NCBI RefSeq assembly: GCF_902805515.1
Contig: NZ_CADCTE010000001.1
Coordinates: 62,001-126,000 of the forward strand
Direction of reading: 5' to 3'
Length of the DNA stretch: 64,000 nucleotides
DNA from: an uncultured Arthrobacter sp.
GTDB lineage: Bacteria; Actinomycetota; Actinomycetes; Actinomycetales; Micrococcaceae
Every line of letters starts with the position of its first letter. Position 1 is the first letter of the stretch. Under the pieces are notes generated by a model that worked only from the letters and a program-made list of their open reading frames with translations, ran no database searches and was not told the DNA's origin. The position numbers were made by a program, and so were the translations under genes. Positions 1 to 64,000 of this stretch are shown in pieces.

Positions 1-33
1 CTGGTCCGCGAGATCCTCGGCAGCGAGTCCTAA
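1..33 (+). CDS. 3' end of an unidentified gene
   Basis: The first 33 bases read as an open frame ending in TAA, giving the tail LVREILGSES. The gene starts before the window, so its product cannot be named. The frame has normal high-GC codon use and is followed by a hairpin that could terminate it. Too little sequence remains for certainty. Confidence 0.4.
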   Translation: MVREILGSES

Positions 34-56
34 AGCTTCGCCACGGCGTCCGCTCC

Positions 57-98
57 GGGCCCTCCCGCGGTCCTCAATGGCGAGGACCGCGAAGGGCC
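57..98. terminator. Bidirectional terminator hairpin
   Basis: CGCGGTCCTC at 66-75 pairs perfectly with GAGGACCGCG at 82-91 around a six-base loop. GGCCC/GGGCC at the outer ends extends the stem after a small internal mismatch. It lies between the convergent ends of the partial gene at 1-33 and the permease gene ending at 138. Confidence 0.6.
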
Positions 99-137
99 GG
101 GGCGCCGTGGCGTCGACCGTTGAACCGGTGGCCGGCC

Positions 138-2720
138 TCAGTCGGCCGCCAGACCGGCGACAGGGGAGAGCCGAGCGGCCCGGCGGGCCGGGAGCACCGA
201 GGCGAGGAGCCCGGCAGCGACCGCCACGGCGAGTACCGCCGCGATCTGCCCAACCGGCAGGGACAGTTGAACGGTGGCAAGCTCGCGGAGCGCCGACTGT
301 GCGCCGAGCACTCCATATCCAATCCCGAGGCCGGTGCCGAGCAGGGCGGCGACGCCGGCGATCAGCACCGCCTCGACGGCGAGCATGCCGCGCAGCTGCC
401 CCCTCGTGAGGCCGAGCGCGCGGAGCAGGGAGTTCTCGCGGCGCCTCTCAAGCACCGACAGTGAGAGCGTGCTGGCGACGCCGATCAGGGCGATCAGCAC
501 CGCCACCGCAAGCAGCGCGGTCACGATCAGCAGCATCACATCGATGATCTCGTTGTAGGCGACACGCTCGACGGCCGCTCCGGAGACCTGGTTTTCGGGC
601 ACCCCGGTCACGGCGGCGAGCTCCGCCCGGATCTCAGACAGGGCCGGGCCGTCCAACCCGTCGTCGAGCTGCAGCCAGAACGTTGTGCCCAGGTAGTCGG
701 CGAGGGTTCCGCCGGCGGAAGCCTGGCCGGAGCTTTCCCCGGTATCCCCGGTGAATGCTTCCAGGGCGTCCGGCGGGGTTCCGCCCAGCTGCTCCGCCGT
801 GGCCTTGGTGATCAGCGGCACGAAGAGGGTCGAAGCCGTCGCCGTGACCGGCAGTGTCGCGGGCCCGTTCGCCGTCTCGAGGGTGATTTCGGTCTGCGCC
901 AGCGTCTGCGGCGCCAGGACCATCCCGTCGGTCAGGACCGTGTCCTGGGAGCGCAGGACAGCGGCCAGCTCCTCCGGATCGGCGGCGTATACGAGCCGTC
1001 CGCCGTCCTCGTCGCTGGACAGCAGCACCGGGGTCAGTTCCACCGCTGACTTGACGCCCTCGACCCCCAGGAGGGCCTGGGCATCGGCAGTGGACGCCGT
1101 GCCGCCCGGAAGGCTGCCCGCCGCCCCGGATACGCCCCCGAGGCCGGAGACCTCGACGTCGACGAGGAAGTTTTCGGCCAGCTCGGCGTTGAACGAGGTC
1201 CGGGCGCTCTGCGCCCCGACGATCATCATCATCACCAGGGTCACGCCCACGATGAGGGCCGAGGACGAGGCGGTGGTCCGCGCCGGGTTCCGGACGGCGT
1301 TGAGGGAGGCGAGCTGTCCGGCCAGTCCGAGGGGCCGGGCCAGCCGTCCGACCGCGGCGACGCAGAAGGGGACGAAGAACGGCGCGAGAAGGATGACGCC
1401 GAGGAATGAGACACCGCCTCCGGCCACGGCCGGAACCAACCCGGCCGAGAAGGCACCCAGCACGAGCAGAGCCCCGCCCGCCACGAGTGCCAGAAGGCCG
1501 AGGGTCAGGCGCACCCTGCCGCTCCTGCTCTTCACATCCACCGGCGCGCCGGGGCGCAGCGCGGCCAGGGGGGCGACGCGGGTGGCGGCGCGCGCCGGGA
1601 CGACGGCGGCGAGCAGGGTCATCAGGATACCCACCACCAGGCCGGCCACCACGGCCGACGGGGGAACAGCGAGGACAGCGACCGAACCGGTGTCGGTCCG
1701 CCGGGCCAGGCCCACGAGAACCGCAAGAACCCCGACGGCGAGGAGCACGCCGAGGACGGAGGCCACCACCCCGACGACGCCGGCCTCGACGAGCACCGAC
1801 CTTCGGATCTGCCGGCGTTCCGCGCCGATGGTGCGCAGCAGGGCCAGCTCCCGGGTGCGCTGGGCCACCAGCACGGAGAAGGTGTTGGAGATGACCAGTC
1901 CGGCGACCAGGACGGAGACGGCGGCGAAGGCAAGCAGGACCGCCGTGAGGATGTCGTCTCCATTCGAGAGGGTCGCGACGACCGCCGTGGTCTGCTCGGC
2001 CGCCGTGCGCACGATGATGCCCTCACGCTGATCCGCGGGCAGGTCGTTGAGGGCAACTGAGGCGGCGGCCGCGACGGCGCTGGGATCCGCGCCCGGCGCC
2101 AGGGCCAGCTGCACATGGTCCACGACGGTCTCGCCGCCGGTGGCTTCCCGCACCAGGGAGGCCGGCGCGAGCACGTGGACGGTGTCGGAGAGGGTCGGAT
2201 CCGGGCTTCGTTCCGTCAGGCCGGTTACCGTCAGGGCTCCGGCCGGGTCGGTGGAGGGGCCGCCGGTAACGATGGCCACGGTGTCACCAGGGGTTACCTT
2301 CAGGCGGGCGGCCGAGGTGCTGTCAATGGCCACCTCGTTCGGCCCCGACGGCGCGGAGCCCTGCGTCACCTCGGCGGTTTCCAGTTCCCCCGGTGCCGTG
2401 CTGGTGAGCGCGGCGGACGAGGTGCTGGACCCCGTGGTCAGCTGGGCAAATGCCCGTTCGAAGCCGTGCGCGGCCGCCACCCCGGGGAGGGCTTCGAGGG
2501 TCCCGACGGCGGCGGGTGGAACTCCGAGCCCTTCAGGCCCGGAGACCACGAGGTCGGCCTTGGCGTAGGAGGCCCCGATGCTCGCACCGAGAGTCGCCTT
2601 GGTGGTGGCACCGACGGTGAGGGCCGCGGAGACAAAAGCCACACCGAGCATGACGGCGAGGCCGACGGCGATGAAACGCCGGGCGTGGACGCGTACCTGC
2701 GCCAGGGCTACCTGCAGCAC
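138..2720 (-). CDS. ABC transporter permease, FtsX/MacB type, duplicated
   Basis: This is a membrane permease of about 860 residues with the duplicated FtsX layout: an N-terminal anchor helix, a large extracellular domain, three helices, then a second copy of the same arrangement. Such proteins work with a LolD-like ATPase to drive mechanotransmission, lipid/lipoprotein handling or peptide export across the membrane. The frame is open further upstream, but the GTG at 2720 is preferred because it follows the ATPase stop codon (2722-2724) by one base, implying translational coupling, and because the protein then starts just before the first hydrophobic helix (FIAVGLAVMLGVAFVSAALT). The substrate is unknown; antimicrobial peptide efflux or resistance is common for such systems paired with a two-component system. 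Confidence 0.9.
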   Translation of the reverse strand: MLQVALAQVRVHARRFIAVGLAVMLGVAFVSAALTVGATTKATLGASIGASYAKADLVVSGPEGLGVPPAAVGTLEALPGVAAAHGFERAFAQLTTGSSTSSAALTSTAPGELETAEVTQGSAPSGPNEVAIDSTSAARLKVTPGDTVAIVTGGPSTDPAGALTVTGLTERSPDPTLSDTVHVLAPASLVREATGGETVVDHVQLALAPGADPSAVAAAASVALNDLPADQREGIIVRTAAEQTTAVVATLSNGDDILTAVLLAFAAVSVLVAGLVISNTFSVLVAQRTRELALLRTIGAERRQIRRSVLVEAGVVGVVASVLGVLLAVGVLAVLVGLARRTDTGSVAVLAVPPSAVVAGLVVGILMTLLAAVVPARAATRVAPLAALRPGAPVDVKSRSGRVRLTLGLLALVAGGALLVLGAFSAGLVPAVAGGGVSFLGVILLAPFFVPFCVAAVGRLARPLGLAGQLASLNAVRNPARTTASSSALIVGVTLVMMMIVGAQSARTSFNAELAENFLVDVEVSGLGGVSGAAGSLPGGTASTADAQALLGVEGVKSAVELTPVLLSSDEDGGRLVYAADPEELAAVLRSQDTVLTDGMVLAPQTLAQTEITLETANGPATLPVTATASTLFVPLITKATAEQLGGTPPDALEAFTGDTGESSGQASAGGTLADYLGTTFWLQLDDGLDGPALSEIRAELAAVTGVPENQVSGAAVERVAYNEIIDVMLLIVTALLAVAVLIALIGVASTLSLSVLERRRENSLLRALGLTRGQLRGMLAVEAVLIAGVAALLGTGLGIGYGVLGAQSALRELATVQLSLPVGQIAAVLAVAVAAGLLASVLPARRAARLSPVAGLAAD

Positions 2721-2721
2721 G

Positions 2722-3501
2722 TCAGGCCCCCAGCTTCGCGAGGGCGCCGAGGATCGCCTCGGGAGTCGACTGCTGCAGGTCACCGACGAGGGCCCCGTCC
2801 TTCATGAGGACCACCCGGTCGGCGTACGAGGCCGCAACCGGGTCGTGGGTCACCATGATGATGCTCTGGCCCATCTCCCGTGAGCTGCGGCGCAGCAGGG
2901 ACAGCACCTCCGCCCCGGTGGCCGTGTCGAGGTTGCCGGTGGGTTCGTCACCAAAGATAACGTCGGGGCGGGTCAGCAGGGCCCGGGCGACGGCGACGCG
3001 CTGCTGCTGGCCGCCGGAGAGCTCGTGCGGCCGGTGGGCGAGCCGGTCGGTCAGTCCCAGCGTCGAGGAGACCTGCTTCAGCCATTCCCGGTCCACGGAA
3101 CCGCCGGCGAGGGCGACGGGCAGGGTGATGTTCTGCTCGGCGGTCAGGGTCGGCACCAGGTTGAAGGCCTGGAACACGAATCCCACCCGCTCACGGCGCA
3201 GGCGGGTCAAAGCGGCGTCGGGAAGGCCGGTGATCTCGGTCCCGCCGATCCACAGCTGTCCGGCATCGATGCTGTCAAGGCCGGCCAGGCAGTGCATCAG
3301 GGTGGACTTGCCCGACCCGGACGGGCCCATGATCGCCGTGAAGCGCTCCCGTTCGAAGTCAAGCGAGACGTCCCGGAGGGCGTGGACGGCGGTTTCACCG
3401 CGCCCGTAGCTTTTGGAGACACCGCGGGCGGCGACGGCGCCGGTCGGGGTGGGGGAGATTGAACCCGCAGGGGGCACGGGTGAATTCATTGCGATGGTCA
3501 T
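2722..3501 (-). CDS. ABC transporter ATP-binding protein, LolD/MacB type
   Basis: This 259-residue ATPase energises the FtsX-type permease encoded next to it. Walker A (GPSGSGKST) is near residues 59-67, the Q-loop near 111, the signature LSGGQQQR at 161-168 and Walker B with its glutamate (VIFGDEP) near 181-187, so all catalytic motifs are intact. The ATG at 3501 has no Shine-Dalgarno sequence but sits six bases after TAACGT, a good actinobacterial -10 element, so it is probably leaderless. This suggests the ABC pair has a promoter separate from that of the two-component genes upstream. Confidence 0.93.
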   Translation of the reverse strand: MTIAMNSPVPPAGSISPTPTGAVAARGVSKSYGRGETAVHALRDVSLDFERERFTAIMGPSGSGKSTLMHCLAGLDSIDAGQLWIGGTEITGLPDAALTRLRRERVGFVFQAFNLVPTLTAEQNITLPVALAGGSVDREWLKQVSSTLGLTDRLAHRPHELSGGQQQRVAVARALLTRPDVIFGDEPTGNLDTATGAEVLSLLRRSSREMGQSIIMVTHDPVAASYADRVVLMKDGALVGDLQQSTPEAILGALAKLGA

Positions 3502-3634
3502 AATTCCACGTTAGGTGCCGGGGGCACCGGCCGAATCAGCGCAGGGGTGGAGCTTTCGGCCCGGACCTCATACCAGGGGATGACACGGAGACCGCTGCTC
3601 CCGCCGCAGGGAGCCCCGGCGGGAGCGACCCGGC

Positions 3635-4354
3635 TCAGGGGCGGACGATACCCATCTCGTAGGCCATCACGACGGCCTGCACCCGGTCCCGGGCCTCGAG
3701 TTTCGCGAGGACCCGGCCCACATGCGTCTTCACCGTGGCCTCGGCAAGGAACAGCTTCGAGGCAATCTCCGGATTCGACAACCCCTGAGCGATCAGTTCG
3801 AACACCTCGCGCTCGCGGGGCGTGAGCCGGGCGACCGCGGCGGCATGGGCGTCGCGGACCGGAGAGGGCCGGCGCAGCAGCGGTGCCACATGGTCAAGCA
3901 GGCGGCGCGTAGTGGACGGCGCGATGACGGCGTCGCCCCGGTGGACCGTCCTGATCGCCTCCAGCAGTTCCTCGGGCGGTGCGTCTTTCAGGAGAAAGCC
4001 GGACGCCCCTGCATGTATTGCCGACAGCGCATATTCGTCGAGGTCGAACGTCGTCAGCACCACGATCCGCGGCCCGGACCCACCGCCTCCGGCCTCCGCG
4101 AGAATGCGCCGGGTCGCCTCGATGCCGTCCATGCCTGGCATCCGGACGTCCATCAGGACGACGTCGGCCCGGGTGACGGCGAGCGTCCGAACCGCCTCCT
4201 GCCCGTTGGCGGCCTCGCCGATTACCTCGAGGTCGGGCTGTGAGTTGATCAGCATGGCGAATCCGCTGCGCACCAGATGCTGGTCATCGACGATCGCGAC
4301 CCTGATGGGGGCCGCTGCCTGCCCGGGAGGCACTTCTCCTGTGGTGGTGTCCAT
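3635..4354 (-). CDS. Response regulator, NarL/FixJ (LuxR HTH) family
   Basis: This is a 239-residue cytoplasmic DNA-binding regulator. The receiver domain starts at IRVAIVDDQHLVRSGF and has the phospho-acceptor aspartate in [14 protein letters not shown]; the C-terminal LuxR helix-turn-helix reads [20 protein letters not shown]. It follows the histidine kinase gene by about 50 bases and precedes the ABC genes on the same strand, so it most likely controls that transporter. An AGGAG sequence lies 10 bases before the ATG at 4354; an in-frame TTG at 4357, seven bases from it, is an alternative start. Confidence 0.93.
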   Translation of the reverse strand: MDTTTGEVPPGQAAAPIRVAIVDDQHLVRSGFAMLINSQPDLEVIGEAANGQEAVRTLAVTRADVVLMDVRMPGMDGIEATRRILAEAGGGGSGPRIVVLTTFDLDEYALSAIHAGASGFLLKDAPPEELLEAIRTVHRGDAVIAPSTTRRLLDHVAPLLRRPSPVRDAHAAAVARLTPREREVFELIAQGLSNPEIASKLFLAEATVKTHVGRVLAKLEARDRVQAVVMAYEMGIVRP

Positions 4355-4402
4355 CAACGTTCTGCTCCTGTGGTCGGGAATCCGGCGGCGCTGCGCATGG
4401 GC

Positions 4403-5623
4403 CTATGCCTCGGTGTAGGGGAGGAAGGCCTCAACGCGGAAGCCCCCGCCGCTGCGCGGCGCGGCCGACACGGTGCCATCGTAGAGGCGCACCCGCTCAC
4501 TCATTCCGGTGATGCCCAGCCCGGCTCCTGCGGTGGCGGGGTCGGCCGCCGCACCCCGGCCGTCGTCGTCAACGGTGATGCTGAGCCCGCGGGGGCCGTA
4601 GCTGAGCGTGACCTCGGCGGTCGTTTGGGGTCCGGCATGCTTGAGCACGTTGGTCAGCGCTTCCTGGACCACGCGGTAGGCGGTGAGTTCGGCGCCGAGG
4701 GGAAGCGGCCGCCGTGGCGTGTCGATGCGGCGGCAGGACACGCGGATGTCCGCCCGCCGCACCGACCTGACGAGAGAATCGATGTCTTCGAGGGTGGGCA
4801 GCGGACGCGTAGACGCACTTTCGTCGCCGCGGAGGACGCCGAGCAGGCGCCGCATCTCGCGCAGCGAGCCGCGTCCGGTGTCCGCGATGGTGCCCAAGGT
4901 CTGCGCCGCAAGTTCCGGTTGCTGCGCACTGGCGTAACGTGCGCCGTCGGCCTGGGTGATGATCACCGACAGGGAATGCGCGACGATGTCATGCATCTCC
5001 CGCGCGATGTGGCTGCGCTCGTCGGCGGCGGCAAGGTCGCGTTCCTGCTGGCGCTCGACCTCGAGGCGCCGGGTGCGGTCCTCAAGGGCCTGATAGGCCC
5101 GACGCCGCGACCGGGCAAGGTCCCCCATCGTCCAGGCCAGCAGCACGAGCGACTCGACGAGAAACAGCGAGATCAGGAACAGCGGCCCGCCCCCGTTGAC
5201 TCCGAGGAAGGTCAGCGACCCGCCCCCGCCGAGACCAAAGATCCCCCCGTACCGCACCATGCCTGCGGCTGCGCCCAGCAGGGCGAACCCCAGCCCGACG
5301 AGGCTCGCCCACCGCGGGGCGTAGGCGGCCAGCGTGTAGACGGTGATCAGGATGACGATCTGCGCCGGAACCGGGTCGATTCCGGCCAGGAGCTGCAGCA
5401 CCGAGACCCCGGCGACGATGCCGGCCGAGAGCAGCAGCCGGGACCTGCGCCAGGCGAGCGGTGCCACCAGCGCGATAGTCACAGGGATGAGCAGGGAATT
5501 TCCGACCACCCCGCGGGCGATGAGCGGCAGGATCAGGAGCACAAGCAGTCCCAGCGCGAGGCAGGCGTCGACCGTGCCGGGATGCGCGCGCACCCAGCGC
5601 GCGAGCCGGAGGTGGAGGTCCAT
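4403..5623 (-). CDS. Sensor histidine kinase, HisKA_3 type
   Basis: This is a membrane sensor kinase of about 406 residues. Several N-terminal transmembrane helices precede a dimerisation/phospho-acceptor segment with the motif REMHDIVAHSLS and a C-terminal GHKL ATPase domain (DDDGRGA, then GLGITGMSERV). It should phosphorylate the LuxR-type regulator encoded just downstream. There is no extracellular sensor domain, as in cell-envelope stress kinases that sense within the membrane. The ATG at 5623 is chosen because the hydrophobic region follows closely and TAGAGT lies eight bases upstream as a probable -10, making the transcript leaderless; the longer frame starting at 5683 would add a non-conserved proline-rich lead. 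Confidence 0.9.
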   Translation of the reverse strand: MDLHLRLARWVRAHPGTVDACLALGLLVLLILPLIARGVVGNSLLIPVTIALVAPLAWRRSRLLLSAGIVAGVSVLQLLAGIDPVPAQIVILITVYTLAAYAPRWASLVGLGFALLGAAAGMVRYGGIFGLGGGGSLTFLGVNGGGPLFLISLFLVESLVLLAWTMGDLARSRRRAYQALEDRTRRLEVERQQERDLAAADERSHIAREMHDIVAHSLSVIITQADGARYASAQQPELAAQTLGTIADTGRGSLREMRRLLGVLRGDESASTRPLPTLEDIDSLVRSVRRADIRVSCRRIDTPRRPLPLGAELTAYRVVQEALTNVLKHAGPQTTAEVTLSYGPRGLSITVDDDGRGAAADPATAGAGLGITGMSERVRLYDGTVSAAPRSGGGFRVEAFLPYTEA

Positions 5624-5689
5624 GAGGTTCAACTCTAGGCCCGGGGGGCCCCTGCTGCATCCGACCCAGGGTGGACATCGCACGCTCCG

Positions 5690-6208
5690 CTAGGTGCGCA
5701 GCCAGCGGTTCAACTGAACCGCCTGGCCGTGGTGCGTACCGGGATGGGAGCCCGTGATCTGAAAGCCGGCACGTTCGGCGACGCGTTCGCTGGCGGTGTT
5801 GCCCGCCATGGTCTCCAGCGCCACGGCGGAGAAGCCCTGCGAGGACAACCACTGCGAGAGAAGGCGCACCGACCCGGTGGCCGCGCCCCGGCCACGGACG
5901 GCGGGGGACAGGACATAGAAGAGCTCGGGTTCGGCGCCCTCAACCTCGGCCATCCCCGCGGTTCCCACGGGCGAACCGTCGAGGAGGACCGCATACCGGC
6001 CGGCGAGCCGCTCCCGGTGACGCTCCTTCGTCCGAGCGATCCGGCGCCGGGCGTAGTCCTCGTCCATGTCCGCAGGGTAATACGTCCACGCGGGCACGTC
6101 GGGTACCCGGCTCAGTTCGTATTCCAGCCGCCAATCCTCATCGGTCAGGGCCCGAAGGGAAACACTCTCGTCACGGAGCTCGCTGGGCAGTGGGACGGGG
6201 AAGGCCAT
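5690..6208 (-). CDS. GNAT family N-acetyltransferase
   Basis: This 172-residue protein has the GNAT fold of the RimJ/RimL-like group: an N-terminal strand (SVSLRALTDEDW), central strands (GRYAVLLDGSPVGTAGM), the acetyl-CoA loop VRGRGAATGSVRLLSQW and the late motif NTASERVAERAGFQITG. It would transfer acetyl from acetyl-CoA to an amine on an unknown small molecule or protein N-terminus. The frame is open far upstream, but only the part from the ATG at 6208 is gene-like; the rest is antisense to the LysR remnant and fusion gene. The gene ends just upstream of the histidine kinase on the same strand. Confidence 0.85.
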   Translation of the reverse strand: MAFPVPLPSELRDESVSLRALTDEDWRLEYELSRVPDVPAWTYYPADMDEDYARRRIARTKERHRERLAGRYAVLLDGSPVGTAGMAEVEGAEPELFYVLSPAVRGRGAATGSVRLLSQWLSSQGFSAVALETMAGNTASERVAERAGFQITGSHPGTHHGQAVQLNRWLRT

Positions 6209-6346
6209 AAACCGATCATTGCATCGACGGCGGAGGATCGGAACCGGTCCGGCAGCAAGCGGCTGTGAAGCACAAAAGCCGGTGCCGCGGGTCTTTCCCC
6301 CTCGCGGTGCCGGCCGGTGACGGAATCGCACGCTACATTGGAGCCC

Positions 6347-6898
6347 ATGCCCGGTGCACCCGCTCAGCGTGTCGTCTTCCACGGGGTCACGGGCAGCGGG
6401 AAGTCCTCGGCCGCCCGCGCCTATGCCGCGGCCGCCCGGCTCCCCGAATATTCGGCCGATGACGATGTCGGGTGGCTTCCGGGCTGGCAGAACCGGCCAC
6501 CCGAGGAGCAGCGCCTCATTTCCGCCGGTATTGCCGCGCAGGAGCGCTGGGTCATCGACAGCGCCTATTCGGGCTGGCGGGACATTCTGCTCGCCCGGGC
6601 GGAGCTCGTGGTGGCGCTTGATTACCCGCGGTGGCTCTCCCTGTGGCGCCTGATTCGGCGGACAATCCGCCGGTGCGTGACCCGGGAGCAGGTGTGCAAC
6701 GGCAACATCGAGTCGTTCCGCCGGGTGTTCACCCGGGATTCGATTCTCCTGTGGCACTTCACGGCGTTCCCGCGGAAACGGGAGGCACTCGAAAGGATGA
6801 AGGCGGACCCGTCCATGCCTCGAGTGATCTCGTTCCGGCGTCCGGCGGACCTCGACGCCTGGATCGACCAGGTCGGGCGGGACGCCGCCGGCGCCTGA
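6347..6898 (+). CDS. P-loop kinase-like protein (adenylate-kinase/FlaR-related)
   Basis: This protein of about 183 residues has an N-terminal Walker A motif (FHGVTGSGKSSAA) and a pattern seen in adenylate-kinase-like proteins sometimes labelled topology-modulation (FlaR) proteins: DDDVGWLPGWQNRP, then ERWVIDSAYSGW, then LDYPRWLSLWRLIRRT. It probably phosphorylates or binds a small nucleotide-like substrate; no specific reaction can be assigned. The ATG at 6347 is chosen over an upstream GTG at 6317 because TACATT lies seven bases before it, the pattern of a leaderless actinobacterial promoter. It is transcribed divergently from the GNAT gene. Confidence 0.75.
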   Translation: MPGAPAQRVVFHGVTGSGKSSAARAYAAAARLPEYSADDDVGWLPGWQNRPPEEQRLISAGIAAQERWVIDSAYSGWRDILLARAELVVALDYPRWLSLWRLIRRTIRRCVTREQVCNGNIESFRRVFTRDSILLWHFTAFPRKREALERMKADPSMPRVISFRRPADLDAWIDQVGRDAAGA

Positions 6899-6914
6899 TG
6901 GCTTCGCGCCGGAG

Positions 6915-7410
6915 CTAGCCCAGTTGTTCGTCGACGGCCCGCATAAAGGCGGCGACGAGGGAACGTCGGTCGGCCCGCAGCCAGGCCAGCGCCAAGACGG
7001 TCGGCGGCAGGCCGTCAACCGGACGGATGCTGACCTCGGAACGGCTGTAGAGATGCGCGTTGCCTTCGGACAGCAGCACCACCCCGAGCCCGGAGGCGAC
7101 CGCCTCGAAGACGGCATCGGGTGTCTCGGCGGTCGCGCCGATGACCGCAGGCCTGCCGTTCCGCTCCGGTGCGGCGATCCAAAAGTCCCGCAGGGTTCCG
7201 GCCTCGGGTGGCAGGGCAATGATCGGTTCCTCGAGCAGGTCGGCGAAGGCAACCCGTTCCTGCCGTGCCAGAGGATGGTCGGACGGCAGCGCGACACACC
7301 GCCGTTCCCGGACGATGGGGAGGACGTCAAGATCGTCGGAGGGCGCGGGCAGCCACAGGAAGGCGACGTCGCTGGTTCCGTCGTCGAGCCCGGCGCCACG
7401 GCGCGCCCGC
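6915..7410 (-). pseudogene. 5'-truncated LysR-type regulator remnant
   Basis: The minus strand encodes about 165 residues of a LysR substrate-binding domain with no start codon and no helix-turn-helix. Reading from about 7410 it shows LDDGTSDVAFLWLPAPSDD, then CVALPSDHPLARQERVAF, then FEAVASGLGVVLLSEG and ends in FMRAVDEQLG before a TAG at 6915-6917. A full LysR protein is about 300 residues, so the N-terminal half is missing. The break coincides with the stop codon of the neighbouring fusion gene, so a deletion or rearrangement probably removed the front of the regulator. The remaining frame is intact, suggesting the event is fairly recent. Confidence 0.75.
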
Positions 7411-9162
7411 TCAGCTGTCGAGCACGAGGTCTTCCGTGGGGCGGGCGCAGCAGATCAGTGCCTGGCTGTCGGGTGGCGTTTCCAGGGGATCAGGCTGGTA
7501 GGCCACCCTCCCCGAGATGACCGCCGTGAGGCAGGTGTGGCACACCCCGGTGCGGCAGGACCACCGGGTGGGCACGTCGCAGGCCTCGGCGAGTTCGAGC
7601 AGGGACGTGTCGCCCGCGCGCCACCGGGCGGTGAGGCCGCTTCGGGCGAACGTCACCGCAGGCCCGGTGCCGGGCTCGCCGGAGGGCTGGTGCGGGGGCA
7701 CGGTGGCGGAATCAACAAGCCCGGGATTGATCGGCGGCAGGGTGCTGAACAGTTCGGAGTAGATCGACCCGGCGTCGACGCCGAGGTCGGTGAGCGCATC
7801 CGTCATGCTGCCGATGAAGGCGGGCGGACCGCAGAGATAGGCCGCCGCGCCCGCCGGAACCCCCAGGGCCCGAAGCTGGTCGACGGTCGGCCGGCCGCTG
7901 AAGGAGTCCGCCACGGGAGCCGTCGCCCGGGTGTAGAAGATGGCGCTGCGGGCGTGGGCAAGCCGGTTCAGATGTCCCCGCACCTCCCCGGCGAACACGA
8001 GCTCGCCGGGGTTCCGGGCGACGTGGATCCACCAGATCTCCCTGTCGCTGCCGGTGCGGGCGAACTCCTGGAGCATCGGCACCAGCGGGGTCGCGCCGAC
8101 CCCGGCCGAGATGAGGAGTACCGGACCGGTTCCGGCGTGGAGCCGAAACTGACCGCGGGGGGCGGCAACATCGATGGTCCCGCCGACCAGCACACCCTCG
8201 TGGAGGTAGCGGCTCACCAACCCGTGTTCCTCCTGCCTGACACTGATCCGGTAGGTGTGCGGGTTGGGGGCGTCCGAAATGGAGTAGCTGCGGACCGACA
8301 CCGCCTCGTTCACGGAAACGCGGAGGGTGAGGTACTGGCCGGGGATGAACGGTCCGAGTGGAACGTCGTCGCCCGCGTGAAGGTACACGGAGGTGATGGT
8401 CGGGGTTTCGGGAACGGTCTTCGTGATCGTCATCGGCCGGAATCCGCTCCAGCCGGGCTCCTCGACGGGTGCCCCGGTCACGGTGGCCTTTGCCAGATCG
8501 GTGTCCAGCAGGTCCTGGAAGGACTGCTGCCAGCCGGGGCTCAGTGCCGGAATGTCAACGGCCTTCCGCAGTGCGGCCTGCGAGCGGTTCGGCAGGTACA
8601 GCAGCGCGTCGGTCTCCGCGACCGTCAGCCGGTGGGGCCCGTTGAGCGTTCGAATGATCGGGTCACCGGGCCGGACTTCGCCCTCGGTGATGACCCGCAG
8701 GTAAAACCCGGGACGGCGGTGGTCCACCAGGAGTGCGGGCATCCGCGGTTCCTCGAGCCGCATGCCCACGCGGAAGCAGGTGACGCGGGGCTGGGTCACC
8801 TCGAATTCCGCCTCCCCAATGCGGTAGCGGTCCCCGATGCACACTTCGTCGTCGGGCAGCCCGTCGATGGTGAAATTCTCACCGAAGGAGCCGGGCGTTA
8901 GATCGCCGCGGCCGAGGAAGCTGGACCAGTGCTCGTAGGACTGCCGCTGGTAGACCAGCACCGCCCGCTGCTCACCGCCGTGCCCGTGCAGGTCGCCCTG
9001 GCCGTCACCGTCGATATTGAGCCTGCGGACCATCAGCGGCCGCTCCACCGGGCTCTTGTAGACGCCGGTGTGCACCGTCTTTCCCTGCCAGGAGACGCCC
9101 TTGGGGACTCCAACGTTCAGTGACACCAGCCTGCCGCAGGCCATGCCCTCGACCTCCGTCAT
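7411..9162 (-). CDS. MOSC / ferredoxin-reductase / 2Fe-2S ferredoxin fusion oxidoreductase
   Basis: This 583-residue protein has three modules. Residues about 8-215 are a YiiM-like MOSC domain with the molybdenum-cofactor cysteine in EVTQPRVTCFRVG (Cys129). Residues about 225-470 are an FAD/NAD(P)H reductase unit (VRSYSISDAP for FAD, LLISAGVGATPLVPML for the nucleotide). The C-terminus is a plant-type ferredoxin with cysteines in WSCRTGVCHTC and ICCARP. It therefore contains a complete electron path from NAD(P)H through FAD and 2Fe-2S to Moco, as expected for a reductase of N-hydroxylated or sulfoxide-type compounds; the real substrate is unknown. The ATG at 9162 is preceded at seven bases by TAGGCT, so the start is probably leaderless. 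Confidence 0.88.
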   Translation of the reverse strand: MTEVEGMACGRLVSLNVGVPKGVSWQGKTVHTGVYKSPVERPLMVRRLNIDGDGQGDLHGHGGEQRAVLVYQRQSYEHWSSFLGRGDLTPGSFGENFTIDGLPDDEVCIGDRYRIGEAEFEVTQPRVTCFRVGMRLEEPRMPALLVDHRRPGFYLRVITEGEVRPGDPIIRTLNGPHRLTVAETDALLYLPNRSQAALRKAVDIPALSPGWQQSFQDLLDTDLAKATVTGAPVEEPGWSGFRPMTITKTVPETPTITSVYLHAGDDVPLGPFIPGQYLTLRVSVNEAVSVRSYSISDAPNPHTYRISVRQEEHGLVSRYLHEGVLVGGTIDVAAPRGQFRLHAGTGPVLLISAGVGATPLVPMLQEFARTGSDREIWWIHVARNPGELVFAGEVRGHLNRLAHARSAIFYTRATAPVADSFSGRPTVDQLRALGVPAGAAAYLCGPPAFIGSMTDALTDLGVDAGSIYSELFSTLPPINPGLVDSATVPPHQPSGEPGTGPAVTFARSGLTARWRAGDTSLLELAEACDVPTRWSCRTGVCHTCLTAVISGRVAYQPDPLETPPDSQALICCARPTEDLVLDS

Positions 9163-9350
9163 GGCGCCAAGCCTACGTCGGGCATCGACCGGTCACCAGA
9201 GCCACCCACAGGGGGACGGCCGGTGCTGCGGCCCGGGCCGCGCGGTTCCGCGGAAGATCGGTGCTCGTTGCTGCGGCCGCGGCGGTAGATTACGGGAATC
9301 CGTCACGAAGGGCGCCGCCCGAGCAGGAGGCCTGGGCCGCAGCCGGCCCG

Positions 9351-10106
9351 TCAGGGGTCAAGCAGCCCCCGCAGCCACAGGTCCCGGTTCTTGGCCACGT
9401 AGGCGGCCGCCCGGCGCCAGTGGTCTCCATGGCCGGCACGGTACATCGACCCCCACGGTTCCCGCCCGGTGAGGTGCGAGCGGTGCAGCAGGGCGTGCAT
9501 GGCAGCGGCCCGCTCCGCCATGACGCGGGGGAGCTCGCCGCGGAGCTCCTCCCCGGCGCCGTATCCGTCGATGAAGGCGCGCAGCCGTGCCGCGGCCCGG
9601 GCGGGTTCCTGGTGGTAATCCGAGAGGGTGAAGGCCTGTGCCGCGTAGGCGAGATCCCACAGCCGGGTGCTGGGCCCAGCGCCGTCCCAGTCGATGAAGA
9701 CCCAGCGCTCGCCGATGATGAGGTTCCAGGGAGCCAGGTCGTTGTGGCACACCAGATCGGCGGCGGCGGGCGGAATGAGGACATCCCATCGGCTGGCCTG
9801 GCTGCTGTCGAACTCCCGGCTCGCGTCGTGGATCCGGCGGACCATCCGGCCGACTCGGGCCAGTTCCTCAAATGTCAGGGGAGGGAGCTCCAGGGCGGGA
9901 GTGCCGGGGATGAATTCGATGACCTGCCGCCCGGAGTCGTCCCGCCCGAAGGCCTGCGGTACATCGACGCCTGCCGTTCGCACCGCGTCCAGAAAGGCGT
10001 GCACGGCGGGGGTTGCGGCGGTCCAGGGTTTTCGGACGGTCGCTCCAATCCGCACGACGTCCGGGGTAGCGTTGCCCCCGGTGAGCGGATGTTCCTCGGT
10101 GTCCAT
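9351..10106 (-). CDS. Phosphotransferase of the aminoglycoside/choline kinase fold
   Basis: This 251-residue enzyme of the APH family has the catalytic loop CHNDLAPWNL (His, Asp and Asn in place) and the metal-binding segment FIDWDGAGP, both intact. Such proteins phosphorylate hydroxyls of aminoglycosides, macrolides, homoserine, choline or unknown metabolites; the sequence alone does not settle the substrate. The ATG at 10106 sits six bases after TAGTCT with no Shine-Dalgarno, so it is probably leaderless. The neighbours give no clear pathway. Confidence 0.85.
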   Translation of the reverse strand: MDTEEHPLTGGNATPDVVRIGATVRKPWTAATPAVHAFLDAVRTAGVDVPQAFGRDDSGRQVIEFIPGTPALELPPLTFEELARVGRMVRRIHDASREFDSSQASRWDVLIPPAAADLVCHNDLAPWNLIIGERWVFIDWDGAGPSTRLWDLAYAAQAFTLSDYHQEPARAAARLRAFIDGYGAGEELRGELPRVMAERAAAMHALLHRSHLTGREPWGSMYRAGHGDHWRRAAAYVAKNRDLWLRGLLDP

Positions 10107-10170
10107 CTCGTCAGACTAGTCGGCGGCGGCCGCCCGTGCTGCTGCGCCCGGGTCCAGCGCCGCGCGTGGC

Positions 10171-10725
10171 TCAATTCGTCGTGCGGTCCGGAGATCCTGA
10201 TCCCGCAACGACCTCTTCGATCCTGTCGAGAGTGATCGTCCGGCCCGCCACTTCGACCCGCCCATCAGCGGCTTGAAGGGGGAGGACCACCACCTCGGGC
10301 CCAAGGCTGTTGAACTTGTCCCACCTGCTCGGTGCGAAGCGGGCGGCACCGGCGGAAGGCTGCAGGTCAATCCTGGTCGGGTTCCCTCGGTGGATGGTCG
10401 TTGTCCCAAGAACCGGCTGGAAGGTCAGGGCACCCGCTGTCGGCGTCACTAGGCCATAGTTCCACTTTCGAAAACGCTCACCTTTGGGGGCCTCCGGGAG
10501 CCGGATAGAACACGCGAACTGCCCTCGTTCCACGACCCTCCGCAGGGACCGGCGCTGCCAGCGGACCACGAATGCCATAACGATCGCGAGAGTGACGGTG
10601 AAGAAGGCCGCCGACAGCGCCGCATGGGCCGGCGTCTCCCCGGACGCCACCTTTAACAGGAAGTAGAAGACACCGCCGGCTAGGAAAATCAGGGCGTAAT
10701 GCAACCGACGGCGGTTTTTGGTCAT
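10171..10725 (-). CDS. Hypothetical membrane protein, two helices
   Basis: This protein of about 184 residues has two N-terminal hydrophobic segments (LIFLAGGVFYFLLKV and FTVTLAIVMAFVV) followed by a cytoplasmic domain of about 110 residues beginning near RWQRRSLRRVVERG. I do not recognise the C-terminal domain. The ATG at 10725 is preferred over one at 10752 because it directly precedes MTKNRRRLHY and the first helix, and because TACAGT lies five bases upstream as a likely -10 of a leaderless transcript. Confidence 0.7.
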   Translation of the reverse strand: MTKNRRRLHYALIFLAGGVFYFLLKVASGETPAHAALSAAFFTVTLAIVMAFVVRWQRRSLRRVVERGQFACSIRLPEAPKGERFRKWNYGLVTPTAGALTFQPVLGTTTIHRGNPTRIDLQPSAGAARFAPSRWDKFNSLGPEVVVLPLQAADGRVEVAGRTITLDRIEEVVAGSGSPDRTTN

Positions 10726-11031
10726 GCCTGACTGTAAGGGGCAGGTCGGCATGCCGACAGCATCCCGGTTCGTGACGGCCGGACATGTGCGCCTTCCGCC
10801 TCTTGTATCAAATCATTCTCCGGACCCGGTTTGCTGCTGGCTGTAAATGAGTCCATACTCGTTTCACGCACAATGTGACCCTCCCCACACCGGGGAGCGG
10901 CCGGGGTCCCGGGACCGACATGGGCGGGCGGCTTTCGAAGCCGCCTCCGCGATGGAAAGCCCTCGGAATGCCCGCTGTGCCAGCCATTTCCGCCTCGGCC
11001 GACCCACGTCCGGCCAGCACAAAGGAGACCC
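10726..11031 (+). promoter_or_regulatory. Promoter and structured leader of the amino-acid transporter operon
   Basis: This gene-free stretch holds a plausible promoter, TTGCTG at 10831-10836 and CATACT at 10854-10859 with 17 bases between them. It is followed by an untranslated leader of about 165 bases. The leader contains CTCCCC/GGGGAG at 881-897 (offset 10000), the palindrome GGTCCCGGGACC at 10905-10916 and GGCGGCTT/AAGCCGCC at 10927-10945. AAGGAGA lies just before the ATG at 11032. Consecutive hairpins in a long leader suggest RNA-level control, but no known riboswitch class is recognised. Confidence 0.5.
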
Positions 11032-11853
11032 ATGCAGTTGCACGGAAGGTCCAAATTTGCCGCCCTCGCCGCGATGTGCGCGTTGGCGCTCACCGCCTGC
11101 GGAAGCCCGTCCGCCGCCGCCCCGGATGCATCGGCCGGCAAGGCCGACGGCGTCTCCCTCGTCTCGCCGGGCAAGCTGACGGTCTGCACCCACCTTCCGT
11201 TTGCCCCGTTCCAGGTCAACGATGATTCGGGCAAGACCGTCGGGTTCGACATCGATCTGGTCAACCTCGTGGCCAAGCGGCTCGGTGCCCAGACGGCCAT
11301 CATCGACACCCCCTTTGAGGGGATCAAGTCCGGCGAGGACATGGCCACCGGCAAGTGCGATATCGCCGCCGCCGGCATGACGATCACGGACGCCCGGAAG
11401 GAAGCGATCCTCTTCTCCGAGCCGTACTTCGATGCGACCCAGGCCCTGCTGGTGCCGGACGGCGCGGACGTCACATCCCTCGAGGGGTTGGAGGGCAAGA
11501 AGCTGGGCGCCCAGTCGGCCACCACCGGCCTCGACTACGCGCAGGCGCACCCCGAGTGCGGGTGCGAAATCATCGAGTTCCAGGACCTCGCCTCACTGAC
11601 GCAGGCACTGATGACCGGTCAGGTGGATGCAGCCATCAACGACCTGCCCGTCTGGACCGAGGCGCTGAAGGCCAACCCCGGCAAGGCAAGCATCAGCACC
11701 CAGTTCGACACCGGGGAGCAGTACGGCCTCGGTATGAAGCTGGGCAACACGGCGCTCAAGAAGGTCGTGGACGAGGTGCTTGCGGAGGCCAAGAGCGACG
11801 GCAGCTACGACGAGATCTACAAGGAATGGATCGGGGACGTGCCGAAGAGCTGA
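11032..11853 (+). CDS. Amino-acid ABC transporter substrate-binding lipoprotein
   Basis: This 273-residue extracytoplasmic binding protein of the polar amino-acid family (SBP family 3) has an N-terminal signal ending in the lipobox LTAC, so it should be lipid-anchored at Cys23. Mature features include LTVCTHLPFAPFQ, VGFDIDLVNLVAKRLG, the family motif TITDARKEAILFSEPYF and GLGMKLGN. It delivers an amino acid to the permease and ATPase encoded next. Proximity to lysA makes a basic amino acid attractive, but this is inference. AAGGAGA with optimal spacing precedes the ATG. Confidence 0.93.
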   Translation: MQLHGRSKFAALAAMCALALTACGSPSAAAPDASAGKADGVSLVSPGKLTVCTHLPFAPFQVNDDSGKTVGFDIDLVNLVAKRLGAQTAIIDTPFEGIKSGEDMATGKCDIAAAGMTITDARKEAILFSEPYFDATQALLVPDGADVTSLEGLEGKKLGAQSATTGLDYAQAHPECGCEIIEFQDLASLTQALMTGQVDAAINDLPVWTEALKANPGKASISTQFDTGEQYGLGMKLGNTALKKVVDEVLAEAKSDGSYDEIYKEWIGDVPKS

Positions 11854-11859
11854 TCGGCT

Positions 11860-11888
11860 GCCCGCGGCGGCCGCCGGCCGCCGCGGGC
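11860..11888 (+). terminator. Intercistronic hairpin between binding protein and permease
   Basis: GCCCGCGGCGGC at 11860-11871 pairs perfectly with GCCGCCGCGGGC at 11877-11888 around a five-base loop. It has no U-tract. Such hairpins between a binding-protein gene and the membrane-component genes are known to stabilise the upstream mRNA or to attenuate transcription, keeping binding protein in excess. Confidence 0.6.
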
Positions 11889-11924
11889 CGGAACCGGACC
11901 ACGTGCAGCACCAGTGAGGAAACC

Positions 11925-12761
11925 ATGAGCACACAGACCACCCATCCCGCCACGGAGGCCGCAGCGCCACGGCTGACACGCCGGCAGAGAGCCCGACTCT
12001 CCCTCGGCGTCCAATACGCTCTCGGGATCGCCGTCATCGGCCTCCTGGCGTTCATGACGGACTGGGCAACCTTCAGCGCGGCCTTCCTGAGGTTCGACAT
12101 CCTCGAACGGATGCTCCCGCGGGTGATCCTCATCGGCCTGGTGAACACCATCATCTACGCTGCCCTGGCCTTCATTTTCGCGTTCGTGGTCGGGCTGCTG
12201 CTGGCCGTGATGAGGCTGAGTTCGGTTGCGGCCTACCGGTGGTTCGCCGGCGCGTACGTCGAGTTCTTCCGCGGGGTACCTGCCCTCGTCGTCCTCTTCA
12301 TGGTCGCCTACGGCATCCCCAACGCCTTCCCTGGGTTCCAGTTCCCCGGCGACAAATACGGCATGGTAATGGTCGGCCTCGGCATCACCGCTGCCGCCTA
12401 CATGGCGGAGACCTTTCGGGCCGGGATCCAGGCGGTCCCGAAGGGGCAGCTTGAGGCGGCCCGCACCCTCGGCATGAGCCACACCCGGACGATGGCGACG
12501 ATCGTCATCCCGCAGGCCTTCCGGGTCGTGATCCCGCCGCTCACCAACGAGATGATCCTCCTGGTCAAGGACTCGTCCCTCGTCTATGTCCTTGGGGTCA
12601 CCGCCGCCCAGTACGAACTGACGAAGTTCGCCCAGGACTTCCTGAACCGCTCCGTGAACGCCACCCCGCTGATCGTCGCCGCCCTGTGCTACCTGGCGAT
12701 CACCCTTCCCCTGTCCGGCCTCGTGCGAAGGCTCGAAGCCCGCTACGCGAAAGCACGCTGA
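11925..12761 (+). CDS. Amino-acid ABC transporter permease (HisM/GlnP type)
   Basis: This integral membrane permease of about 278 residues belongs to the polar amino-acid family. It has an N-terminal cytoplasmic segment, then helices including [15 protein letters not shown] and [20 protein letters not shown], the segment [18 protein letters not shown], and the EAA coupling loop [20 protein letters not shown] that contacts the ATPase. The ATG at 11925 is preceded by GTGAGGAAACC with usable spacing. The frame is open upstream but that part overlaps the binding-protein gene. A single permease type suggests a homodimeric channel. Confidence 0.92.
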
Positions 12762-12763
12762 CC

Positions 12764-13579
12764 ATGCCTACCCAACCGATCCCGGCACCAGGCTCGCACG
12801 CCATCTCGATCCGCAATCTCAAGAAGAGCTTTGGCTCCAATGAAGTACTCAAGGACATCTCCCTCGAGATCGAACCCGGGGAAGTCGTCTGCATCATCGG
12901 TCCCTCGGGCTCGGGGAAATCGACCCTGCTGCGCTGCGTCAACCTCCTGGAGGTCCCGACCTCCGGAACCGTCCTCGTCGGGCCGGACGAGGTGACCCAC
13001 CCCGATGCGGACCTCGACCGTATCCGCCGGCGCATCGGCATGGTGTTCCAGTCCTTCAACCTCTTCCCCCACCTGACCGTCCTCGAAAACCTCACCGTCG
13101 CCCAGATCAAGGTCTTGAAGCGGCGCAAGGAGGACGCGATCGCGACCGCGCGCCTCAACCTGCACCGCGTCGGCATGTCCCACAAGGAAGACGCCTACCC
13201 CGGACAGCTTTCCGGCGGCCAGCAGCAGCGCGTGGCGATTGCGCGGTCGCTGTCGATGGAGCCGCAGCTCATGCTGTTCGACGAACCGACGTCGGCGCTT
13301 GACCCCGAGCTCGTCGGCGAGGTCCTGGCCGTGATGAAGTCGCTCGCCAACGAAGGCATGACCATGGTCATCGTCACCCACGAGATGGCCTTCGCCCGTG
13401 AGGTCGCGGACCGGGTGGTCTTCATGGACGGTGGCTACATCGTCGAGCAGGGACTCGCCCTGGAAGTCATCGGCAACCCTCAGGAGGAGCGCACCCAGTC
13501 CTTCCTGCACCGGGTCCTCAACCCGATGGTCATCGACGCCGCCGAGGTCATTGAAGCGGAAGAGCTTTCGACGGCCTGA
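12764..13579 (+). CDS. Amino-acid ABC transporter ATP-binding protein
   Basis: This ATPase of about 271 residues belongs to the GlnQ/HisP family. Walker A is GPSGSGKST, the Q-loop [14 protein letters not shown], the signature [15 protein letters not shown], Walker [13 protein letters not shown] and the switch VTHEM. It powers uptake by the preceding permease and binding protein. The ATG follows the permease stop codon by two bases, implying translational coupling. An acidic C-terminal extension ([15 protein letters not shown]) goes slightly beyond the usual end of the family. Confidence 0.94.
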
Positions 13580-13664
13580 CCCCTCGCCGGTGCCTGGCGA
13601 AGCGCGCAGGTACGGAAGGGGGAGCCGTGCAATCACTGGACAGCGGAACGAGGCACACACAGAT

Positions 13665-15107
13665 ATGACGATCGAACTGACAATGGCGCCGGCCGCGTCG
13701 CCCCTGGCGCCCCGGTGGCTCGAGGCTCCCTCCGACCTGAATGCCCTGCCCTCCAAACTCTGGGCAAGCACCGTGAGCCGGTCGGCGTCAGGGGAGCTGA
13801 CCATCGGCGGCGTCGGTGTGTCGCAGCTGGCCGGGGAGTTTGGGACCCCCGCTTACGTGGTGTCCGAAGACGACTTCCGGCAGCGGGCGCGCGCGTTCCG
13901 CACGGCCTTTCATGAGGCCTTCGCGCCGCTGTGCGGCGGGGCCGACGTCTACTACGCCGGCAAGTCGTTCCTCTGTGTCGAGGTGGCGAAGTGGGTGGCC
14001 GAGGAAGGGCTGCGGCTGGACACCTGCTCGGGCGGTGAGCTGGCACTCGCGGCCCGGGCGGGCATCGAGGGTGCGAATCTCGGCCTGCACGGCAACAACA
14101 AGTCCGATGCCGAACTGGTCCGAGCCCTGGAGATGGGGGTCGGCAGGATCATCGTCGACAGCCTCCAGGAACTGGCGCGCGTCGGAGAGCTCGCGCGGGA
14201 GCGCGGCACCACCGCACCCGTGCTGCTGCGGCTCACTCCCGGCGTCCACGCCGAGACGCACGAGTTTATTGCAACGGCGCACGAGGACCAGAAGTTCGGT
14301 CTTTCGATGGCCTCCGTCGACGGGCGACCGTCCGCCGCCGAGGCCGCGGTGGCGGCCGCTTTGCAGGATGCGGGCGTCCGGCTCCTGGGGATCCATTGCC
14401 ACATCGGCTCGCAGATCTTTTCGTCCGAAGGGTTCGCCCTCGCCGCCGAGCGCCTCCTGGAGTTCATCGCCGGGATGCGCACGAAGCACGGGCGCGTGCT
14501 GGAGGAACTTGACCTGGGCGGCGGGTACGGCATCGCGTACACCATGGCCGATCACCCGCAGGACCCGAAGGACGTCGCCTCGGCCATGGCCCGCGTGGTC
14601 GGCGATACCTGCGGCCGCCTGGGCATCGAGGTTCCGCGGATCTCCATCGAACCCGGCCGCGCCATCGTCGGCAGTTCGACCTTCACCCTGTACGAGGTGG
14701 GGACGCTCAAGACCAATGCCGTCGAGCACGAGGGCGGCCTGTTCCCCCGGCGTTACGTTTCCGTCGACGGCGGCATGAGCGACAACCCGCGGCCCCTGCT
14801 GTACGGAGCGGATTACTCCGCGGCCCTGGCCTCCCGCAGGTCGGGCGCCGACCCGTCGCTGTCGCGGGTGGTCGGTCGGCACTGTGAGAGCGGGGACATT
14901 GTCGTCCGCGATGTCTACCTGCCCTCCGACCTGCGCCCCGGGGATCTTCTCGCCGTGCCCGGGACGGGGGCCTACTGCTGGGTCCTCTCAAGCAACTACA
15001 ACTACACGCCCCGACCTCCGGTGGTGGCGGTCGCCGAGGGCCGGGCGCGCCTGATCGTCCGGGGCGAGACGGAGGACGACCTGTTCCGCCGCGATGTCTG
15101 GTCCTGA
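13665..15107 (+). CDS. lysA: Diaminopimelate decarboxylase
   Basis: This 480-residue PLP-dependent enzyme converts meso-diaminopimelate to L-lysine. Fold-III decarboxylase features are present: the PLP lysine in DVYYAGKSFLC, the HCHIGSQ segment, the glycine loop ELDLGGGYGIAY, EPGRAIVG and the active-site cysteine in HCESGDIVVRD. The N-terminus (LAPRWLEAPSDLNALPSKLW) and the C-terminal GAYCWVLSSNYN match the actinobacterial form. The ATG at 13665 has only a weak GAGG upstream. It follows the amino-acid transporter genes by 85 bases and is followed by an RpiR-type regulator; the common argS-lysA-hom-thrC order is absent here. A second lysA copy may exist elsewhere. Confidence 0.9.
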   Translation: MTIELTMAPAASPLAPRWLEAPSDLNALPSKLWASTVSRSASGELTIGGVGVSQLAGEFGTPAYVVSEDDFRQRARAFRTAFHEAFAPLCGGADVYYAGKSFLCVEVAKWVAEEGLRLDTCSGGELALAARAGIEGANLGLHGNNKSDAELVRALEMGVGRIIVDSLQELARVGELARERGTTAPVLLRLTPGVHAETHEFIATAHEDQKFGLSMASVDGRPSAAEAAVAAALQDAGVRLLGIHCHIGSQIFSSEGFALAAERLLEFIAGMRTKHGRVLEELDLGGGYGIAYTMADHPQDPKDVASAMARVVGDTCGRLGIEVPRISIEPGRAIVGSSTFTLYEVGTLKTNAVEHEGGLFPRRYVSVDGGMSDNPRPLLYGADYSAALASRRSGADPSLSRVVGRHCESGDIVVRDVYLPSDLRPGDLLAVPGTGAYCWVLSSNYNYTPRPPVVAVAEGRARLIVRGETEDDLFRRDVWS

Positions 15108-15240
15108 GGATCCGGCATTTGCCCGACGCGGGAATCTTTCCACAGGAATCGGCTTGGAGGCAGGGATCGGAAAGTAGCATGACTTCCAGTTCCGGGCGGC
15201 CGGGGCGGTGAGGTAACGGATGCATTGACGGAGGTAGGGC

Positions 15241-16161
15241 ATGTCCGAGCAGGAAGCTCCAGCGGGTCTTCCCGTGTTTGAAAGCATTCGACGCCAGCTG
15301 TCCGAGATGTCTGCCGCCGAGCGCAAGGTGGCGCGCACCCTGCTCGGCGGGCCGGCGGCGACGGGGCTCGCGTCCTCGACCAAGCTGGCGCGCCTTGCGC
15401 AGGTCAGCGGACCCACCGTGATCCGGTTCGTGAACCACCTCGGCTACGCCACCTATGCGGACTTCCAGGACGCGGTGAAGGGCGAGGTGGTCGCCCGGGT
15501 GACGACGCCGGTCGAGCTGTACCCTGAGGCGCCAAGTGCCGGGGGCGGTGCGCTCGATGACTTCTCCGCCACCCTCGGCTCGGCGATCTCGGACACCCTG
15601 AACCGCCTCTCGCCGGAGGATCTCGCGGCGGCGGGGGAGCTCCTTGCCGATCCACGCCGGAAGGTGCTCGTCTTCGGCGGATGGTTCAGTTCGTCCCTGG
15701 CCCGGCACCTCGCCGCCATGCTCCAGGAGTTGCGGCCCGGCGTGGAATTTATCGATGAAGCGCGCACGCAGCGGGTGGCGGCCCTGTGCGATGCCGACAA
15801 ACGTACGATCGCCGTCGCCTTTGACTTCCGGCGCTATGAGGCCGAAACCGAGAAGCTCGGCCGGGCGCTCGTCGACCAGGGTGCGAAACTCGTCCTCTTC
15901 ACCGACCCGTGGCTGTCCCCGCTGGCCGATGTGGCAAGTGCGGTGCTGCCCGCTTCGGTGGGAACACCACGGCCGTTTGAGTCCTACGTGTCGAGCATGG
16001 CCGTGGTGGAGGCGCTCACCGCGCGGGTTGTCGACCTGACCTCGGCGGCCTCCCGGGCCCGGTTCGAACGCTACGGATCGTTCGTCGACACCCTGGTTCC
16101 ACATTGGGAGTACCGGCGGGGGATCGACACCGCGGAACCCGGCTCCGGGGCTCCTAGCTAG
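15241..16161 (+). CDS. MurR/RpiR family transcriptional regulator
   Basis: This 306-residue regulator has an N-terminal helix-turn-helix (SSTKLARLAQVSGPTVIRFVNHLGY) and a C-terminal SIS sugar-phosphate-like domain (KVLVFGGWFSSSLARHLAAML, then KLVLFTDPWLSPLAD). RpiR proteins usually respond to phosphosugars or related metabolites, yet the neighbours are lysA and amino-acid uptake genes. It may control that operon in response to an amino acid or cell-wall intermediate. GGAGGTAG precedes the ATG. The gene converges with the MarR gene and overlaps its end by eight bases. Confidence 0.9.
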   Translation: MSEQEAPAGLPVFESIRRQLSEMSAAERKVARTLLGGPAATGLASSTKLARLAQVSGPTVIRFVNHLGYATYADFQDAVKGEVVARVTTPVELYPEAPSAGGGALDDFSATLGSAISDTLNRLSPEDLAAAGELLADPRRKVLVFGGWFSSSLARHLAAMLQELRPGVEFIDEARTQRVAALCDADKRTIAVAFDFRRYEAETEKLGRALVDQGAKLVLFTDPWLSPLADVASAVLPASVGTPRPFESYVSSMAVVEALTARVVDLTSAASRARFERYGSFVDTLVPHWEYRRGIDTAEPGSGAPS

Positions 16162-16645
16162 CGTCGGGGTGATACATCGGGGCCAGTTTCCCGAGCGGGT
16201 CGATCCGGCGTAGCAGGGCATCGCTGATCGCAGCCAGCTGGGAGAGCTGCTCCGGCGTCAGCGCGTCGATGACATGGTGGCGCACCGTGTTCACGTGGCC
16301 GGGGGCTGTGGCGACAACCTTGCGCCGCCCCTCGGGGGTCAGTCTGGCATTGGTGGCCCGCGCATCCTCCGGACAGGGGAACCGCTCGATCAGCCCGCGG
16401 GACTCGAGCCGCCGGACGACATGGGAGAGCCGTGGCAGCGTTGCGTTCGTCTGGGCCGCGAGCGAGGTCATGCGCAGGGTGTCTTCCGGAGCTTCCGAAA
16501 GCATGGCTAGCACGTAGTAGTCGAAGTGGGTGAGGTCCGCGTCCCGGCGCAGCTGGGAGTCAAGTACTCCGGGCAGCAGTTCGACGACTGCGACAAACCG
16601 TTTCCAGGCGGCGAGTTCCTCTTCTGTCAGCCATTGGGTATCCAC
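16154..16645 (-). CDS. MarR family transcriptional regulator
   Basis: This winged-helix regulator of about 163 residues has the recognition region LAAQTNATLPRLSHVVRRLES, the wing ERFPCPEDARATNARLTPEG and flanking dimerisation helices. The GTG at 16645 (VDTQWLTEEELAAW) is preferred to a GTG at 16693, because the extra residues are not MarR-like. It lies downstream of, and on the same strand as, the NADP-binding reductase gene, whose promoter carries two matching operator-like repeats (17383-17430). Autoregulation with the reductase and the divergent VOC gene is likely. Confidence 0.9.
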   Translation of the reverse strand: MDTQWLTEEELAAWKRFVAVVELLPGVLDSQLRRDADLTHFDYYVLAMLSEAPEDTLRMTSLAAQTNATLPRLSHVVRRLESRGLIERFPCPEDARATNARLTPEGRRKVVATAPGHVNTVRHHVIDALTPEQLSQLAAISDALLRRIDPLGKLAPMYHPDAS

Positions 16646-16779
16646 GGCTCTATTCTCGCAAGAAAGGGTGGAACCGATGACGCCGCCGCGCACGGCCCGA
16701 GCCTGCGGGTGCAGGCTCCGGGCGGCGGCCTCAACGGCTGCCGCCCCGATTCCTGGGCGCGGTCGCCACGGGCGGACAG

Positions 16780-17355
16780 CTAGGACTGGAGGGCGAAGCC
16801 GCCGGCCCAGGAGATCTTCTCGCCGGCGGCGAGGGTGATCTGCAGGAAGCCGAGCGCCTCCACTTCGCGGGCGCGGCGCAGCGAGCCGGCGTCAACGGCC
16901 TTGAGCCCACCGCCCTTGATGATGTCCGCGAGCTGCGACTTTGCGTCAGCGTCGTCTCCGGCGAGCAGCACAGTGGTGGGCTGACCGGCGATGGTTCCCT
17001 CCGCAAGGGTGGCGGCGAAGGTGGTGCTGAAACCCTTGATGACGCGCGAGTCGGGGAGCGCGGCCTGGATCTCGGCGGTCGCCGAGGAGTCAGCGGGCAC
17101 TGTCAGGGAGTCGAACGTCGCGAAATCGAGCGGGTTGGTGACGTCCACGACAATCCTGCCGGCGAACTGCCCGCCGCGCTGGGCCAGGACCGCGCTGATC
17201 GCCGGGTAGGGGACGGCGAGGACAACGATGTCTCCGGTGACGGGCTTGTCCGTATCACTGCTGCCGAGAAGTTCGACCGTGTTGCCGCTCTTTTTGACGA
17301 TGCCGGCGATTGCCGGACCCATATTGCCCTTACCGAGGATGCTTACTGTGGTCAT
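16780..17355 (-). CDS. NADP-binding reductase, F420-dependent NADP reductase-like (COG2085)
   Basis: This 191-residue Rossmann protein begins VSILGKGNMGPAIAGIVKKSG and continues with GDIVVLAVPYPA, VVDVTNPLDF, VIKGFSTTFAATLAEG and a C-terminal segment on LGFLQITLAAGE. The arrangement matches COG2085, which includes the F420:NADPH oxidoreductases. In an F420-making organism it could interconvert F420H2 and NADPH, though many relatives act on other substrates. The ATG at 17355 has AAGGAGACC before it; the ATG at 17379 would add eight residues. Two MarR-type operator repeats lie directly upstream. Confidence 0.75.
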   Translation of the reverse strand: MTTVSILGKGNMGPAIAGIVKKSGNTVELLGSSDTDKPVTGDIVVLAVPYPAISAVLAQRGGQFAGRIVVDVTNPLDFATFDSLTVPADSSATAEIQAALPDSRVIKGFSTTFAATLAEGTIAGQPTTVLLAGDDADAKSQLADIIKGGGLKAVDAGSLRRAREVEALGFLQITLAAGEKISWAGGFALQS

Positions 17356-17382
17356 GACGGTCTCCTTAGACTTGTGCATCTT

Positions 17383-17430
17383 TAGTTGATGCTACAAGTA
17401 ATTTAGCAGACGATAGTTGAAGATACAACT
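17383..17430. promoter_or_regulatory. Pair of MarR-type operator repeats
   Basis: Two 17-base elements, TAGTTGATGCTACAAGT at 17383-17399 and TAGTTGAAGATACAACT at 17414-17430, are each imperfect inverted repeats (AGTTG...CAACT in the second) and are direct repeats of each other 31 bases apart, about three helical turns. They sit just upstream of the reductase gene starting at 17355. The adjacent MarR protein is the natural binding candidate. Confidence 0.65.
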
Positions 17431-17493
17431 GATCGCCGATCCCCCTCCCCACTGTGCGGAGCGGAGCCGGGGAATTATCTTCCACTTTCATAA

Positions 17494-17550
17494 GTTGATA
17501 CGTGAACAGGATCAACAAGTCCTAAGTCAGGAGTATTAATACCTTCTGAC
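17494..17550. promoter_or_regulatory. Inverted repeats upstream of the first VOC gene
   Basis: GTTGAT at 17494-17499 and ATCAAC at 17511-17516 form an inverted repeat. Just after it GTATTAATAC (17533-17542) is a perfect palindrome enclosed by GTCAG (17526-17530) and CTGAC (17546-17550). AAGTTGAT resembles the half-site of the MarR-type repeats at 17383-17430. These probably form the operator for the VOC gene starting at 17618. Confidence 0.5.
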
Positions 17551-17617
17551 GGTACTCCGGCCGAGGCAGATCAGCCCCAACGCCCCGCCAATTCACCAAC
17601 CAGCAAGGAACTGAATC

Positions 17618-18064
17618 ATGGATTACAAGCTCGAACTCATCATCCTGCCCGTCGCCGACGTCGCCGCCGCGAAGGCGTTCTACGACAAGCTCGACTGGCG
17701 GCTCGACGTCGACATTCAGGGCGAGGGCGGCTTCCGGGCCGTGCACTACACCCCGACCGGATCCCACGCCTCGATCATCATCAGCAACGGCCTCACCGAC
17801 GCCGCCCCCGGCTCCACCCGCGGCACCTACCTCGTGGTCGACGACATCGAGGCCGCCCGCGCCGACATCGCCTCCCGCGGCATCGAGGTCACCGAGGTCT
17901 TCCACGAGGCCGAGGGTGGCATCCCCAGCGTCCGGACCGAAGGACGCACCCCGGGCCTGGCCCCGGAGCGCGCCAGCTACTTCTCCTTCGCAATCTTCAA
18001 GGACCCCGAGGGCAACGAGTTCATCCTCCAGGAGATCACCACCCGCTTCCCCGGCCGCGTCTAA
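17618..18064 (+). CDS. VOC (glyoxalase/bleomycin-resistance fold) family protein, copy A
   Basis: This 148-residue protein has the vicinal-oxygen-chelate fold: paired beta-alpha-beta-beta-beta units, with KLELIILPVADVAAAKAFY at the start and SYFSFAIFKDPEGNEFILQE near the end. His and Glu candidates for metal binding are visible, but the reaction cannot be assigned; relatives include glyoxalases, dioxygenases and drug-binding resistance proteins. It has a near-identical paralogue at 19879-20325 (about 92% by my residue-by-residue reading). AAGGA precedes the ATG. Inverted repeats upstream and nearby MarR operators suggest it is induced by a small molecule. Confidence 0.88.
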   Translation: MDYKLELIILPVADVAAAKAFYDKLDWRLDVDIQGEGGFRAVHYTPTGSHASIIISNGLTDAAPGSTRGTYLVVDDIEAARADIASRGIEVTEVFHEAEGGIPSVRTEGRTPGLAPERASYFSFAIFKDPEGNEFILQEITTRFPGRV

Positions 18065-18072
18065 CTGGCCTT

Positions 18073-18108
18073 GCCAGGGCCGGAACCCGCGCGGGTTCCG
18101 GCCCTGGC
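18073..18108. terminator. Perfect 36-base palindromic terminator
   Basis: GCCAGGGCCGGAACCCGC at 18073-18090 is followed immediately by its exact reverse complement to 18108. It lies nine bases after the VOC stop codon and should form a very stable hairpin ending that transcript. Confidence 0.75.
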
Positions 18109-18248
18109 TCCGGCACCGGCCGATGCCGCGGACCCGCATTCACTCATCGGGCCCGCGGCATCTCTGTGCCGTTCTGCCGTTCCGGAGGCGCACCTTTCGT
18201 GACGGCAACCATCAATTACCCTCGGTGAGTTTCATGAAAGGAACCTCC

Positions 18249-19325
18249 ATGCCCAACCTTCCTTCGAATGTGAATTCGACACCCCCCGATACCGCGTCAC
18301 CGCGTTCCGCCGGGCGCACGCGGCACCGCTGGATCGGTGCCGCTGCGGCGGCCGCCGCAGCGCTGGTGGTCGGCACTGTCTCCGCAGGGGCCTCCGAGCC
18401 CAAGTCGGGACCGGAAAGCTGGGTGACCAAGGGCCAGGAGCTGCCGGCGGGCTTCAGCGACACCTTCGAGAGCCGCTTCGTGGAGGCCAACGGCATCCGC
18501 CAGCACGCGGTGATCGGCGGGGAAGGCCCGGCGGTGCTGCTGGTGCACGGTTGGCCGGAGGATTCCTACGCCTGGCGCTCAGTCATGGGGCCGCTGGCCG
18601 AGGACCACACCGTGATCGCCGTGGACCAGCGTGGCATCGGCCTGACCGAGAAGCCCGCGGACGGCTACGACTCGGCCACCCTGGCCGATGACCTTGCCGC
18701 GCTGATGACCGAACTGGGTCACGAGAGGTTCTCCGTGGTCGGCCACGACACCGGATACTTCATCGGCTACGCACTGGCCGCGGACCACCGCGACCGGGTC
18801 GACCGGTTCGCCGGCGTTGAGGTTCCGGGCCCTCCCGGGATCACCAAGGGCGGTCCCTCGCTGTTCTCCGATGAGCCGACCAACAACCGGCTCTGGCACA
18901 TCCCCTTCAACCGGGTCGACGACGAACTGATCGTGAACCTGGTCCGGAACAGCGCCGAGGAGTTCTACCGCTACGAATACCGGATCCAGGGCGGCGGGTA
19001 CACGCCGTCGGAGCAGGCGATCAAGTACTACGTCAAGCAGTACAACCGCGACAAGGACAGCCTCCGCGCCAGCTTCGAGCTCTACCGCGAGTGGGATACC
19101 CTGGTCGCGCAGAACGCCGAACGCGCCAAGACCCCGCTGACCATCCCCGTGATCGGCATCGGCGGCCAGAAGAGCTGGGGGCCGGCCGCCGCGGCGGGGA
19201 TCAAGGCCGCTGCCCCGCAGGTGCAGACCGCCGTCATTCCCGGCGCCGGCCACTGGCTTGCCGAGCAGGCCCCCGAGGAACTGGTCAACGTGCTGCGCCC
19301 GTTCCTGGCCGCGGACGCCCGGTAG
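18249..19325 (+). CDS. Secreted alpha/beta hydrolase, epoxide-hydrolase-like
   Basis: This protein of about 358 residues starts with a charged N-terminus, a hydrophobic export segment (WIGAAAAAAAALVVGTVSA) and then a hydrolase domain. The oxyanion region is LLVHGWPEDSYAW, the nucleophile elbow VVGHDTGYFIGYALA carries aspartate, and the catalytic histidine lies in PGAGHWLAEQAP. An aspartate nucleophile points to epoxide hydrolase or haloalkane dehalogenase-like chemistry. Alanine-rich export segments like this one are typical of Sec or lipid-free secretion; no lipobox is seen. AAAGGAACC precedes the ATG at 18249. It lies between the duplicated VOC genes and ends in a strong hairpin. Confidence 0.85.
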   Translation: MPNLPSNVNSTPPDTASPRSAGRTRHRWIGAAAAAAAALVVGTVSAGASEPKSGPESWVTKGQELPAGFSDTFESRFVEANGIRQHAVIGGEGPAVLLVHGWPEDSYAWRSVMGPLAEDHTVIAVDQRGIGLTEKPADGYDSATLADDLAALMTELGHERFSVVGHDTGYFIGYALAADHRDRVDRFAGVEVPGPPGITKGGPSLFSDEPTNNRLWHIPFNRVDDELIVNLVRNSAEEFYRYEYRIQGGGYTPSEQAIKYYVKQYNRDKDSLRASFELYREWDTLVAQNAERAKTPLTIPVIGIGGQKSWGPAAAAGIKAAAPQVQTAVIPGAGHWLAEQAPEELVNVLRPFLAADAR

Positions 19326-19347
19326 GCTCCACCTCACCAGCACCACC

Positions 19348-19383
19348 TGCGAAGCCCATCACCGTTGCGGTGGTGGGCTTCGC
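19348..19383 (+). terminator. Terminator hairpin after the secreted hydrolase
   Basis: GCGAAGCCCATCACCG at 19349-19364 pairs with CGGTGGTGGGCTTCGC at 19368-19383 with a single G-U wobble and a three-base loop. A recognisably related hairpin occurs at 21316-21350 after the TetR remnant. Confidence 0.7.
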
Positions 19384-19878
19384 TGCATCCGCGGCCGGGA
19401 GCGGGGCGTTGCCGGCGCCCAGGAATCAGCGTGACCACCTCGGCCAGCGGCGGCCCGCGGTGGGGCTGGAACCGCGCGTCGGTAACACAAGGCGAGTGTC
19501 TGGTCGGCCTCCATGTGCAGTCGGTAGGATGCCACGCGTGCGGTGTAATCCGGCAGGGCATCTGGGTCGGGACCGTGGAAAGAGGCTGAGCCTCCACGGT
19601 CATGCCGACCTGCGCGGCCTTGTCTCCGCACCGGTTTCCGTGGACGAGCATCTGCTCGGCCGCCTCCGGCAGCCAACTGCCGGCGGCGTGGGTCCCTGCG
19701 GCCGCGACGCCCCGCTCCCGGGCGGAGCTCCGCGCCGGTGAAGCGGTGGCGCGGGAGTGTGCTTCTGCAACCCGCCCGGCGTGTGTCCATACCCTGCCAA
19801 TCCAGTTGAACTGTCAGAAGTTCGGGGCCCCTCCACCACCGTCGCTGGCGCGCCCGGGCACAACTAAGGAACTGAATC
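19384..19878. other. Gene-free stretch with possible frameshifted remnant
   Basis: No intact gene is supported here. On the minus strand two adjoining frames show high-GC codon use and protein-like text: SWLPEAAEQMLVHGNRCG followed, after a frame change near 19570-19590, by PDALPDYTARVASYRLHMEA. This may be a decayed gene, but I do not recognise the family. The 15 bases before 19879 repeat the ribosome-binding region of VOC copy A. Confidence 0.35.
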
Positions 19879-20325
19879 ATGGACTACAAGCTCGAAGTCA
19901 TCGTTCTGCCCGTTGCCGATGTCGCCGCCGCGAAGGCGTTCTACGACAAGCTGGACTGGAGGCTGGATGTCGACCTCAAGGGCGAGGGCGGCTTCCGCGC
20001 CGTGCACTACACCCCGACCGGATCCCCTGCCTCCATCATCATCAGCAGCGGCCTCACCGACGCCGCCCCCGGCTCCACCCGCGGCACCTACCTGGTCGTC
20101 GACGACGTCGAGGCCGCCCGCGCCGACATCGCCTCCCGCGGCATCGAGGTCACCGAGGTCTTCCACGAGGCAGACGGCGGCATCCCCACCCCCAACACCG
20201 AGGGGCGCGTCCCGGGCCTGGCCCCGGAGCGCGCCAGCTACTTCTCCTTCGCGATCTTCAAGGACCCCGAGGGCAACGAGTTCATCCTCCAGGAGATCAC
20301 CACCCGCTTCCCCGGCCGCGTCTGA
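19879..20325 (+). CDS. VOC (glyoxalase/bleomycin-resistance fold) family protein, copy B
   Basis: This 148-residue paralogue of the protein at 17618-18064 differs at only about a dozen positions, clustered near residues 33-34, 103-105 and 110, with identical C-terminal thirds. The ribosome-binding region (AAGGAACTGAATC before the ATG) is also shared, so the duplication included upstream DNA. It has its own strong terminator. The function is as uncertain as for copy A; the retained pair may provide dosage or slightly different ligand preference. Confidence 0.88.
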   Translation: MDYKLEVIVLPVADVAAAKAFYDKLDWRLDVDLKGEGGFRAVHYTPTGSPASIIISSGLTDAAPGSTRGTYLVVDDVEAARADIASRGIEVTEVFHEADGGIPTPNTEGRVPGLAPERASYFSFAIFKDPEGNEFILQEITTRFPGRV

Positions 20326-20335
20326 CCCAGAATGA

Positions 20336-20372
20336 CCAACGGGACCCGTGCGATGCGCACGGGTCCCGTTGG
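20336..20372 (+). terminator. Terminator hairpin after VOC copy B
   Basis: CCAACGGGACCCGTGC at 20336-20351 pairs perfectly with GCACGGGTCCCGTTGG at 20357-20372 around a five-base loop. The 16-bp stem without a clear U-tract is a common form in high-GC actinobacteria. It may also serve the convergent gene ending at 20431. Confidence 0.75.
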
Positions 20373-20430
20373 AGGTGGACCAGTTGAGGCTGGTGTCTGG
20401 TGCGGCGCCAACAGCCCGCCGGGGCGGAGC

Positions 20431-20721
20431 TCAGCGGCGCGACCTGCGGTTCAGGAAACGGGTGAGGATGCGGGCGCGGAGGCGCAGCAGCTGGGGCACG
20501 AGGCCGTAGATCACGATGGGGACGGCGACCGTGGCGAGGACCAGGGTGCGCAGGACGGGGTGCAGCAGCTCAAGCCACTGGCCGAAGGCGAGATTGATGA
20601 TGGTCAGCGTCGGGAACACGGACAGCCAGATGATCAGCGCCATCTGGTGGGTGTTCGGCGGTGCGGGACGGCGCGGGGTGACCGTGGAGGCCGGGGCGGT
20701 GGACGCGGTGGAGGTGGACAT
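20431..20721 (-). CDS. Small membrane protein resembling the C-terminal helices of ABM-like monooxygenases
   Basis: This 96-residue protein has a polar Ala/Thr/Pro-rich N-terminus, two hydrophobic helices (MALIIWLSVFPTLTIINLAF and VLATVAVPIVIYGLVPQLL) and an arginine-rich tail. The helix pair closely resembles the membrane tail attached to antibiotic-biosynthesis-monooxygenase-like domains in other bacteria, but that domain is absent. It could be a natural stand-alone form or a part of a once larger protein. AGGAGAAACG precedes the ATG, so it is probably translated. The function is unknown. Confidence 0.65.
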   Translation of the reverse strand: MSTSTASTAPASTVTPRRPAPPNTHQMALIIWLSVFPTLTIINLAFGQWLELLHPVLRTLVLATVAVPIVIYGLVPQLLRLRARILTRFLNRRSRR

Positions 20722-21037
20722 CGTTTCTCCTAGGGAGATCTTTTGGTGGTGAAGAAGTGAAGCGGAACGGCCCCTGGGTGTCCCGGTCGGGGTGGGGGTG
20801 TTCCCTGTAGGGGCGGTGCGCCACCGCCGCCTCTTTGTTGGTCTGTTGCCGATTCAACGCGGTGAAAGGCCGCGCTTATTCCGCGCCCCGCGCTCTCCCA
20901 CGTTGCGCACTGTCCGGCCAGGCGGACTTCCATCCGCCCTGCGCCGCCGGAGGCGAATACGGGATGTGTTCGCCTCCGGCCTGCGCGGACTACAGATGGA
21001 CTGTCCTGCGGCCTCCGGCATCGGAGGCCGGAGCGGG

Positions 21038-21169
21038 TTACTTGACGGAGACGGCGGCCTTCTCGATGAGCTCTGACACGTCCTAGGGCGCCTCGAGCGT
21101 GGAGAGGTGGCCGGCGTCGACCTTCTCGATCACGCCGTGGGCACGGTGGGCCATGGCCAGCTGGCCGTC
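21038..21169 (-). pseudogene. 3' remnant of an alpha/beta hydrolase
   Basis: The minus strand reads DGQLAMAHRAHGVIEK, then VDAGHLSTLEAP, an in-frame TAG at 21083-21085, then DVSELIEKAAVSVK and a TAA at 21038. This matches the C-terminal helix and catalytic-histidine region of non-heme chloroperoxidase-type alpha/beta hydrolases, where the stop position normally holds Glu or Gln. Everything upstream of the last 40 or so residues is missing. It abuts the TetR remnant head to head. Confidence 0.6.
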
Positions 21170-21177
21170 AAAAAACC

Positions 21178-21294
21178 GCCGATGCCCTGGTGCTCCTGCG
21201 GGACGGCGTGCTCGTAGGCAGCTACCTCGACGACGCATCCAAAGCCCGACTGGCCTTCCTTCGCGTTGCCCGCTCGATCGCCGGCCTGCGGTAA
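21178..21294 (+). pseudogene. 3' remnant of a TetR family regulator
   Basis: The plus strand reads ADALVLLRDGVLVGSYLD, then DASKARLAFLRVARSIAG and ends LR with TAA at 21292-21294. This is the typical end of the TetR ligand-binding domain (a ligand-pocket helix followed by an arginine-rich helix). There is no start, no helix-turn-helix and no room for them, because the hydrolase remnant begins within ten bases on the other strand. Confidence 0.6.
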
Positions 21295-21315
21295 TCCGGC
21301 CCTAACGCAAGTCCT

Positions 21316-21350
21316 GCGAAGCCCGTCGCCGTCCCGGTGATGGGCTTCAT
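21316..21350 (+). terminator. Terminator-like hairpin related to the one at 19348
   Basis: GAAGCCCGTCGCCG (21318-21331) can pair with CGGTGATGGGCTTC (21335-21348) allowing G-U wobbles. Sequence and structure resemble the terminator at 19348-19383, suggesting both derive from one ancestral segment. It follows the TetR remnant stop codon by about 20 bases. Confidence 0.55.
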
Positions 21351-21379
21351 CCATGAGGGCGAGTCCCCGGTTGGCGGTC

Positions 21380-21401
21380 TTAGGTAAGGCTAAGCTAAGG
21401 T
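21380..21401 (+). promoter_or_regulatory. DtxR/IdeR iron box overlapping the -10 element
   Basis: TTAGGTAAGGCTAAGCTAA at 21380-21398 matches the 19-base DtxR/IdeR consensus at 17 positions. TAAGGT at 21396-21401 is a good -10 element lying seven bases before the GTG start at 21409. Iron-loaded repressor bound here would block transcription of the siderophore uptake operon. Confidence 0.85.
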
Positions 21402-21408
21402 TCCCTGT

Positions 21409-22266
21409 GTGATCGAAGCAACTGAACTTTCGGGCCTGGAAGCCAGCGACCTTGTGCTGCGCTATGGGGACCGGGACGTGGTCCACGGCGCGGCGCTGAC
21501 CCTTGAACCGGGCCGGATCCTTGCCCTCGTCGGGCCCAACGGCAGCGGCAAGTCGACCCTGTTGCGGGCGTTGGCCCGGTTGCACCCGGCGTCCACGGGG
21601 GCGATCACCGTGACCTCCTCGGACGGCGCGGCGGCCGACGCGCTGATGATGAAGCGCAGCGACTTCGCCCGGCACGTAACGCTGCTGTCCCAGAGCAGAC
21701 CGGTACCCCACGGGCTGAGCGTCCGCGATGTCGTCGAGTTCGGGCGCCATCCGTACCGCGGCCGGTGGCGGGCCGCAGACCCCGAGGGAGCCTCGGCCGT
21801 GGAGCGCGCCATGGAGCTCACCGGTATCACTGCCCTGGCCGGCCGGGGTGTGCACGAACTTTCCGGCGGGCAGCTGCAGCGTGTCTGGCTGGCGGGATGC
21901 CTGGCCCAGGACACCTCGGTCCTGCTCCTCGACGAGCCAACCAATCACCTGGACCTGCGCTACAAGGTGGAAATCTTCGACCTGCTCCATGACCTTGCCC
22001 GTGTGCACGGCGTGGCGATCGGGGTGGTGCTTCACGATCTCGACGAGGCGGCCGCACTCGCCGATCACGTCGTGGTGCTCTCCGGCGGCCGGATCGCCGC
22101 CGCCGGGCCCGCCTCCGAGGCGCTCGACGCGGACCTGCTCAGCGACGTCTACTCAATTCCCATCGTCACCCACACCGACCCCCTGACCGGCCGGCTGCGT
22201 ACGCGCGCCGTCGGACGGCACAGCGAGAGACAGATCTCCCCACCCGAAAGGTCAATCCATCCATGA
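21409..22266 (+). CDS. Iron-siderophore ABC transporter ATP-binding protein
   Basis: This 285-residue ATPase of the FecE/FepC family has Walker A GPNGSGKST, the signature LSGGQLQRVWLAG, Walker B VLLLDEPTNHLD and the switch histidine in VLHDLDEAAA. It powers import through the fused FecCD permease encoded two genes downstream. The GTG at 21409 has no Shine-Dalgarno and lies seven bases from a -10 element, so the operon mRNA is probably leaderless. An iron box overlaps the promoter. Its end overlaps the next gene by four bases (ATGA). Confidence 0.93.
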   Translation: MIEATELSGLEASDLVLRYGDRDVVHGAALTLEPGRILALVGPNGSGKSTLLRALARLHPASTGAITVTSSDGAAADALMMKRSDFARHVTLLSQSRPVPHGLSVRDVVEFGRHPYRGRWRAADPEGASAVERAMELTGITALAGRGVHELSGGQLQRVWLAGCLAQDTSVLLLDEPTNHLDLRYKVEIFDLLHDLARVHGVAIGVVLHDLDEAAALADHVVVLSGGRIAAAGPASEALDADLLSDVYSIPIVTHTDPLTGRLRTRAVGRHSERQISPPERSIHP

Positions 22267-23237
22267 AGATCTCCAAGGCTCTGGCCGCCACGGCCGCCGC
22301 GGCACTGCTGCTCACCGGCTGCGGCACCACCGAAGACGCCGCCGGTGCGGCATCAAACGGCTCCGGAGGCGGAGAACCCGTGACCGTGACGGACGCCCGC
22401 GGCGTCGACGTTGAGTTCGACGCTCCGGCGACCCGGGTCGTCGGCACCGAATGGAACGTCGTCGAGAACCTTACGACCCTCGGCGTCATGCCCGTCGGCG
22501 CCGCCGACATCAAGGGGTACAAGGACTGGGTGCAGGCCGGCAAGCTCGACGACACCGCCACGGACATCGGCACCCGCGGCGAGCCGAGCCTTGACACGAT
22601 CGCCTCGCTGGACCCGGACCTGATCGTCGCGACCACCGACCTGGCCGAAACCGTCATCACGCAGCTTGAGGAGCTGGCTCCCGTCGTCGTCGTGAAATCG
22701 GCCGACGCCGGCCGGCAGATCGACCAGGCCAAGGACAACCTCAGGCTCGTTGCCGAAGCAACCGGCACCGAGGCCAAGGCCGAGGACGCCATTGCCTCGT
22801 TCGACGCCGCGGTGGCCGAGGGCAAGGCCACCCTTGAGGAGGCGGGGCTGGCCGGATCCAAGGTCGCCTTCGCCGACGGCTGGGTTGCCGACGGAACGGT
22901 GTCAATCCGCCCGTTCGCCAAGGGCTCCCTGCTGACCGACATCAACACCGCACTCGGACTGGCCACCCCGTGGACGCAGGAAGGCGACCCGGCCTACGGC
23001 CTGGCCTCCACCGACGTCGAGGGCCTCACCACCCTCGACGCCGACAGCTTCGTCTACATCACCAACAGCGCCGACGGCGACTTCACCGAGGAACTTGCCG
23101 ACAACGCCGTGTGGACGTCCCTGCCGTTCGTGAAATCCGGTCAGGTGCACCGCCTCGACGACGGCATCTGGATGTTCGGCGGCCCGGCCTCGATGACCCA
23201 GTACGTCGAGGCCATCACCGCGGCCCTGACCGAGTAG
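22263..23237 (+). CDS. Iron-siderophore ABC transporter substrate-binding lipoprotein
   Basis: This 324-residue extracytoplasmic protein has a lipoprotein signal with lipobox LLTGC (Cys21). The FepB/FecB-type domain includes VTVTDARGVDVEFDAPATRV, GTEWNVVENLTTLGV and PDLIVATTDLAE. It captures a ferric siderophore at the membrane surface and hands it to the FecCD permease. It is translationally coupled to the ATPase gene through an ATGA overlap. The specific siderophore cannot be deduced. Confidence 0.92.
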   Translation: MKISKALAATAAAALLLTGCGTTEDAAGAASNGSGGGEPVTVTDARGVDVEFDAPATRVVGTEWNVVENLTTLGVMPVGAADIKGYKDWVQAGKLDDTATDIGTRGEPSLDTIASLDPDLIVATTDLAETVITQLEELAPVVVVKSADAGRQIDQAKDNLRLVAEATGTEAKAEDAIASFDAAVAEGKATLEEAGLAGSKVAFADGWVADGTVSIRPFAKGSLLTDINTALGLATPWTQEGDPAYGLASTDVEGLTTLDADSFVYITNSADGDFTEELADNAVWTSLPFVKSGQVHRLDDGIWMFGGPASMTQYVEAITAALTE

Positions 23238-23250
23238 CGCCAGCCGCGTC

Positions 23251-25404
23251 ATGACCGAGACCGTGAAGAGGGCCGCCCCGGCCGCCCGGCCCGCACCGGC
23301 CGAACCGGAGGCCGTGGCGGGCGCGCCCGTGCTCCCGCACCCGCGCCCCGTCCCGCGCGCCCGGGGTTCGGCTGCGGTCACTGCCGGCGTCGGGCTCGTG
23401 GTTCTGGTCATCTTCGCCTTGATCCACCTCACGCAGGGCACCGCCGACGTCGGACCCGCCGACCTGCTGGGGCTTCTGACCGGGGGCGGCTCCGACCAGG
23501 AGGCGGCGGTGCTGGTCGCCTCCCGCATCCCCCGGCTGGCTGCCGGAGCCCTGGTCGGTGTGGCGCTGGGGGTCGCTGGAGCCGCGCTCCAGTCAGCCAC
23601 CCGCAACGTCCTGGCCGCCCCGGACACCCTGGCGGTCAACGCGGGCGCCCACTTCGTCATCGTCGCCGTCGCCGCCTTCGGCATCACCCTTCCCGCCCTG
23701 CTCTCCGGCGGCCTAGCCTTCATCGGCGGGCTGGCCGCCGCCCTGCTGGTCCTTTCCCTGTCCGGGGGCGGCGCCAACGGCAACGGCGGGCCGATCCGCC
23801 TGGTGCTTGCCGGCACCGCGCTGGCACTCGGGCTGCATTCGGCCACCGGCGCGCTGCTGCTGCTCTTCAGCCAGGAGACCACCGGGCTTTACGCCTGGGG
23901 CCAGGGCAGCCTCGCCCAGTCCAGGCCCGACGAACTGCTGCAGTTCACCCCGGTGGTCCTGGCGGCCGCCGCAGGGCTTGTGGTGCTGTCCCGCCGGCTG
24001 GACCTCCTCGGCCTTGGTGATGACGCCTCCCGGCTGGCGGGAGCGGATCCGCGTTTGGCCCGCGTGGGCGCGGTCGTCCTTGCCGTCGTGCTCTCCGCGT
24101 CGGCGGTGGCCATCGCCGGCCCGATCGGGTTCGTGGGGCTGTGCGCGCCTGCCATGGTGCGCCTGCTGGCCTCCCGCGTCCGCGGCCTGGGCCGGCACCG
24201 CGCGCTGCTCCCCGTTTCCGGACTGGCCGGCGCGGTGGTGGTGATCGGGGCCGACGTGGTGGTGCGCGGTGTTTTCGGCGCCCAGGCAGGAGTGGAGGTG
24301 CCGACGGGCGCGGTCACCACAGTCTTCGGTGCGGTGTTCCTCGTGGTCCTGGCGCTGCGCATGTCCGATGCCGGCCTGAGCGCAGCCGGGGACGCGCTGG
24401 CACGGCTGCGCTCCCGCAGGTTCTTCCTGGCCGTCCTGGCCGGCCTGGTGTTTCTCCTGGTCGGGCTGCTGGTGGCCGGAGCGCTGCTCGGCGATGCGAA
24501 ACTGCTGCTCGGTGACCTGGCCAACTGGCTCACCGGCCGGTCCGGCGACCGCGTCAGCGCGGTGCTGGAAACCCGGGTGCCGCGCGTCGTGGCGGCTGTG
24601 CTCGCCGGTGCGGCACTGGCGATCGCCGGGGCTCTGATCCAGGCGGTCTCAAGGAATTCGCTGGCAGAACCGGGCATTCTTGGCGTGTCCGGAGGGGGCG
24701 GGCTGGCCGCAATCCTTGTCATCACCACCGTCCCGCTGGCCGGATCCTGGCTCATCACCGGGTCGGCGCTGCTGGGCTCGGCGGTTGCGGCGCTGCTGGT
24801 CTTTGGGCTGGCGTTCCGCGGCGGGCTGCAGCAGAACCGCCTGGTGCTGATCGGCATCGGGGTTTCAGCCGGGCTTGCGGCGGTCATCACCGTCCTTTTG
24901 GTGGCCACCGACCCCTACAACCAGACCAAGGCCCTCACCTGGCTCTCCGGTTCCACTTACGGCCGGACCTTCGCCTCGACCCTTCCGCCGCTGGCGGCGC
25001 TCGCGCTCACGCTGCCCGTGCTCACCGGCCTGCGGCGCGACCTTGACCTGATCGCCGTCGACGACGATTCCCCCCGGGTGCTGGGCGTCCGGCTGACCGC
25101 CTCGCGGCTGCTGGTGCTCTCCGCGGCGGTGCTGCTGACGGCCGGGGCGGTGTCCTCGGTGGGCGTGATCGCCTTCGTGGGCCTGGTCGCACCGCATGCC
25201 GCCCGCAGCCTGGTGGGGGCGCGGCACGTGCGGGTGCTTCCCGTGGCGGCGCTCATCGGAGCCTGCACGGTGGTACTGGCGGACGCGGTGGGCCGGACGG
25301 TGATCGCCCCGGCGCAGATCCCCGCCGGGATCATGACCGCACTGGTGGGCGCGCCGTACTTCGTCTACCTGCTGTGGCGCTCGCGCGTCGACCGGACCGC
25401 CTAG
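23251..25404 (+). CDS. Fused iron-siderophore permease (two FecCD domains, FhuB-like)
   Basis: This 717-residue membrane protein contains two complete FecCD permease halves in tandem, residues about 40-380 and 395-717. Each has the family signature, RIPRLAAGALVGVALGVAGAA in the first and RVPRVVAAVLAGAALAIAGA in the second, and each has its own GFVGL/AFVGL coupling region. The fusion replaces the usual heterodimer and resembles FhuB. It forms the import channel for the binding protein and ATPase encoded just upstream and is under the same iron box. Confidence 0.93.
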   Translation: MTETVKRAAPAARPAPAEPEAVAGAPVLPHPRPVPRARGSAAVTAGVGLVVLVIFALIHLTQGTADVGPADLLGLLTGGGSDQEAAVLVASRIPRLAAGALVGVALGVAGAALQSATRNVLAAPDTLAVNAGAHFVIVAVAAFGITLPALLSGGLAFIGGLAAALLVLSLSGGGANGNGGPIRLVLAGTALALGLHSATGALLLLFSQETTGLYAWGQGSLAQSRPDELLQFTPVVLAAAAGLVVLSRRLDLLGLGDDASRLAGADPRLARVGAVVLAVVLSASAVAIAGPIGFVGLCAPAMVRLLASRVRGLGRHRALLPVSGLAGAVVVIGADVVVRGVFGAQAGVEVPTGAVTTVFGAVFLVVLALRMSDAGLSAAGDALARLRSRRFFLAVLAGLVFLLVGLLVAGALLGDAKLLLGDLANWLTGRSGDRVSAVLETRVPRVVAAVLAGAALAIAGALIQAVSRNSLAEPGILGVSGGGGLAAILVITTVPLAGSWLITGSALLGSAVAALLVFGLAFRGGLQQNRLVLIGIGVSAGLAAVITVLLVATDPYNQTKALTWLSGSTYGRTFASTLPPLAALALTLPVLTGLRRDLDLIAVDDDSPRVLGVRLTASRLLVLSAAVLLTAGAVSSVGVIAFVGLVAPHAARSLVGARHVRVLPVAALIGACTVVLADAVGRTVIAPAQIPAGIMTALVGAPYFVYLLWRSRVDRTA

Positions 25405-25459
25405 ACGGGCGGACAGGCGCCGTGCAGAGCAGGACCGAACTCCTCCGGAATCATCCCCC

Positions 25460-25801
25460 TTAGAGGAGCAGTTCGGTGCCGTGCGCCGTCGTTTGGGGGA
25501 ATCCGAGGTTCGATCCTCCGAGGAAGGTGAGCTGCTGTGCGGTCAGCGCCAGCCGGTTACCGATCGTGACCGTGGCCAGCAGCAGCGCCTGGACCGCATC
25601 GATGCCCAGTGCGTAGCCGTCGGATTCCTCCGCTCCCGGCCCCTCGATCCGGAAAGCGCAGTACCAGTCACCGGGGGCATCCGGCATCCGCTGGGGTGCA
25701 CAGAGGCTCACGGTGACGCCGCCGCCGTCACCCGTCCGCAGGGACCGCGACGCGATGGCGCGCGAGGGGTTGAAGGCGTAAGGGGATCCTGAGTCAGTCA
25801 T
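25460..25801 (-). CDS. Small hypothetical protein, DUF6968-like
   Basis: This 113-residue protein has the pattern AIASRSLRTGDGGGVTVSL, WYCAFRIEGPG and ALGIDAVQALLLATVTIGNR, which I associate with the DUF6968 family of small proteins of unknown function. There is no signal peptide or membrane segment. It converges with the siderophore permease gene. The family assignment is from memory of its motif layout and should be treated as tentative. Confidence 0.6.
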   Translation of the reverse strand: MTDSGSPYAFNPSRAIASRSLRTGDGGGVTVSLCAPQRMPDAPGDWYCAFRIEGPGAEESDGYALGIDAVQALLLATVTIGNRLALTAQQLTFLGGSNLGFPQTTAHGTELLL

Positions 25802-26013
25802 GACCCCAGTCCTATCAGCGTTCCGGCCGGAGGCCCCGCTTTGCCGCCGGCGGCTCCGAAAAGATCAGCCAAAAGAGTGACGCCCCCGGGCCGGAATCTC
25901 CCTCCTACTGCTGACGCGCCGGCATGCCCTCCGCACCTACGCTTCAGGGGTCAATCGACCACCCCTCCCGCGCCGCAACCGGTGCCGGAGCAACCCTGAG
26001 GAAAAGAAGAACA

Positions 26014-26607
26014 ATGGAAACGCTGCAACGCATCGAACGCTTCACCCTGGTGCAGAAGCTCACCGTGCTGGTGAACCGTTACGAAATCCGTGCCACCGAC
26101 GACGCCGGCGCACCGGGCGCCCTGCTCGCCGTCGCCCAGCAGAAGCGGGCGGCCTTTCGGGAACAGGTCACCTTCTACGCGGACGAAGGGAGAACCACCG
26201 CTCTGTTCTCGTTTCGGGCTCGGCAAAGCCTCGACGCCGGGGCCACCTATGACGTGTTCGACGTCGGCGGCAGGCCGATCGGCAGCTTCCGGAAAGACTT
26301 CGGCAAGTCCCTGCTGCGCTCCACCTGGCACCTCGACGCCAAAGGAGTGAAGGCCGTGGGCAGCGAACGCAGCGCCGGCGTGGCGGTGGCCAGGCGGCTG
26401 TGGGACCTGACGCCGATCGCCGACTTCCTCCCATCCCCGTTCCTGTTCCACTTCGACTTCCTCGACACGGCCGGTCAGCCTGTCCTGACCTCGGAACGCC
26501 GCCGGTCGCTGGGCGACAGCTATCGAGTCACCGTCCCCGGAGGGCAGGTTGATGGGCGGGTCGCCGCCGCCATGGCCGTCGCCCTCGACGCACTGCAGGC
26601 CCGGTAG
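26014..26607 (+). CDS. LURP-one/scramblase-like (Tubby C-fold) protein
   Basis: This protein of about 197 residues begins METLQRIERFTLVQKLTVLVNRYEI and continues with repeated beta-strand patterns, YDVFDVGGRPIGSFRKDF and FDFLDTAGQPVLTSERRR. The arrangement, strands ending in 'D..G..IG' turns and a late hydrophobic segment, matches the Tubby-like C-terminal domain found in LURP-one-related proteins. Bacterial members have no established role. GAGGAAAAGAAGAACA before the ATG supports this start. It stands alone. Confidence 0.6.
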   Translation: METLQRIERFTLVQKLTVLVNRYEIRATDDAGAPGALLAVAQQKRAAFREQVTFYADEGRTTALFSFRARQSLDAGATYDVFDVGGRPIGSFRKDFGKSLLRSTWHLDAKGVKAVGSERSAGVAVARRLWDLTPIADFLPSPFLFHFDFLDTAGQPVLTSERRRSLGDSYRVTVPGGQVDGRVAAAMAVALDALQAR

Positions 26608-26917
26608 TTCCCGGCAGTTGGCGACGCCCCTGCGACGGCGACAGCCGGGCCGGGGGCGCGTCGCGGCCCCGCGGGAATAATGTAAGTGGCCGGCAACTTA
26701 GACGGGGTGGGAGGACGGTGTCCCCGGATCACCCCCACAAGGAGTTCCACTCCGGCCGTCCCGGGCACGGCATCCGGCGTCATTCGAAAGACGTACGACG
26801 GCGTGCCCCGGGATCATCCCTGAGGCCGGTTACCGGGCACCTGCCCCGGCCTAGGTTGGGAGAAAGCCTGCAGAAGCAGGCTTCCAGAACGCATTTCACT
26901 ATTCGAAGGACGCAGTC
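26608..26917 (+). promoter_or_regulatory. Gene-free promoter region of the DrrAB-type exporter
   Basis: No gene is seen. A near-palindrome TAAGTGGCCGGCAACTTA lies at 26683-26700 beside TAATGT, resembling an operator over a -10. A GC-rich hairpin (GGCGACGCCCC near 26618 with GGGGGCG...GTCGC near 26653) may terminate the preceding gene. TATTCGAAGGACGCAGTC provides the ribosome-binding region of the ATPase gene at 26918. Confidence 0.45.
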
Positions 26918-27871
26918 ATGATCGAGGCACAGGCACTCTCAAAGCGGTACGGAACCAAGACCGCCGTCGACGCTGTGTCGTTCACCGTGCAGCCCGGCAA
27001 GGTGACGGGATTCCTTGGCCCGAACGGTGCGGGCAAGTCCACCACCATGCGCATGATCGTGGGCCTCGACAACCCGAGCGGTGGCCGGGCCGCCGTGAAC
27101 GGGCTGCCCTACGCCCAGCACAAGGCGCCCCTGCGCGAGCTGGGAGCCCTGCTGGACGCCAAGGCGGTCCATCCCAAGCGCTCCGCCTACACCCACCTGC
27201 GCGCCCTGGCCGCGACCCACGCCATCCCGGACAGCAGGGTCCGGGAAGTCATCGAACTGGCAGGTCTCGGTCCCGTCGCCAAGAAGCGCGTGGGCGGATT
27301 CTCGCTCGGGATGGGGCAGCGCCTGGGGATCGCCTCTGCGCTCCTCGGCGATCCGCAGACCGTCATCCTCGATGAACCGGTCAACGGACTGGACCCCGAG
27401 GGCGTCCAGTGGGTGCGCCGCCTTGCCAAGTCTCTCGCCGCCGAGGGGCGCACCGTCTTCCTCTCCTCGCACCTCATGTCGGAGATGGCACTCACGGCCG
27501 ATCACCTTATCGTGATCGGGCGCGGACGCATCATCGCCGACGCTCCGATCCAGTCGATCATCGACGGTCAGGGTGCGGCCCGGGTCCGGGTCCGCGCGGA
27601 CCGGCCCCAGGACCTCCTCGGCAGCCTCGCCGCCGACGGCGTCTCCTCGCAGATCCTGGAGCCCGAACTGCTCGAGGTCACCGGTGTGGAGCCCCGCCGG
27701 ATCGCGGAAATCGCAGTACGCAACGGCGTCCTGATCTACGAACTGACACCGATCCAGGTGTCCCTCGAGGACGCCTACATGCAGCTCACCTCTCAAGAAG
27801 TCGAATACTCCTCGCAAAGTCCGCTCTCCAGCGGTCTCCTTGCGGCTTCAACCGAAGGACCCCGAGCATGA
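26918..27871 (+). CDS. ABC exporter ATP-binding protein, DrrA type
   Basis: This 317-residue ATPase has Walker A GPNGAGKSTTMRMI, the signature FSLGMGQRLGIASALL, Walker B TVILDEPVNGLDPEG and the switch SSHLMSEM, followed by a C-terminal domain of about 90 residues as in drug exporters (DrrA, bacitracin BcrA). With the permease encoded next it should export a hydrophobic compound or respond to antibiotic stress. Its stop overlaps the permease start (ATGA). A two-component system follows in the same direction. Confidence 0.92.
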   Translation: MIEAQALSKRYGTKTAVDAVSFTVQPGKVTGFLGPNGAGKSTTMRMIVGLDNPSGGRAAVNGLPYAQHKAPLRELGALLDAKAVHPKRSAYTHLRALAATHAIPDSRVREVIELAGLGPVAKKRVGGFSLGMGQRLGIASALLGDPQTVILDEPVNGLDPEGVQWVRRLAKSLAAEGRTVFLSSHLMSEMALTADHLIVIGRGRIIADAPIQSIIDGQGAARVRVRADRPQDLLGSLAADGVSSQILEPELLEVTGVEPRRIAEIAVRNGVLIYELTPIQVSLEDAYMQLTSQEVEYSSQSPLSSGLLAASTEGPRA

Positions 27872-28755
27872 CCACGCCAGCCACCACCGCACCCACCCCC
27901 GCCCTGCCGGACCCGCGTCCGCATCCTCGGCACGAATTCGGATCCGACGTCTCCTTCGGCCGGGTCCTGAAGTCCGAGTGGATCAAGATCACCAGCGTGC
28001 CCTCGACGGTCATCCTGATCATCATCACCACCGTCGTCATGATCGGCCTGGCGGCCCTGCTCGCCTGGCAGACCACCCTGTCGCTCAACCTCGAGGCTGA
28101 TCCCGAGATGGCCGCGCAGATGCAGGGGTCGTCCGACGCCGCTTCCGCCGCACTCGGCATCCCGGGGTCGGGCCTCGCCTTTGGGCAGCTCCTCATCGCG
28201 TCGCTCGCCGTGGTGCTCATCGCGTCCGAGTGGGGAACCGGAATGATCCGCTCGACCCTGGTTGTCGTTCCGCGCCGGAGCCTCGCCCTGCTCGCTAAAC
28301 AGTCCGTCATGGCCGGCATCTCCTTCATCGTGGGTGCTGGGTCGGCCCTCGTTGCCTACTTCGTCGTCCAGCCCGTCCTGAACACCGCGGATCTGGGCTT
28401 TGCCCTCAGCGACGACGGTGCGCTCCTGCACATCGTGAACACCGGGCTGGTGCTTGCCCTCGTCTCCATCTTCGCGATGTCCATCGGCACCCTGATCCGC
28501 AACACCGCGGGCGGGGTCGTCACCTCGATCGGCGTCCTGCTCGTCCTGCCGATCCTCTTCACCGTCTTCGGTGCGGGCACGGAGTGGGTTGCCGACGCTG
28601 CGCGGTTCCTGCCGAGTTCCGGCGGAGATCAGATGGTGGCGACAACCATCGCCGAGGGTGCCTTCACCCAGTGGCAGGGTGCCTTGATACTTGGCGGTTG
28701 GTCGCTCCTGCTCCTGACCGCATCGCTTGCCGTCACCAGGAAGCGGGACGTCTGA
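27868..28755 (+). CDS. ABC exporter permease (ABC-2 type)
   Basis: This permease of about 295 residues has an N-terminal Pro/Thr-rich cytoplasmic tail, then VLKSEWIKITSVPSTVILII, the entry into six membrane helices, with a large extracellular loop after the first helix (LNLEADPEMAAQMQGSSD). It is the partner of the DrrA-type ATPase, to which it is translationally coupled. The pattern is that of BcrB or lantibiotic-type self-protection exporters; the substrate is unknown. Confidence 0.88.
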   Translation: MTTPATTAPTPALPDPRPHPRHEFGSDVSFGRVLKSEWIKITSVPSTVILIIITTVVMIGLAALLAWQTTLSLNLEADPEMAAQMQGSSDAASAALGIPGSGLAFGQLLIASLAVVLIASEWGTGMIRSTLVVVPRRSLALLAKQSVMAGISFIVGAGSALVAYFVVQPVLNTADLGFALSDDGALLHIVNTGLVLALVSIFAMSIGTLIRNTAGGVVTSIGVLLVLPILFTVFGAGTEWVADAARFLPSSGGDQMVATTIAEGAFTQWQGALILGGWSLLLLTASLAVTRKRDV

Positions 28756-28763
28756 TCGCCCCC

Positions 28764-28796
28764 TACACTCGCACCATGGAATCGACCCATGAGTGA
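28764..28796 (+). promoter_or_regulatory. Leaderless promoter with six-codon upstream ORF overlapping the kinase start
   Basis: TACACT at 28764-28769 is followed six bases later by an ATG at 28776 that begins a six-codon frame (MESTHE) ending in TGA at 28794-28796. The kinase ATG at 28789 lies inside this frame in another register and has no Shine-Dalgarno. This suggests the kinase has its own promoter and is translated by re-initiation after the mini-ORF. Confidence 0.5.
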
Positions 28797-30114
28797 CACG
28801 CCCTCGGTGAGGGGGTCCGCGCAAGGAACGGACGGGGGCTCCCTCACCGAGCTCAATGCCCGCAGGCGCGGTCCCCTCCGGCGGTACTTCCGCCGCCACC
28901 CCCGGACGATGGACGCCGTCGTCGTCCTGGTGTTCCTGGTAATCGCCCTCCCCGATGCGATCGTCGTGACCGTGGAGTCCGGCAACGGGCCGGGCGTGAC
29001 CGGCGTTCTCCTGGCGGCCGGAGCGCTCGCCGTCCGCCGCGGCCGACCCCTGATAGTCCTCGCCCTCGTGGCGTTGCTTGAGACACCGGTAACCCTCCTC
29101 ACCGGGGGGACCGTCGCTGTCAGCGCCGCCGTCCAGATCGCCCTGTACACCGTGGCTGTGGCCCATCCGCTGAGGAAGTCCCTCCCCGCAGCGGTTGGTG
29201 CAATTATCCTGACGGTCTCCGCCATCCTCCTGTTGCCGAACGAAAGATTCGCCGAAGCGCCCGGCGTCATCTTCCTGCTGATCGGGTTCCTCGTGATGTT
29301 GTTGGCCGTCGCGTTCGGGATCGGGGTCAGCGTCCGGCGCGGCCGCGAGCACGAGGACGAGGTACGCCGTTGGGCCGCCCGCAACGCGGAACTGGCCTCG
29401 GCGGAGGAACGGAACCGCATCGCCCGGGAGATGCACGACGTGATTGCGCACTCCCTGACGGTCATGGTGGCGCTCGCCGATGGTGCCGCCGTCGTGATGA
29501 AGCGCGACTCCGACCGTGCGCTGGCCGTCCTCGGTGAGCTTTCCAGCACGGGCCGCGCGGCAACCGCCGACATGCGCCGGGTCCTCGGCGTCCTCCGCCT
29601 TGAGGCACGGGCCGGTTCCCTTGAGCCGCTGCCGGCGTCGGGTTCGCTGGCGCAGCTGTTCGACGGCTTCCGTGCGGCAGGCCTGCCGCTGCGCGTGACG
29701 AGCAGTGGGCCGGGGCTGCCTGAGGATCCGGCATTCCAGCTCACCGTGTACCGGATCATCCAGGAGTCACTGACCAACGTCCTGCGTTACGGCAAGAGCG
29801 TCACGGCCGTGGATGTCTCCATCGCGAGGGCCGGGGACCGGGTGGCCCTGCGGGTCTCCGACGACGGGCGGGGCGCCATGGACCAAGCGGTGTCCCTCGG
29901 CTCCAGCCGGGGTGTCGCCGGCATGCGGGAGCGCGCCGCAATATATTCAGGTACCGCCCAAAGCGGTGCGAGGCCCTCGGGCGGCTGGGTCGTTGAGGCG
30001 CAGCTGATTGTTCCGGACACCGGCGACGGTGCGGGACACCAGGAGAGGAAAAGGAACAATGACAACGAACCCCACCACGCAGGGCGCACCCATTCGGGTC
30101 CTGCTCGCCGATGA
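28789..30114 (+). CDS. Sensor histidine kinase, HisKA_3 type
   Basis: This 441-residue membrane sensor kinase has four or more N-terminal helices without a sizeable outside domain, the phospho-acceptor region [20 protein letters not shown] and a GHKL ATPase domain ([10 protein letters not shown], then [14 protein letters not shown]). The last 55 bases overlap the response-regulator gene, which is unusual, and the tail ([20 protein letters not shown]) is probably a non-essential read-through end. It should sense exporter substrate or envelope stress. A paralogous kinase system occurs at 4403-5623. Confidence 0.9.
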
Positions 30115-30763
30115 CCAGCCGCTGCTCCGGATGGGTTTCCGGCTGATCCTCGAGGGCGAGCCGGATCTCGAGGTGGTGGGGGAGGCCGGCACGGGGGAGG
30201 AGGCGGTCCGCCTTGCGGGCAGGCTGGTTCCCGACGTCGTCCTGATGGATGTGCGGATGCCGCTGGGGGATGGGATCGAGGCCACGCGGCGGATCACCGC
30301 ATCCGGGGTGGCATCGCGCATCATCATCCTGACCACCTTCGACCTCGATGAGTATGCGTTCGCCGGGCTGCAGGCCGGAGCGTCGGCCTTCCTGCTCAAG
30401 GATGTGGCGCCGTCGGACCTCGTCTCGGCGGTGCGCGTGGTGGCCAGCGGTGATGCGGTCGTCGCGCCGCGGGTCACCCAGCGGCTGCTGGAAACCTATG
30501 TGAGGTCACTGGCACCGGCGCAGGCAGCTCGAGCGGTGCCGGATAAGCGGCTGGCCGACCTGACCCCGCGGGAGCGGGAGGTCCTTGAGGCGGTGGCGGA
30601 AGGTCTGTCGAACGCTGAGCTGGCGAAACGGTTCTTCCTCTCGGAGGCGACGGTGAAGACCCACGTGCGGCGCATCCTGATGAAGCTCGGCCTTCGGGAC
30701 CGGGTGCAGGCGGTGGTATACGCCTACGAACACGGCATCGTGGTGCCCGGCCCGGCGCAGTGA
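30059..30763 (+). CDS. Response regulator, NarL/FixJ (LuxR HTH) family
   Basis: This regulator of about 234 residues begins [18 protein letters not shown], has the phospho-acceptor aspartate in [14 protein letters not shown] and ends with a LuxR helix-turn-helix ([20 protein letters not shown]). It is the partner of the kinase whose 3' end it overlaps. AGGAGAGGAAAAGGAACA precedes the ATG at 30059. It probably activates the exporter genes at 26918-28755. Confidence 0.93.
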
Positions 30764-30809
30764 GCGGTTACCGCCCTGACTCCACAGGGGCGCCCGGCGG
30801 GACGGACGC

Positions 30810-31592
30810 TCAGTCCCGGGCGGCACGGGCCGCCAGCCCAGCGGCGTATCCGGCCGAATAGGCCTCTTCGGAACCCTGCCGGAACATGTCCTCTGCCGCC
30901 GGACGCACCAAACTCGCTGCGCCGGGGGTGGAGTCCAGGTCGGCGTCGTCGACCACGAAGCGCGAAAGTCCGCGGACGACGGCGACGGGGACCCCTTCGG
31001 CCTTTCCCTTGACCAGGTCGGCGGCGGCGGCAATTTCATCGCCGACCGCCGGAACCGATGCCTTAAGCAGGTGGCCTGAGCGGTCGCGGGTCCCGCGGAG
31101 GTCCTCAAGCACCTGCACCCCTGCCGCCCCGATGGCCGCATCCGTCTGGCCCTGCCGCCAGGGCCGGCCGAGCGTATCGGCCATGATGACGCCGAGCCGC
31201 AGCCCGGTGGCCTTCCTGAGGCTGCGGCACAGCCGCCGGGCCGAGGCGTCCGGGTCGACGGGCAGCAGCAGGACGGTGCCCGCCGCCGTATTGCTGGTAT
31301 CGACTCCCGCCGCCGCCGCGATGATCCCGTTGCGGTTCTCAACAATGCGCGTCACACCGCCGGGGTGGGTCCTGGTGGCGACGACCCTCACGGTTTCCCG
31401 GGTGATTGCCTCCTCCCGGTCCTCCGCCCGCACCAGGCGGCCCTCGGCTTTGGAGAAGATCTTCGACGACACCACGAGGATGTCGCCGTTCCGCAGCGTC
31501 CCGGCCGAGACCTCCCGGATCACTTCCCCCAGATCCGTACCCTCGGTGATTTCCCCGATTCCTTGGAGCGCGAAGGCCCGTAGCTGATCCAT
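30810..31592 (-). CDS. cofE: Coenzyme F420-0:L-glutamate ligase (CofE, N-terminal half of FbiB)
   Basis: This enzyme of about 260 residues adds glutamates to F420-0 with GTP. Conserved family text includes GIGEITEGTDLGEVI, VVSSKIFSKAEGR, THPGGVTRIVENRNGIIAAAA and ADTLGRPWRQGQTDAAIG. Mycobacterial FbiB has an extra C-terminal flavin nitroreductase domain that reduces dehydro-F420-0; it is absent here and the protein ends soon after the ligase fold. The ATG at 31592 lies two bases after the upstream oxidoreductase stop codon, with GAGG about ten bases before it; GTG codons at 31598 and 31601 are alternatives. Coupled translation with an F420-dependent enzyme fits its role. Confidence 0.93.
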   Translation of the reverse strand: MDQLRAFALQGIGEITEGTDLGEVIREVSAGTLRNGDILVVSSKIFSKAEGRLVRAEDREEAITRETVRVVATRTHPGGVTRIVENRNGIIAAAAGVDTSNTAAGTVLLLPVDPDASARRLCRSLRKATGLRLGVIMADTLGRPWRQGQTDAAIGAAGVQVLEDLRGTRDRSGHLLKASVPAVGDEIAAAADLVKGKAEGVPVAVVRGLSRFVVDDADLDSTPGAASLVRPAAEDMFRQGSEEAYSAGYAAGLAARAARD

Positions 31593-31594
31593 GC

Positions 31595-32599
31595 TCACCA
31601 CCTCAGGGCGGGAAGGACGCTGCGGGAGAACTCATCGATCCACTCCCGCTGGTTGCGGCCGACGTTGTGGAGATAAATGGTGTCGAAGCCGAGGTCAACG
31701 AACCGCTGGATCTGCGCGCGGTGGACGTCGGGATCCGCCGAGATCACCATGCGCCCCTCAAAGTCCTCGGGCCGGACCAGTTTGGCCATCTGCTCGAGTT
31801 CAAAGGGCGAGCGGATGTCACCCTTCGGGAACTTCATGCCGCCGTTGGGCCACTCCGTCATCGCGTTGGCCAGGGCGGTCTCGTCGGTGTCGGCCCAGCT
31901 GAGGTGGAGCTGGAGGACCTTCTTCAGGGTGTCCGGGTCCTTGCCCGCCTCGGCCGCCCCCGCATGGAACCGCTCGAACAGCGACTCGATTTTCTCGAGC
32001 GGCGCGCCGACGGTGATCAGCCCGTCGGCGTGTTTGCCTGCCCGCTTCGCAGTCACGGGGCCGGCCGTCGCGACGTGGATTTCCGGCGGAACCTCGGGCA
32101 TGGTCCACAGCCGGGTCGATTCCATCTTGTAGTACTGACCGTTGTGGCGGACATCCCTGCCGGCCAGGGACGCCGTGAACAACTTCGTGATGATGTCGAT
32201 CGCCTCGAACATGCGGTTGATCCGCTCGGGGACCTCCGGCCAGTACCCGCCCACGATGTGCTCGTTCAGGGCCTCGCCTGAGCCCAGCCCGAGCCAGTGC
32301 CTGCCCGGATACATGGCGGCAAGGGTCGCCGAGGCCTGCGCCACCATCGCCGGGTGCCATCGGAACGTGGGCGTGGTGACGCCCGGTCCGAAGCCGCCGC
32401 GGGTGCGTTCACCCACGGCGGCCAGGACGTTCCACACGAACGAGGACTGCCCCTGGGCCGGCACCCAGGGCTGGAAATGATCGGCCGCCATCACCCCGCT
32501 GAAGCCTCTTTCCTCGGCGTAGGCGGCCAGCGCGACCGCCTCGGTCGGGTGGAACTGTTCGAGCATGGCGGCGTACCCGATGTTCGACGAGGTGGTCAT
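31595..32599 (-). CDS. F420-dependent LLM-class oxidoreductase, G6PDH (FGD-like) family
   Basis: This 334-residue enzyme of the luciferase-like monooxygenase class belongs to the group that includes F420-dependent glucose-6-phosphate dehydrogenase. Recognisable text is IGYAAMLEQFHPTEAVALAA, ADHFQPWVPAQGQSSFVWNV, GLGSGEALNEHI and LGFDTIYLHNVGRNQ. It either reduces F420 from a sugar phosphate or alcohol, or uses F420H2 to reduce a substrate. The ATG at 32599 is preferred over an ATG 28 codons upstream because homologous text begins here. It is coupled to cofE, a direct link of cofactor synthesis to use. Confidence 0.9.
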   Translation of the reverse strand: MTTSSNIGYAAMLEQFHPTEAVALAAYAEERGFSGVMAADHFQPWVPAQGQSSFVWNVLAAVGERTRGGFGPGVTTPTFRWHPAMVAQASATLAAMYPGRHWLGLGSGEALNEHIVGGYWPEVPERINRMFEAIDIITKLFTASLAGRDVRHNGQYYKMESTRLWTMPEVPPEIHVATAGPVTAKRAGKHADGLITVGAPLEKIESLFERFHAGAAEAGKDPDTLKKVLQLHLSWADTDETALANAMTEWPNGGMKFPKGDIRSPFELEQMAKLVRPEDFEGRMVISADPDVHRAQIQRFVDLGFDTIYLHNVGRNQREWIDEFSRSVLPALRW

Positions 32600-32649
32600 G
32601 GCAGTTTCTCTTTCACGGTAGAGGGAGGTGTGCCGGCAGGGGGCCGGTG

Positions 32650-33534
32650 CTAGCGGCGTGCCAGGGGGGCCAGTTCGCGCCACTCGGCGAGCGGGAGCCC
32701 CGGCTGCCCATTCATCACGTGCAGGGCCACATGGTCGGCACCTGCTGCGTGGTGTTCGGCGATGCGGTCCGCGATCCGATCCACACTGCCCCAGGCGACG
32801 GTGGCATCGATCAGCCGGTCGCTTCCGCCCGGGACGAGATCGGCATCGGTGAAGCCGAGGCGGCGCAGGTTGGCCTGGTAGGCCGGGAACCCGATAAACA
32901 TGCCCACACCGCGGCGGGCGATGGCGCGTGCGCGAGCGGGGTCTTCCTCGAGAACGACGCCGAGGTGCGGCGCGATCAACGCCTCCGCACCCAGGAGGTC
33001 CCGGTATCCCGCATTCGATTCGGCGGTGACCAGGAAGGGGTGGATACCCGCGGTGCGCCGGCCGGCGAGGTCGACCATGCGGGGGCCAAGGGCTCCGAGC
33101 AGGCGCTGGGAGGGCGGAAGGGCCGGTGCCGCGCCGTCGAGCAGGTCGAGGTACTTGTTCATCTCATTGATCGGAGTGGTGAAGTCCTTGCCGACGGCTG
33201 CGGCCGAGTGGGGATTGCTGACTCCGAACCCGCTCATCAGCCGGGGCCCGAACTTGCCAGTGAGGCGGTCGTGCTCGGCCGGGGCGACGTCGGCGTCCGC
33301 GCCCCAGATGCTCATGACACCGAAGGCGACGGCAGCCTCACTGCCGGCGTCGAGCATCCGCTCCGCTGCGTTCCACATGCCTGGGCCTCCCGCACCGACA
33401 AGCCAGATGGCACCCCAGCCCTGGGAGTGGAGCTCGGCTGCCACCTCGGTTGCCGCTGCTGGCTCGATGCCGCTGAGCTCAATGCTCCACATGCCAACCC
33501 GGCCGAGTGCTACGGGGGCGTTCTGATCATTCAT
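32650..33534 (-). CDS. F420-dependent LLM-class oxidoreductase, MSMEG_4141-like family
   Basis: This LLM oxidoreductase of about 294 residues begins VALGRVGMWSIELSGIEPAA and contains WGAIWLVGAGGPGMWNAAER and HHAAGADHVALHVMNGQPG, typical of the family called F420-dependent MSMEG_4141-type. Its substrate is unknown. It precedes the FGD-like enzyme on the same strand, so the order LLM - LLM - cofE may be one operon. The ATG at 33534 is chosen because the longer frame begins in low-complexity arginine-rich text. Direct repeats of CATACGAA lie upstream. Confidence 0.85.
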   Translation of the reverse strand: MNDQNAPVALGRVGMWSIELSGIEPAAATEVAAELHSQGWGAIWLVGAGGPGMWNAAERMLDAGSEAAVAFGVMSIWGADADVAPAEHDRLTGKFGPRLMSGFGVSNPHSAAAVGKDFTTPINEMNKYLDLLDGAAPALPPSQRLLGALGPRMVDLAGRRTAGIHPFLVTAESNAGYRDLLGAEALIAPHLGVVLEEDPARARAIARRGVGMFIGFPAYQANLRRLGFTDADLVPGGSDRLIDATVAWGSVDRIADRIAEHHAAGADHVALHVMNGQPGLPLAEWRELAPLARR

Positions 33535-33645
33535 GGGGTCTCCATCGTCCGGACCATGGCTGGGCGCGCTGCCTGCCAGGTGTTTCATTCGTATGCGTTT
33601 CGTATGTGCAAGGGCGGAGGAGTGTCCTCCGAGGCGCCGCCGGCG

Positions 33646-33682
33646 CACCCCACGGCCGCGGTTTCCGGAAGGCCGTGGGGTG
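33646..33682 (-). terminator. Terminator of the SDR gene
   Basis: CACCCCACGGCC at 33646-33657 pairs perfectly with GGCCGTGGGGTG at 33671-33682 around a 13-base loop, just downstream of the stop codon of the minus-strand SDR gene ending at 33699. Confidence 0.65.
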
Positions 33683-33698
33683 TGCTGGCTGGCGGGGC

Positions 33699-34448
33699 TC
33701 AGGCGGTCCAGCCGCCGTCGTTGGAGATGGTGGCTCCGGTGAGGTAGTTGGCTGCGTCGCTGGCGATCCAGGCGACGAGGGCCCCGACGTCGGCGGGGGT
33801 GCCGAAGCGCTTCAGGGCAGTCATGCCGGCCATGATGTGAGCGGATTCGCCATCGGCGGGGTTGCCGTCGGTGTCGATCGGGCCGGGCTGCAGGAGGTTG
33901 GCGGTGATACCGCGGGCCCCGAGGTCGCGGGCCAGGCCCTTGGTGAAGCCGACGAGGGCGGCCTTGCTCATGCCGTAGATCGCACCGCCGACGAAGGGGA
34001 TGCTGATGGCGTTGATGCTGCCGATGGTGATGATCCGGCCGCCGTCGGGAAGGTGCTTGAGGGCCTCCTGGGTGGTGTAGACGGTGCCGCGGATATTGAG
34101 GTCGATGGAGGCCTCGATGTGCTCGTCGGGGGTTTCGGTGAAGGGCTCGAACCAGCCGCCGCCCGCGTTGTTGACGAGGATGTCCAGGGAGCCGAGGGCG
34201 TCCACGGCGTCCCGGACGCCCTGGCGGGCGGCGTCGGGGTCGGAGTTGTTGGCGCGCACTGCAACGGCCTGGCCGCCGGCGGCGGTGATTTCGGCGACGA
34301 GGGCCTCGGCGGCGTCGGCGGAGGACCAGTAGGTCAGGGCGACGGTGGCGCCCTGGGCGGCCAGGGAGCGGGCGATGCCGGCTCCGATGCCGCGGGAGCC
34401 GCCGGTGACGAGGGCGGTCTTGCCGGAAAGGCTTGTGTTCTCAGACAT
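33699..34448 (-). CDS. SDR family oxidoreductase
   Basis: This 249-residue short-chain dehydrogenase has the cofactor loop TGGSRGIGAGIARSLA, NNAGGGW, the catalytic Ser region and the YGMSK pair (Tyr-x3-Lys), and ends GATISNDGGWTA, as in 3-oxoacyl-ACP reductase or glucose-1-dehydrogenase-like enzymes. It probably uses NADPH on a carbonyl or alcohol; the substrate is unknown. It is transcribed in the same direction as the F420-dependent enzymes but separated from them by a terminator. A CGTAC palindrome upstream may be its operator. Confidence 0.9.
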   Translation of the reverse strand: MSENTSLSGKTALVTGGSRGIGAGIARSLAAQGATVALTYWSSADAAEALVAEITAAGGQAVAVRANNSDPDAARQGVRDAVDALGSLDILVNNAGGGWFEPFTETPDEHIEASIDLNIRGTVYTTQEALKHLPDGGRIITIGSINAISIPFVGGAIYGMSKAALVGFTKGLARDLGARGITANLLQPGPIDTDGNPADGESAHIMAGMTALKRFGTPADVGALVAWIASDAANYLTGATISNDGGWTA

Positions 34449-34779
34449 TGGGTTCCTCAGGGGGAGTGGCCGTGGCCATGATTTTGTATCGTACGGTACG
34501 TATAACGAGCTGTGAATGAGGATATTCCCAATTCTGGACAGTTTGTTCTAAAAAAATGAGATCCAGTGTGTGGCTGCCGTGGGTGGAGTCACGGCGCGCC
34601 CCGGCGGGCCGTGACTCGAGTCATATTATGTTCCATGCGGTACGTATATCCCGTTTTAGGTGCTATTCTCGGAGCACCTCCATCGGCGCGTCTGCCGATC
34701 GGGTGGCCTCGATCTGGGCCACGGGTGGGCCAACTCCAGCGCTTCAAGCGAAGCGTTCCCTGCGCCCCCTGGACGGACA
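34449..34779. promoter_or_regulatory. Divergent promoter region of the SDR and F420-0 transporter genes
   Basis: No gene is seen. CGTACGGTACG at 34490-34500 is an inverted repeat. CGGTACGTATA occurs both at 34494-34504 and at 34638-34648. Between them GAGTCACGGC (34586-34595) pairs with GCCGTGACTC (34608-34617), with inner CGCC/GGCG extending the stem, and TGACTCGAGTCA (34612-34623) is a perfect palindrome. These look like operators or a terminator and probably coordinate the two divergent genes. Confidence 0.5.
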
Positions 34780-35781
34780 ATGTTTTCCACCCCCCGATAC
34801 CTCGCGACTGCCGGTGCCCTGATCCTCCTTGCCGTCGGCTGCGCCGGCCCCTCGCAGACGGCGTCCTCCCTGATGGAGCCCCCGGGCGGCACGGCCGCCG
34901 CAGGATATCCGGTGACCATCGACAACTGCGGCACCCCGGTCACCTTCGAGTCGGCGCCCGAGCGCGTCGTCACCATCAAGTCGACCGCCACCGAGATGCT
35001 GCTCAGCCTCGGCCTCGGAAGCACAATCGTCGGCAGCGCGTTCGCCGACGGGCCGCTGCCCGACGCGCATGCTGACGTCCGGATTCCGGTGCTGTCCGAC
35101 CAGCTTCCGGGGACCGAAGCCACGCTGGCCCTGGAACCGGACTTCGTCTACGGGGGTTGGGAGTCGAACTTCTCCGCCGAGGGAGCCGGGGACCGCGCGT
35201 CCCTTGAGGCACTCGGCGTTCGGACGTACGTCTCGCCGGCCGCCTGCAAGGCTGAGGGCTACAAGCCCGATCCACTGACCTTCGACTCGATCTTCGACGA
35301 CATCACGGAGATGGGCCGCATCTTTGGCGTGGAGGCACGGGCCGACCTGGTCGTCTCGCAGGAGGCGGACAAGTTGGCGTCGATCACTGCGGACGGGTCG
35401 GGCATGTCCGCCCTGTGGTACAGCTCGGGGGAGAAAACCCCGTACGTGGGAGCAGGCACGGGAGCACCCCAGCTGCTGATGGAGACCGTGGGCCTGCGGA
35501 ACGTGGCCGCGGACATCGACGACAGCTGGAGCGCCATGTCCTGGGAGGCGGTGGCAGCGGGCGATCCCGACGTGATCGTCCTCGTTGACGCGGCCTGGAA
35601 CACCGCCCAGCAGAAGATCGACCACCTCACCGCCAACCCGGCCACGGCTCAGCTCCGCGCCGTCCGGGAGTCCCGCTACCTCACCGTTCCCTTCGCGGGC
35701 GGCGAAGCGGGCGTGCGAAGCGTCGACACGGCACTGGCCCTTGAGGAACAGCTGCGTCAGCTCGACCCACTCGATCCGTGA
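34780..35781 (+). CDS. Substrate-binding lipoprotein of the proposed F420-0 ABC transporter
   Basis: This extracytoplasmic protein of about 333 residues has the lipobox LAVGC at Cys20 and a FecB/BtuF-like two-domain fold (VTIDNCGTPVTFESAPERVV, LSLGLGSTIVGSA, VPFAGGEAGVRSVDTAL). It matches the family named putative F420-0 ABC transporter binding protein because of its constant location with cofC and cofD. The name rests on gene neighbourhood; transport of F420-0 is unproven. The ATG at 34780 directly precedes the signal peptide. The next three genes overlap each other by four bases in turn. Confidence 0.85.
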   Translation: MFSTPRYLATAGALILLAVGCAGPSQTASSLMEPPGGTAAAGYPVTIDNCGTPVTFESAPERVVTIKSTATEMLLSLGLGSTIVGSAFADGPLPDAHADVRIPVLSDQLPGTEATLALEPDFVYGGWESNFSAEGAGDRASLEALGVRTYVSPAACKAEGYKPDPLTFDSIFDDITEMGRIFGVEARADLVVSQEADKLASITADGSGMSALWYSSGEKTPYVGAGTGAPQLLMETVGLRNVAADIDDSWSAMSWEAVAAGDPDVIVLVDAAWNTAQQKIDHLTANPATAQLRAVRESRYLTVPFAGGEAGVRSVDTALALEEQLRQLDPLDP

Positions 35782-36893
35782 GCCTGCAGCACCGCACCCG
35801 CCCTTGGGACGGCGCACCGCCCGCCGGCCGGCCGTTCGCCGCAGTGCGCAGGGCAGGGGCACGCCCGGCCGCGCTGTGGCCGCTGGCACTCGGAGGCGTG
35901 CTCGCCGTCTCCGTGGTGCTTGCGCTGACCATCGGGCCGGCCGACATCTCACCGCTCCAGGCCGCACGCTCGGCCGCCGGCCGTGTCGCCGGCGCCGGCA
36001 CCGGCACCTCTCCGGCAGGTCGTGACGCGGCGGGCCTGTCGTCGGTGCAGGAGGCCATCCTCTGGCAGTTGAGGCTGCCGCGGCTGCTGACTGCCGCCTT
36101 CGTCGGCGCCGGGCTCGCCCTCAGCGGCGCCGTGATGCAGGCCCTCACGCGGAACCCTCTTGCGGATCCCTACCTCCTGGGACTGAGTTCGGGGGCTTCC
36201 CTGGGTGCCGTGTCGGTCCTGCTGCTCGGTGCCGCCGTCGTGCTTCCCCTCGCGGCGTTCGCCGGGGCGATGGCAGCGCTGGTCCTTACCCTGACCCTGG
36301 CCGCCGCGGCCGGGTCGATCAGCCCCTCCCGTACCGTCCTCGCCGGCCTCGCCGTCTCCTCGGCCGCCTCGGCCCTGACCTCCTTCGTCATCTTCTTCTC
36401 CGCCAAGGGGGATTCCTACCGGGAGGTTCTGAACTGGCTCCTCGGCTCATTGGCCGGCAGCACCTGGACCTCGGTGGCGATCACCGCGGCCGCGTTCCTG
36501 CTCGCGGGGGTCCCGATTCTGCTTACGGGAGGACTGCTCGATGGATTCTCCTTCGGGGACAACGCCGCCGGCGCCCTCGGGCTCAACGTCCCGGTGCTGC
36601 GCTGGGTGCTTCTCGCCGGAACGGCGGTGCTGACCGGGGCAATGGTCTCGGTCAGTGGCTCCATCGGCTTCGTGGGGCTGATTCTTCCCCACGCCGTCCG
36701 GCTGCTGACCGGGGCGCGGCACCGGGTCCTGCTGCCGGCCGTGGCACTGGCCGGGGCGGTCTTCCTGGTCTGGGCCGACACCCTCGCCCGCACGGTGTTC
36801 GAGCCGCGGGAGATCCCGGTGGGGATCGTTACCGCTCTGATCGGCGCACCGGTTTTCGCCGTGCTGCTGTGGCGGCGGAAGACACAGACATGA
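35778..36893 (+). CDS. Permease of the proposed F420-0 ABC transporter
   Basis: This 371-residue FecCD-type permease (BtuC fold) has the family signature LRLPRLLTAAFVGAGLALSG, then PLADPYLLGLSSGASLGA and GSIGFVGLILPHAVRLLTGA, consistent with about ten membrane helices. It differs from iron permeases mainly by context, between a binding protein and an ATPase of the F420-0 type. The GTG start overlaps the binding-protein stop by four bases. Direction, import or export of F420-0 or a related deazaflavin, is not established. Confidence 0.85.
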   Translation: MSLQHRTRPWDGAPPAGRPFAAVRRAGARPAALWPLALGGVLAVSVVLALTIGPADISPLQAARSAAGRVAGAGTGTSPAGRDAAGLSSVQEAILWQLRLPRLLTAAFVGAGLALSGAVMQALTRNPLADPYLLGLSSGASLGAVSVLLLGAAVVLPLAAFAGAMAALVLTLTLAAAAGSISPSRTVLAGLAVSSAASALTSFVIFFSAKGDSYREVLNWLLGSLAGSTWTSVAITAAAFLLAGVPILLTGGLLDGFSFGDNAAGALGLNVPVLRWVLLAGTAVLTGAMVSVSGSIGFVGLILPHAVRLLTGARHRVLLPAVALAGAVFLVWADTLARTVFEPREIPVGIVTALIGAPVFAVLLWRRKTQT

Positions 36894-37699
36894 GCACGGC
36901 AGGGCAGGCTGCCGCCGGGGAGCTCCGGACGCACGGGCTCGCCTACAGCGCGGGCCGGCGCCTGATCCTCTCCGGGATCGAATGCGCTCTTCCCGGCTCC
37001 GCCGTCACGGGCCTGCTCGGGCCCAACGGGGCCGGCAAGTCCTCCCTCCTCCGCCTCATCGCGGCGGTCCTCAAGCCGACGGCCGGGCAGGTCAGCCTCG
37101 CCGGAACGGATCTGCGGAGCCTGAAGCGGAAGGCGCGGGCGCAGCACGTTGCCTTCGTTGACCAGCAGGTCGACGCCGACGTCCCCCTGAGCGTTTCCGA
37201 CGCCGTCCTGGTCGGGCGCCTGCCCTACCGGCCGGCGTACGCCGCGGAAACCAGCCGGGATGAGTTCATTGTGCAGCGCAGTCTGGCCCAGGTGGGCCTT
37301 GAAGGATTCGGCGCACGGCGGCTCGACAGTCTCTCGGGCGGGGAGCGCCAGCGGGTGCATATCGCCCGCGCACTGGCCCAGGAGACCGGGGTGTTGCTGC
37401 TCGACGAACCGACGAACCATCTCGACCTCAGCGCCCAGGCCGGGGTGCTCGGACTGCTCCGGGGGCTCGCGCGCGGCGGGTCCACTGTCGTCGCGGCGTT
37501 GCATGACATCAACCTCACGGCGGCGTACTGCGACCACGTCGTTGTCCTGGCCGGGGGACGGGTGGTCGCCAGCGGAGAAACCGCCGGCACGCTCACGCCC
37601 GAGCTGATCCGCTCCGTGTACGGAGTGCCCGCGGTGCGGCTCGACAACCCCCTGACGGGGCGTCCGGTGTTCGCCTTCGGCGGGACGGATCAGCCATGA
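36890..37699 (+). CDS. ATP-binding protein of the proposed F420-0 ABC transporter
   Basis: This FepC-like ATPase of about 269 residues has Walker A GPNGAGKSSLLRL, the signature LSGGERQRVHIARAL, Walker B VLLLDEPTNHLDLS and the switch ALHDINL. It ends with LDNPLTGRPVFAFGG, a late region matching the F420-0-type ATPases. The ATG overlaps the permease stop by four bases and its own stop overlaps cofC by four. The tight coupling of transport and F420 biosynthesis genes is the main evidence for its specificity. Confidence 0.87.
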   Translation: MSTAGQAAAGELRTHGLAYSAGRRLILSGIECALPGSAVTGLLGPNGAGKSSLLRLIAAVLKPTAGQVSLAGTDLRSLKRKARAQHVAFVDQQVDADVPLSVSDAVLVGRLPYRPAYAAETSRDEFIVQRSLAQVGLEGFGARRLDSLSGGERQRVHIARALAQETGVLLLDEPTNHLDLSAQAGVLGLLRGLARGGSTVVAALHDINLTAAYCDHVVVLAGGRVVASGETAGTLTPELIRSVYGVPAVRLDNPLTGRPVFAFGGTDQP

Positions 37700-38307
37700 C
37701 CTGGAACCTCGTCATCCCGGTGAAAGGGCTCCATCTTGCCAAGTCACGCCTGCGGCGGAAGCTTGGCAGCGTCGAGGACCTCGCCCTGGCCTTTGCCCTC
37801 GATACCCTTGCGGCCGCCCAGGAGAGCCGCACCGTACAAAGGGTCATCCTGGTCAGCAACGACGCGCGGATGCGGGCCGCCGCCCCGCCAGGGGTGCTGA
37901 TCGTCGATGACCCCGGCATGGGCCTGAATCCCGCGGTTGCGGCGGGCCTCCGCCGGGCAGGGCCCGGCCCGGCCGCGGTGGCGACCGCCGACCTGCCGGG
38001 CGTTCGAGCCGCCGACTTCGACCGGGTCCTCGTCGCGGCCGGACGGTCACGGCGGGCGATGGTCACGGACCACTCCGGCAGGGGAACCACCCTGCTGGCC
38101 GGCCGGGTGCCGGACCTCGACCCAAAGTTCGGGCCGGGCTCCCGTCAGCGGCACGAAGGGAGCGGTCACACCCTGCTGGATGTGCCGCAGTCCTCCCCGC
38201 TGCGCTGGGATGTCGACGAGCTGACCGATCTCACCTTCCTGCTCCGGCGTGGTGTCGGGGCACATACGGAACGGGTCGCCGCCGCCCGGGGGCTGCCGGC
38301 CGCCTAG
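37696..38307 (+). CDS. cofC: 2-phospho-L-lactate/PEP guanylyltransferase (CofC, FbiD)
   Basis: This 203-residue enzyme activates a phosphorylated C3 acid with GTP to give the side-chain donor of F420. Family text is VIPVKGLHLAKSRLRRKLG, VILVSNDARMR, PGMGLNPAVAAGL and ATADLPGV, then GTTLL with KFGPGS further on. Actinobacterial enzymes generally use PEP, giving dehydro-F420-0, while archaeal ones use 2-phospholactate; which applies here cannot be read from sequence. It is the last gene of the transporter run and converges with cofD, with a four-base 3' overlap. Confidence 0.9.
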   Translation: MTWNLVIPVKGLHLAKSRLRRKLGSVEDLALAFALDTLAAAQESRTVQRVILVSNDARMRAAAPPGVLIVDDPGMGLNPAVAAGLRRAGPGPAAVATADLPGVRAADFDRVLVAAGRSRRAMVTDHSGRGTTLLAGRVPDLDPKFGPGSRQRHEGSGHTLLDVPQSSPLRWDVDELTDLTFLLRRGVGAHTERVAAARGLPAA

Positions 38308-39287
38308 GCCGTCCGTGTTCCAGCGGCGAGGTTCAGAGCCTTGGCCACGATGGCCGCCGATGACTCATCGGAGGTCATCCACAACGGGACGGCCCGTGCC
38401 GCCATCCCGGCAGCGTGCAGCCGCCCCAGTGCCCCGGCGTCGGTGGAGTCCACGAGCCAGCCGTCGAGGACACCGCCAGCCGGTCGGGATCCATAGTGCA
38501 GGCCGACGGCGGCGGCAGAGACCTCCACGCCAATGGTCCGCAGACACAGCTCGGCCATGCCCCGCACCGCGGCGCCGCCGATGATCGGTGACACCCCGAT
38601 GACCGGCGCCGCGGTGTCACGCAGCGCCTCGCCCATGCCGGGCAGCGTGAGGATGGTTCCGATGGACACCACGGGATTCGACGGGGCGAACAGCACGACG
38701 TCGGCCGAGGCGACCGCCTCGAGCGCGGCCGGGGCGGCAGCCGCGGACTCGAGACCCTGCTGAACGAACCGGCGGGTCGGGATATTGCCCCGGTGGCGCA
38801 CCCACCACTCCTCGAAGTGGATGAACCGGGTCTTCCCGTCCTCGTCGGCCACCTCGACGTTCGTCTCCACCTCGTCATCGGTGGCCGGCAGCAGCCGCAC
38901 TCCGAGGTTCCAGCGCGCCGCCAGGCGTTGAGTGGCTTCGGTGAGGGAAAGCCCTTCACGCAGCAGGGCGGTGCGGGCGATGTGGGTCCCCAGGTCGAGG
39001 TCCCCCAAAGTGAACCAGGGCCAGCCCACCCCGTACGCGGTCAGTTCGGCGCTGACCCGTTCCGACTCGCCCGCCCTGCCCCAGCCGCGCTCGGTGTCGT
39101 TCGCCCCGCCGAGGGAATACATCAGGGAGTCGAGGTCGGGACAGACCCGCAGTCCCGTGAGCCAGAGGTCGTCCCCGGTGTTGGCGATGACAGTGATATC
39201 CAGGTCCATCGCGGCGGCAAGGGTCCGGGCGCCACGGACGAACCGCGCTCCACCGACCCCGCCCGCGAGGATCGTCACTCTTGTCAT
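38304..39287 (-). CDS. cofD: 2-phospho-L-lactate transferase (CofD, FbiA)
   Basis: This 327-residue enzyme transfers the activated side chain from the CofC product to FO, giving (dehydro-)F420-0. Family motifs are ILAGGVGGARFVRGARTLA, VIANTGDDLWLTGLRVCPD and the late segment GVSPIIGGAAVRGMAELCLR. GGAGGCAGGCA precedes the ATG. It faces cofC tail to tail with a four-base overlap. A second promoter-like TACTAT lies about 40 bases upstream. FO synthase (fbiC) is not found in this window and must be elsewhere. Confidence 0.93.
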   Translation of the reverse strand: MTRVTILAGGVGGARFVRGARTLAAAMDLDITVIANTGDDLWLTGLRVCPDLDSLMYSLGGANDTERGWGRAGESERVSAELTAYGVGWPWFTLGDLDLGTHIARTALLREGLSLTEATQRLAARWNLGVRLLPATDDEVETNVEVADEDGKTRFIHFEEWWVRHRGNIPTRRFVQQGLESAAAAPAALEAVASADVVLFAPSNPVVSIGTILTLPGMGEALRDTAAPVIGVSPIIGGAAVRGMAELCLRTIGVEVSAAAVGLHYGSRPAGGVLDGWLVDSTDAGALGRLHAAGMAARAVPLWMTSDESSAAIVAKALNLAAGTRTA

Positions 39288-39478
39288 TGCCTGCCTCCGG
39301 TCGTCTCGGCGCTCGACTCAATAGTAGGGGAGACCATCGCGTCGAACGTCCCCTCCCTGGGCACCATGCGGGCCGGTCAGACTATTTCTGTTCCCCGCGG
39401 AATAAAAATCGAACGGCCCTAGTTCTGATCAATGTAGTCAAAAACTTTAGGGCTCGGGCCCGGATCGGAATCAGACAC

Positions 39479-40228
39479 ATGTCACAGGAATTTGCAGGCA
39501 AAGTAGTGCTCGTCACCGGCGGAAGCCGCGGCATCGGCGGGGCGACCGCGCGGGCCTTCGCGGCGGCCGGGGCGGACGTCGCCATCAGCTACGCCGGAAA
39601 CACCGAATCAGCCGAGAAGACCGTCGCCGAGCTCCAGGCCCACGGTGTGCGCGCCGCGGCGTTCCAGGCCGACCAGGCCGACCAGGCCCAGGCGGTTGCG
39701 CTCATCGAGCGAGTCGTCGGGCACTTCGGCAAGCTCGACATCCTCGTCAACAACGCCGGCATCACGGTGTGGGCCCCGGTGGCCAGCGAGTTCGAGGACT
39801 TCGACGCCATCGAACGCCAGCACCGGATCAACTACACCAACATCGTCGCGGCCATCCGCGCCGCCATCCCGCACCTGCCCGAGGGCGGGCGCATCATCAG
39901 CATCGGCTCGGGCGTCGGCACGCGCGTCGGCTCGCCGGGACTGGCTGATTACGCCGGAGCCAAGTCCGCACTGGCCGGCTTCAGCCGGGGTGCCTCCCGC
40001 GACCTCGCAGCCAGGGGGATCAACATCAACGTCCTGCAGGCCGGCTACACCGACACCGAGATGAACCCGGAAAGCGGCGACATGGCCGAGGTGTTCAACT
40101 CCTACACTGCACTGGGCCGGTTCGCACGCCCCGAAGAGATCGCCGCTGGTGTGCTCTTCCTCGCCAGCCCGGGGGCGTCCTACGTCACCGGCACCGTCCT
40201 GAACATCGACGGTGGCTACGGAGCGTAG
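39479..40228 (+). CDS. SDR family oxidoreductase
   Basis: This 249-residue SDR has TGGSRGIGGATARAFAAAG, NNAGITVW, the YAGAK catalytic pair and the end GTVLNIDGGYGA, so it resembles 3-oxoacyl reductases. It is transcribed away from cofD; its substrate is unknown. A GCCCTA/TAGGGC inverted repeat flanks the promoter region (39416-39453). A strong hairpin terminates it. The next gene is a TetR regulator, but no direct link is visible. Confidence 0.9.
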   Translation: MSQEFAGKVVLVTGGSRGIGGATARAFAAAGADVAISYAGNTESAEKTVAELQAHGVRAAAFQADQADQAQAVALIERVVGHFGKLDILVNNAGITVWAPVASEFEDFDAIERQHRINYTNIVAAIRAAIPHLPEGGRIISIGSGVGTRVGSPGLADYAGAKSALAGFSRGASRDLAARGININVLQAGYTDTEMNPESGDMAEVFNSYTALGRFARPEEIAAGVLFLASPGASYVTGTVLNIDGGYGA

Positions 40229-40240
40229 TTCCTCTGCAGG

Positions 40241-40280
40241 ACGGGCCGCCACGCCACCGGCGTGGCGGCCCGTTTTGTTA
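40241..40280 (+). terminator. Rho-independent terminator with U-tract
   Basis: ACGGGCCGCCACGCC at 40241-40255 pairs perfectly with GGCGTGGCGGCCCGT at 40259-40273 around a three-base loop, followed by TTTGTT. This is the clearest intrinsic terminator in the window. Confidence 0.88.
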
Positions 40281-40345
40281 GGCCCGGATTTTTCGCCGTG
40301 CCGGGGTGCCTGCAGGAGGCCTTCGGGCCCTGCCGGCGCCACGGA

Positions 40346-40409
40346 CGGGAAATTTCCCGCGCTGCAATTATGTTCCCCAAAGTATGGATGAGCTGCTCTT
40401 CCGAAGAGC
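40346..40409 (+). promoter_or_regulatory. Palindromes upstream of the TetR gene
   Basis: CGGGAAATTTCCCG at 40346-40359 is a perfect 14-base palindrome, and GCTCTTCCGAAGAGC at 40395-40409 is a perfect inverted repeat around a central C. Both lie in the promoter region of the TetR gene at 40443 and are candidate operators. Confidence 0.5.
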
Positions 40410-40442
40410 ATGGTGACGGACGGCAGGAGGGGAGTGGGTGTC

Positions 40443-41033
40443 ATGGCGGTCCGAGGCAGGCCCCGGGAGTTCGACGTAGACCAGGCATTGGAGCGCGCCG
40501 TCGACGTGTTCTGGCGCCAGGGATACGAGGGAACCACCCTCGAGGACCTCACGACGGCGATGAGCATCAGCAGGCCAAGCCTGTATGCCGCCTTCGGCAA
40601 CAAGGAGGACACCTTCAGGCTGGCCGTCGTCCGGTATGCCCAGGTCGAATTGGCCTACGTTGACGAGGCGCTGGCGAAGCCGACCGCCCGGGAGGTCGCA
40701 GCCCACTACCTGCGCAAGAACGTTGAGGCAATCACCCTGCCGGGACGGCCGCCGGGGTGCCTTTCGATCCAGGGCGGACTCTCGAGCCATCCCCAGGACC
40801 AGCGGATCGTGGACTTCCTGACCTCCAGCCGCAGTGCGGGGGAGCAACGATTCGTCGAGCGCTTCCAGGAGGCCATCGAAGCCGGTGACCTGTCCGCCGG
40901 CGAGGACCCGACTGATCTCGCACGGTATCTGGCCTCCGTTACGGCGGGCCTCGCGGTTCAGGCCGCCGGCGGCGCCGGACGGGCCGCACTCATGAAGGTC
41001 GCTGAGCGCGCCCTGTCCGCCTTTCCCGGCTAG
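40443..41033 (+). CDS. TetR/AcrR family transcriptional regulator
   Basis: This regulator of about 196 residues begins MAVRGRPREFDVDQALERAV and has the TetR helix-turn-helix VFWRQGYEGTTLEDLTTAMS, SRPSLYAAFGNKEDTF, followed by an all-helical ligand-binding domain with the conserved GCLSIQGGLSSHPQDQ segment. AGGAGGGGAG lies 12 bases upstream; a GTG at 40434 nearer to it is an alternative start. Its target is unknown; palindromes just upstream suggest autoregulation. Confidence 0.88.
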   Translation: MAVRGRPREFDVDQALERAVDVFWRQGYEGTTLEDLTTAMSISRPSLYAAFGNKEDTFRLAVVRYAQVELAYVDEALAKPTAREVAAHYLRKNVEAITLPGRPPGCLSIQGGLSSHPQDQRIVDFLTSSRSAGEQRFVERFQEAIEAGDLSAGEDPTDLARYLASVTAGLAVQAAGGAGRAALMKVAERALSAFPG

Positions 41034-41134
41034 GCGCCAGGGAAGGCGGCCGATCCATTGGGGAGTGGCATTAGCCGCCGCCCACGGGGCGCCGCCGGGC
41101 GGCAGGCCCGCGCCGTCGACCCGGGGATCGAGGA

Positions 41135-41527
41135 CTAGGAACCGGCCGGCTGCTGTGCGACGTATTCACGGAAGCCCGCGACCTTGCCACCCCGGATCGT
41201 CAGGATTACGCAGTGGCGTGCGTGGTAGGGGGCGCCGCCGATTTCGCCGCGGCTGATGTCCTCGAAAAACACTGTGTCCCCTGCGACGGTGGTCGCGGTG
41301 CGAGTGATCTCTGTCAGGCGGTGCTCGCCGCCGAAAAAGCGCAACTGCTGCTCAAGGAACTGCCGTCCCTCGACGCCGGTGTAGCTTCCGGCTCCGGGCT
41401 CGGTAGGCCAGGCGACGGGCAGCTCGTCCTCGACATAGGCGAAGAAGGCGTCCCAGTCACCGTTGGTGAATCCGGCGCAGAGCCGCTCGTAGATGGTCTC
41501 GGCGATGGCAGTGATGTCGTTACTCAT
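41135..41527 (-). CDS. SnoaL-like / NTF2-fold small protein
   Basis: This protein of about 130 residues has the NTF2-like cone fold signature: an N-terminal helix (AIAETIYERLCAGFTNGDWDAF), VEGRQFLEQQLRFFGG and the strand pair VILTIRGGKVAGFREYVA. Members are small hydrolases, isomerases or non-enzymatic pockets, so no reaction is given. AAAGGATT precedes the ATG at 41527. Similar proteins of this fold occur at 45304 and 46713. Confidence 0.8.
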   Translation of the reverse strand: MSNDITAIAETIYERLCAGFTNGDWDAFFAYVEDELPVAWPTEPGAGSYTGVEGRQFLEQQLRFFGGEHRLTEITRTATTVAGDTVFFEDISRGEIGGAPYHARHCVILTIRGGKVAGFREYVAQQPAGS

Positions 41528-41842
41528 GGGGAATCCTTTGGGGAAAGGGTGGATGACGGCCCCGGCGACCCGGATCCTGCGCCATTCACCGGCTACGGAG
41601 GCCTCTTGAAAGGGGCCTGACCTGGAGCGGCTGGCCGGCTGCTGCAAGTGCAGCACATGGACAGTTCTTGTCTTAATTGTCCATTATCGAGGCATGTAGA
41701 GGAAATTGCCGGCACCAGTAGTGATCAACTGCACTCCGCCGACGGCGGTCCATCAGGAGCCGAAGCGCCGCAGAGCCGAGGGAGAACTCCCCGCCGCGGG
41801 AGTTCCCCCTGCTGATCCTGGCTGTTCTTTCCTCTCCTACGG
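41528..41842. promoter_or_regulatory. Gene-free stretch with inverted repeat and terminator hairpin
   Basis: No gene is supported. ATGGACA at 41657-41663 and TGTCCAT at 41678-41684 form an inverted repeat, likely an operator of the SnoaL-like gene on the minus strand. AACTCCC (41785-41791) pairs with GGGAGTT (41798-41804) within a longer imperfect hairpin (41779-41809) that probably terminates the minus-strand SDR gene ending at 41843. Confidence 0.5.
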
Positions 41843-42796
41843 TTATGCGATGCCCTCGCGGCGGGCCGCGATCATTTCGACGCCCAGGCCCCAGAGGCGA
41901 GCAGCGGCCCCGGTATCCAAGGCGTGGGGGTGGACCCCGTGCTGCGAGTTGGGGTCGGTTGTCTGTTCTGCTTCGTTGTTGTCTTCGAAGTAGAGTCCGC
42001 CGATTCCCTCGAGCAGCGGCGAAGCGGCCAGCAGGACCGACGTCGATGCTCCCTGCTCCAGGGTCTTCCAGGGGTAGGCGTCGAAGATGGCCTGGGTCTC
42101 GGGGTTGTTCTCCTGGTGGCGCTGCAGGCCCGTGCGGATGCCGCCGGGCATCAGCGAGTTGGCGGTGATGCCATCCTTCGCCCACCGCCGGTTGGCCTCC
42201 ACGGCCAGGAGCACGTTCGCCGTCTTAGATTGTCCGTAGGCAAGCCATTCGTTGTACTCGCGGTTTTCGAAGTGGATGTCCTTGAAGACCACCGGGGACA
42301 CCAACTGCGCGCTGGAGCTCACTGACACGATCCGCGCGTTGCCCGCGGCGGCCAGGGCCTCGTGCAGTCCCAGGGTCAGGGCGAAGTGGCCCAGGTAGTT
42401 GGTGGCGAACTGCAACTCCCAGCCCTCAGGGGTCAGGCGGCGCTCGGGCAGGGCCATGATCCCGGCATTGTTGACCAGGATGTGCAGCGGGCCTTCCCAT
42501 GCTGCGGTGAAGGCGTCGATTGAGGCCTGCTCGGTGAGCTCCAATGAGGCCACGTGGACGCGGGGGTTGCCGGTTTTTGCGGTGATCTCCGCGGCGGTGC
42601 GCTCGCCCGCTTCAAGGTTCCGCACGGCCAGGGTGACCTCGGCCCCGGCGGCGGCCAGGGCGCGGGCGGTCTCGACGCCGATGCCCGAGGCGGCCCCGGT
42701 AACCACGGCGCGCCTGCCGGTCAGATCCACGCCGGCGATCACCTGATCGGTCGTGGATTCGCGGGTGAACGGTGTGGTGAAACGAGTTGAAGCCAT
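41843..42796 (-). CDS. SDR family oxidoreductase, WWOX/retinol-dehydrogenase-like
   Basis: This enzyme of about 317 residues has the cofactor loop TGAASGIGVETARALAAAG, ILVNNAGIMALPERRLTPEG, NYLGHFALTLGLHEAL and the YGQSK catalytic pair, typical of the extended SDRs annotated as retinol dehydrogenase-like. It would oxidise or reduce an alcohol or aldehyde with NADP(H); the substrate is unknown. AGGAAAGAATC precedes the ATG at 42796. It is divergent from a TetR gene with two operator-like repeats between them, so it is probably under that repressor. Confidence 0.88.
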   Translation of the reverse strand: MASTRFTTPFTRESTTDQVIAGVDLTGRRAVVTGAASGIGVETARALAAAGAEVTLAVRNLEAGERTAAEITAKTGNPRVHVASLELTEQASIDAFTAAWEGPLHILVNNAGIMALPERRLTPEGWELQFATNYLGHFALTLGLHEALAAAGNARIVSVSSSAQLVSPVVFKDIHFENREYNEWLAYGQSKTANVLLAVEANRRWAKDGITANSLMPGGIRTGLQRHQENNPETQAIFDAYPWKTLEQGASTSVLLAASPLLEGIGGLYFEDNNEAEQTTDPNSQHGVHPHALDTGAAARLWGLGVEMIAARREGIA

Positions 42797-42838
42797 GATT
42801 CTTTCCTGTCGTCGGAGCCGGATTCGGCTACCATGGAA

Positions 42839-42885
42839 CCGGAGGAATCTCCGGATTCCTTTCATGCTAACCGGAGGATTCTCCG
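42839..42885. promoter_or_regulatory. Two TetR-type operator copies between SDR and TetR genes
   Basis: CCGGAGGAATCTCCGG at 42839-42854 is a perfect inverted repeat (CCGGAG/CTCCGG), and CCGGAGGATTCTCCG at 42871-42885 is a near copy, 32 bases away. They lie in the divergent promoter region and are the natural targets of the TetR protein encoded at 42949. Confidence 0.8.
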
Positions 42886-42948
42886 TTTTATTCCGACTGA
42901 TCCTAGATGCCCTGCGCCGGCCCGACATGACCGAAAGCTGGACCCTCA

Positions 42949-43524
42949 ATGCCCTCCGCCGAAAGCCGGCCGCTGCGCGCCGACGCCCAACGCAACCGCG
43001 CCGCGCTGCTCGCGACAGCGGTGCGCCTGTTCTCGGAGGAGGGCCTTGATGCCACCCTCGACGCCATCGCGCGGGAGGCCGGTGTCGGGATCGGCACCCT
43101 CTACCGGCACTTTCCAACCCGGGAAGCCCTCATCGTTGCGGCCTACCGCAACGAACTGGCGACCGTCGGCAGCGCCGTACCGGAACTGCTTGCACACCTG
43201 GAGCCGCGGGCGGCCCTGCGCGCCTGGATGGACCGCTTCATGGACTACATGACGACGAAGATCGGCATGGCCGACGCCCTCCATGAGGTCATCGCCTCCG
43301 GCGGAACCCCCTATGCCGAGAGCCGGGACCTGCTGAATGCGGCGATTCAGGAGCTGCTCGATGCCGCTGTTGCTCGGGAGGGGGCGCGCAGCGACATCCC
43401 TGCCGACGACATCCTGATCAGCCTGGCCGGAATTGCGCTGGCCGCCGGAGGGTCCTCTCAGCGGGCCCAGGCAGGCCGGCTGATGGATCTGCTCGTGGAC
43501 GCCCTCTACAGCCGGAGGAGCTGA
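42949..43524 (+). CDS. TetR family transcriptional repressor
   Basis: This 191-residue TetR protein has the DNA-binding region NRAALLATAVRLFSEEGLDA, TLDAIAREAGVGIGTLYRHF and a C-terminal ligand domain. It is divergent from the SDR gene and two copies of an inverted repeat sit between them, so it probably represses both and responds to a ligand of the SDR pathway. The ATG at 42949 is close to these repeats; no strong Shine-Dalgarno is seen, only GCTGGACCCTC. Confidence 0.9.
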   Translation: MPSAESRPLRADAQRNRAALLATAVRLFSEEGLDATLDAIAREAGVGIGTLYRHFPTREALIVAAYRNELATVGSAVPELLAHLEPRAALRAWMDRFMDYMTTKIGMADALHEVIASGGTPYAESRDLLNAAIQELLDAAVAREGARSDIPADDILISLAGIALAAGGSSQRAQAGRLMDLLVDALYSRRS

Positions 43525-43659
43525 CACCCGTCGATGCCGGCGCAAACCCGCGGCTGTCACAAAACTCCGGGGGGGCGCCAAATCGTTGACTGCTTCCGGG
43601 GATCCTGACAGCGTTTCACTTCCATGTGGTCTCACGATGCCAGGGAAGGATCATTCGAG

Positions 43660-44565
43660 ATGACTACTACCGAGGGCGCTGCCGCCCCCAAAACCTCAAG
43701 CACGATCACGCGCACCCATACCACACAGGTCGATGGGCACACGGTGTTCTACCGGGAGGCCGGAGACCCCTCGAAACCCACCATCCTGCTGCTTCACGGC
43801 TTTCCCACCTCCTCGCACATGTTCCGCCGGCTGATGAGGGACCTGGCCGGGGATTTCCATCTGGTGGCCCCGGACATGATCGGGTTCGGCTTCTCCGACG
43901 CGCCGCAGGTGGACGGTTTTGAGTACTCCTTTAAGCACCTGACCGACATCACCGTGAAGTTCATCGACCAGCTGAAGCTCGATCGATTCGCCGTATACAT
44001 CATGGATTACGGCGCGCCGATCGGACTGAGCATCGCCAGCACCCAGCCGGAGCGGGTCACTGCCCTGCTGGTGCAGTCCGGCAACGCCTATGTGGAGGGC
44101 TTCACGCCGTTCTGGGACATCCTGTTCGCCCATGCCAAGGACCGGCCCGCCAACGAGGCCGGCGTGCGGAAGTATTTCCTGCCCGAGCGGACCAAATGGC
44201 AGTACACCTTCGGGGTCCCGGAGGACCGGCTGGACCGCCTCTCGCCGGAGACCTGGACCCTTGACCAGACCCTGATGGAGCGCCCGGGCAACACCGAGAT
44301 CCAGCTGCAGTTGTTCTGGGACTACCAGTTCAACCTGGACCTTTATCCGGGCTTCCAGGAGTACTTCCGCACCCACCTCCCGCCGACCCTGATCACCTGG
44401 GGGAAGAACGACCCGATCTTCGGCGCCGAGGGCGCCAAGGCCTATCTGCGGGACCTGCCCGACGCGGAGCTGCACCTGCTCGACGGAGGCCACTTCGCCC
44501 TGGAGACCCACGGGGACGAAATCGCCGACCTCATTCGGGACTTCCTCCACCGGAGAGTGGGGTAG
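43660..44565 (+). CDS. Alpha/beta hydrolase, haloalkane-dehalogenase-like
   Basis: This hydrolase of about 301 residues has the oxyanion segment LLLHGFPTSSHMFRRLMRDL, the nucleophile elbow VYIMDYGAPIGLS with aspartate, and catalytic histidine in LLDGGHFALETHGDEI. The aspartate nucleophile suggests epoxide hydrolase or dehalogenase-like activity on a small organic compound. GAAGGATCATT precedes the ATG at 43660; an ATG at 43624 would add twelve residues. It follows the TetR gene and is followed by a MarR regulator. Confidence 0.85.
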   Translation: MTTTEGAAAPKTSSTITRTHTTQVDGHTVFYREAGDPSKPTILLLHGFPTSSHMFRRLMRDLAGDFHLVAPDMIGFGFSDAPQVDGFEYSFKHLTDITVKFIDQLKLDRFAVYIMDYGAPIGLSIASTQPERVTALLVQSGNAYVEGFTPFWDILFAHAKDRPANEAGVRKYFLPERTKWQYTFGVPEDRLDRLSPETWTLDQTLMERPGNTEIQLQLFWDYQFNLDLYPGFQEYFRTHLPPTLITWGKNDPIFGAEGAKAYLRDLPDAELHLLDGGHFALETHGDEIADLIRDFLHRRVG

Positions 44566-44656
44566 GAATTCGGCCGGTAGGCTGCTGTAGATTCCCCCGA
44601 TGGTAGACACCGTCATGGATTCGCTTGACATTGTCTTGTTGCTCCTCGATCCCGGG

Positions 44657-44671
44657 TAAACTTGGTCGATG
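44657..44671 (+). promoter_or_regulatory. Leaderless promoter of the MarR gene
   Basis: TAAACT at 44657-44662 precedes the ATG at 44669 by six bases, with no Shine-Dalgarno, the classic actinobacterial leaderless arrangement. A TTGACA at 44625 is too far upstream to be its -35 element. Confidence 0.6.
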
Positions 44672-45175
44672 ACTACTCAGCGGCCGTTCACGAGGGAAAC
44701 GTTGACCGGAGACTTCGCCCGGGGCCAGTTCCCCGAGGTGCGGTTCGCCATGCTCGAGTTCGTGGGCCAGTTCCTCCTCGACTTCGAACGCGCAGCGGAG
44801 CGGGCGGGCCTCACCCTGGCTCAGGCGCGGGTCCTCGGCTTCGCCGCCCTCAAGCCTTCCTCCATGCGGGAAATCGCCGAGCAGTTTGGATGCGATCCCT
44901 CCAACATCACGGCCAAGGCCGACAAGCTCCTCGAGCTCGGGCTGGTGCGGCGCTTTGCCGATCCACGCGATGCCCGCATCAAGCTGATCGGAGCCACCGA
45001 CGCGGGCTTCGAGATGTCGAAGAATCTGTGTGAGACCCGGGAGTGGATTGCCGAAGTGCTCGGCTCCCTCACCGATGACGAACTGACGACGGTACGCACC
45101 GCGTTCCACCTGCTGACGCGGCCGACAAAGGCGATGCAGCAGTCGACGGCGGAGAGCCAGCCCATCCCGGTGTAG
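44669..45175 (+). CDS. MarR family transcriptional regulator
   Basis: This 168-residue winged-helix regulator has the recognition region SMREIAEQFGCDPSNITAKA and the wing RRFADPRDARIKLIGATDAG. It lies just before the SnoaL-like gene at 45304. A near-perfect inverted repeat and a direct repeat stand between the two genes, so it probably controls that gene and perhaps itself. Transcription appears leaderless. Confidence 0.9.
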   Translation: MTTQRPFTRETLTGDFARGQFPEVRFAMLEFVGQFLLDFERAAERAGLTLAQARVLGFAALKPSSMREIAEQFGCDPSNITAKADKLLELGLVRRFADPRDARIKLIGATDAGFEMSKNLCETREWIAEVLGSLTDDELTTVRTAFHLLTRPTKAMQQSTAESQPIPV

Positions 45176-45214
45176 ATCGGCCAGAGAGCGCGGTAAGACC
45201 TCCCTGTACGTATG

Positions 45215-45252
45215 CATGACAGTCTCAGCTAAATACATGATAGTCTCATGTA
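45215..45252. promoter_or_regulatory. MarR-type operator: perfect inverted repeat plus direct repeat
   Basis: TACATGATAGTCTCATGTA at 45234-45252 is a perfect inverted repeat (TACATGA/TCATGTA with a five-base spacer). CATGACAGTCTCA at 45215-45227 repeats its left part 21 bases earlier, two helical turns. The adjacent MarR protein is the probable ligand. Confidence 0.75.
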
Positions 45253-45303
45253 GCCGATCATGCGGGCAGCCCCTCTGCTCGCCGGTCTTTGAGAGGAAAC
45301 CCA

Positions 45304-45792
45304 GTGAGCCCCGAACGAGCAGTGCAGGAAGTTATGGCCCGATACACCCGCTCCACCGACCGGCGGGACGGCGTCAGCCAGGGTGCCCTGTTCACCGACG
45401 ACGCCGTCATTGAAATTTTCGAGAAAACCTTCGACGGCGACTATCAGCGAGTCGGGGACCCCATGATTGGCGGCGCCGCCGTGGCCTACGCCGTTGACAA
45501 CTTCATGGCCCCGCACGCACCCGGGGGATCAAGCCACCATCTCCCGGTCGACTCGATCATCGAGGTCAATGGTGACGCCGCCCATTTCAACGCACAGTTC
45601 GTGGTGTTCAAGGTCCAAGGCAGCGTCCGTCCGGACGGCGGATGGCCCGAGGGAGCGCTGGGTGCCCAGGGGACCGTCACCCCGATCGAGGCCGGATACT
45701 ACGACACCGAGCTGCGCCGGATCGACAACGAGTGGAAGATCGTCCACCACAAGGTCCTCATGGACCTGCCGATGGCCCTGCCCGGAGCCTAA
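45304..45792 (+). CDS. SnoaL-like domain protein
   Basis: This protein of about 162 residues has the SnoaL/NTF2 pattern: an N-terminal helix (ERAVQEVMARYTRSTDRRDG), GALFTDDAVIEIFEKT, SSHHLPVDSIIEVNGDAAHF and the final strand DNEWKIVHHKVLMDLPMAL. It could be a small-molecule hydrolase, isomerase or dehydratase; nothing more specific is visible. GAGAGGAAACCCA before the GTG at 45304 supports this start. A MarR-type operator lies upstream. Confidence 0.82.
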   Translation: MSPERAVQEVMARYTRSTDRRDGVSQGALFTDDAVIEIFEKTFDGDYQRVGDPMIGGAAVAYAVDNFMAPHAPGGSSHHLPVDSIIEVNGDAAHFNAQFVVFKVQGSVRPDGGWPEGALGAQGTVTPIEAGYYDTELRRIDNEWKIVHHKVLMDLPMALPGA

Positions 45793-46025
45793 GCCTCCGG
45801 GCAGACCGCACCGCCACGCATCCCTCCCGGTGAAGAAATAGGCGACCCGGCCTCACGGTTAAATCAGTACCGGCTCCCGACGATACAGCGTCAAGTAGCA
45901 GGGCTTTGGGGGAAATGACTGCCGTCCGGCGCAGCACAGCTACTCCGGACCACCCGATCAAGGCTCTGGTTCCGCCGGCAGGGCCCCCTGTGCGGGCCGC
46001 CAATCATTCCTCCCAAAGGACCGCA

Positions 46026-46658
46026 ATGAGCAAGCATTACGCAAACATCGCCTTCACCCCCGCGGTGCGGCAGGTGCAGGAACACCACGGAACCGCCGGC
46101 TATTTCCCTCCTAAGGACACCGCTGCACCCGCCGATTCCCCTGCCGACCCGCTGGGGCTGCGCGAGCAGACCTACCTTGAGGGGCGGGACGGGATGTATC
46201 TCGCCAGTGTGGGGGAGACCGGGTGGCCTTACGTGCAGTTCCGCGGCGGACCGCCAGGTTTCCTCAAGGTCCTGGACAAGCACACCATCGGCTGGGCGGA
46301 TTTCCAGGGCAACCTGCAATACGTGAGCACCGGTAATATCCGGGCGATGGGGAGGGTTTCGATCATTGCCGTCGACTATGCGAGCCAAACCCGCCTCAAG
46401 CTCTTTGGCCGCGCGCGGATCGTCACTCCCGAAGACGGTCCGGACGTCCTCAAGGCCTTGACCGTGGAGGGCTACCAGGGGGTGGTCGAACGCGCCGTCA
46501 TCGTTGAGGTCGAGGCTTTTGACTGGAACTGCCCGCAGCACATCACCCCCCGGTATACGTTGGCCGAACTCGAGGAGGTCATCGACCCGGTCCGCCAGCG
46601 AATCGGCCGGCTTGAAGCCGAAAACGCCGCCCTGCGGGCTCGGCTCGCCAGGGTCTGA
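46026..46658 (+). CDS. Pyridoxamine 5'-phosphate oxidase-like FMN/F420-binding protein
   Basis: This protein of about 210 residues has the split-barrel fold. Features are LREQTYLEGRDGMYLASVGE, WPYVQFRGGPPGFLKVLDKH and RVSIIAVDYASQTRLKLFGR, then a C-terminal coiled helix (IGRLEAENAALRARLARV). Split-barrel proteins bind FMN, heme or F420 and act as oxidases or reductases; in an F420 organism the deazaflavin option is worth testing. AAAGGACCGCA precedes the ATG at 46026. It stands alone between two SnoaL-like genes. Confidence 0.82.
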   Translation: MSKHYANIAFTPAVRQVQEHHGTAGYFPPKDTAAPADSPADPLGLREQTYLEGRDGMYLASVGETGWPYVQFRGGPPGFLKVLDKHTIGWADFQGNLQYVSTGNIRAMGRVSIIAVDYASQTRLKLFGRARIVTPEDGPDVLKALTVEGYQGVVERAVIVEVEAFDWNCPQHITPRYTLAELEEVIDPVRQRIGRLEAENAALRARLARV

Positions 46659-46712
46659 GGTTCTGCTGCCTGGTCCGCGCCGCCCGAAGTTAGGTGACGC
46701 GGGGCTATGCAC

Positions 46713-47171
46713 CTAGGAGGAGCCGGCCAGGGGAAACATGTCCGAGTGTCGGCCGGCCAGATCAGGATCTGCATAAATATGCAGCCTGCTGATGAGGGTG
46801 CCGCGGAACTCGAACACATTGCACATCCGGCCCCCGCTGCGGGATTCCCCGGGAAAGGGTGTGCCGTCGGACAGGGTGCCGGTCTCGACCCCCTCAACCA
46901 CCACACGATTGCCGGACTGGGTGACCACCATTGACCGCTCATCATGGTTGAAGCGTGAAACTGCAGTGGTGAGGGCCTGAACCAGGCGGACAAGCTCCTC
47001 CTTGCCGTGGGTGGTCCCGAACTGTGGGTAATACGCCCGGGCATCCTCGGTGAACAGGTCTAGGAGGGACGGGTCCCCCGCGTCGACCTTCCGGAAGTAC
47101 TCCTTTGCGAGCCTCAGCAGTTCGTCCGGGGACGCCCCATCCGGGCTGTTTCCTTCACTGGTATCGGTCAT
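46713..47171 (-). CDS. SnoaL-like / NTF2-fold protein
   Basis: This 152-residue protein begins with an acidic flexible segment and then shows [29 protein letters not shown] split by the usual cone-fold spacing, [17 protein letters not shown] and [20 protein letters not shown]. The family gives only fold, not reaction. It converges with the PPOX-like gene and is divergent from the chloroperoxidase gene at 47426. Confidence 0.8.
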
Positions 47172-47425
47172 GCTCGATTGTCCGGCCGTCCCCCTGGCTA
47201 CGCAACAGCCACCTTCGGCCGGGCCTTCCCGGTGGGCGGGAACAGCTGATTCAGGCCGGGAAAGGCGGATTGGCGCGACGGAACCCGGTCCCGTGTTCCG
47301 TCACATTGGGGCCATTTCACGCATACCGTTCGGCCGCTGGCCCCTCTGCGCGACCATTGCACTACCGGGCGCCGGTACTCGATGCGGAGCTCGGATCCCC
47401 CACTGCAGAGTCGGAAGGCGTAGCG

Positions 47426-48256
47426 ATGAGCTTTGTAACCACCAAGGACGGCACCGAAATCTTCTACAAGGACTGGGGCAGCGGCAGGCCCGTGGTCATG
47501 GCCCACGGCTGGCCCCTGAACTCCGACAGCTGGGAATCCCAGCAGCTCTTCCTGGCCAGCAACGGCTACCGGGCCATCGCCCACGACCGGCGCGGGCATG
47601 GAAAATCCACCCAGACGTGGGACGGCAATGAGATGGACACCTACGCCGACGACCTCGCCGCGCTCATGGATGCTCTTGACCTGACCAATGTCACCCTGAT
47701 GGGTTTCTCGACCGGCGGCGGGGAGATCACCCGGTACATCGGCCGGCACGGCACGTCCCGGCTGGCCCAGGCGGTGCTGATCTCGGCCGTCCCGCCGCTG
47801 ATGCTGAAGACCGACGACAATCCCGGCGGCGTGCCGATCGACGTCTTCGATGGGCTGCGGGAGAGTTCGCTGGCGGACCGGGCCCAGCTCTACCGGGATC
47901 TGGCCTCGGGGCCGTTCTTTGGCAACAACAAGAACCCCGGGGCGGCCAGTGAGGGGGTGCAGATGTCCTTCGTCACCCAAAGCCTGGCCTCGGGGCACCG
48001 CAACGCCTTTGAGAGCATCGCGGCGTTCTCCGCGACCGATTTCCGGGAGGACCTGAAAAAATTCGACGTGCCGACCCTGGTCATTCACGGCACCGAGGAC
48101 CAGATCGTGCCCTTCGACGTCGGAGGCAACGCCTCCCACGCCCTGATCAATGGAGCCCAGTTCAAGGCCTACGAGGGGGCCCCGCACGGCCTGGCGGACA
48201 CCCACAAGGACCGGCTGAACAACGACCTGCTCGAGTTTCTGAACACGGTCAGCTGA
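47426..48256 (+). CDS. Alpha/beta hydrolase, non-heme chloroperoxidase family
   Basis: This hydrolase of about 276 residues has [17 protein letters not shown], the nucleophile elbow [14 protein letters not shown] with serine, the acid region [16 protein letters not shown] and catalytic histidine in [17 protein letters not shown]. Members are esterases or perhydrolases that show halogenation with peroxide in vitro. The hydrolase remnant at 21038-21169 belongs to the same family type. GGAAGGCGTAGCG precedes the ATG at 47426. Confidence 0.88.
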
Positions 48257-48257
48257 C

Positions 48258-48297
48258 GGGCACAGCCGCGGCCGGGCGTCCGGCCGCGGCTGCGCCC
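48258..48297. terminator. Terminator between chloroperoxidase and guaB1 genes
   Basis: CAGCCGCGGCCGG at 48263-48275 pairs perfectly with CCGGCCGCGGCTG at 48280-48292 around GCGT, with GGGC/GCCC at the outer ends. It serves the plus-strand hydrolase gene and may end the convergent guaB1 transcript too. Confidence 0.75.
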
Positions 48298-48352
48298 ACG
48301 CAGACCAGGGCGGTGTCGAAGCGGTCCTTGAACGGCCTCGAGGCAGGTGCGG

Positions 48353-49900
<1,548 letters not shown>

Positions 49901-50004
49901 CTATTCCCGGCGATCCGGTGAAGGTGTCCCTTGGGTGCACAGTCAACAGCCGGCCCGGGCGATCACCTCAACCTCACCCATCTCGGGTTTTAGGCGCCGG
50001 CGGG

Positions 50005-50442
50005 TCAGTCGTCACTGCGGGCCGGAACTCCGGCCAGGAGCAGGGCCTGAATGGCGCGAAGCTCCTCGTCCGAGGGCACGCGCTTTGGTTTCTGCTCGAG
50101 GTGATAACCGTCCCCGGCCATGCGCGGGAACACATGCAGGTGCGTGTGGAAGACAGTCTGGCCCGCTGCCTGCCCGTTGGACATCAGCAGGTTGAACCCC
50201 TCGAAGCGCGGCAGGGTGTGTGAGAGGTTGTGGGCGACGTCGTGGGCAAGATCGGCTACTGCCGTCCGGTCCTCGGCCGGCATGTCGAGGAAGTTTTCCG
50301 AATGGTGCTTCGGTATCACCAGCGTATGGCCGTCGCTGATGGGGTGCCTGTCCAGGAACGCAAGCGCCCGCGGATTCTCTCCAACCACCAGGGCGTCGAG
50401 CCGGCCCTCGCCGATGGCGCAGAAAACGCATTCCTCGCTCAT
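50005..50442 (-). CDS. HIT family protein
   Basis: This protein of about 145 residues begins EECVFCAIGEGRLDALVVGE with the zinc-like CxxC and contains SDGHTLVIPKHHSENFLDMP and the histidine triad HTHLHVFPR, all intact. HIT proteins hydrolyse dinucleoside polyphosphates or nucleoside phosphoramidates such as AMP-lysine. CGGGAGC before the ATG at 50442 supports this start; the upstream part of the open frame is proline/glycine-rich and unlike the family. Confidence 0.9.
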   Translation of the reverse strand: MSEECVFCAIGEGRLDALVVGENPRALAFLDRHPISDGHTLVIPKHHSENFLDMPAEDRTAVADLAHDVAHNLSHTLPRFEGFNLLMSNGQAAGQTVFHTHLHVFPRMAGDGYHLEQKPKRVPSDEELRAIQALLLAGVPARSDD

Positions 50443-50509
50443 AGCTCCCGAGGGTAGACCTTCTGGTGCCGCCCGGCCACCACCTGGAGCATGCCTGCTC
50501 CTGGCGAAG

Positions 50510-50548
50510 GCCATGGGGGCGCCGGCCGCTGGGCCGCGCCCCCATGGC
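50510..50548 (-). terminator. Terminator of the gap gene
   Basis: GCCATGGGGGCG at 50510-50521 pairs perfectly with CGCCCCCATGGC at 50537-50548 around a 15-base loop that can itself fold (GCCGGCCGC/GGGCC). It lies directly after the gap stop codon on the minus strand. Confidence 0.7.
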
Positions 50549-50558
50549 TCCTCCCCGA

Positions 50559-51698
<1,140 letters not shown>

Positions 51699-51798
51699 TC
51701 AGGAAAGGATCGCATGTCCGCGGTCCCTGGCGAAGGGGCCGGTGGCCCGCGCGAACCCGGCGTCGGCAGGGATCCCTGCGCACGGGTGAAACCGGAAA

Positions 51799-51836
51799 CG
51801 CCACTGGCTCAACCCCGGGGGGAGGAGCCAGCGGCG
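51799..51836 (-). terminator. Terminator of the AhpD-like gene
   Basis: CGCCACTGGCTC at 51799-51810 pairs with GAGCCAGCGGCG at 51825-51836 with one mismatch around a GC-rich loop, immediately downstream of the minus-strand gene ending at 51844. Confidence 0.6.
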
Positions 51837-51843
51837 CAGGTAC

Positions 51844-52395
51844 CTAGGAGACGGTGACGGCGGAGGCGTTGACGACCGGGAAGTCGATGTCGACGTCGGC
51901 GGCCCTGTTGAAGAAGTTGGTGAAAACGTTGAGTGCGATGTTGGCCACGATCTCGCCCATCTCCTCATCGGAAACTCCAGCAGTCCGGAGGTCGGCAATT
52001 TCCTGCTCGGACACGGATCCGCGGCTCTCGAGAACTGCGGCGGCGAACTTGAGGATGGCGTCGGACTTGGCATCCGCCGCAGTGCCGCGGCGTGCGTCCA
52101 GGACATCCTGCTCGGTGAGTCCTACCCGGGGTGCGGTGAAGGTGTGGGCCGAGAGGCAGTAGTCGCACCCGTTGGTCTGTGCGAGGTTGAGGGCCAGTCG
52201 CTCCTGGGTCTTGCGGCCAAGGACGCCGCCGGCCAGGGCGCCGGACAGTGCAAGGTACCCCTTCAGGGTCGCCGGGCTGTTCGCCATGGCCTTGGTCATG
52301 TTCGGGACGGCGCCCATCCCTTTCTTCACCTGGGTCAGGAGCTCCTGTGCGGTGCCTGAGGCTTCGTCCAGTTCAATGAGCGGCATGCGGGTCAT
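51844..52395 (-). CDS. AhpD-like carboxymuconolactone decarboxylase family protein
   Basis: This 183-residue all-helical protein has the active-site motif NGCDYCLSAHTFTA with both cysteines and the nearby His, so it can act as a peroxidase-type or disulfide oxidoreductase of the AhpD class. KGYLALSGALAGGVLGRKTQ and the helix after the motif match the YciW/AhpD subgroup. GGAGGAACC precedes the ATG. A TetR gene lies upstream on the same strand and inverted repeats in between suggest direct repression, probably relieved by an electrophile or oxidant. Confidence 0.9.
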   Translation of the reverse strand: MTRMPLIELDEASGTAQELLTQVKKGMGAVPNMTKAMANSPATLKGYLALSGALAGGVLGRKTQERLALNLAQTNGCDYCLSAHTFTAPRVGLTEQDVLDARRGTAADAKSDAILKFAAAVLESRGSVSEQEIADLRTAGVSDEEMGEIVANIALNVFTNFFNRAADVDIDFPVVNASAVTVS

Positions 52396-52416
52396 GGTTC
52401 CTCCAGATTTGTAACG

Positions 52417-52494
52417 CTAGAACTTATTTCTAGGCGTGAGAACGATATTACTCTTAATTCTCACGGAACCAAATCTGCCTAAGCGTTAGAACTA
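52417..52494. promoter_or_regulatory. Cluster of inverted repeats upstream of the AhpD-like gene
   Basis: CTAGAACTTATTTCTAG at 52417-52433 (6-base arms) and GTGAGAA (52436-52442) with TTCTCAC (52458-52464) are two adjacent perfect inverted repeats. CGTTAGAACT at 52484-52493 repeats the CGCTAGAACT at 52415-52424. The TetR protein encoded at 52672 is a likely binder. Confidence 0.65.
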
Positions 52495-52671
52495 AGATCT
52501 GGTCCGTCCTGCCCCTGCACCTGGTGTGAAGTGTCCAGCAGGAGCAGACTGGGGCAACGTGGCATGCTGAAGGACCGCCCGGTCACCTTGAACCTGCGGT
52601 TGAGCCGGCGGATGACGCCGTGGGAGTTCTTCCCCAGACCGGGCCAGGCTGATGACGCGGCGGGCGGGCCG

Positions 52672-53271
52672 TTAGGCCGGCACATCCCCCAGGACGGGGA
52701 GAAACTTGATCGAGGTCAACGCGATGGCCGTGAGTTCGGTCCGGCTGACGCCCGCGCTGCCCAGGACCTCCATGCCGCGGGTCAGGGCCACGAAGAAGGA
52801 TGCCAGCGCCGACGCATCGGCGGCCGGGTCGAGCTCTCCGCAGTCCTGTGCGTCGATAACGCACTGGCGGTAGATCCGCTCGAGGTCGTGGAAGCCCTGG
52901 AGGGCGGCCTGGGCGACGTCTGGGTCCCGATCCCCCAATTCCACCGTGGCTTTGGTGAAGAGAATGCCCTTGTCGCCGTCGCTGAGGGTGATCGCCAGTT
53001 TGATCAGGTGGCCTCGGATCCGCTCCAGCGGCGTGGCGGACTCGTCGCCGAGTTCCGCATCGAGGGCCGCGACGGCGTCGGCGGTGTCGGAGTTCAGTGC
53101 CCGCAGGAACAGTTCCCGCTTGCCGCCGAACGCGTTGTACAGGCTCTGTTTCCCCAGGCCGGTTGCCCCGACCAGGTCCTCGAGGGTCGTGCCTCCGTAG
53201 CCATGGTCGGAGAAGGCCTTGCCCGCGGAGTGGACGACATCGGTTTCGAGGAATTTGCGCGGTCTGCCCAT
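52672..53271 (-). CDS. TetR family transcriptional regulator
   Basis: This 199-residue repressor begins MGRPRKFLETDVVHSAGKAF with the helix-turn-helix HGYGGTTLEDLVGATGLGKQ, SLYNAFGGKRELF, followed by a ligand domain with SDGDKGILFTKATVEL and GSAGVSRTELTAIALTSI. The ATG lies six bases after TAGGCT without a Shine-Dalgarno, so it is probably leaderless. It is upstream of the AhpD-like gene on the same strand, with matching inverted repeats in between. Confidence 0.9.
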   Translation of the reverse strand: MGRPRKFLETDVVHSAGKAFSDHGYGGTTLEDLVGATGLGKQSLYNAFGGKRELFLRALNSDTADAVAALDAELGDESATPLERIRGHLIKLAITLSDGDKGILFTKATVELGDRDPDVAQAALQGFHDLERIYRQCVIDAQDCGELDPAADASALASFFVALTRGMEVLGSAGVSRTELTAIALTSIKFLPVLGDVPA

Positions 53272-53460
53272 GGAGTGAGCCTACCGTTTGTTGACCAGCC
53301 GGCCCAGTATGAGGGCCGCAGATCCCGGGGCGGCGGACGCGGGATCGGGATCTGCGCGGCCGGATCACCCGCCGACGGGTGGGCCGTTCCGGCGGTCCTA
53401 ATACAAGGCGGTCCCATACTGTCTCTTGCGTCATCGCTGGAGAAGGACTCAAATGGTGCG

Positions 53461-54804
53461 ATGAGTGAAAAAATCGGCACGGGCACACCGAGTGAGCACG
53501 TCGGACTGAAGCGGGCAGTCGGTGCGCCGTTGCTGTTCGCGTTCATCGTCGGGGATACCCTCGGGGCGGGCATCTACACCCTCGTGGGATCCATGTCCGC
53601 CGACGTCGGTGGCGTGATCTGGCTGCCGCTGCTCATCGCGCTGGTCGTGGCGCTCCTCACCGCGGGGACCTACGCGGAACTCATCACCAAGTACCCGCAC
53701 GCCGGCGGGGCCGCGCGGTACGCCGAGCGCGCCTTCAAGGTCCCCTATGTGTCGTTCCTCGTCGGGTTCCTGATGATGGCCTCGGGCATCACCACGGCTG
53801 CGGCCCTGGCGAACGCCTTCGCCGGTGACTATCTTGCCGCGCTCATCGATGTGCCGGCCGGCCCGGCGGCCGTCGTCTTCATCATCCTGCTGACGCTGAT
53901 CAACCTCCGCGGCGTCCGGGAATCCCTCGGCGCCAACCTCGTTGCCTCAATCATCGAGGTGACCGGCCTCGTGCTCGTCATTGTGGTTGCCGCGATCGTG
54001 CTCGGCAGCGGCAACGGGGAACCGGGCCGGCTGGTCGAATTCGCTCCGGGCGTGTCCCCGCTGGGCGGTGCCTTCGCGGCATCCGTCATCGCGTTCTTCT
54101 CCTTCCTGGGCTTCGAGGCGGCCGCCAACATGGCCGAGGAGGTGCGCAACCCCTCCAAGGCCTACCCGCGGGCCCTTTTCGGGGCCATCGGCACCGCGGC
54201 CGTCGTCTACCTTCTGATCGCACTGGGCGCGGTGATCGTCCTGCCTCCGGCCGAACTGGCCGAATCCACCGGCCCGCTGCTCGACGTGGTGCGGGCCAGC
54301 GGCGTGGGGATCCCACTCTGGCTGTTCAGCCTGATCGCCCTGGTCGCCATCGCCAACGGCACTCTGCTGTTCATGGTCATGGCCAGCCGTGTCGGCTACG
54401 GCCTCTCGGAAGCGAAACTTCTTCCCGATGCGTTCTGCCGGGTCCTGCCGAAGCGGCGCACTCCGTTTGTCTCGATCATCGTCGTCGCCATTTTGACGAT
54501 CATTCTGACTCTCGTCGGAAACGTTAACTCACTGGCCGAGACCACCGTGCTGCTGCTGCTCCTGGTGTTCCTCTCCGCCAATGTCAGCGTGCTCGTGCTC
54601 AAGAAGGACAAGGTGGAGCACGAGCACTTCTCGGTTCCCCGGATTGTGCCGATCCTCGCGACCATCGCCAGCATTGTGCTGCTGGCCCAGCAGTCCGGGG
54701 TGATCTGGCTCGGTGCCATCGCCTACATTGTGGTCGGCTCGCTGCTGTACCTCGCCGCCCGCGCGGGCCGCAAGCGCGAGGATCGGGTCCCGACCTCGGT
54801 CTAG
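53461..54804 (+). CDS. APC family amino-acid permease
   Basis: This membrane transporter of about 447 residues starts HVGLKRAVGAPLLFAFIVGD with the family motif TLGAGIYTLVGSMSADVGG, then roughly twelve helices including FFSFLGFEAAANMAEEVRNP, the conserved helix-six region of the APC superfamily. It should import an amino acid or related cationic compound by proton or sodium coupling. The frame is open far upstream, but the ATG at 53461 begins the homologous part; GAGAAGGAC is rather far from it. It is divergent from the TetR gene. Confidence 0.9.
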   Translation: MSEKIGTGTPSEHVGLKRAVGAPLLFAFIVGDTLGAGIYTLVGSMSADVGGVIWLPLLIALVVALLTAGTYAELITKYPHAGGAARYAERAFKVPYVSFLVGFLMMASGITTAAALANAFAGDYLAALIDVPAGPAAVVFIILLTLINLRGVRESLGANLVASIIEVTGLVLVIVVAAIVLGSGNGEPGRLVEFAPGVSPLGGAFAASVIAFFSFLGFEAAANMAEEVRNPSKAYPRALFGAIGTAAVVYLLIALGAVIVLPPAELAESTGPLLDVVRASGVGIPLWLFSLIALVAIANGTLLFMVMASRVGYGLSEAKLLPDAFCRVLPKRRTPFVSIIVVAILTIILTLVGNVNSLAETTVLLLLLVFLSANVSVLVLKKDKVEHEHFSVPRIVPILATIASIVLLAQQSGVIWLGAIAYIVVGSLLYLAARAGRKREDRVPTSV

Positions 54805-54889
54805 CGCCGTCCACCCCCGCACGGGTCCGCCGCAGTGCCGGACAACCGGAGTCCGGTAGGTCCCACCACGCCGCTCGACGGTCGCACCG

Positions 54890-55273
54890 TTACCTATGCT
54901 GGGAGCTGCGCTTTTCGGCACCCATGCTGATCAGGAATCCGTCGGGGTCTTTGATGCTGGCAACCCGCTCGCCCCACGGCATATCGGCGGGCCCCCTCAC
55001 CGCCTGACCGCCGGCTCGAAGGGCCTGCTCGTAGGCCGAATCGGCGTCATCGACATAGAACCAGAGTGCTATCCGATCGGCGGCGGCGGTCGGTACCTCG
55101 TCTGCTGCGATCGCGACGGTGGCTCCCCCGACGCGAAGGGAGACGAAGACGTCGTTTCCATCCGGCCCGGGGTACCCGTACGTACGCTCGGCGTCGAACG
55201 CCGACTCGTAAAAGCTCACGAGTCGCTCAAGGTTCGAGGTTGAAAGGATGGGGAACCCGCCGTGCACCGCCAT
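54890..55273 (-). CDS. VOC family protein
   Basis: This 127-residue protein has the vicinal-oxygen-chelate fold, FPILSTSNLERLVSFYESAF at the start and VASIKDPDGFLISMG near the end, with an intervening ALWFYVDDADSAYEQALRAG. It differs from the two VOC paralogues at 17.6 and 19.9 kb. The ligand is unknown. The ATG lies six bases after TAGACT with no Shine-Dalgarno, so the mRNA is probably leaderless. Confidence 0.85.
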   Translation of the reverse strand: MAVHGGFPILSTSNLERLVSFYESAFDAERTYGYPGPDGNDVFVSLRVGGATVAIAADEVPTAAADRIALWFYVDDADSAYEQALRAGGQAVRGPADMPWGERVASIKDPDGFLISMGAEKRSSQHR

Positions 55274-55340
55274 GCAGAAAGTCTAGGACGCTCCGATGGG
55301 CGGTGGCGATGCCGCCGGAGGCAGGAAATGCAGCGAGAGC

Positions 55341-56561
55341 TCATCCATTTCCAGGCCGTTCGGGGCCGCTGATCACCCGGTCGCGCCCGGCAAGCACCCC
55401 GGTTCCGGCGAGCACCGCCATGACGACCGCGGCGGCCAGGAGCGGAAGCGTCCAGTCTCCGCTCACATCGCGGAGGCCACCGAAAATCACCGGGCCCGCC
55501 GCTCCCAGACCGTATCCGACGGATTGCGCCATGCCGGACAGTGACGCTGCCTGCGGGTAGTTCACGGTGCGGAGGCTGAAGAGGGACAGGGCGATGACGA
55601 TCAGGCTCCCACATCCGATGGCTCCCAAAAGGACCCACAGCAGGATGAGCTCCGGCGCCAGAGCGAGCCCGAGGAAGGTCACGAACATGAGCGCGCTGGT
55701 GGTGAAGGCTACGAGCCGTTGATCCGGTCCCCGGTGCAGGATCCTTCCGGTGGCGAGGCTGGCGAACACGCTGACCAGCAGGAAAATGGAAAGGTGAATG
55801 CCCGCGGTGGTGGCGGAGATGCCCCGGCTTTGTTCGATGGTCGGCAGCCACGCCATCAGGATGTAGAAGGCGATCGATTGCAAACCCATGAAGATCGTCA
55901 CCTGCCAGCCCAGGGCCGACGCCCAGGGCGAGCGGAAGGGGGCCTGCGGCGTGGTGGCGTGCGCGGTGCCTGCCCCGTGCCGGCGCAGCCAGGGCAGCAG
56001 CACCGCCAGGGCGATGAGGGCCAGCCCCACCCAGATGCCGAGGGCAAGCCGCCAACCGGCCGGGGATGTCTGCGCCACGGGAACGACGACGGCGGCCCCG
56101 ACTGCGGCGAAGGCGGCTTGGGTGGCGGTGTAGCTCCCGGTGACCTGGCTGACCCTCTGTGGGAAGTCCCGCTTCACGAGCGAGGGCACGAGGACATTGA
56201 GGAACGCGATGGCCAGGCCGATCAGGGCGGTGCCCGCCCAGATGAAGCCGGGCACTGGGAGGGAGCGGAGTACGATGCCCGAGGCGAGGATCAGCAGGGA
56301 CATCCACAACGCCCGGTCCAGGCCCAGCCGGGAGGCGAAGCCGGGTGCCACGGGTGAGAAGACGGCGAAAGCGATCAGGGGAAGGCCCGTCAGGAATCCC
56401 GCTGCGGCACTCGAGAGCTCGAGGTCCGCACTGATGTTCGCGAGCACCGGTCCCACGCTGACGAAGGACACCCGGAGGTTGACTGCGATGAGCAGAACGC
56501 CGATGAAGGCGAAGCCGAATCTGGCAGTGCGGTCTGGTGCGTTCCGGGCGGCAGCGGGCAT
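55341..56561 (-). CDS. MFS transporter, CynX/NimT family
   Basis: This transporter of about 406 residues has twelve predicted helices. It begins FGFAFIGVLLIAVNLRVSFV, followed by VGPVLANISADLELSSAAAG and FLTGLPLIAFAVFSPVAPGF, the CynX/NimT pattern, with the middle loop after VLLPWLRRHGAGTAHATTPQ. Members export or import cyanate, nitroimidazoles or other small anions; the substrate is open. The ATG at 56561 is preferred over 56576 because GGAAGA is suitably spaced. The next 340 bases are gene-free. Confidence 0.88.
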   Translation of the reverse strand: MPAAARNAPDRTARFGFAFIGVLLIAVNLRVSFVSVGPVLANISADLELSSAAAGFLTGLPLIAFAVFSPVAPGFASRLGLDRALWMSLLILASGIVLRSLPVPGFIWAGTALIGLAIAFLNVLVPSLVKRDFPQRVSQVTGSYTATQAAFAAVGAAVVVPVAQTSPAGWRLALGIWVGLALIALAVLLPWLRRHGAGTAHATTPQAPFRSPWASALGWQVTIFMGLQSIAFYILMAWLPTIEQSRGISATTAGIHLSIFLLVSVFASLATGRILHRGPDQRLVAFTTSALMFVTFLGLALAPELILLWVLLGAIGCGSLIVIALSLFSLRTVNYPQAASLSGMAQSVGYGLGAAGPVIFGGLRDVSGDWTLPLLAAAVVMAVLAGTGVLAGRDRVISGPERPGNG

Positions 56562-56902
56562 CGGGGGATCTTCCATCCTTTGGGAGACGACGAGCGCTCG
56601 AGCGCCATGCAATCGCGTCTTGCGGGTCCGGATTGGTTCAGACCGGGCTTTCAAACTGCCGACAACTTACCGCATATCGAGGTGCAAAGCGCCGAATCCT
56701 GCGCTCGCCAAAGGACGGTTGCCCTCCTCCTCGGACGTGTTCAGGGGTGGGTACTCCGTGGGCGGTGTCTGGCCGCGCCTGGCTTGAGCGTCGGCTAGAC
56801 TCCTGAACCGGGCTGCCTCCGCTGGATGCTCAATTCGAAGTGATGCGATGGTGCGATCATTCCGGCCCTTTGGCGAACTGGTTCAGTGAGGAGCGGTTGA
56901 AG
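56562..56902. promoter_or_regulatory. Gene-free divergent promoter region
   Basis: No gene is supported. GCGCTCGAGCGC at 56594-56605 is a perfect palindrome close to the MFS start. On the other side TAGACT at 56796-56801 is a plausible -10 for the GH4 operon. Short repeats related to CTGAACC occur near 56803 and, inverted, near 56879. These may be operators. Confidence 0.4.
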
Positions 56903-58162
56903 ATGAGGATGACGGTTGTCGGCGGAGGCTCCACCTATACGCCCGAACTGATCGACGGGATATCGCGGCTTCGGGACTCGCTGTCGATCGATGAAGTGGT
57001 GCTGACCGACCCCGCCGCCGAGCGGCTGGGACTGGTGGCCGGGTTGGCCCGGCGGATTCTCGCTCGAGGGGGCCACCCTGCCAGGGTGATCGCGACAACC
57101 GACCTCGATGCGGCGGTGACAGATTCCGACGTGGTCCTGATCCAGCTGCGCGTCGGAGGGCAGGCGGCCCGGATCGGTGACGAGACCTGGCCGCTCGACT
57201 GCGGCTGCCTCGGACAGGAAACAACGGGAGCAGGCGGCCTCGCGAAGGCACTGCGCACGGTTCCTGTTGTGCTCGACGTCGCGGACAGGGTGCGCCGGCT
57301 TGCCGCACCGGGTGCCTGGATCGTCGACTTCACCAACCCTGTGGGCATCGTGACGCGCGCCCTGCTCGACGCGGGCCACCGCGCCGTCGGCCTCTGCAAT
57401 GTGGCCATCGGCCTGCAGCGATATTTTGCCCGGCTGCTCGAGGTGTCCCCCGAGCGCCTCGAGCTGGACCACATCGGCCTGAACCACCTGACCTGGGAGC
57501 GGGCGGTGCGCCTCGACGGCGTGGACCAGCTGCCGCTGCTCCTCGACCGCCATGCGGCCGACATGGCAGGGCATCTGCACCTCCCCGAGAACGTTCTGAC
57601 CCGCCTGGGGGTCATCCCGTCCTACTACCTCCGCTACTTCTACCAGCATGATGCCGTGGTGGAGGAGCAGCGCCGGGAGCCCTCCCGCGGCCAGCGGGTG
57701 GCGGACATTGAGGAACAGCTCCTGGCGATGTATGCGGACGAGAGCCTCGATGAGAAGCCCGCCCTGCTGTCCGAACGCGGTGGTGCGTTCTACTCCGAGG
57801 CGGCCATCAATCTGGTCGCCTCTCTGATGAGCGACCACGGAGACGTCCAGGTGGTCAACGTCCGCAATGAGGGAACCTTCCCGTTCCTCCCGGCGGAGGC
57901 CGTCATCGAGGTGCCCGGAAGGATCACGTCGGAGGCAGTCGTCCCGGTGAAGGTGGAACCGGTGGATCCCCTGTATTCCGGACTGATTTCCCACGTGTCG
58001 GCCTACGAGGAACTGGCGCTGGACGCCGCCCTGCGGGGCGGGCGGGACCGCGTCTTCCGCGCCCTGCTCGCCCACCCCCTCGTGGGCCAGATCGACCTCG
58101 CCGACCAGCTGACCGACCGGTTGCTCAGTGCGAACCGGCAGCACCTGGCATGGGCACGATGA
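56903..58162 (+). CDS. Family 4 glycoside hydrolase, 6-phospho-beta-glucosidase type
   Basis: This enzyme of about 419 residues cleaves phosphorylated glycosides using NAD and a divalent metal. The NAD loop TVVGGGSTYTPELIDGISRL, the GH4 segment DFTNPVGIVTRALL, the metal cysteine in GLCNVAIGLQRYF and the histidine in HIGLNHLTWERAV are all present. The pattern fits CelF-like 6-phospho-beta-glucosidase. GAGGAG lies nine bases before the ATG at 56903. It is overlapped by a sugar kinase gene, but no sugar transporter is encoded nearby. Confidence 0.9.
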   Translation: MRMTVVGGGSTYTPELIDGISRLRDSLSIDEVVLTDPAAERLGLVAGLARRILARGGHPARVIATTDLDAAVTDSDVVLIQLRVGGQAARIGDETWPLDCGCLGQETTGAGGLAKALRTVPVVLDVADRVRRLAAPGAWIVDFTNPVGIVTRALLDAGHRAVGLCNVAIGLQRYFARLLEVSPERLELDHIGLNHLTWERAVRLDGVDQLPLLLDRHAADMAGHLHLPENVLTRLGVIPSYYLRYFYQHDAVVEEQRREPSRGQRVADIEEQLLAMYADESLDEKPALLSERGGAFYSEAAINLVASLMSDHGDVQVVNVRNEGTFPFLPAEAVIEVPGRITSEAVVPVKVEPVDPLYSGLISHVSAYEELALDAALRGGRDRVFRALLAHPLVGQIDLADQLTDRLLSANRQHLAWAR

Positions 58163-59184
58163 ACGCGGCAGTACTGGCCATCGACGGCGGCAACAGCAAG
58201 ACGGATGTCGCGCTGATCGCTTCCTCCGGGGAGGTTCTTTCGCACGTACGGGGGCCTGGATCCTCACCCCACTTTCTGGGCCTCGAAGGCTGCGTCGATC
58301 TCCTCGACGGGCTCGTCGCACGTGCCGCTGCCCAGGCCGGGTTCGATGGTGCCGTGGGGGTTGCAGAGTCCGCCGGTGCCTATCTCGCCGGAGCGGACCT
58401 GCCGGGCGAAACGGCCGAACTGACGAAGGCGCTGGCGGCCAGGGGCTGGGCAGGTGAGACCGTCGTGGATAACGACACGTTCGCGCTCCTGCGGGCCGGA
58501 ACCGATGACCGTGACGCGGTGGCCGTGGTCTGTGGTGCGGGAATCAACTGCGTCGGTGTGACGAGCGACGGGCGGCAGGCCCGCTTCCCCTCCCTCGGAC
58601 GGATTTCCGGCGACTGGGGCGGCGGGATGCAGCTGGGCGACGAAGCCCTCTGGTGGGCAGCCCGGGCCATCGACGGCAGGGGCGAGCCCACCTCACTGGT
58701 TCACCTCATCAGCGAGCGGTTTCGGGCCGGCTCGCTCGCGGAGGTGATCGAGGCCCTTCACTACCGCCGGCTGGACCCCGCCGAGCTGAGGACGTTGGCT
58801 CCGGTGGTGTTGCGGGCCGCCTCTGATGGGGACGCCGTCGCCGTCCGTATTGTCGAGCGGCAGGCGGAGGAAGTGGTTGTCCTCGCCCTTGCCGCGCTGC
58901 GGCGGCTGGAGCTGCTGGAAAAGCCCACCACCGTGGTCCTCGGAGGAGGGGTGCTCACCAGCGGAAACGATCTCCTCCACAACGGGATCCGCCGCGGCCT
59001 TCGGGCCGATGCGCCGCTGGCCGTCGCGCACAGCACCGGATCGGCACCGATTGTGGGCGCCGCCCTGCTGGGTTTGGACCGCCTCGGAGCGGACCGGGAA
59101 AGCGAGAGCCGTCTGCGGGCATCCTTCGCGCGGATTCTGTCCGGAACGGACCCACGTGGACCTGTCGGATCGGCAGCCCACTGA
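58159..59184 (+). CDS. BadF/BadG-type ATPase, N-acetylglucosamine-kinase-like
   Basis: This protein of about 341 residues has the ASKHA phosphate loop LAIDGGNSKTDVALIA, the connect region VVCGAGINCVGVTSDG, SLGRISGDWGGGMQLGDEAL and the second phosphate loop TTVVLGGGVLTSGNDLLHNG. Members phosphorylate amino sugars such as GlcNAc. The ATG at 58159 overlaps the GH4 stop (ATGA), suggesting coupling; a start at 58150 is possible. With the GH4 enzyme it may recycle phosphorylated disaccharides or cell-wall sugars. Confidence 0.88.
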   Translation: MNAAVLAIDGGNSKTDVALIASSGEVLSHVRGPGSSPHFLGLEGCVDLLDGLVARAAAQAGFDGAVGVAESAGAYLAGADLPGETAELTKALAARGWAGETVVDNDTFALLRAGTDDRDAVAVVCGAGINCVGVTSDGRQARFPSLGRISGDWGGGMQLGDEALWWAARAIDGRGEPTSLVHLISERFRAGSLAEVIEALHYRRLDPAELRTLAPVVLRAASDGDAVAVRIVERQAEEVVVLALAALRRLELLEKPTTVVLGGGVLTSGNDLLHNGIRRGLRADAPLAVAHSTGSAPIVGAALLGLDRLGADRESESRLRASFARILSGTDPRGPVGSAAH

Positions 59185-59203
59185 CGCGTCTGGAGAGGGG
59201 CAC

Positions 59204-59956
59204 ATGAGAACTTCCGGCGGCCGGAATCGGCCTCACGGCACAGGGGGTGCGCGCCCGGACCTTCCTGCAGGACCAGTTGCACGCGAGCCGGGCCGCACGG
59301 TGACTCTCAATGACCTTCTCGAACGGATCGCTCACCTGAAGGAATCCCATCCGGCGCCGGTGATTATCGGCGTCGTCGGACCCCCGGGGGCGGGCAAGAC
59401 CACGCTCGTCGAGCAGCTCATGCTCCGGCTCAACGACGGAGAAGGGGCACCTGAGCGCCAGCATCATGCGCATGTGCCGATGGACGGCTACCACCTGGCC
59501 GACGTCGAGCTGGCCCGCCTCGGCCGGCTCGGCCGCAAGGGTGCACCGGACACTTTCGATGCTTACGGGTACGCCGCCCTCCTGAAGCGGCTGCGGGGAC
59601 CACGGGAGGCCGCGGTGTACGCACCGGGATTCGAACGCACCATCGAGCAGCCCATCGCGGGAGCCATTCCCGTGCACCCGTCGGCGACGACCATCCTCAC
59701 CGAGGGCAACTACCTCCTGCTCGATGAACCCGGCTGGCGGGAGGTCCGATCCCAGTGCACCGAAATCTGGTACTGCGAGCAGGACGACGAGCTTCGGGTG
59801 GAACGCCTGGTCGCCCGGCACATCCGCTTCGGGAAAAGCCCGGACGCGGCCACCGAGTGGGTCGCAAACGTCGACGAACCGAACGCCCGCCTTATCCGCG
59901 GCACCAGGGAACGGGCTGATTTGGTCGTTCCGCTCGAGGACGTCGCACGGCTCTGA
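59204..59956 (+). CDS. Nucleoside/nucleotide kinase family (uridine-kinase-like) protein
   Basis: This P-loop kinase of about 250 residues has Walker A GVVGPPGAGKTTLVEQL, the substrate motif HVPMDGYHLADVELARLGRL, DTFDAYGYAALLKRLRGP, TEGNYLLLDEPGW and the lid VERLVARHIRFGKS. This layout matches proteins that phosphorylate sugars or pantothenate-like substrates, often found with sugar operons. GAGAGGGG precedes the ATG at 59204. It is the third gene of the run and probably acts on a product of the GH4 pathway. Confidence 0.8.
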   Translation: MRTSGGRNRPHGTGGARPDLPAGPVAREPGRTVTLNDLLERIAHLKESHPAPVIIGVVGPPGAGKTTLVEQLMLRLNDGEGAPERQHHAHVPMDGYHLADVELARLGRLGRKGAPDTFDAYGYAALLKRLRGPREAAVYAPGFERTIEQPIAGAIPVHPSATTILTEGNYLLLDEPGWREVRSQCTEIWYCEQDDELRVERLVARHIRFGKSPDAATEWVANVDEPNARLIRGTRERADLVVPLEDVARL

Positions 59957-59996
59957 CACCTCCGCGGGCAGCGCCGGATTCCCTCAGGTGTGGAAG

Positions 59997-60034
59997 ACGG
60001 GAGGACCCGGGAACGGTGTCCCCGGTCCTCCCGT
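59997..60034. terminator. Bidirectional terminator between the kinase operon and osmC
   Basis: ACGGGAGGACCCGGG at 59997-60011 pairs with CCCCGGTCCTCCCGT at 60020-60034 with one mismatch around an eight-base loop. It lies between convergent genes. Confidence 0.7.
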
Positions 60035-60053
60035 GAAGCTCCGTGCGGGTTGA

Positions 60054-60485
60054 TCAGCCCTGCAGGGTGGCTGTGAGCGAGATGTCCTTGACGGCGGCAA
60101 GGGCCTGCGAGACCGGGCAGCCCTCCTTGGCGGCCTGGGCGAGGCGCTGGAAGTCCTCCTCCGAAATCCCGGGCACGGTGGCGTCGAGCGTGAGCCGGAT
60201 CGCGGTGATCCCGGTGCCGGGCTGGAAGTCGACCTCCGCCTTGGTCTCCACGCGCTCGGGGGTTTTGCCTTCCTCGCTCAGGGCGTGGCTGAAGGCCATC
60301 GAGAAACATGCCGAGTGTGCTGCGGCGATGAGCTCCTCAGGACTCGTCTTGCCCTCGGACTGCTCGGCGCGTGCCTTCCAGGTGACGTCGTAGGTGCCGA
60401 CGCCGGAGGAATCGAGGGTGACCTGTCCCGAGCCTGAGGCGAGGTCGCCACTCCAGACGGTGTGGGCTGTGCGAACGGTAGCCAT
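60054..60485 (-). CDS. OsmC family peroxiredoxin-like protein
   Basis: This 143-residue protein detoxifies organic hydroperoxides. Both catalytic cysteines are visible, one in AAHSACFSMAFSHALSEEG and one in AKEGCPVSQALAA. The OsmC-type text SPEELIAAAH and KAEVDFQPGTGITAIRL confirms the family. The ATG at 60485 has AAGGAGAACC before it. It stands alone with its own terminator. Confidence 0.93.
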   Translation of the reverse strand: MATVRTAHTVWSGDLASGSGQVTLDSSGVGTYDVTWKARAEQSEGKTSPEELIAAAHSACFSMAFSHALSEEGKTPERVETKAEVDFQPGTGITAIRLTLDATVPGISEEDFQRLAQAAKEGCPVSQALAAVKDISLTATLQG

Positions 60486-60615
60486 GGTTCTCCTTGCTGT
60501 TGGACGGACACGTCGATTCGTGTCCGCGACTGCATTCCCTATCCTAGGGAGCGCATCTCGGATGTGCCTGACCTCCTCCAGTCCAATGTCCACGCCGCCC
60601 GGTTGCGGGGCGTCG

Positions 60616-61401
60616 TTACGGCAAGGTGCGGAGGTACTCCAGCTGGGCCGCCACTGAACTCTCGGCCGCCCGCCGTACGGAGGGATCCGCATCGGCGTAG
60701 ACAACGTCAGCGATCTGCCGTACCTCCGCGTCCGGCCCAAGCCCGGCGATGGCGGAGCGGACCTGGGAGAGGCGCTCCAGGCGGTGCGCGCGGTAGGCGC
60801 GCACGACGGCGTCGAGTGCGGGCAGGACCGGGCCGTGGGCCGGCAGCACTGTGGCCGGACCCAGCGGTTCGAGCCGGTCCAGTGAGGCAAGGTAGTCGCC
60901 GAGGCGGCCATCGGGATGGTCGAGCATCGTCGTTCCGCGGCCCAGGATGGTGTCGCCGGTGAGCACCGATCCCGCCGGCCCGTCGAAAGGGAGGTGGAAG
61001 CAGACCGAGTCGGAGGTGTGCCCCGGCGTTGCCACCACCCGAATCTCGGTTCCGGCGGCCGAGAGGACCTCGCCGTCCTGCAATGGCCGGTCACCGATGC
61101 AATGCTCCGGGTCGGCGGCCCGGACGGGTGCACCCGTCAGCTCGTGCAGGCGCGCGGCCCCGGCGGTGTGATCTGCGTGGCGGTGCGTGATCAGGATGAG
61201 TTCCACTGGGCCGGCCGCGAGCGCCTGAAGGTGCTGCTCGTCCAGCGGCCCGGGATCCACCACCACCGCTCCCGCGCTGTCTTCCGCACCGATCAGATAC
61301 GAATTGGTGCCTTCGAGGCTCATCGGTCCGGGATTGGGAGCGAGTCGGAATCTGGTCAAAGCGGTCGAGCTGACCCAAGCTGAGGAATCTGCGGCTGCCA
61401 C
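60616..61401 (-). CDS. MBL-fold metallo-hydrolase
   Basis: This protein of about 261 residues has the metal site THRHADHTAGAARLHEL, then ATPGHTSDSVCFHLP, LTGDTILGRGTTMLD and PAHGPVLPALDAVVR, the layout of the LACTB2/glyoxalase-II-like group with a C-terminal helical domain (LSQVRSAIAGLGPDAEVRQI). It may hydrolyse a thioester, RNA or another ester. The GTG at 61401 is the best guess because homologous text starts at RFRLAPNPGPMSLEGTNSYL; the ribosome-binding region is poor. Confidence 0.85.
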   Translation of the reverse strand: MAAADSSAWVSSTALTRFRLAPNPGPMSLEGTNSYLIGAEDSAGAVVVDPGPLDEQHLQALAAGPVELILITHRHADHTAGAARLHELTGAPVRAADPEHCIGDRPLQDGEVLSAAGTEIRVVATPGHTSDSVCFHLPFDGPAGSVLTGDTILGRGTTMLDHPDGRLGDYLASLDRLEPLGPATVLPAHGPVLPALDAVVRAYRAHRLERLSQVRSAIAGLGPDAEVRQIADVVYADADPSVRRAAESSVAAQLEYLRTLP

Positions 61402-61600
61402 CCTTTCATCGTTGCATCGATCCAGCCGGCCTCCTAGGACGCAACGCTTTCCGTGCCGCGGCGTGACGAATCCCGGAATGAAAATAGTCCTAAGGGAGTA
61501 CATCGGATACTCCATTTGGCGGACGAAATTGCCGAGAACCTCTCTATAAAGTGACTGCGGTGACGCAGAATGCATCCAACATTTCACTTGAAGGAAAGAT

Positions 61601-62752
61601 ATGGCCGAGCAGCAGGACCTGATGATGGCGGCCGCGCGGGAAGGAAGATCCAGTCCCCATGAAATACGGGAAACACCACGGCGTATCCGCCGCGGAGCGC
61701 TGCTTTCGGCCCTGAGAGCGGCGACGCCGATCCTGGGACGGCTCATGATCATTGCGCCTGCAGTTATCGGCGCATGCTATCTGCTTTCCAGCGTGTGGGT
61801 GATCGTCCTCCCGCTGATCCTGGCCCTGCTGCTGTCATCGATACTTTGGCCCGTCACAATATTCCTGCGTCGCGCCCTGCCTGCGGCGGCAGCCGCAGCC
61901 ATCACAATCGTCGGGCTGGTGGGAGCGGCGGTCGGGGTGGGGTGGGCAACTGCCGCCCTGTCCGTGAACGGGGTGCGGGAACTATCGATGCGCACGAAGG
62001 ACAATATCCGGAGCCTGAACGAGTTCGCGGCGTCGTCGTGGTTCACGGAGGCGGACATCAACGAGTTCCTCGAATCGGTGCTCGTTTGGCCGCAGGAGAA
62101 CCTGGGTCAGCTCCTGGCACAGCTGTTCACGGGCCTAGAGACGGTCGGTTCGATCACGGTGACGGTGCTGCTGACGCTGATTCTGACGTTCTTCTGCCTC
62201 AAGGACGGAGACAGGTTCTCCGAATGGCTTCTGCGGTGGACGACGGGCACGGCGTTCGTCCATGCCGCGGGGGTGTCATCGAGGAGCTGGCAGACCTTGT
62301 CCGCATACGTGTCCTCCCAGGCAGCAGTAGCACTCGTGGACGCTGTGTTCATTGGGGCCGGGCTTTGGGCCCTCGGGGTCCCGCTTGCTCTGCCGTTGGC
62401 GGTGCTGATATTTTTCGGCGGGTTCCTTCCGGTGATCGGCGCCGTCGCGACCGGGCTCCTCGCCACGCTCGTGGCGCTCCTGTCCGAAGGGTGGGGCATC
62501 GCCTTGATTGTGTTGGGCCTCGTCCTGCTCGTGCAGCAGCTCGAAAGTAACGTGTTGCAACCGCTCCTGGTCGGTAGGTCGCTCAAGCTCCACCCAGCTG
62601 TAGTCCTCACTGGAGTGGCGGCCGGCGCGTCGCTGTTCGGCATCGTTGGCGCGTTTCTCGCCACACCCGTCATCGCCGTCGTGATGGTCACCTTGCAGTA
62701 CTCCCGGGAGCAGATGCTCGAGCCCGCTGCGATGCCCCCGACCAGGGCATAG
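61601..62752 (+). CDS. AI-2E family transporter
   Basis: This membrane protein of about 383 residues has the PF01594 layout: an N-terminal helix pair (VWVIVLPLILALLLSSIL), a coiled outside segment (NGVRELSMRTKDNIRSLNEF) and the C-terminal half with FGGFLPVIGAVATGLLATLV and LESNVLQPLLVGRSLKLHPA. Family members have been linked to export of AI-2 or to sodium/proton antiport, but most have no proven substrate. GAAGGAAAGAT precedes the ATG. It is the first gene of a pair with the SGNH hydrolase. Confidence 0.88.
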   Translation: MAEQQDLMMAAAREGRSSPHEIRETPRRIRRGALLSALRAATPILGRLMIIAPAVIGACYLLSSVWVIVLPLILALLLSSILWPVTIFLRRALPAAAAAAITIVGLVGAAVGVGWATAALSVNGVRELSMRTKDNIRSLNEFAASSWFTEADINEFLESVLVWPQENLGQLLAQLFTGLETVGSITVTVLLTLILTFFCLKDGDRFSEWLLRWTTGTAFVHAAGVSSRSWQTLSAYVSSQAAVALVDAVFIGAGLWALGVPLALPLAVLIFFGGFLPVIGAVATGLLATLVALLSEGWGIALIVLGLVLLVQQLESNVLQPLLVGRSLKLHPAVVLTGVAAGASLFGIVGAFLATPVIAVVMVTLQYSREQMLEPAAMPPTRA

Positions 62753-62882
62753 TCTGGGAGGGCGTGCTGCGCCTGTGCCAAGGAGGCCGTGCTTCACACC
62801 TCGGGACAGATCGGGCCGGTTCCTCGCCGGGATCCGATGCAAGGCCGCCTGGCGTCCGGAACTTCCGACCAAGGGAACCACC

Positions 62883-63698
62883 ATGACTTATCGGTACATC
62901 GCGATCGGGGATAGTTTGTCCGAAGGGGTTGGGGACCTTCCCTGGCCGGATGGAACGCCGCGCGGATGGACGGACCGCCTTGCGGGTCTGCATACCGTTC
63001 AGCACGGACCGGTCGAGTATGCGAACCTCGCCGTGCGCGGATACAAGACCGATCAGGTCCGCGAACATCAGCTGGACCGGGCACTGAGTCTTGCTCCGGA
63101 TCTCGTCACCATCACGGCCGGTATGAATGACATCCTGCGTCCACGTGTCGACTTCGACGCCCTCCAAGCCAGCCTCGCCGGATTGGTCACGGCGTTCAGG
63201 GAATCAGGCGCCGACGTGATGTTCGTTCCGATCCCTGATCTGAAGAGTGTATCGCCCGCAGGAAGCCTTATCGACGTCCGGCGACGGCGCCTGAACGCCA
63301 TCTACGGGCAGTTGTCCGACCAGTGGGGTCTCGCCTCGCTTGCCGGCACCGAGGGGACAGTCTTCGAAGACCCCCGGGCCTGGGATCTCGACCGACTCCA
63401 TCTTTCCCAGCTGGGTCACGAACGTCTCGCTCTGGGGGCGGCTGATGCGTTGGGTCTGGCGGGTGCTTTTGACTGGAACGCGGCACTGGTGGGAACACGG
63501 CCTCCCCGAACGGTCCGAACTGAAGCACAGTGGTGGTGGTTCTACGTGTTGCCTTGGGTCAACCGCCGTATCCGAGGGCGATCATCCGGGGACGGACGGG
63601 TGGCTAAACTGCCCACGCTCAGCATCGTCGAATCAGCAGAGACACGATGGGTCAGCACAACGGAGGGTCCGGCCCAGCACCCCGATCAGGGCAGCTGA
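62883..63698 (+). CDS. SGNH/GDSL hydrolase
   Basis: This esterase-like protein of about 271 residues has the four SGNH blocks: YIAIGDSLSEGVGDLP with catalytic Ser, YANLAVRGYKTDQVRE with Gly, TITAGMNDILRPRVD with Asn, and WDLDRLHLSQLGHERLA with the Asp and His. There is no signal peptide, so it is cytoplasmic. The physiological ester is unknown. AAGGGAACCACC precedes the ATG. It follows the AI-2E gene by about 130 bases. Confidence 0.9.
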   Translation: MTYRYIAIGDSLSEGVGDLPWPDGTPRGWTDRLAGLHTVQHGPVEYANLAVRGYKTDQVREHQLDRALSLAPDLVTITAGMNDILRPRVDFDALQASLAGLVTAFRESGADVMFVPIPDLKSVSPAGSLIDVRRRRLNAIYGQLSDQWGLASLAGTEGTVFEDPRAWDLDRLHLSQLGHERLALGAADALGLAGAFDWNAALVGTRPPRTVRTEAQWWWFYVLPWVNRRIRGRSSGDGRVAKLPTLSIVESAETRWVSTTEGPAQHPDQGS

Positions 63699-63719
63699 AC
63701 GCGGATCCTTATTCTTTCG

Positions 63720-63983
63720 GTGCAGCACCGGCTCGTGGATAGGACCAATATGTGGGTTGATGATAAAGGTGTGTGCCACACGGTGGCATTGGCAGATCCC
63801 ACGTGGCTGATGTCCGATATTTTTCGTCAGAGTCTTGGGCGGTTAATGGCGCGGGATCAGGATGACCTGGACGATGTGCTCGAAACCGAGGAGACGCGCT
63901 TCTTCGAGCTGTCTAGCCGTCGCAGGCGCCGGCGTCAGGGCAGGGTCGGTGTAGCCGGTCGGGTGTCGAAGCGGCGCCGGTAG
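63720..63983 (+). CDS. Short hypothetical protein, doubtful 3' part
   Basis: This open frame of up to 87 residues begins with GTG at 63720; the ATG at 63750 (MWVDDKGVCHTVALADPTWL) is a better start. The central part has coding-like text, but the C-terminal arginine-rich tail (SSRRRRRRQGR) overlaps a probable AraC-family gene end on the minus strand and may not be real. I do not recognise the family. Confidence 0.4.
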   Translation: MQHRLVDRTNMWVDDKGVCHTVALADPTWLMSDIFRQSLGRLMARDQDDLDDVLETEETRFFELSSRRRRRRQGRVGVAGRVSKRRR

Positions 63984-64000
63984 TCCGTCGGGGTGGTCGA
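63935..64000 (-). CDS. 3' end of an AraC family regulator (partial)
   Basis: The minus strand from the window edge reads STTPTDYRRRFDTRPATPTL and a last P, then TGA at 63935-63937. TPTDYRRRF is the characteristic end of the AraC helix-turn-helix domain, where the last helix is followed by a short tail. The rest lies beyond the window. It overlaps the short hypothetical frame on the other strand. Confidence 0.65.
   Translation of the reverse strand, partial: STTPTDYRRRFDTRPATPTLP

Follow-up and report, generated by a model that had tools for sequence, protein, structure and literature searches.

This stretch of DNA (the window, 64,000 nucleotides from an uncultured Arthrobacter sp.) contains the genes of an ABC transporter that run directly into genes for the side chain of the cofactor F420. 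The locus raises the question of what this transporter carries, in which direction and for what reason. It is likely that the run serves the uptake of FO, or of another deazaflavin, and so provides for F420 salvage in a soil bacterium that seems unable to make FO.

The gene run and its families

The run consists of genes for a lipoprotein binding protein (34780..35781, plus strand, ATG start), a permease (35778..36893, plus, GTG start), an ATPase (36890..37699, plus, ATG start) and cofC/fbiD (37696..38307, plus, ATG start). It converges tail to tail on cofD/fbiA (38304..39287, minus), which encodes the enzyme that consumes FO. The initial annotation described a four-gene run with four-base overlaps at every junction, cofD included, and this is borne out by the ORF coordinates and the sequence: GTGA is shared by the binding protein and permease genes, ATGA by permease and ATPase as well as by ATPase and cofC, and CTAG by cofC and cofD. 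A longer ATPase start is offered by a GTG at 36869.

The families assigned at that stage were also correct, as judged by NCBIfam and Pfam profiles. The binding protein scores 433.9 bits against TIGR03868 (cut-off 392.4), the permease 471.6 bits against TIGR03869 (cut-off 437.35; Pfam FecCD), CofC 117.6 bits against TIGR03552 (cut-off 105) and CofD 337.9 bits against TIGR01819 (cut-off 257.45). The ATPase matches Pfam ABC_tran, and its best family is TIGR03873; the score of 336.1 bits, taken from the longer start at 36869, is below the cut-off of 372.4, and membership of this equivalog is not claimed. The proposal that the system was undescribed does not hold, since NCBIfam already has the cassette as the hypothetical equivalogs TIGR03868, TIGR03869 and TIGR03873. 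The transporter is known there as "putative F420-0 ABC transporter", and the new part is the inferred cargo.

A class III binding-protein fold, a FecCD permease and an ABC ATPase make this a type II (BtuCD-F-like) importer. The binding protein, for which a structure model with a pLDDT of 88.3 was obtained, is predicted to be an extracellular lipoprotein, as in other type II importers, from a lipobox read in its sequence; Cys21 is present in at least 90% of 41 sequences. Further F420 genes lie on the minus strand nearby: cofE, a single-domain gamma-glutamyl ligase (30810..31601; TIGR01916, 224.1 bits, cut-off 180.65), and two F420-dependent LLM oxidoreductases of the families TIGR03557 (31595..32683; 282.6 bits, cut-off 210.4) and TIGR03620 (32650..33648; 274.9 bits, cut-off 219.8). 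Downstream of the cluster, a TetR-type regulator (40410..41033, plus; Pfam TetR_N) is also retained in the two nearest relatives (L161 and L162).

Conservation of the gene order was surveyed in two sets of transporter loci, of 80 and 100 loci, with 12 loci common to both. The exact order of the window, with the transporter followed by cofC and a convergent cofD, was recognised in 2/80 loci, which are the same two nearest relatives, and in 0/100, and is thus lineage-specific. The transporter followed by cofD was recognised in 37/80 and 25/100 loci (raw counts); therefore, the link to F420 side-chain genes does recur.

Cargo and direction of the transporter

The distribution of the transporter was surveyed in 396 genomes of the order, with the binding protein counted when its score exceeded the TIGR03868 cut-off and cofE when found at E<=1e-30. 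The binding protein is present in 97 genomes, and cofE accompanies it in all 97, which supports the earlier proposal that a BtuCDF-like importer is linked to F420 biosynthesis. No FO synthase was detected in 92 of these genomes. They comprise 56 with cofD (class A) and 36 without cofD (class B); the remaining five have both cofD and FO synthase. The window's genome, which is 91% complete, has cofC, cofD and cofE, while cofG was not found in it at E<=1e-3, nor cofH at E<=10. The two nearest relatives are likewise without cofH and with cofC and cofD. The name given to the transporter, which had rested on gene neighbourhood alone, can now also draw on the undetected FO synthase.

Among the 145 genomes with cofD, transporter and FO synthase are almost mutually exclusive: 56 have only the transporter, 53 only FO synthase and five both, and in 31 neither reaches the cut-off. 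The exclusion is weaker when counted by genus (Fisher p 0.013). In agreement with the class assignment, cofG was found in 0/42 class A genomes tested (of 56) vs 5/5 genomes with transporter and FO synthase. A cofC match was found in 21/21 class A genomes tested, 20 of them over the cut-off, and cofC exceeded the cut-off in 0/36 class B genomes.

Since FO synthase is undetected in 92 of the 97 transporter genomes, we infer that the physiological reason is salvage and that the direction is import. The retention of cofC and cofD means that FO, rather than F420-0, fits the window's genome. Class B genomes have no cofD and must therefore take up F420-0 or F420. If the same family imports FO in some genomes and F420-0 or F420 in others, the binding protein probably recognises the deazaflavin-ribityl moiety that these compounds have in common. 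The two classes are intermixed in the binding-protein tree, and the protein alone therefore does not appear to separate FO from F420-0.

This tree can also be read in favour of a transporter that carries F420-0 only in all members, with CofC and CofD of class A using FO that diffuses in. Such a reading would suit the 36/97 transporter genomes with cofE and without cofD, none of which has cofC over the cut-off. It would also suit part of the 28/145 cofD-containing genomes that lack both FO synthase and a transporter of the TIGR03868 family (cofG absent in 28/28): 26 of them have cofE, and FO is therefore apparently obtainable by another route. We nevertheless regard transport of F420-0 alone as unlikely, as CofC and CofD would idle in 56/97 genomes, yet their genes are kept or lost together (both present in 42/49 genomes, both missing in the same seven), and cofD directly follows the ATPase gene in the 25/100 and 37/80 loci mentioned above.

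Were the system an ordinary importer of siderophores, haem or cobalamin, placed beside F420 genes by chance, it would have the same fold and the same Pfam families, and importers of these kinds do supply the next-best profiles; the ATPase, for example, reaches 228.9 with a haem-ATPase profile whose cut-off is 261. This explanation is nevertheless very improbable. The binding protein is far under the listed cut-offs for siderophore and B12 systems (BtuF 24.4 of 234, EitA 127 of 640), the BtuC scores of 242.2 vs 461 and 236 vs 334 bits are both under cut-off, and neither a cobalamin riboswitch nor any other Rfam family was matched. In addition, near homologues outside the family (32 genomes) show neither the link to cofE seen in 97/97 transporter genomes nor an exclusion of FO synthase.

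For uptake of FO or another deazaflavin, which we prefer, the membrane-anchored lipoprotein would capture the deazaflavin outside the cell, and the BtuCD-type permease and ATPase would bring it in. CofD, with the activated phospho-acid supplied by CofC, and CofE would then convert FO to F420, which could serve the LLM oxidoreductases encoded nearby. Where relatives have lost both cofC and cofD, this transporter family would import F420-0 or F420. A passage in one study states that the culture supernatants of producers typically contain FO (PMC11917521). If FO is the ligand, F420 would be a shared good among actinobacteria, with FO leaked by producers and used by many Micrococcales. Such cross-feeding would resemble that known for vitamins, and a survey of F420 producers by gene content could misread it.

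A structured leader upstream of the transporter gene

Many of the transporter genes are preceded by a 55-nt three-way-junction RNA, which was absent from the initial annotation. It lies behind a -10 box and is built of a helix P1 and two hairpins, P2 and P3, with like hexaloops. A search model of it (R2) matched upstream of the gene in 62/100 transporter loci at E<=0.01, 32 of the 62 being training rows, and in 0/50 other loci. The other 38/100 transporter loci have no R2 match at this threshold. Recall depends on model and filters: R2 missed five leaders that model R1 found at E<=0.01 (L053, L088, L197, L198 and L202). A loose TANNNT pattern, taken without a shuffled control, stands 5-10 nt ahead of the motif in the 60 relatives listed. 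Upstream of FO synthase, no motif was found at E<=0.01 in 20 loci.

The leader fits no Rfam family. No match reached the gathering score in positions 28000-44000 of the window or in seven representative loci, and the best permissive match in the leader region had 11.7 bits (E 3.8). One-base indels in L162 led to the rejection of a coding sequence. In a plain MAFFT alignment of 28 leaders, P1 and P2 fell out of register, and it was discarded. Two further sites were set aside as RNA copies: L204 15469-15530, which is without a -10-like box, and L192 5184-5257 on the minus strand, which was seen by R1 (30.1 bits) and not by R2. Behind the motif, a fourth hairpin of at least six pairs is mildly enriched (57% of 58 leaders vs 29% of shuffles). 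A simple hairpin rule, applied without a shuffled control and with some misassignments, found a pair in 51/70 leaders. By eye, pairing of a loop with the Shine-Dalgarno sequence looks possible in Agromyces and not in Isoptericola or Occultella.

The leader is conserved, structured and placed 5' of a metabolite gene, as a riboswitch would be, and its transcription is suggested by the -10-like box. The RNA may sense the cofactor, controlling the transporter gene in cis from the start of the mRNA in many members. The twin-hexaloop leader could represent a class of riboswitches that sense a deazaflavin (FO, F420-0 or F420) and signal to actinobacteria dependent on salvage when the cofactor precursor should be imported, a proposal that we hold tentatively and put at somewhat less than an even chance. 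The motif is seen in transporter genomes whether or not they have cofD. F420-0 or F420, expected in cells of either kind, would thus be the simplest candidates for the sensed molecule.

The motif might instead be a pair of DNA operators, or an RNA element bound by a protein, and we give this reading serious weight, a little short of one half. It begins immediately after the -10-like box, the usual place of an operator; the similarity of its two hairpins would suit a dimeric protein; and there is no terminator-like site between the window's motif and the start codon. A DNA operator is opposed by the base pairs, which are kept through changes on both sides in 15/17 cases, the outer helix P1 included. 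G-U also exceeds C-A by 85 vs 16 (85 vs 46 with the innermost P1 pair, in an alignment that leans to structure), and loop conservation is seen on one strand, with U6 in 62/62 and 64/66 six-base loops. These observations speak against DNA, and a protein-bound RNA stays plausible.

The window's own copy of the RNA (34677..34731, plus) is divergent and weak. A -10-like box, TATTCT (34664..34669, plus), stands 7 nt ahead of it. P2 spans 34682-34699 (loop GCGUCU) and P3 34703-34722 (loop CGAUCU), and P1 is weak. R2 matched 34680-34725 with 24.0 bits and E 3.3e-5 over the 331-nt intergenic region, which becomes only 0.15 in a 1.5-Mb search (0.45 with R1). Both hairpins are present in the minimum-energy fold; the first hairpin of that fold (34659-34678) was rejected as part of the RNA, as it overlaps the -10-like box.

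Further upstream is an operator-like direct repeat on the plus strand, with copy 1 (34481..34504) ending in CGGTACGTATA and copy 2 (34625..34648) close to where the -35 of the transporter promoter is expected. The window has two occurrences of CGGTACGTATA vs 0.10 expected from shuffles, and both copies are retained in L161 and L162. Genome-wide, a 14-mer of the repeat has four sites with up to two mismatches, not more than a reversed control (five), and its sole exact site is copy 1. That the TetR-type regulator binds these repeats is a guess.

If the leader does sense a deazaflavin, it would be, as far as known, a new riboswitch ligand class, and it could provide a biosensor for F420 engineering. 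We know of no earlier deazaflavin riboswitch.

Comparison with known systems

FMN and cobalamin riboswitches are also structured leaders upstream of cofactor importers. Their architecture differs from P1 with two hexaloop hairpins, and both were rejected on the Rfam searches, in which no model matched the window's leader. ANTAR-responsive dual-hexaloop RNAs likewise have two adjacent hairpins with six-base loops. The hexaloops of ANTAR sites need A1 and G4, and an ANTAR site was rejected here, where A1 occurs in 5/62 and 2/66 loops and G4 in 0/62 and 0/66, and where P1 joins the hairpins.

BtuCDF and the FhuBCD-type (type II) importers share the binding-protein fold, the FecCD permease and the ABC ATPase with the system described here, but differ in genetic setting and inferred substrate, and no cobalamin riboswitch matches the leader region here. 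In Mycetohabitans (P.) rhizoxinica, an ABC transporter is likewise situated by F420 genes, in this case a 3PG-F420 cluster; in the passages on this locus it is suggested to export the cofactor across the membrane (PMC8498797) and is labelled 'involved in heavy metal resistance' (PMC11104420). The likeness is one of setting; that transporter is a suggested exporter, and its cluster includes fbiC.

The closest description is that of TIGR03868, TIGR03869 and TIGR03873, with the same three-gene cassette, a binding protein and permease that belong by score, and cofE in 97/97 genomes. The window's ATPase is under the cut-off, and the family name says F420-0, yet cofD is present without FO synthase in 56/97 genomes, which makes FO the better fit. 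The name presumably goes back to founder genomes with cofE alone. To our knowledge, the leader RNA is not part of the family description. The binding protein is 49-50% identical over the whole domain to a periplasmic binding protein of Jonesia denitrificans (PDB 4MLZ; Z 40.1, rmsd 1.7), whose record is titled without a function and which is most likely a member of the TIGR03868 family. With this solved close relative, and with FO and F420 being fluorescent, the binding protein could soon be tested.

Arrangement and conservation of the gene cluster

The genes of the binding protein (34780-35781), permease (35778-36893), ATPase (36890-37699) and cofC (37696-38307) lie on the plus strand and overlap by 4 nt at each junction, while cofD (38304-39287, minus strand) meets cofC tail to tail in CTAG. 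ORF coordinates and sequence thus bear out the arrangement read in the initial annotation. On the other side of the divergent promoter region are an SDR gene, two genes for F420-dependent LLM oxidoreductases and cofE. The CofE (30810-31601, 263 aa) is single-domain and has nothing that corresponds to the C-terminal half of the FbiB-type profile (449 positions); should the route through dehydro-F420-0 be used, reduction of that compound must therefore take place elsewhere.

The whole cluster is present in the two nearest relatives of the window, Arthrobacter sp. MSA 4-2 and A. crusticola, with 89-100% protein identity. No match to the binding protein, cofD, cofE or cofH was found in five congeners of the window's genome within a sample of 396 genomes of the order, an absence suggestive of horizontal acquisition of the cluster. 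Conservation of the four-gene order had been left to a survey, and its result is divided. The link to cofD recurs, the transporter being followed by cofD in 37 of 80 named and 25 of 100 unnamed transporter loci (12 loci are common to both sets), whereas the exact order, with cofC converging on cofD, was recognised in the two relatives only; gene calling relied on similarity to the proteins of the window, and misses are likely. A cofE>cofC><cofD cluster occurs at 7062-10527 of locus L158, from a genome of the window's family (G137) with neither FO synthase nor a transporter over the cut-off. In Paraoerskovia sediminicola, a transporter locus lies close to either end of the chromosome record (L223 and L234), and cofD and cofC occur twice, by duplication or assembly overlap.

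The divergent promoter region also holds a pair of operator-like repeats (34481-34504 and 34625-34648) that is conserved in two relatives. A regulator acting on the paired CGGTACGTATA sites, perhaps the product of the TetR gene at 40410, could provide additional control in the lineage of the window, but this is a rather unlikely reading.

Probable salvage of a deazaflavin

The transporter is very likely a deazaflavin importer for F420 salvage. Binding-protein-dependent ABC systems of this type are importers. CofD makes F420-0 from FO and the product of CofC, as stated in a passage of PMC8498797. A cell with CofC, CofD and CofE that lacks FO synthase therefore needs FO; where CofE is the only one of these enzymes, F420-0 or F420 is required. 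According to excerpts of two papers, FO is typically contained in the culture supernatants of producers (PMC11917521) and is present in that of M. rhizoxinica (PMC11104420). In the window's genome, neither half of the FO synthase was found (no cofG at E ≤ 1e-3, no cofH at E ≤ 10). This assembly is 91% complete in 207 contigs; the doubt raised by its incompleteness is answered by the two nearest relatives, which likewise have the transporter and cofD without FO synthase (class A). FO is thus the likely substrate needed in this genome.

Four families were searched in the 396 genomes, each at least 90% complete. The binding-protein family TIGR03868 was found in 133 genomes at E ≤ 1e-40 (97 over cut-off), cofH in 59 (29) and cofD in 145 (143) at the same threshold, and cofE in 237 at E ≤ 1e-30 (184). 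For the tallies, the binding protein was taken by cut-off and the other three by their E-value sets. All 97 binding-protein genomes have cofE; 56 are class A, 36 lack both cofD and FO synthase (class B), and only five (G190, G270, G289, G316 and G339) have the full set. Among the 145 genomes with cofD, five have both transporter and FO synthase, 56 the transporter only, 53 FO synthase only and 31 neither over the cut-off (Fisher p = 4e-12 for exclusion, uncorrected for kinship). The exclusion loses strength when genera are scored by majority (p = 0.013). Near homologues outside the family (140-235 bits) served as a control: the 32 genomes that carry them showed no association with cofE and a positive one with FO synthase among the cofD genomes.

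Searches for the remaining genes agree with these classes. At E ≤ 1e-15, cofG was absent from all 42 class A genomes tested (of 56), and among 76 genomes searched it exceeded the cut-off in the five full genomes and in the positive control G132. cofC (77 genomes searched) matched in 21/21 class A genomes tested, 20 over cut-off, and exceeded the cut-off in none of the 36 class B genomes, where one weak match gave 38.8 bits. A further check covered 49 named genomes, from 50 of the 80 loci, selected for resemblance to the window and by hand, which biases their class shares: cofH was found in two (A. hankyongi and, under the cut-off, Cellulomonas sp. RIT-PI-Y), and cofD and cofC in 42 each, the same seven lacking both. 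At loci L245-L252 (family f18, genus g40) and L254-L257, the cofH half of the FO synthase scores well under the TIGR03551 cut-off; in the four genomes tested (G289, G316, G339 and G190) the cofG half is over its own, a divergent FbiC type.

When seven lower-scoring members are counted as transporters, 28 cofD genomes have neither transporter nor FO synthase. Of these, 26 are firm; in G173 and G273, cofD is under the cut-off and cofE is absent. cofG was absent at E ≤ 1e-15 from all 28, and cofC matched in 20/20 tested (19 over cut-off). These genomes point to a second FO uptake route, or to free diffusion. Family f16 accounts for 22 of them, including loci L141-L154 and L160.

The F420-0 family name was presumably given because the founder genomes had kept only cofE. 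In a quick FastTree tree of the binding protein (101 rows), each class tends to cluster (15 changes; 33 after shuffling), but the classes also interleave, the starred branches forcing at least seven changes for class A and at least six for class B. The interleaving makes the deazaflavin-ribityl core, common to FO and F420-0, the probable recognition target of the protein.

A structured RNA in the leader

In the window and its two nearest relatives, the binding-protein gene has a 5' region that is better conserved than the DNA between the operator-like repeats and whose one-base indels argue against a coding sequence. A comparison of the leaders of 67 named relatives revealed a recurrent element behind a -10-like box, absent from the initial annotation's account: a stem P1 (e.g., GACC/GGUC or GGAUC/GAUCC) enclosing hairpins P2 and P3, with six-base loops closed by Y-G. 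Both loops have the consensus GG(A/C)(U/C)NU; of the loops that are six bases long, 62/62 and 64/66 have U6, and 52/62 and 59/66 have G2. Unconstrained RNAalifold returned the same fold. In an alignment of twelve equal-length leaders, hand-picked partly for plain hairpins so that counts lean to structure, 94.1% of cells were paired (79.9% when shuffled, 22-48% in slid controls) and 28 had changed on both sides (8.3 when shuffled). A first search model, R1, was run over 81 + 100 sources; 90 loci selected from those with matches were re-searched, and the resulting 91 matches at E ≤ 0.01 entered a second alignment. There, changes on both sides occur in 15 of 17 pairs and in 253 cells (80.3 when shuffled, 1-33 when slid), the alignment being fitted to the structure. 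G-U outnumbers C-A by 85 to 46 over all pairs, and by 85 to 16 once the innermost P1 pair is set aside, which is unpaired in 37 of the 89 rows that have letters there; this is expected of RNA and not of a DNA palindrome. The element is almost certainly a real structured RNA in this family.

A second model, R2, matched at E ≤ 0.01 in 62 of the 100 unnamed loci (four lower-scoring members included, the window excluded), always on the gene's strand and 166-674 nt before the TIGR03868 domain. Of these matches, 32 had served in training and 10 more duplicate a training row; the other 20 were held out, have no identical counterpart in the training set and score 33-57 bits. By class, they fall in 38/56 (A), 21/39 (B) and 3/5 (full) loci. 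Among the 80 named loci, 60 have a match upstream of the gene at the same threshold, 54 being training loci and two of the other six (L223 and L234) coming from one genome; six of the 20 without one have at most 150 nt of contig before the transporter match. All searches for the motif covered individual loci. Thirty control loci (552,795 nt: cofD of transporter-free genomes, low-scoring homologues, FO synthase, and three lower-scoring or split members) gave no R2 match at E ≤ 0.01, the best (E = 0.025) lying inside the cofE frame of L158. Nor did 20 FO-synthase loci (216,275 nt; best E = 0.045), two places being common to both control sets. One further R2 match lies elsewhere than upstream of the transporter gene (L204, 15469), and an R1 match of 30.1 bits away from that gene (L192, 5184-5257, minus strand) was not found with R2.

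The window's copy (34680-34725) scores 24.0 bits, with E = 0.15 in the large search and 3.3e-5 over the 331-nt intergenic region alone. It lies 7 nt behind TATTCT, much like its relatives, and its P1 is poor. Minimum-free-energy folds contain both hairpins in the window and MSA 4-2; in A. crusticola they contain P3 only, and the centroid both. Folding z-scores are -3.2 for the window and only -1.3 and -1.4 for these two relatives. The copy is probably a divergent member. That the leader is a deazaflavin riboswitch, as against a protein-bound or other RNA, is put forward tentatively.

Relation to known families

No Rfam 15 family reached its gathering score in the window or seven representative loci (146,444 nt), and a permissive scan of the window's leader region gave nothing convincing. 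Among the open-licence papers searched, none was found on an F420 riboswitch or an F420-linked orphan riboswitch; of the related papers listed, the one that mentions riboswitches, PMC12855090, concerns those for FMN in the excerpt. Within the same papers, none was found naming the "F420-0 ABC transporter" or TIGR03868, and the titles listed for work on F420/FO synthase, salvage and uptake include none on this transporter. The transporter had been proposed as a candidate for an undescribed system, which does not hold: the window's binding protein and permease exceed the cut-offs of the named families TIGR03868 and TIGR03869, and the ATPase scores best with TIGR03873, yet under its cut-off. By its lipobox the binding protein appears to be a lipoprotein, and at least 90% of 41 sequences have Cys21. 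The AlphaFold model of the window's protein (mean pLDDT 88.3) matches PDB 4MLZ from Jonesia denitrificans with Z = 40.1 and 50% identity (phmmer E = 1.5e-91), far ahead of the next structures, the unassigned 4n01 (Z = 31.3) and 5cr9, titled hydroxamate-type (Z = 29.9).
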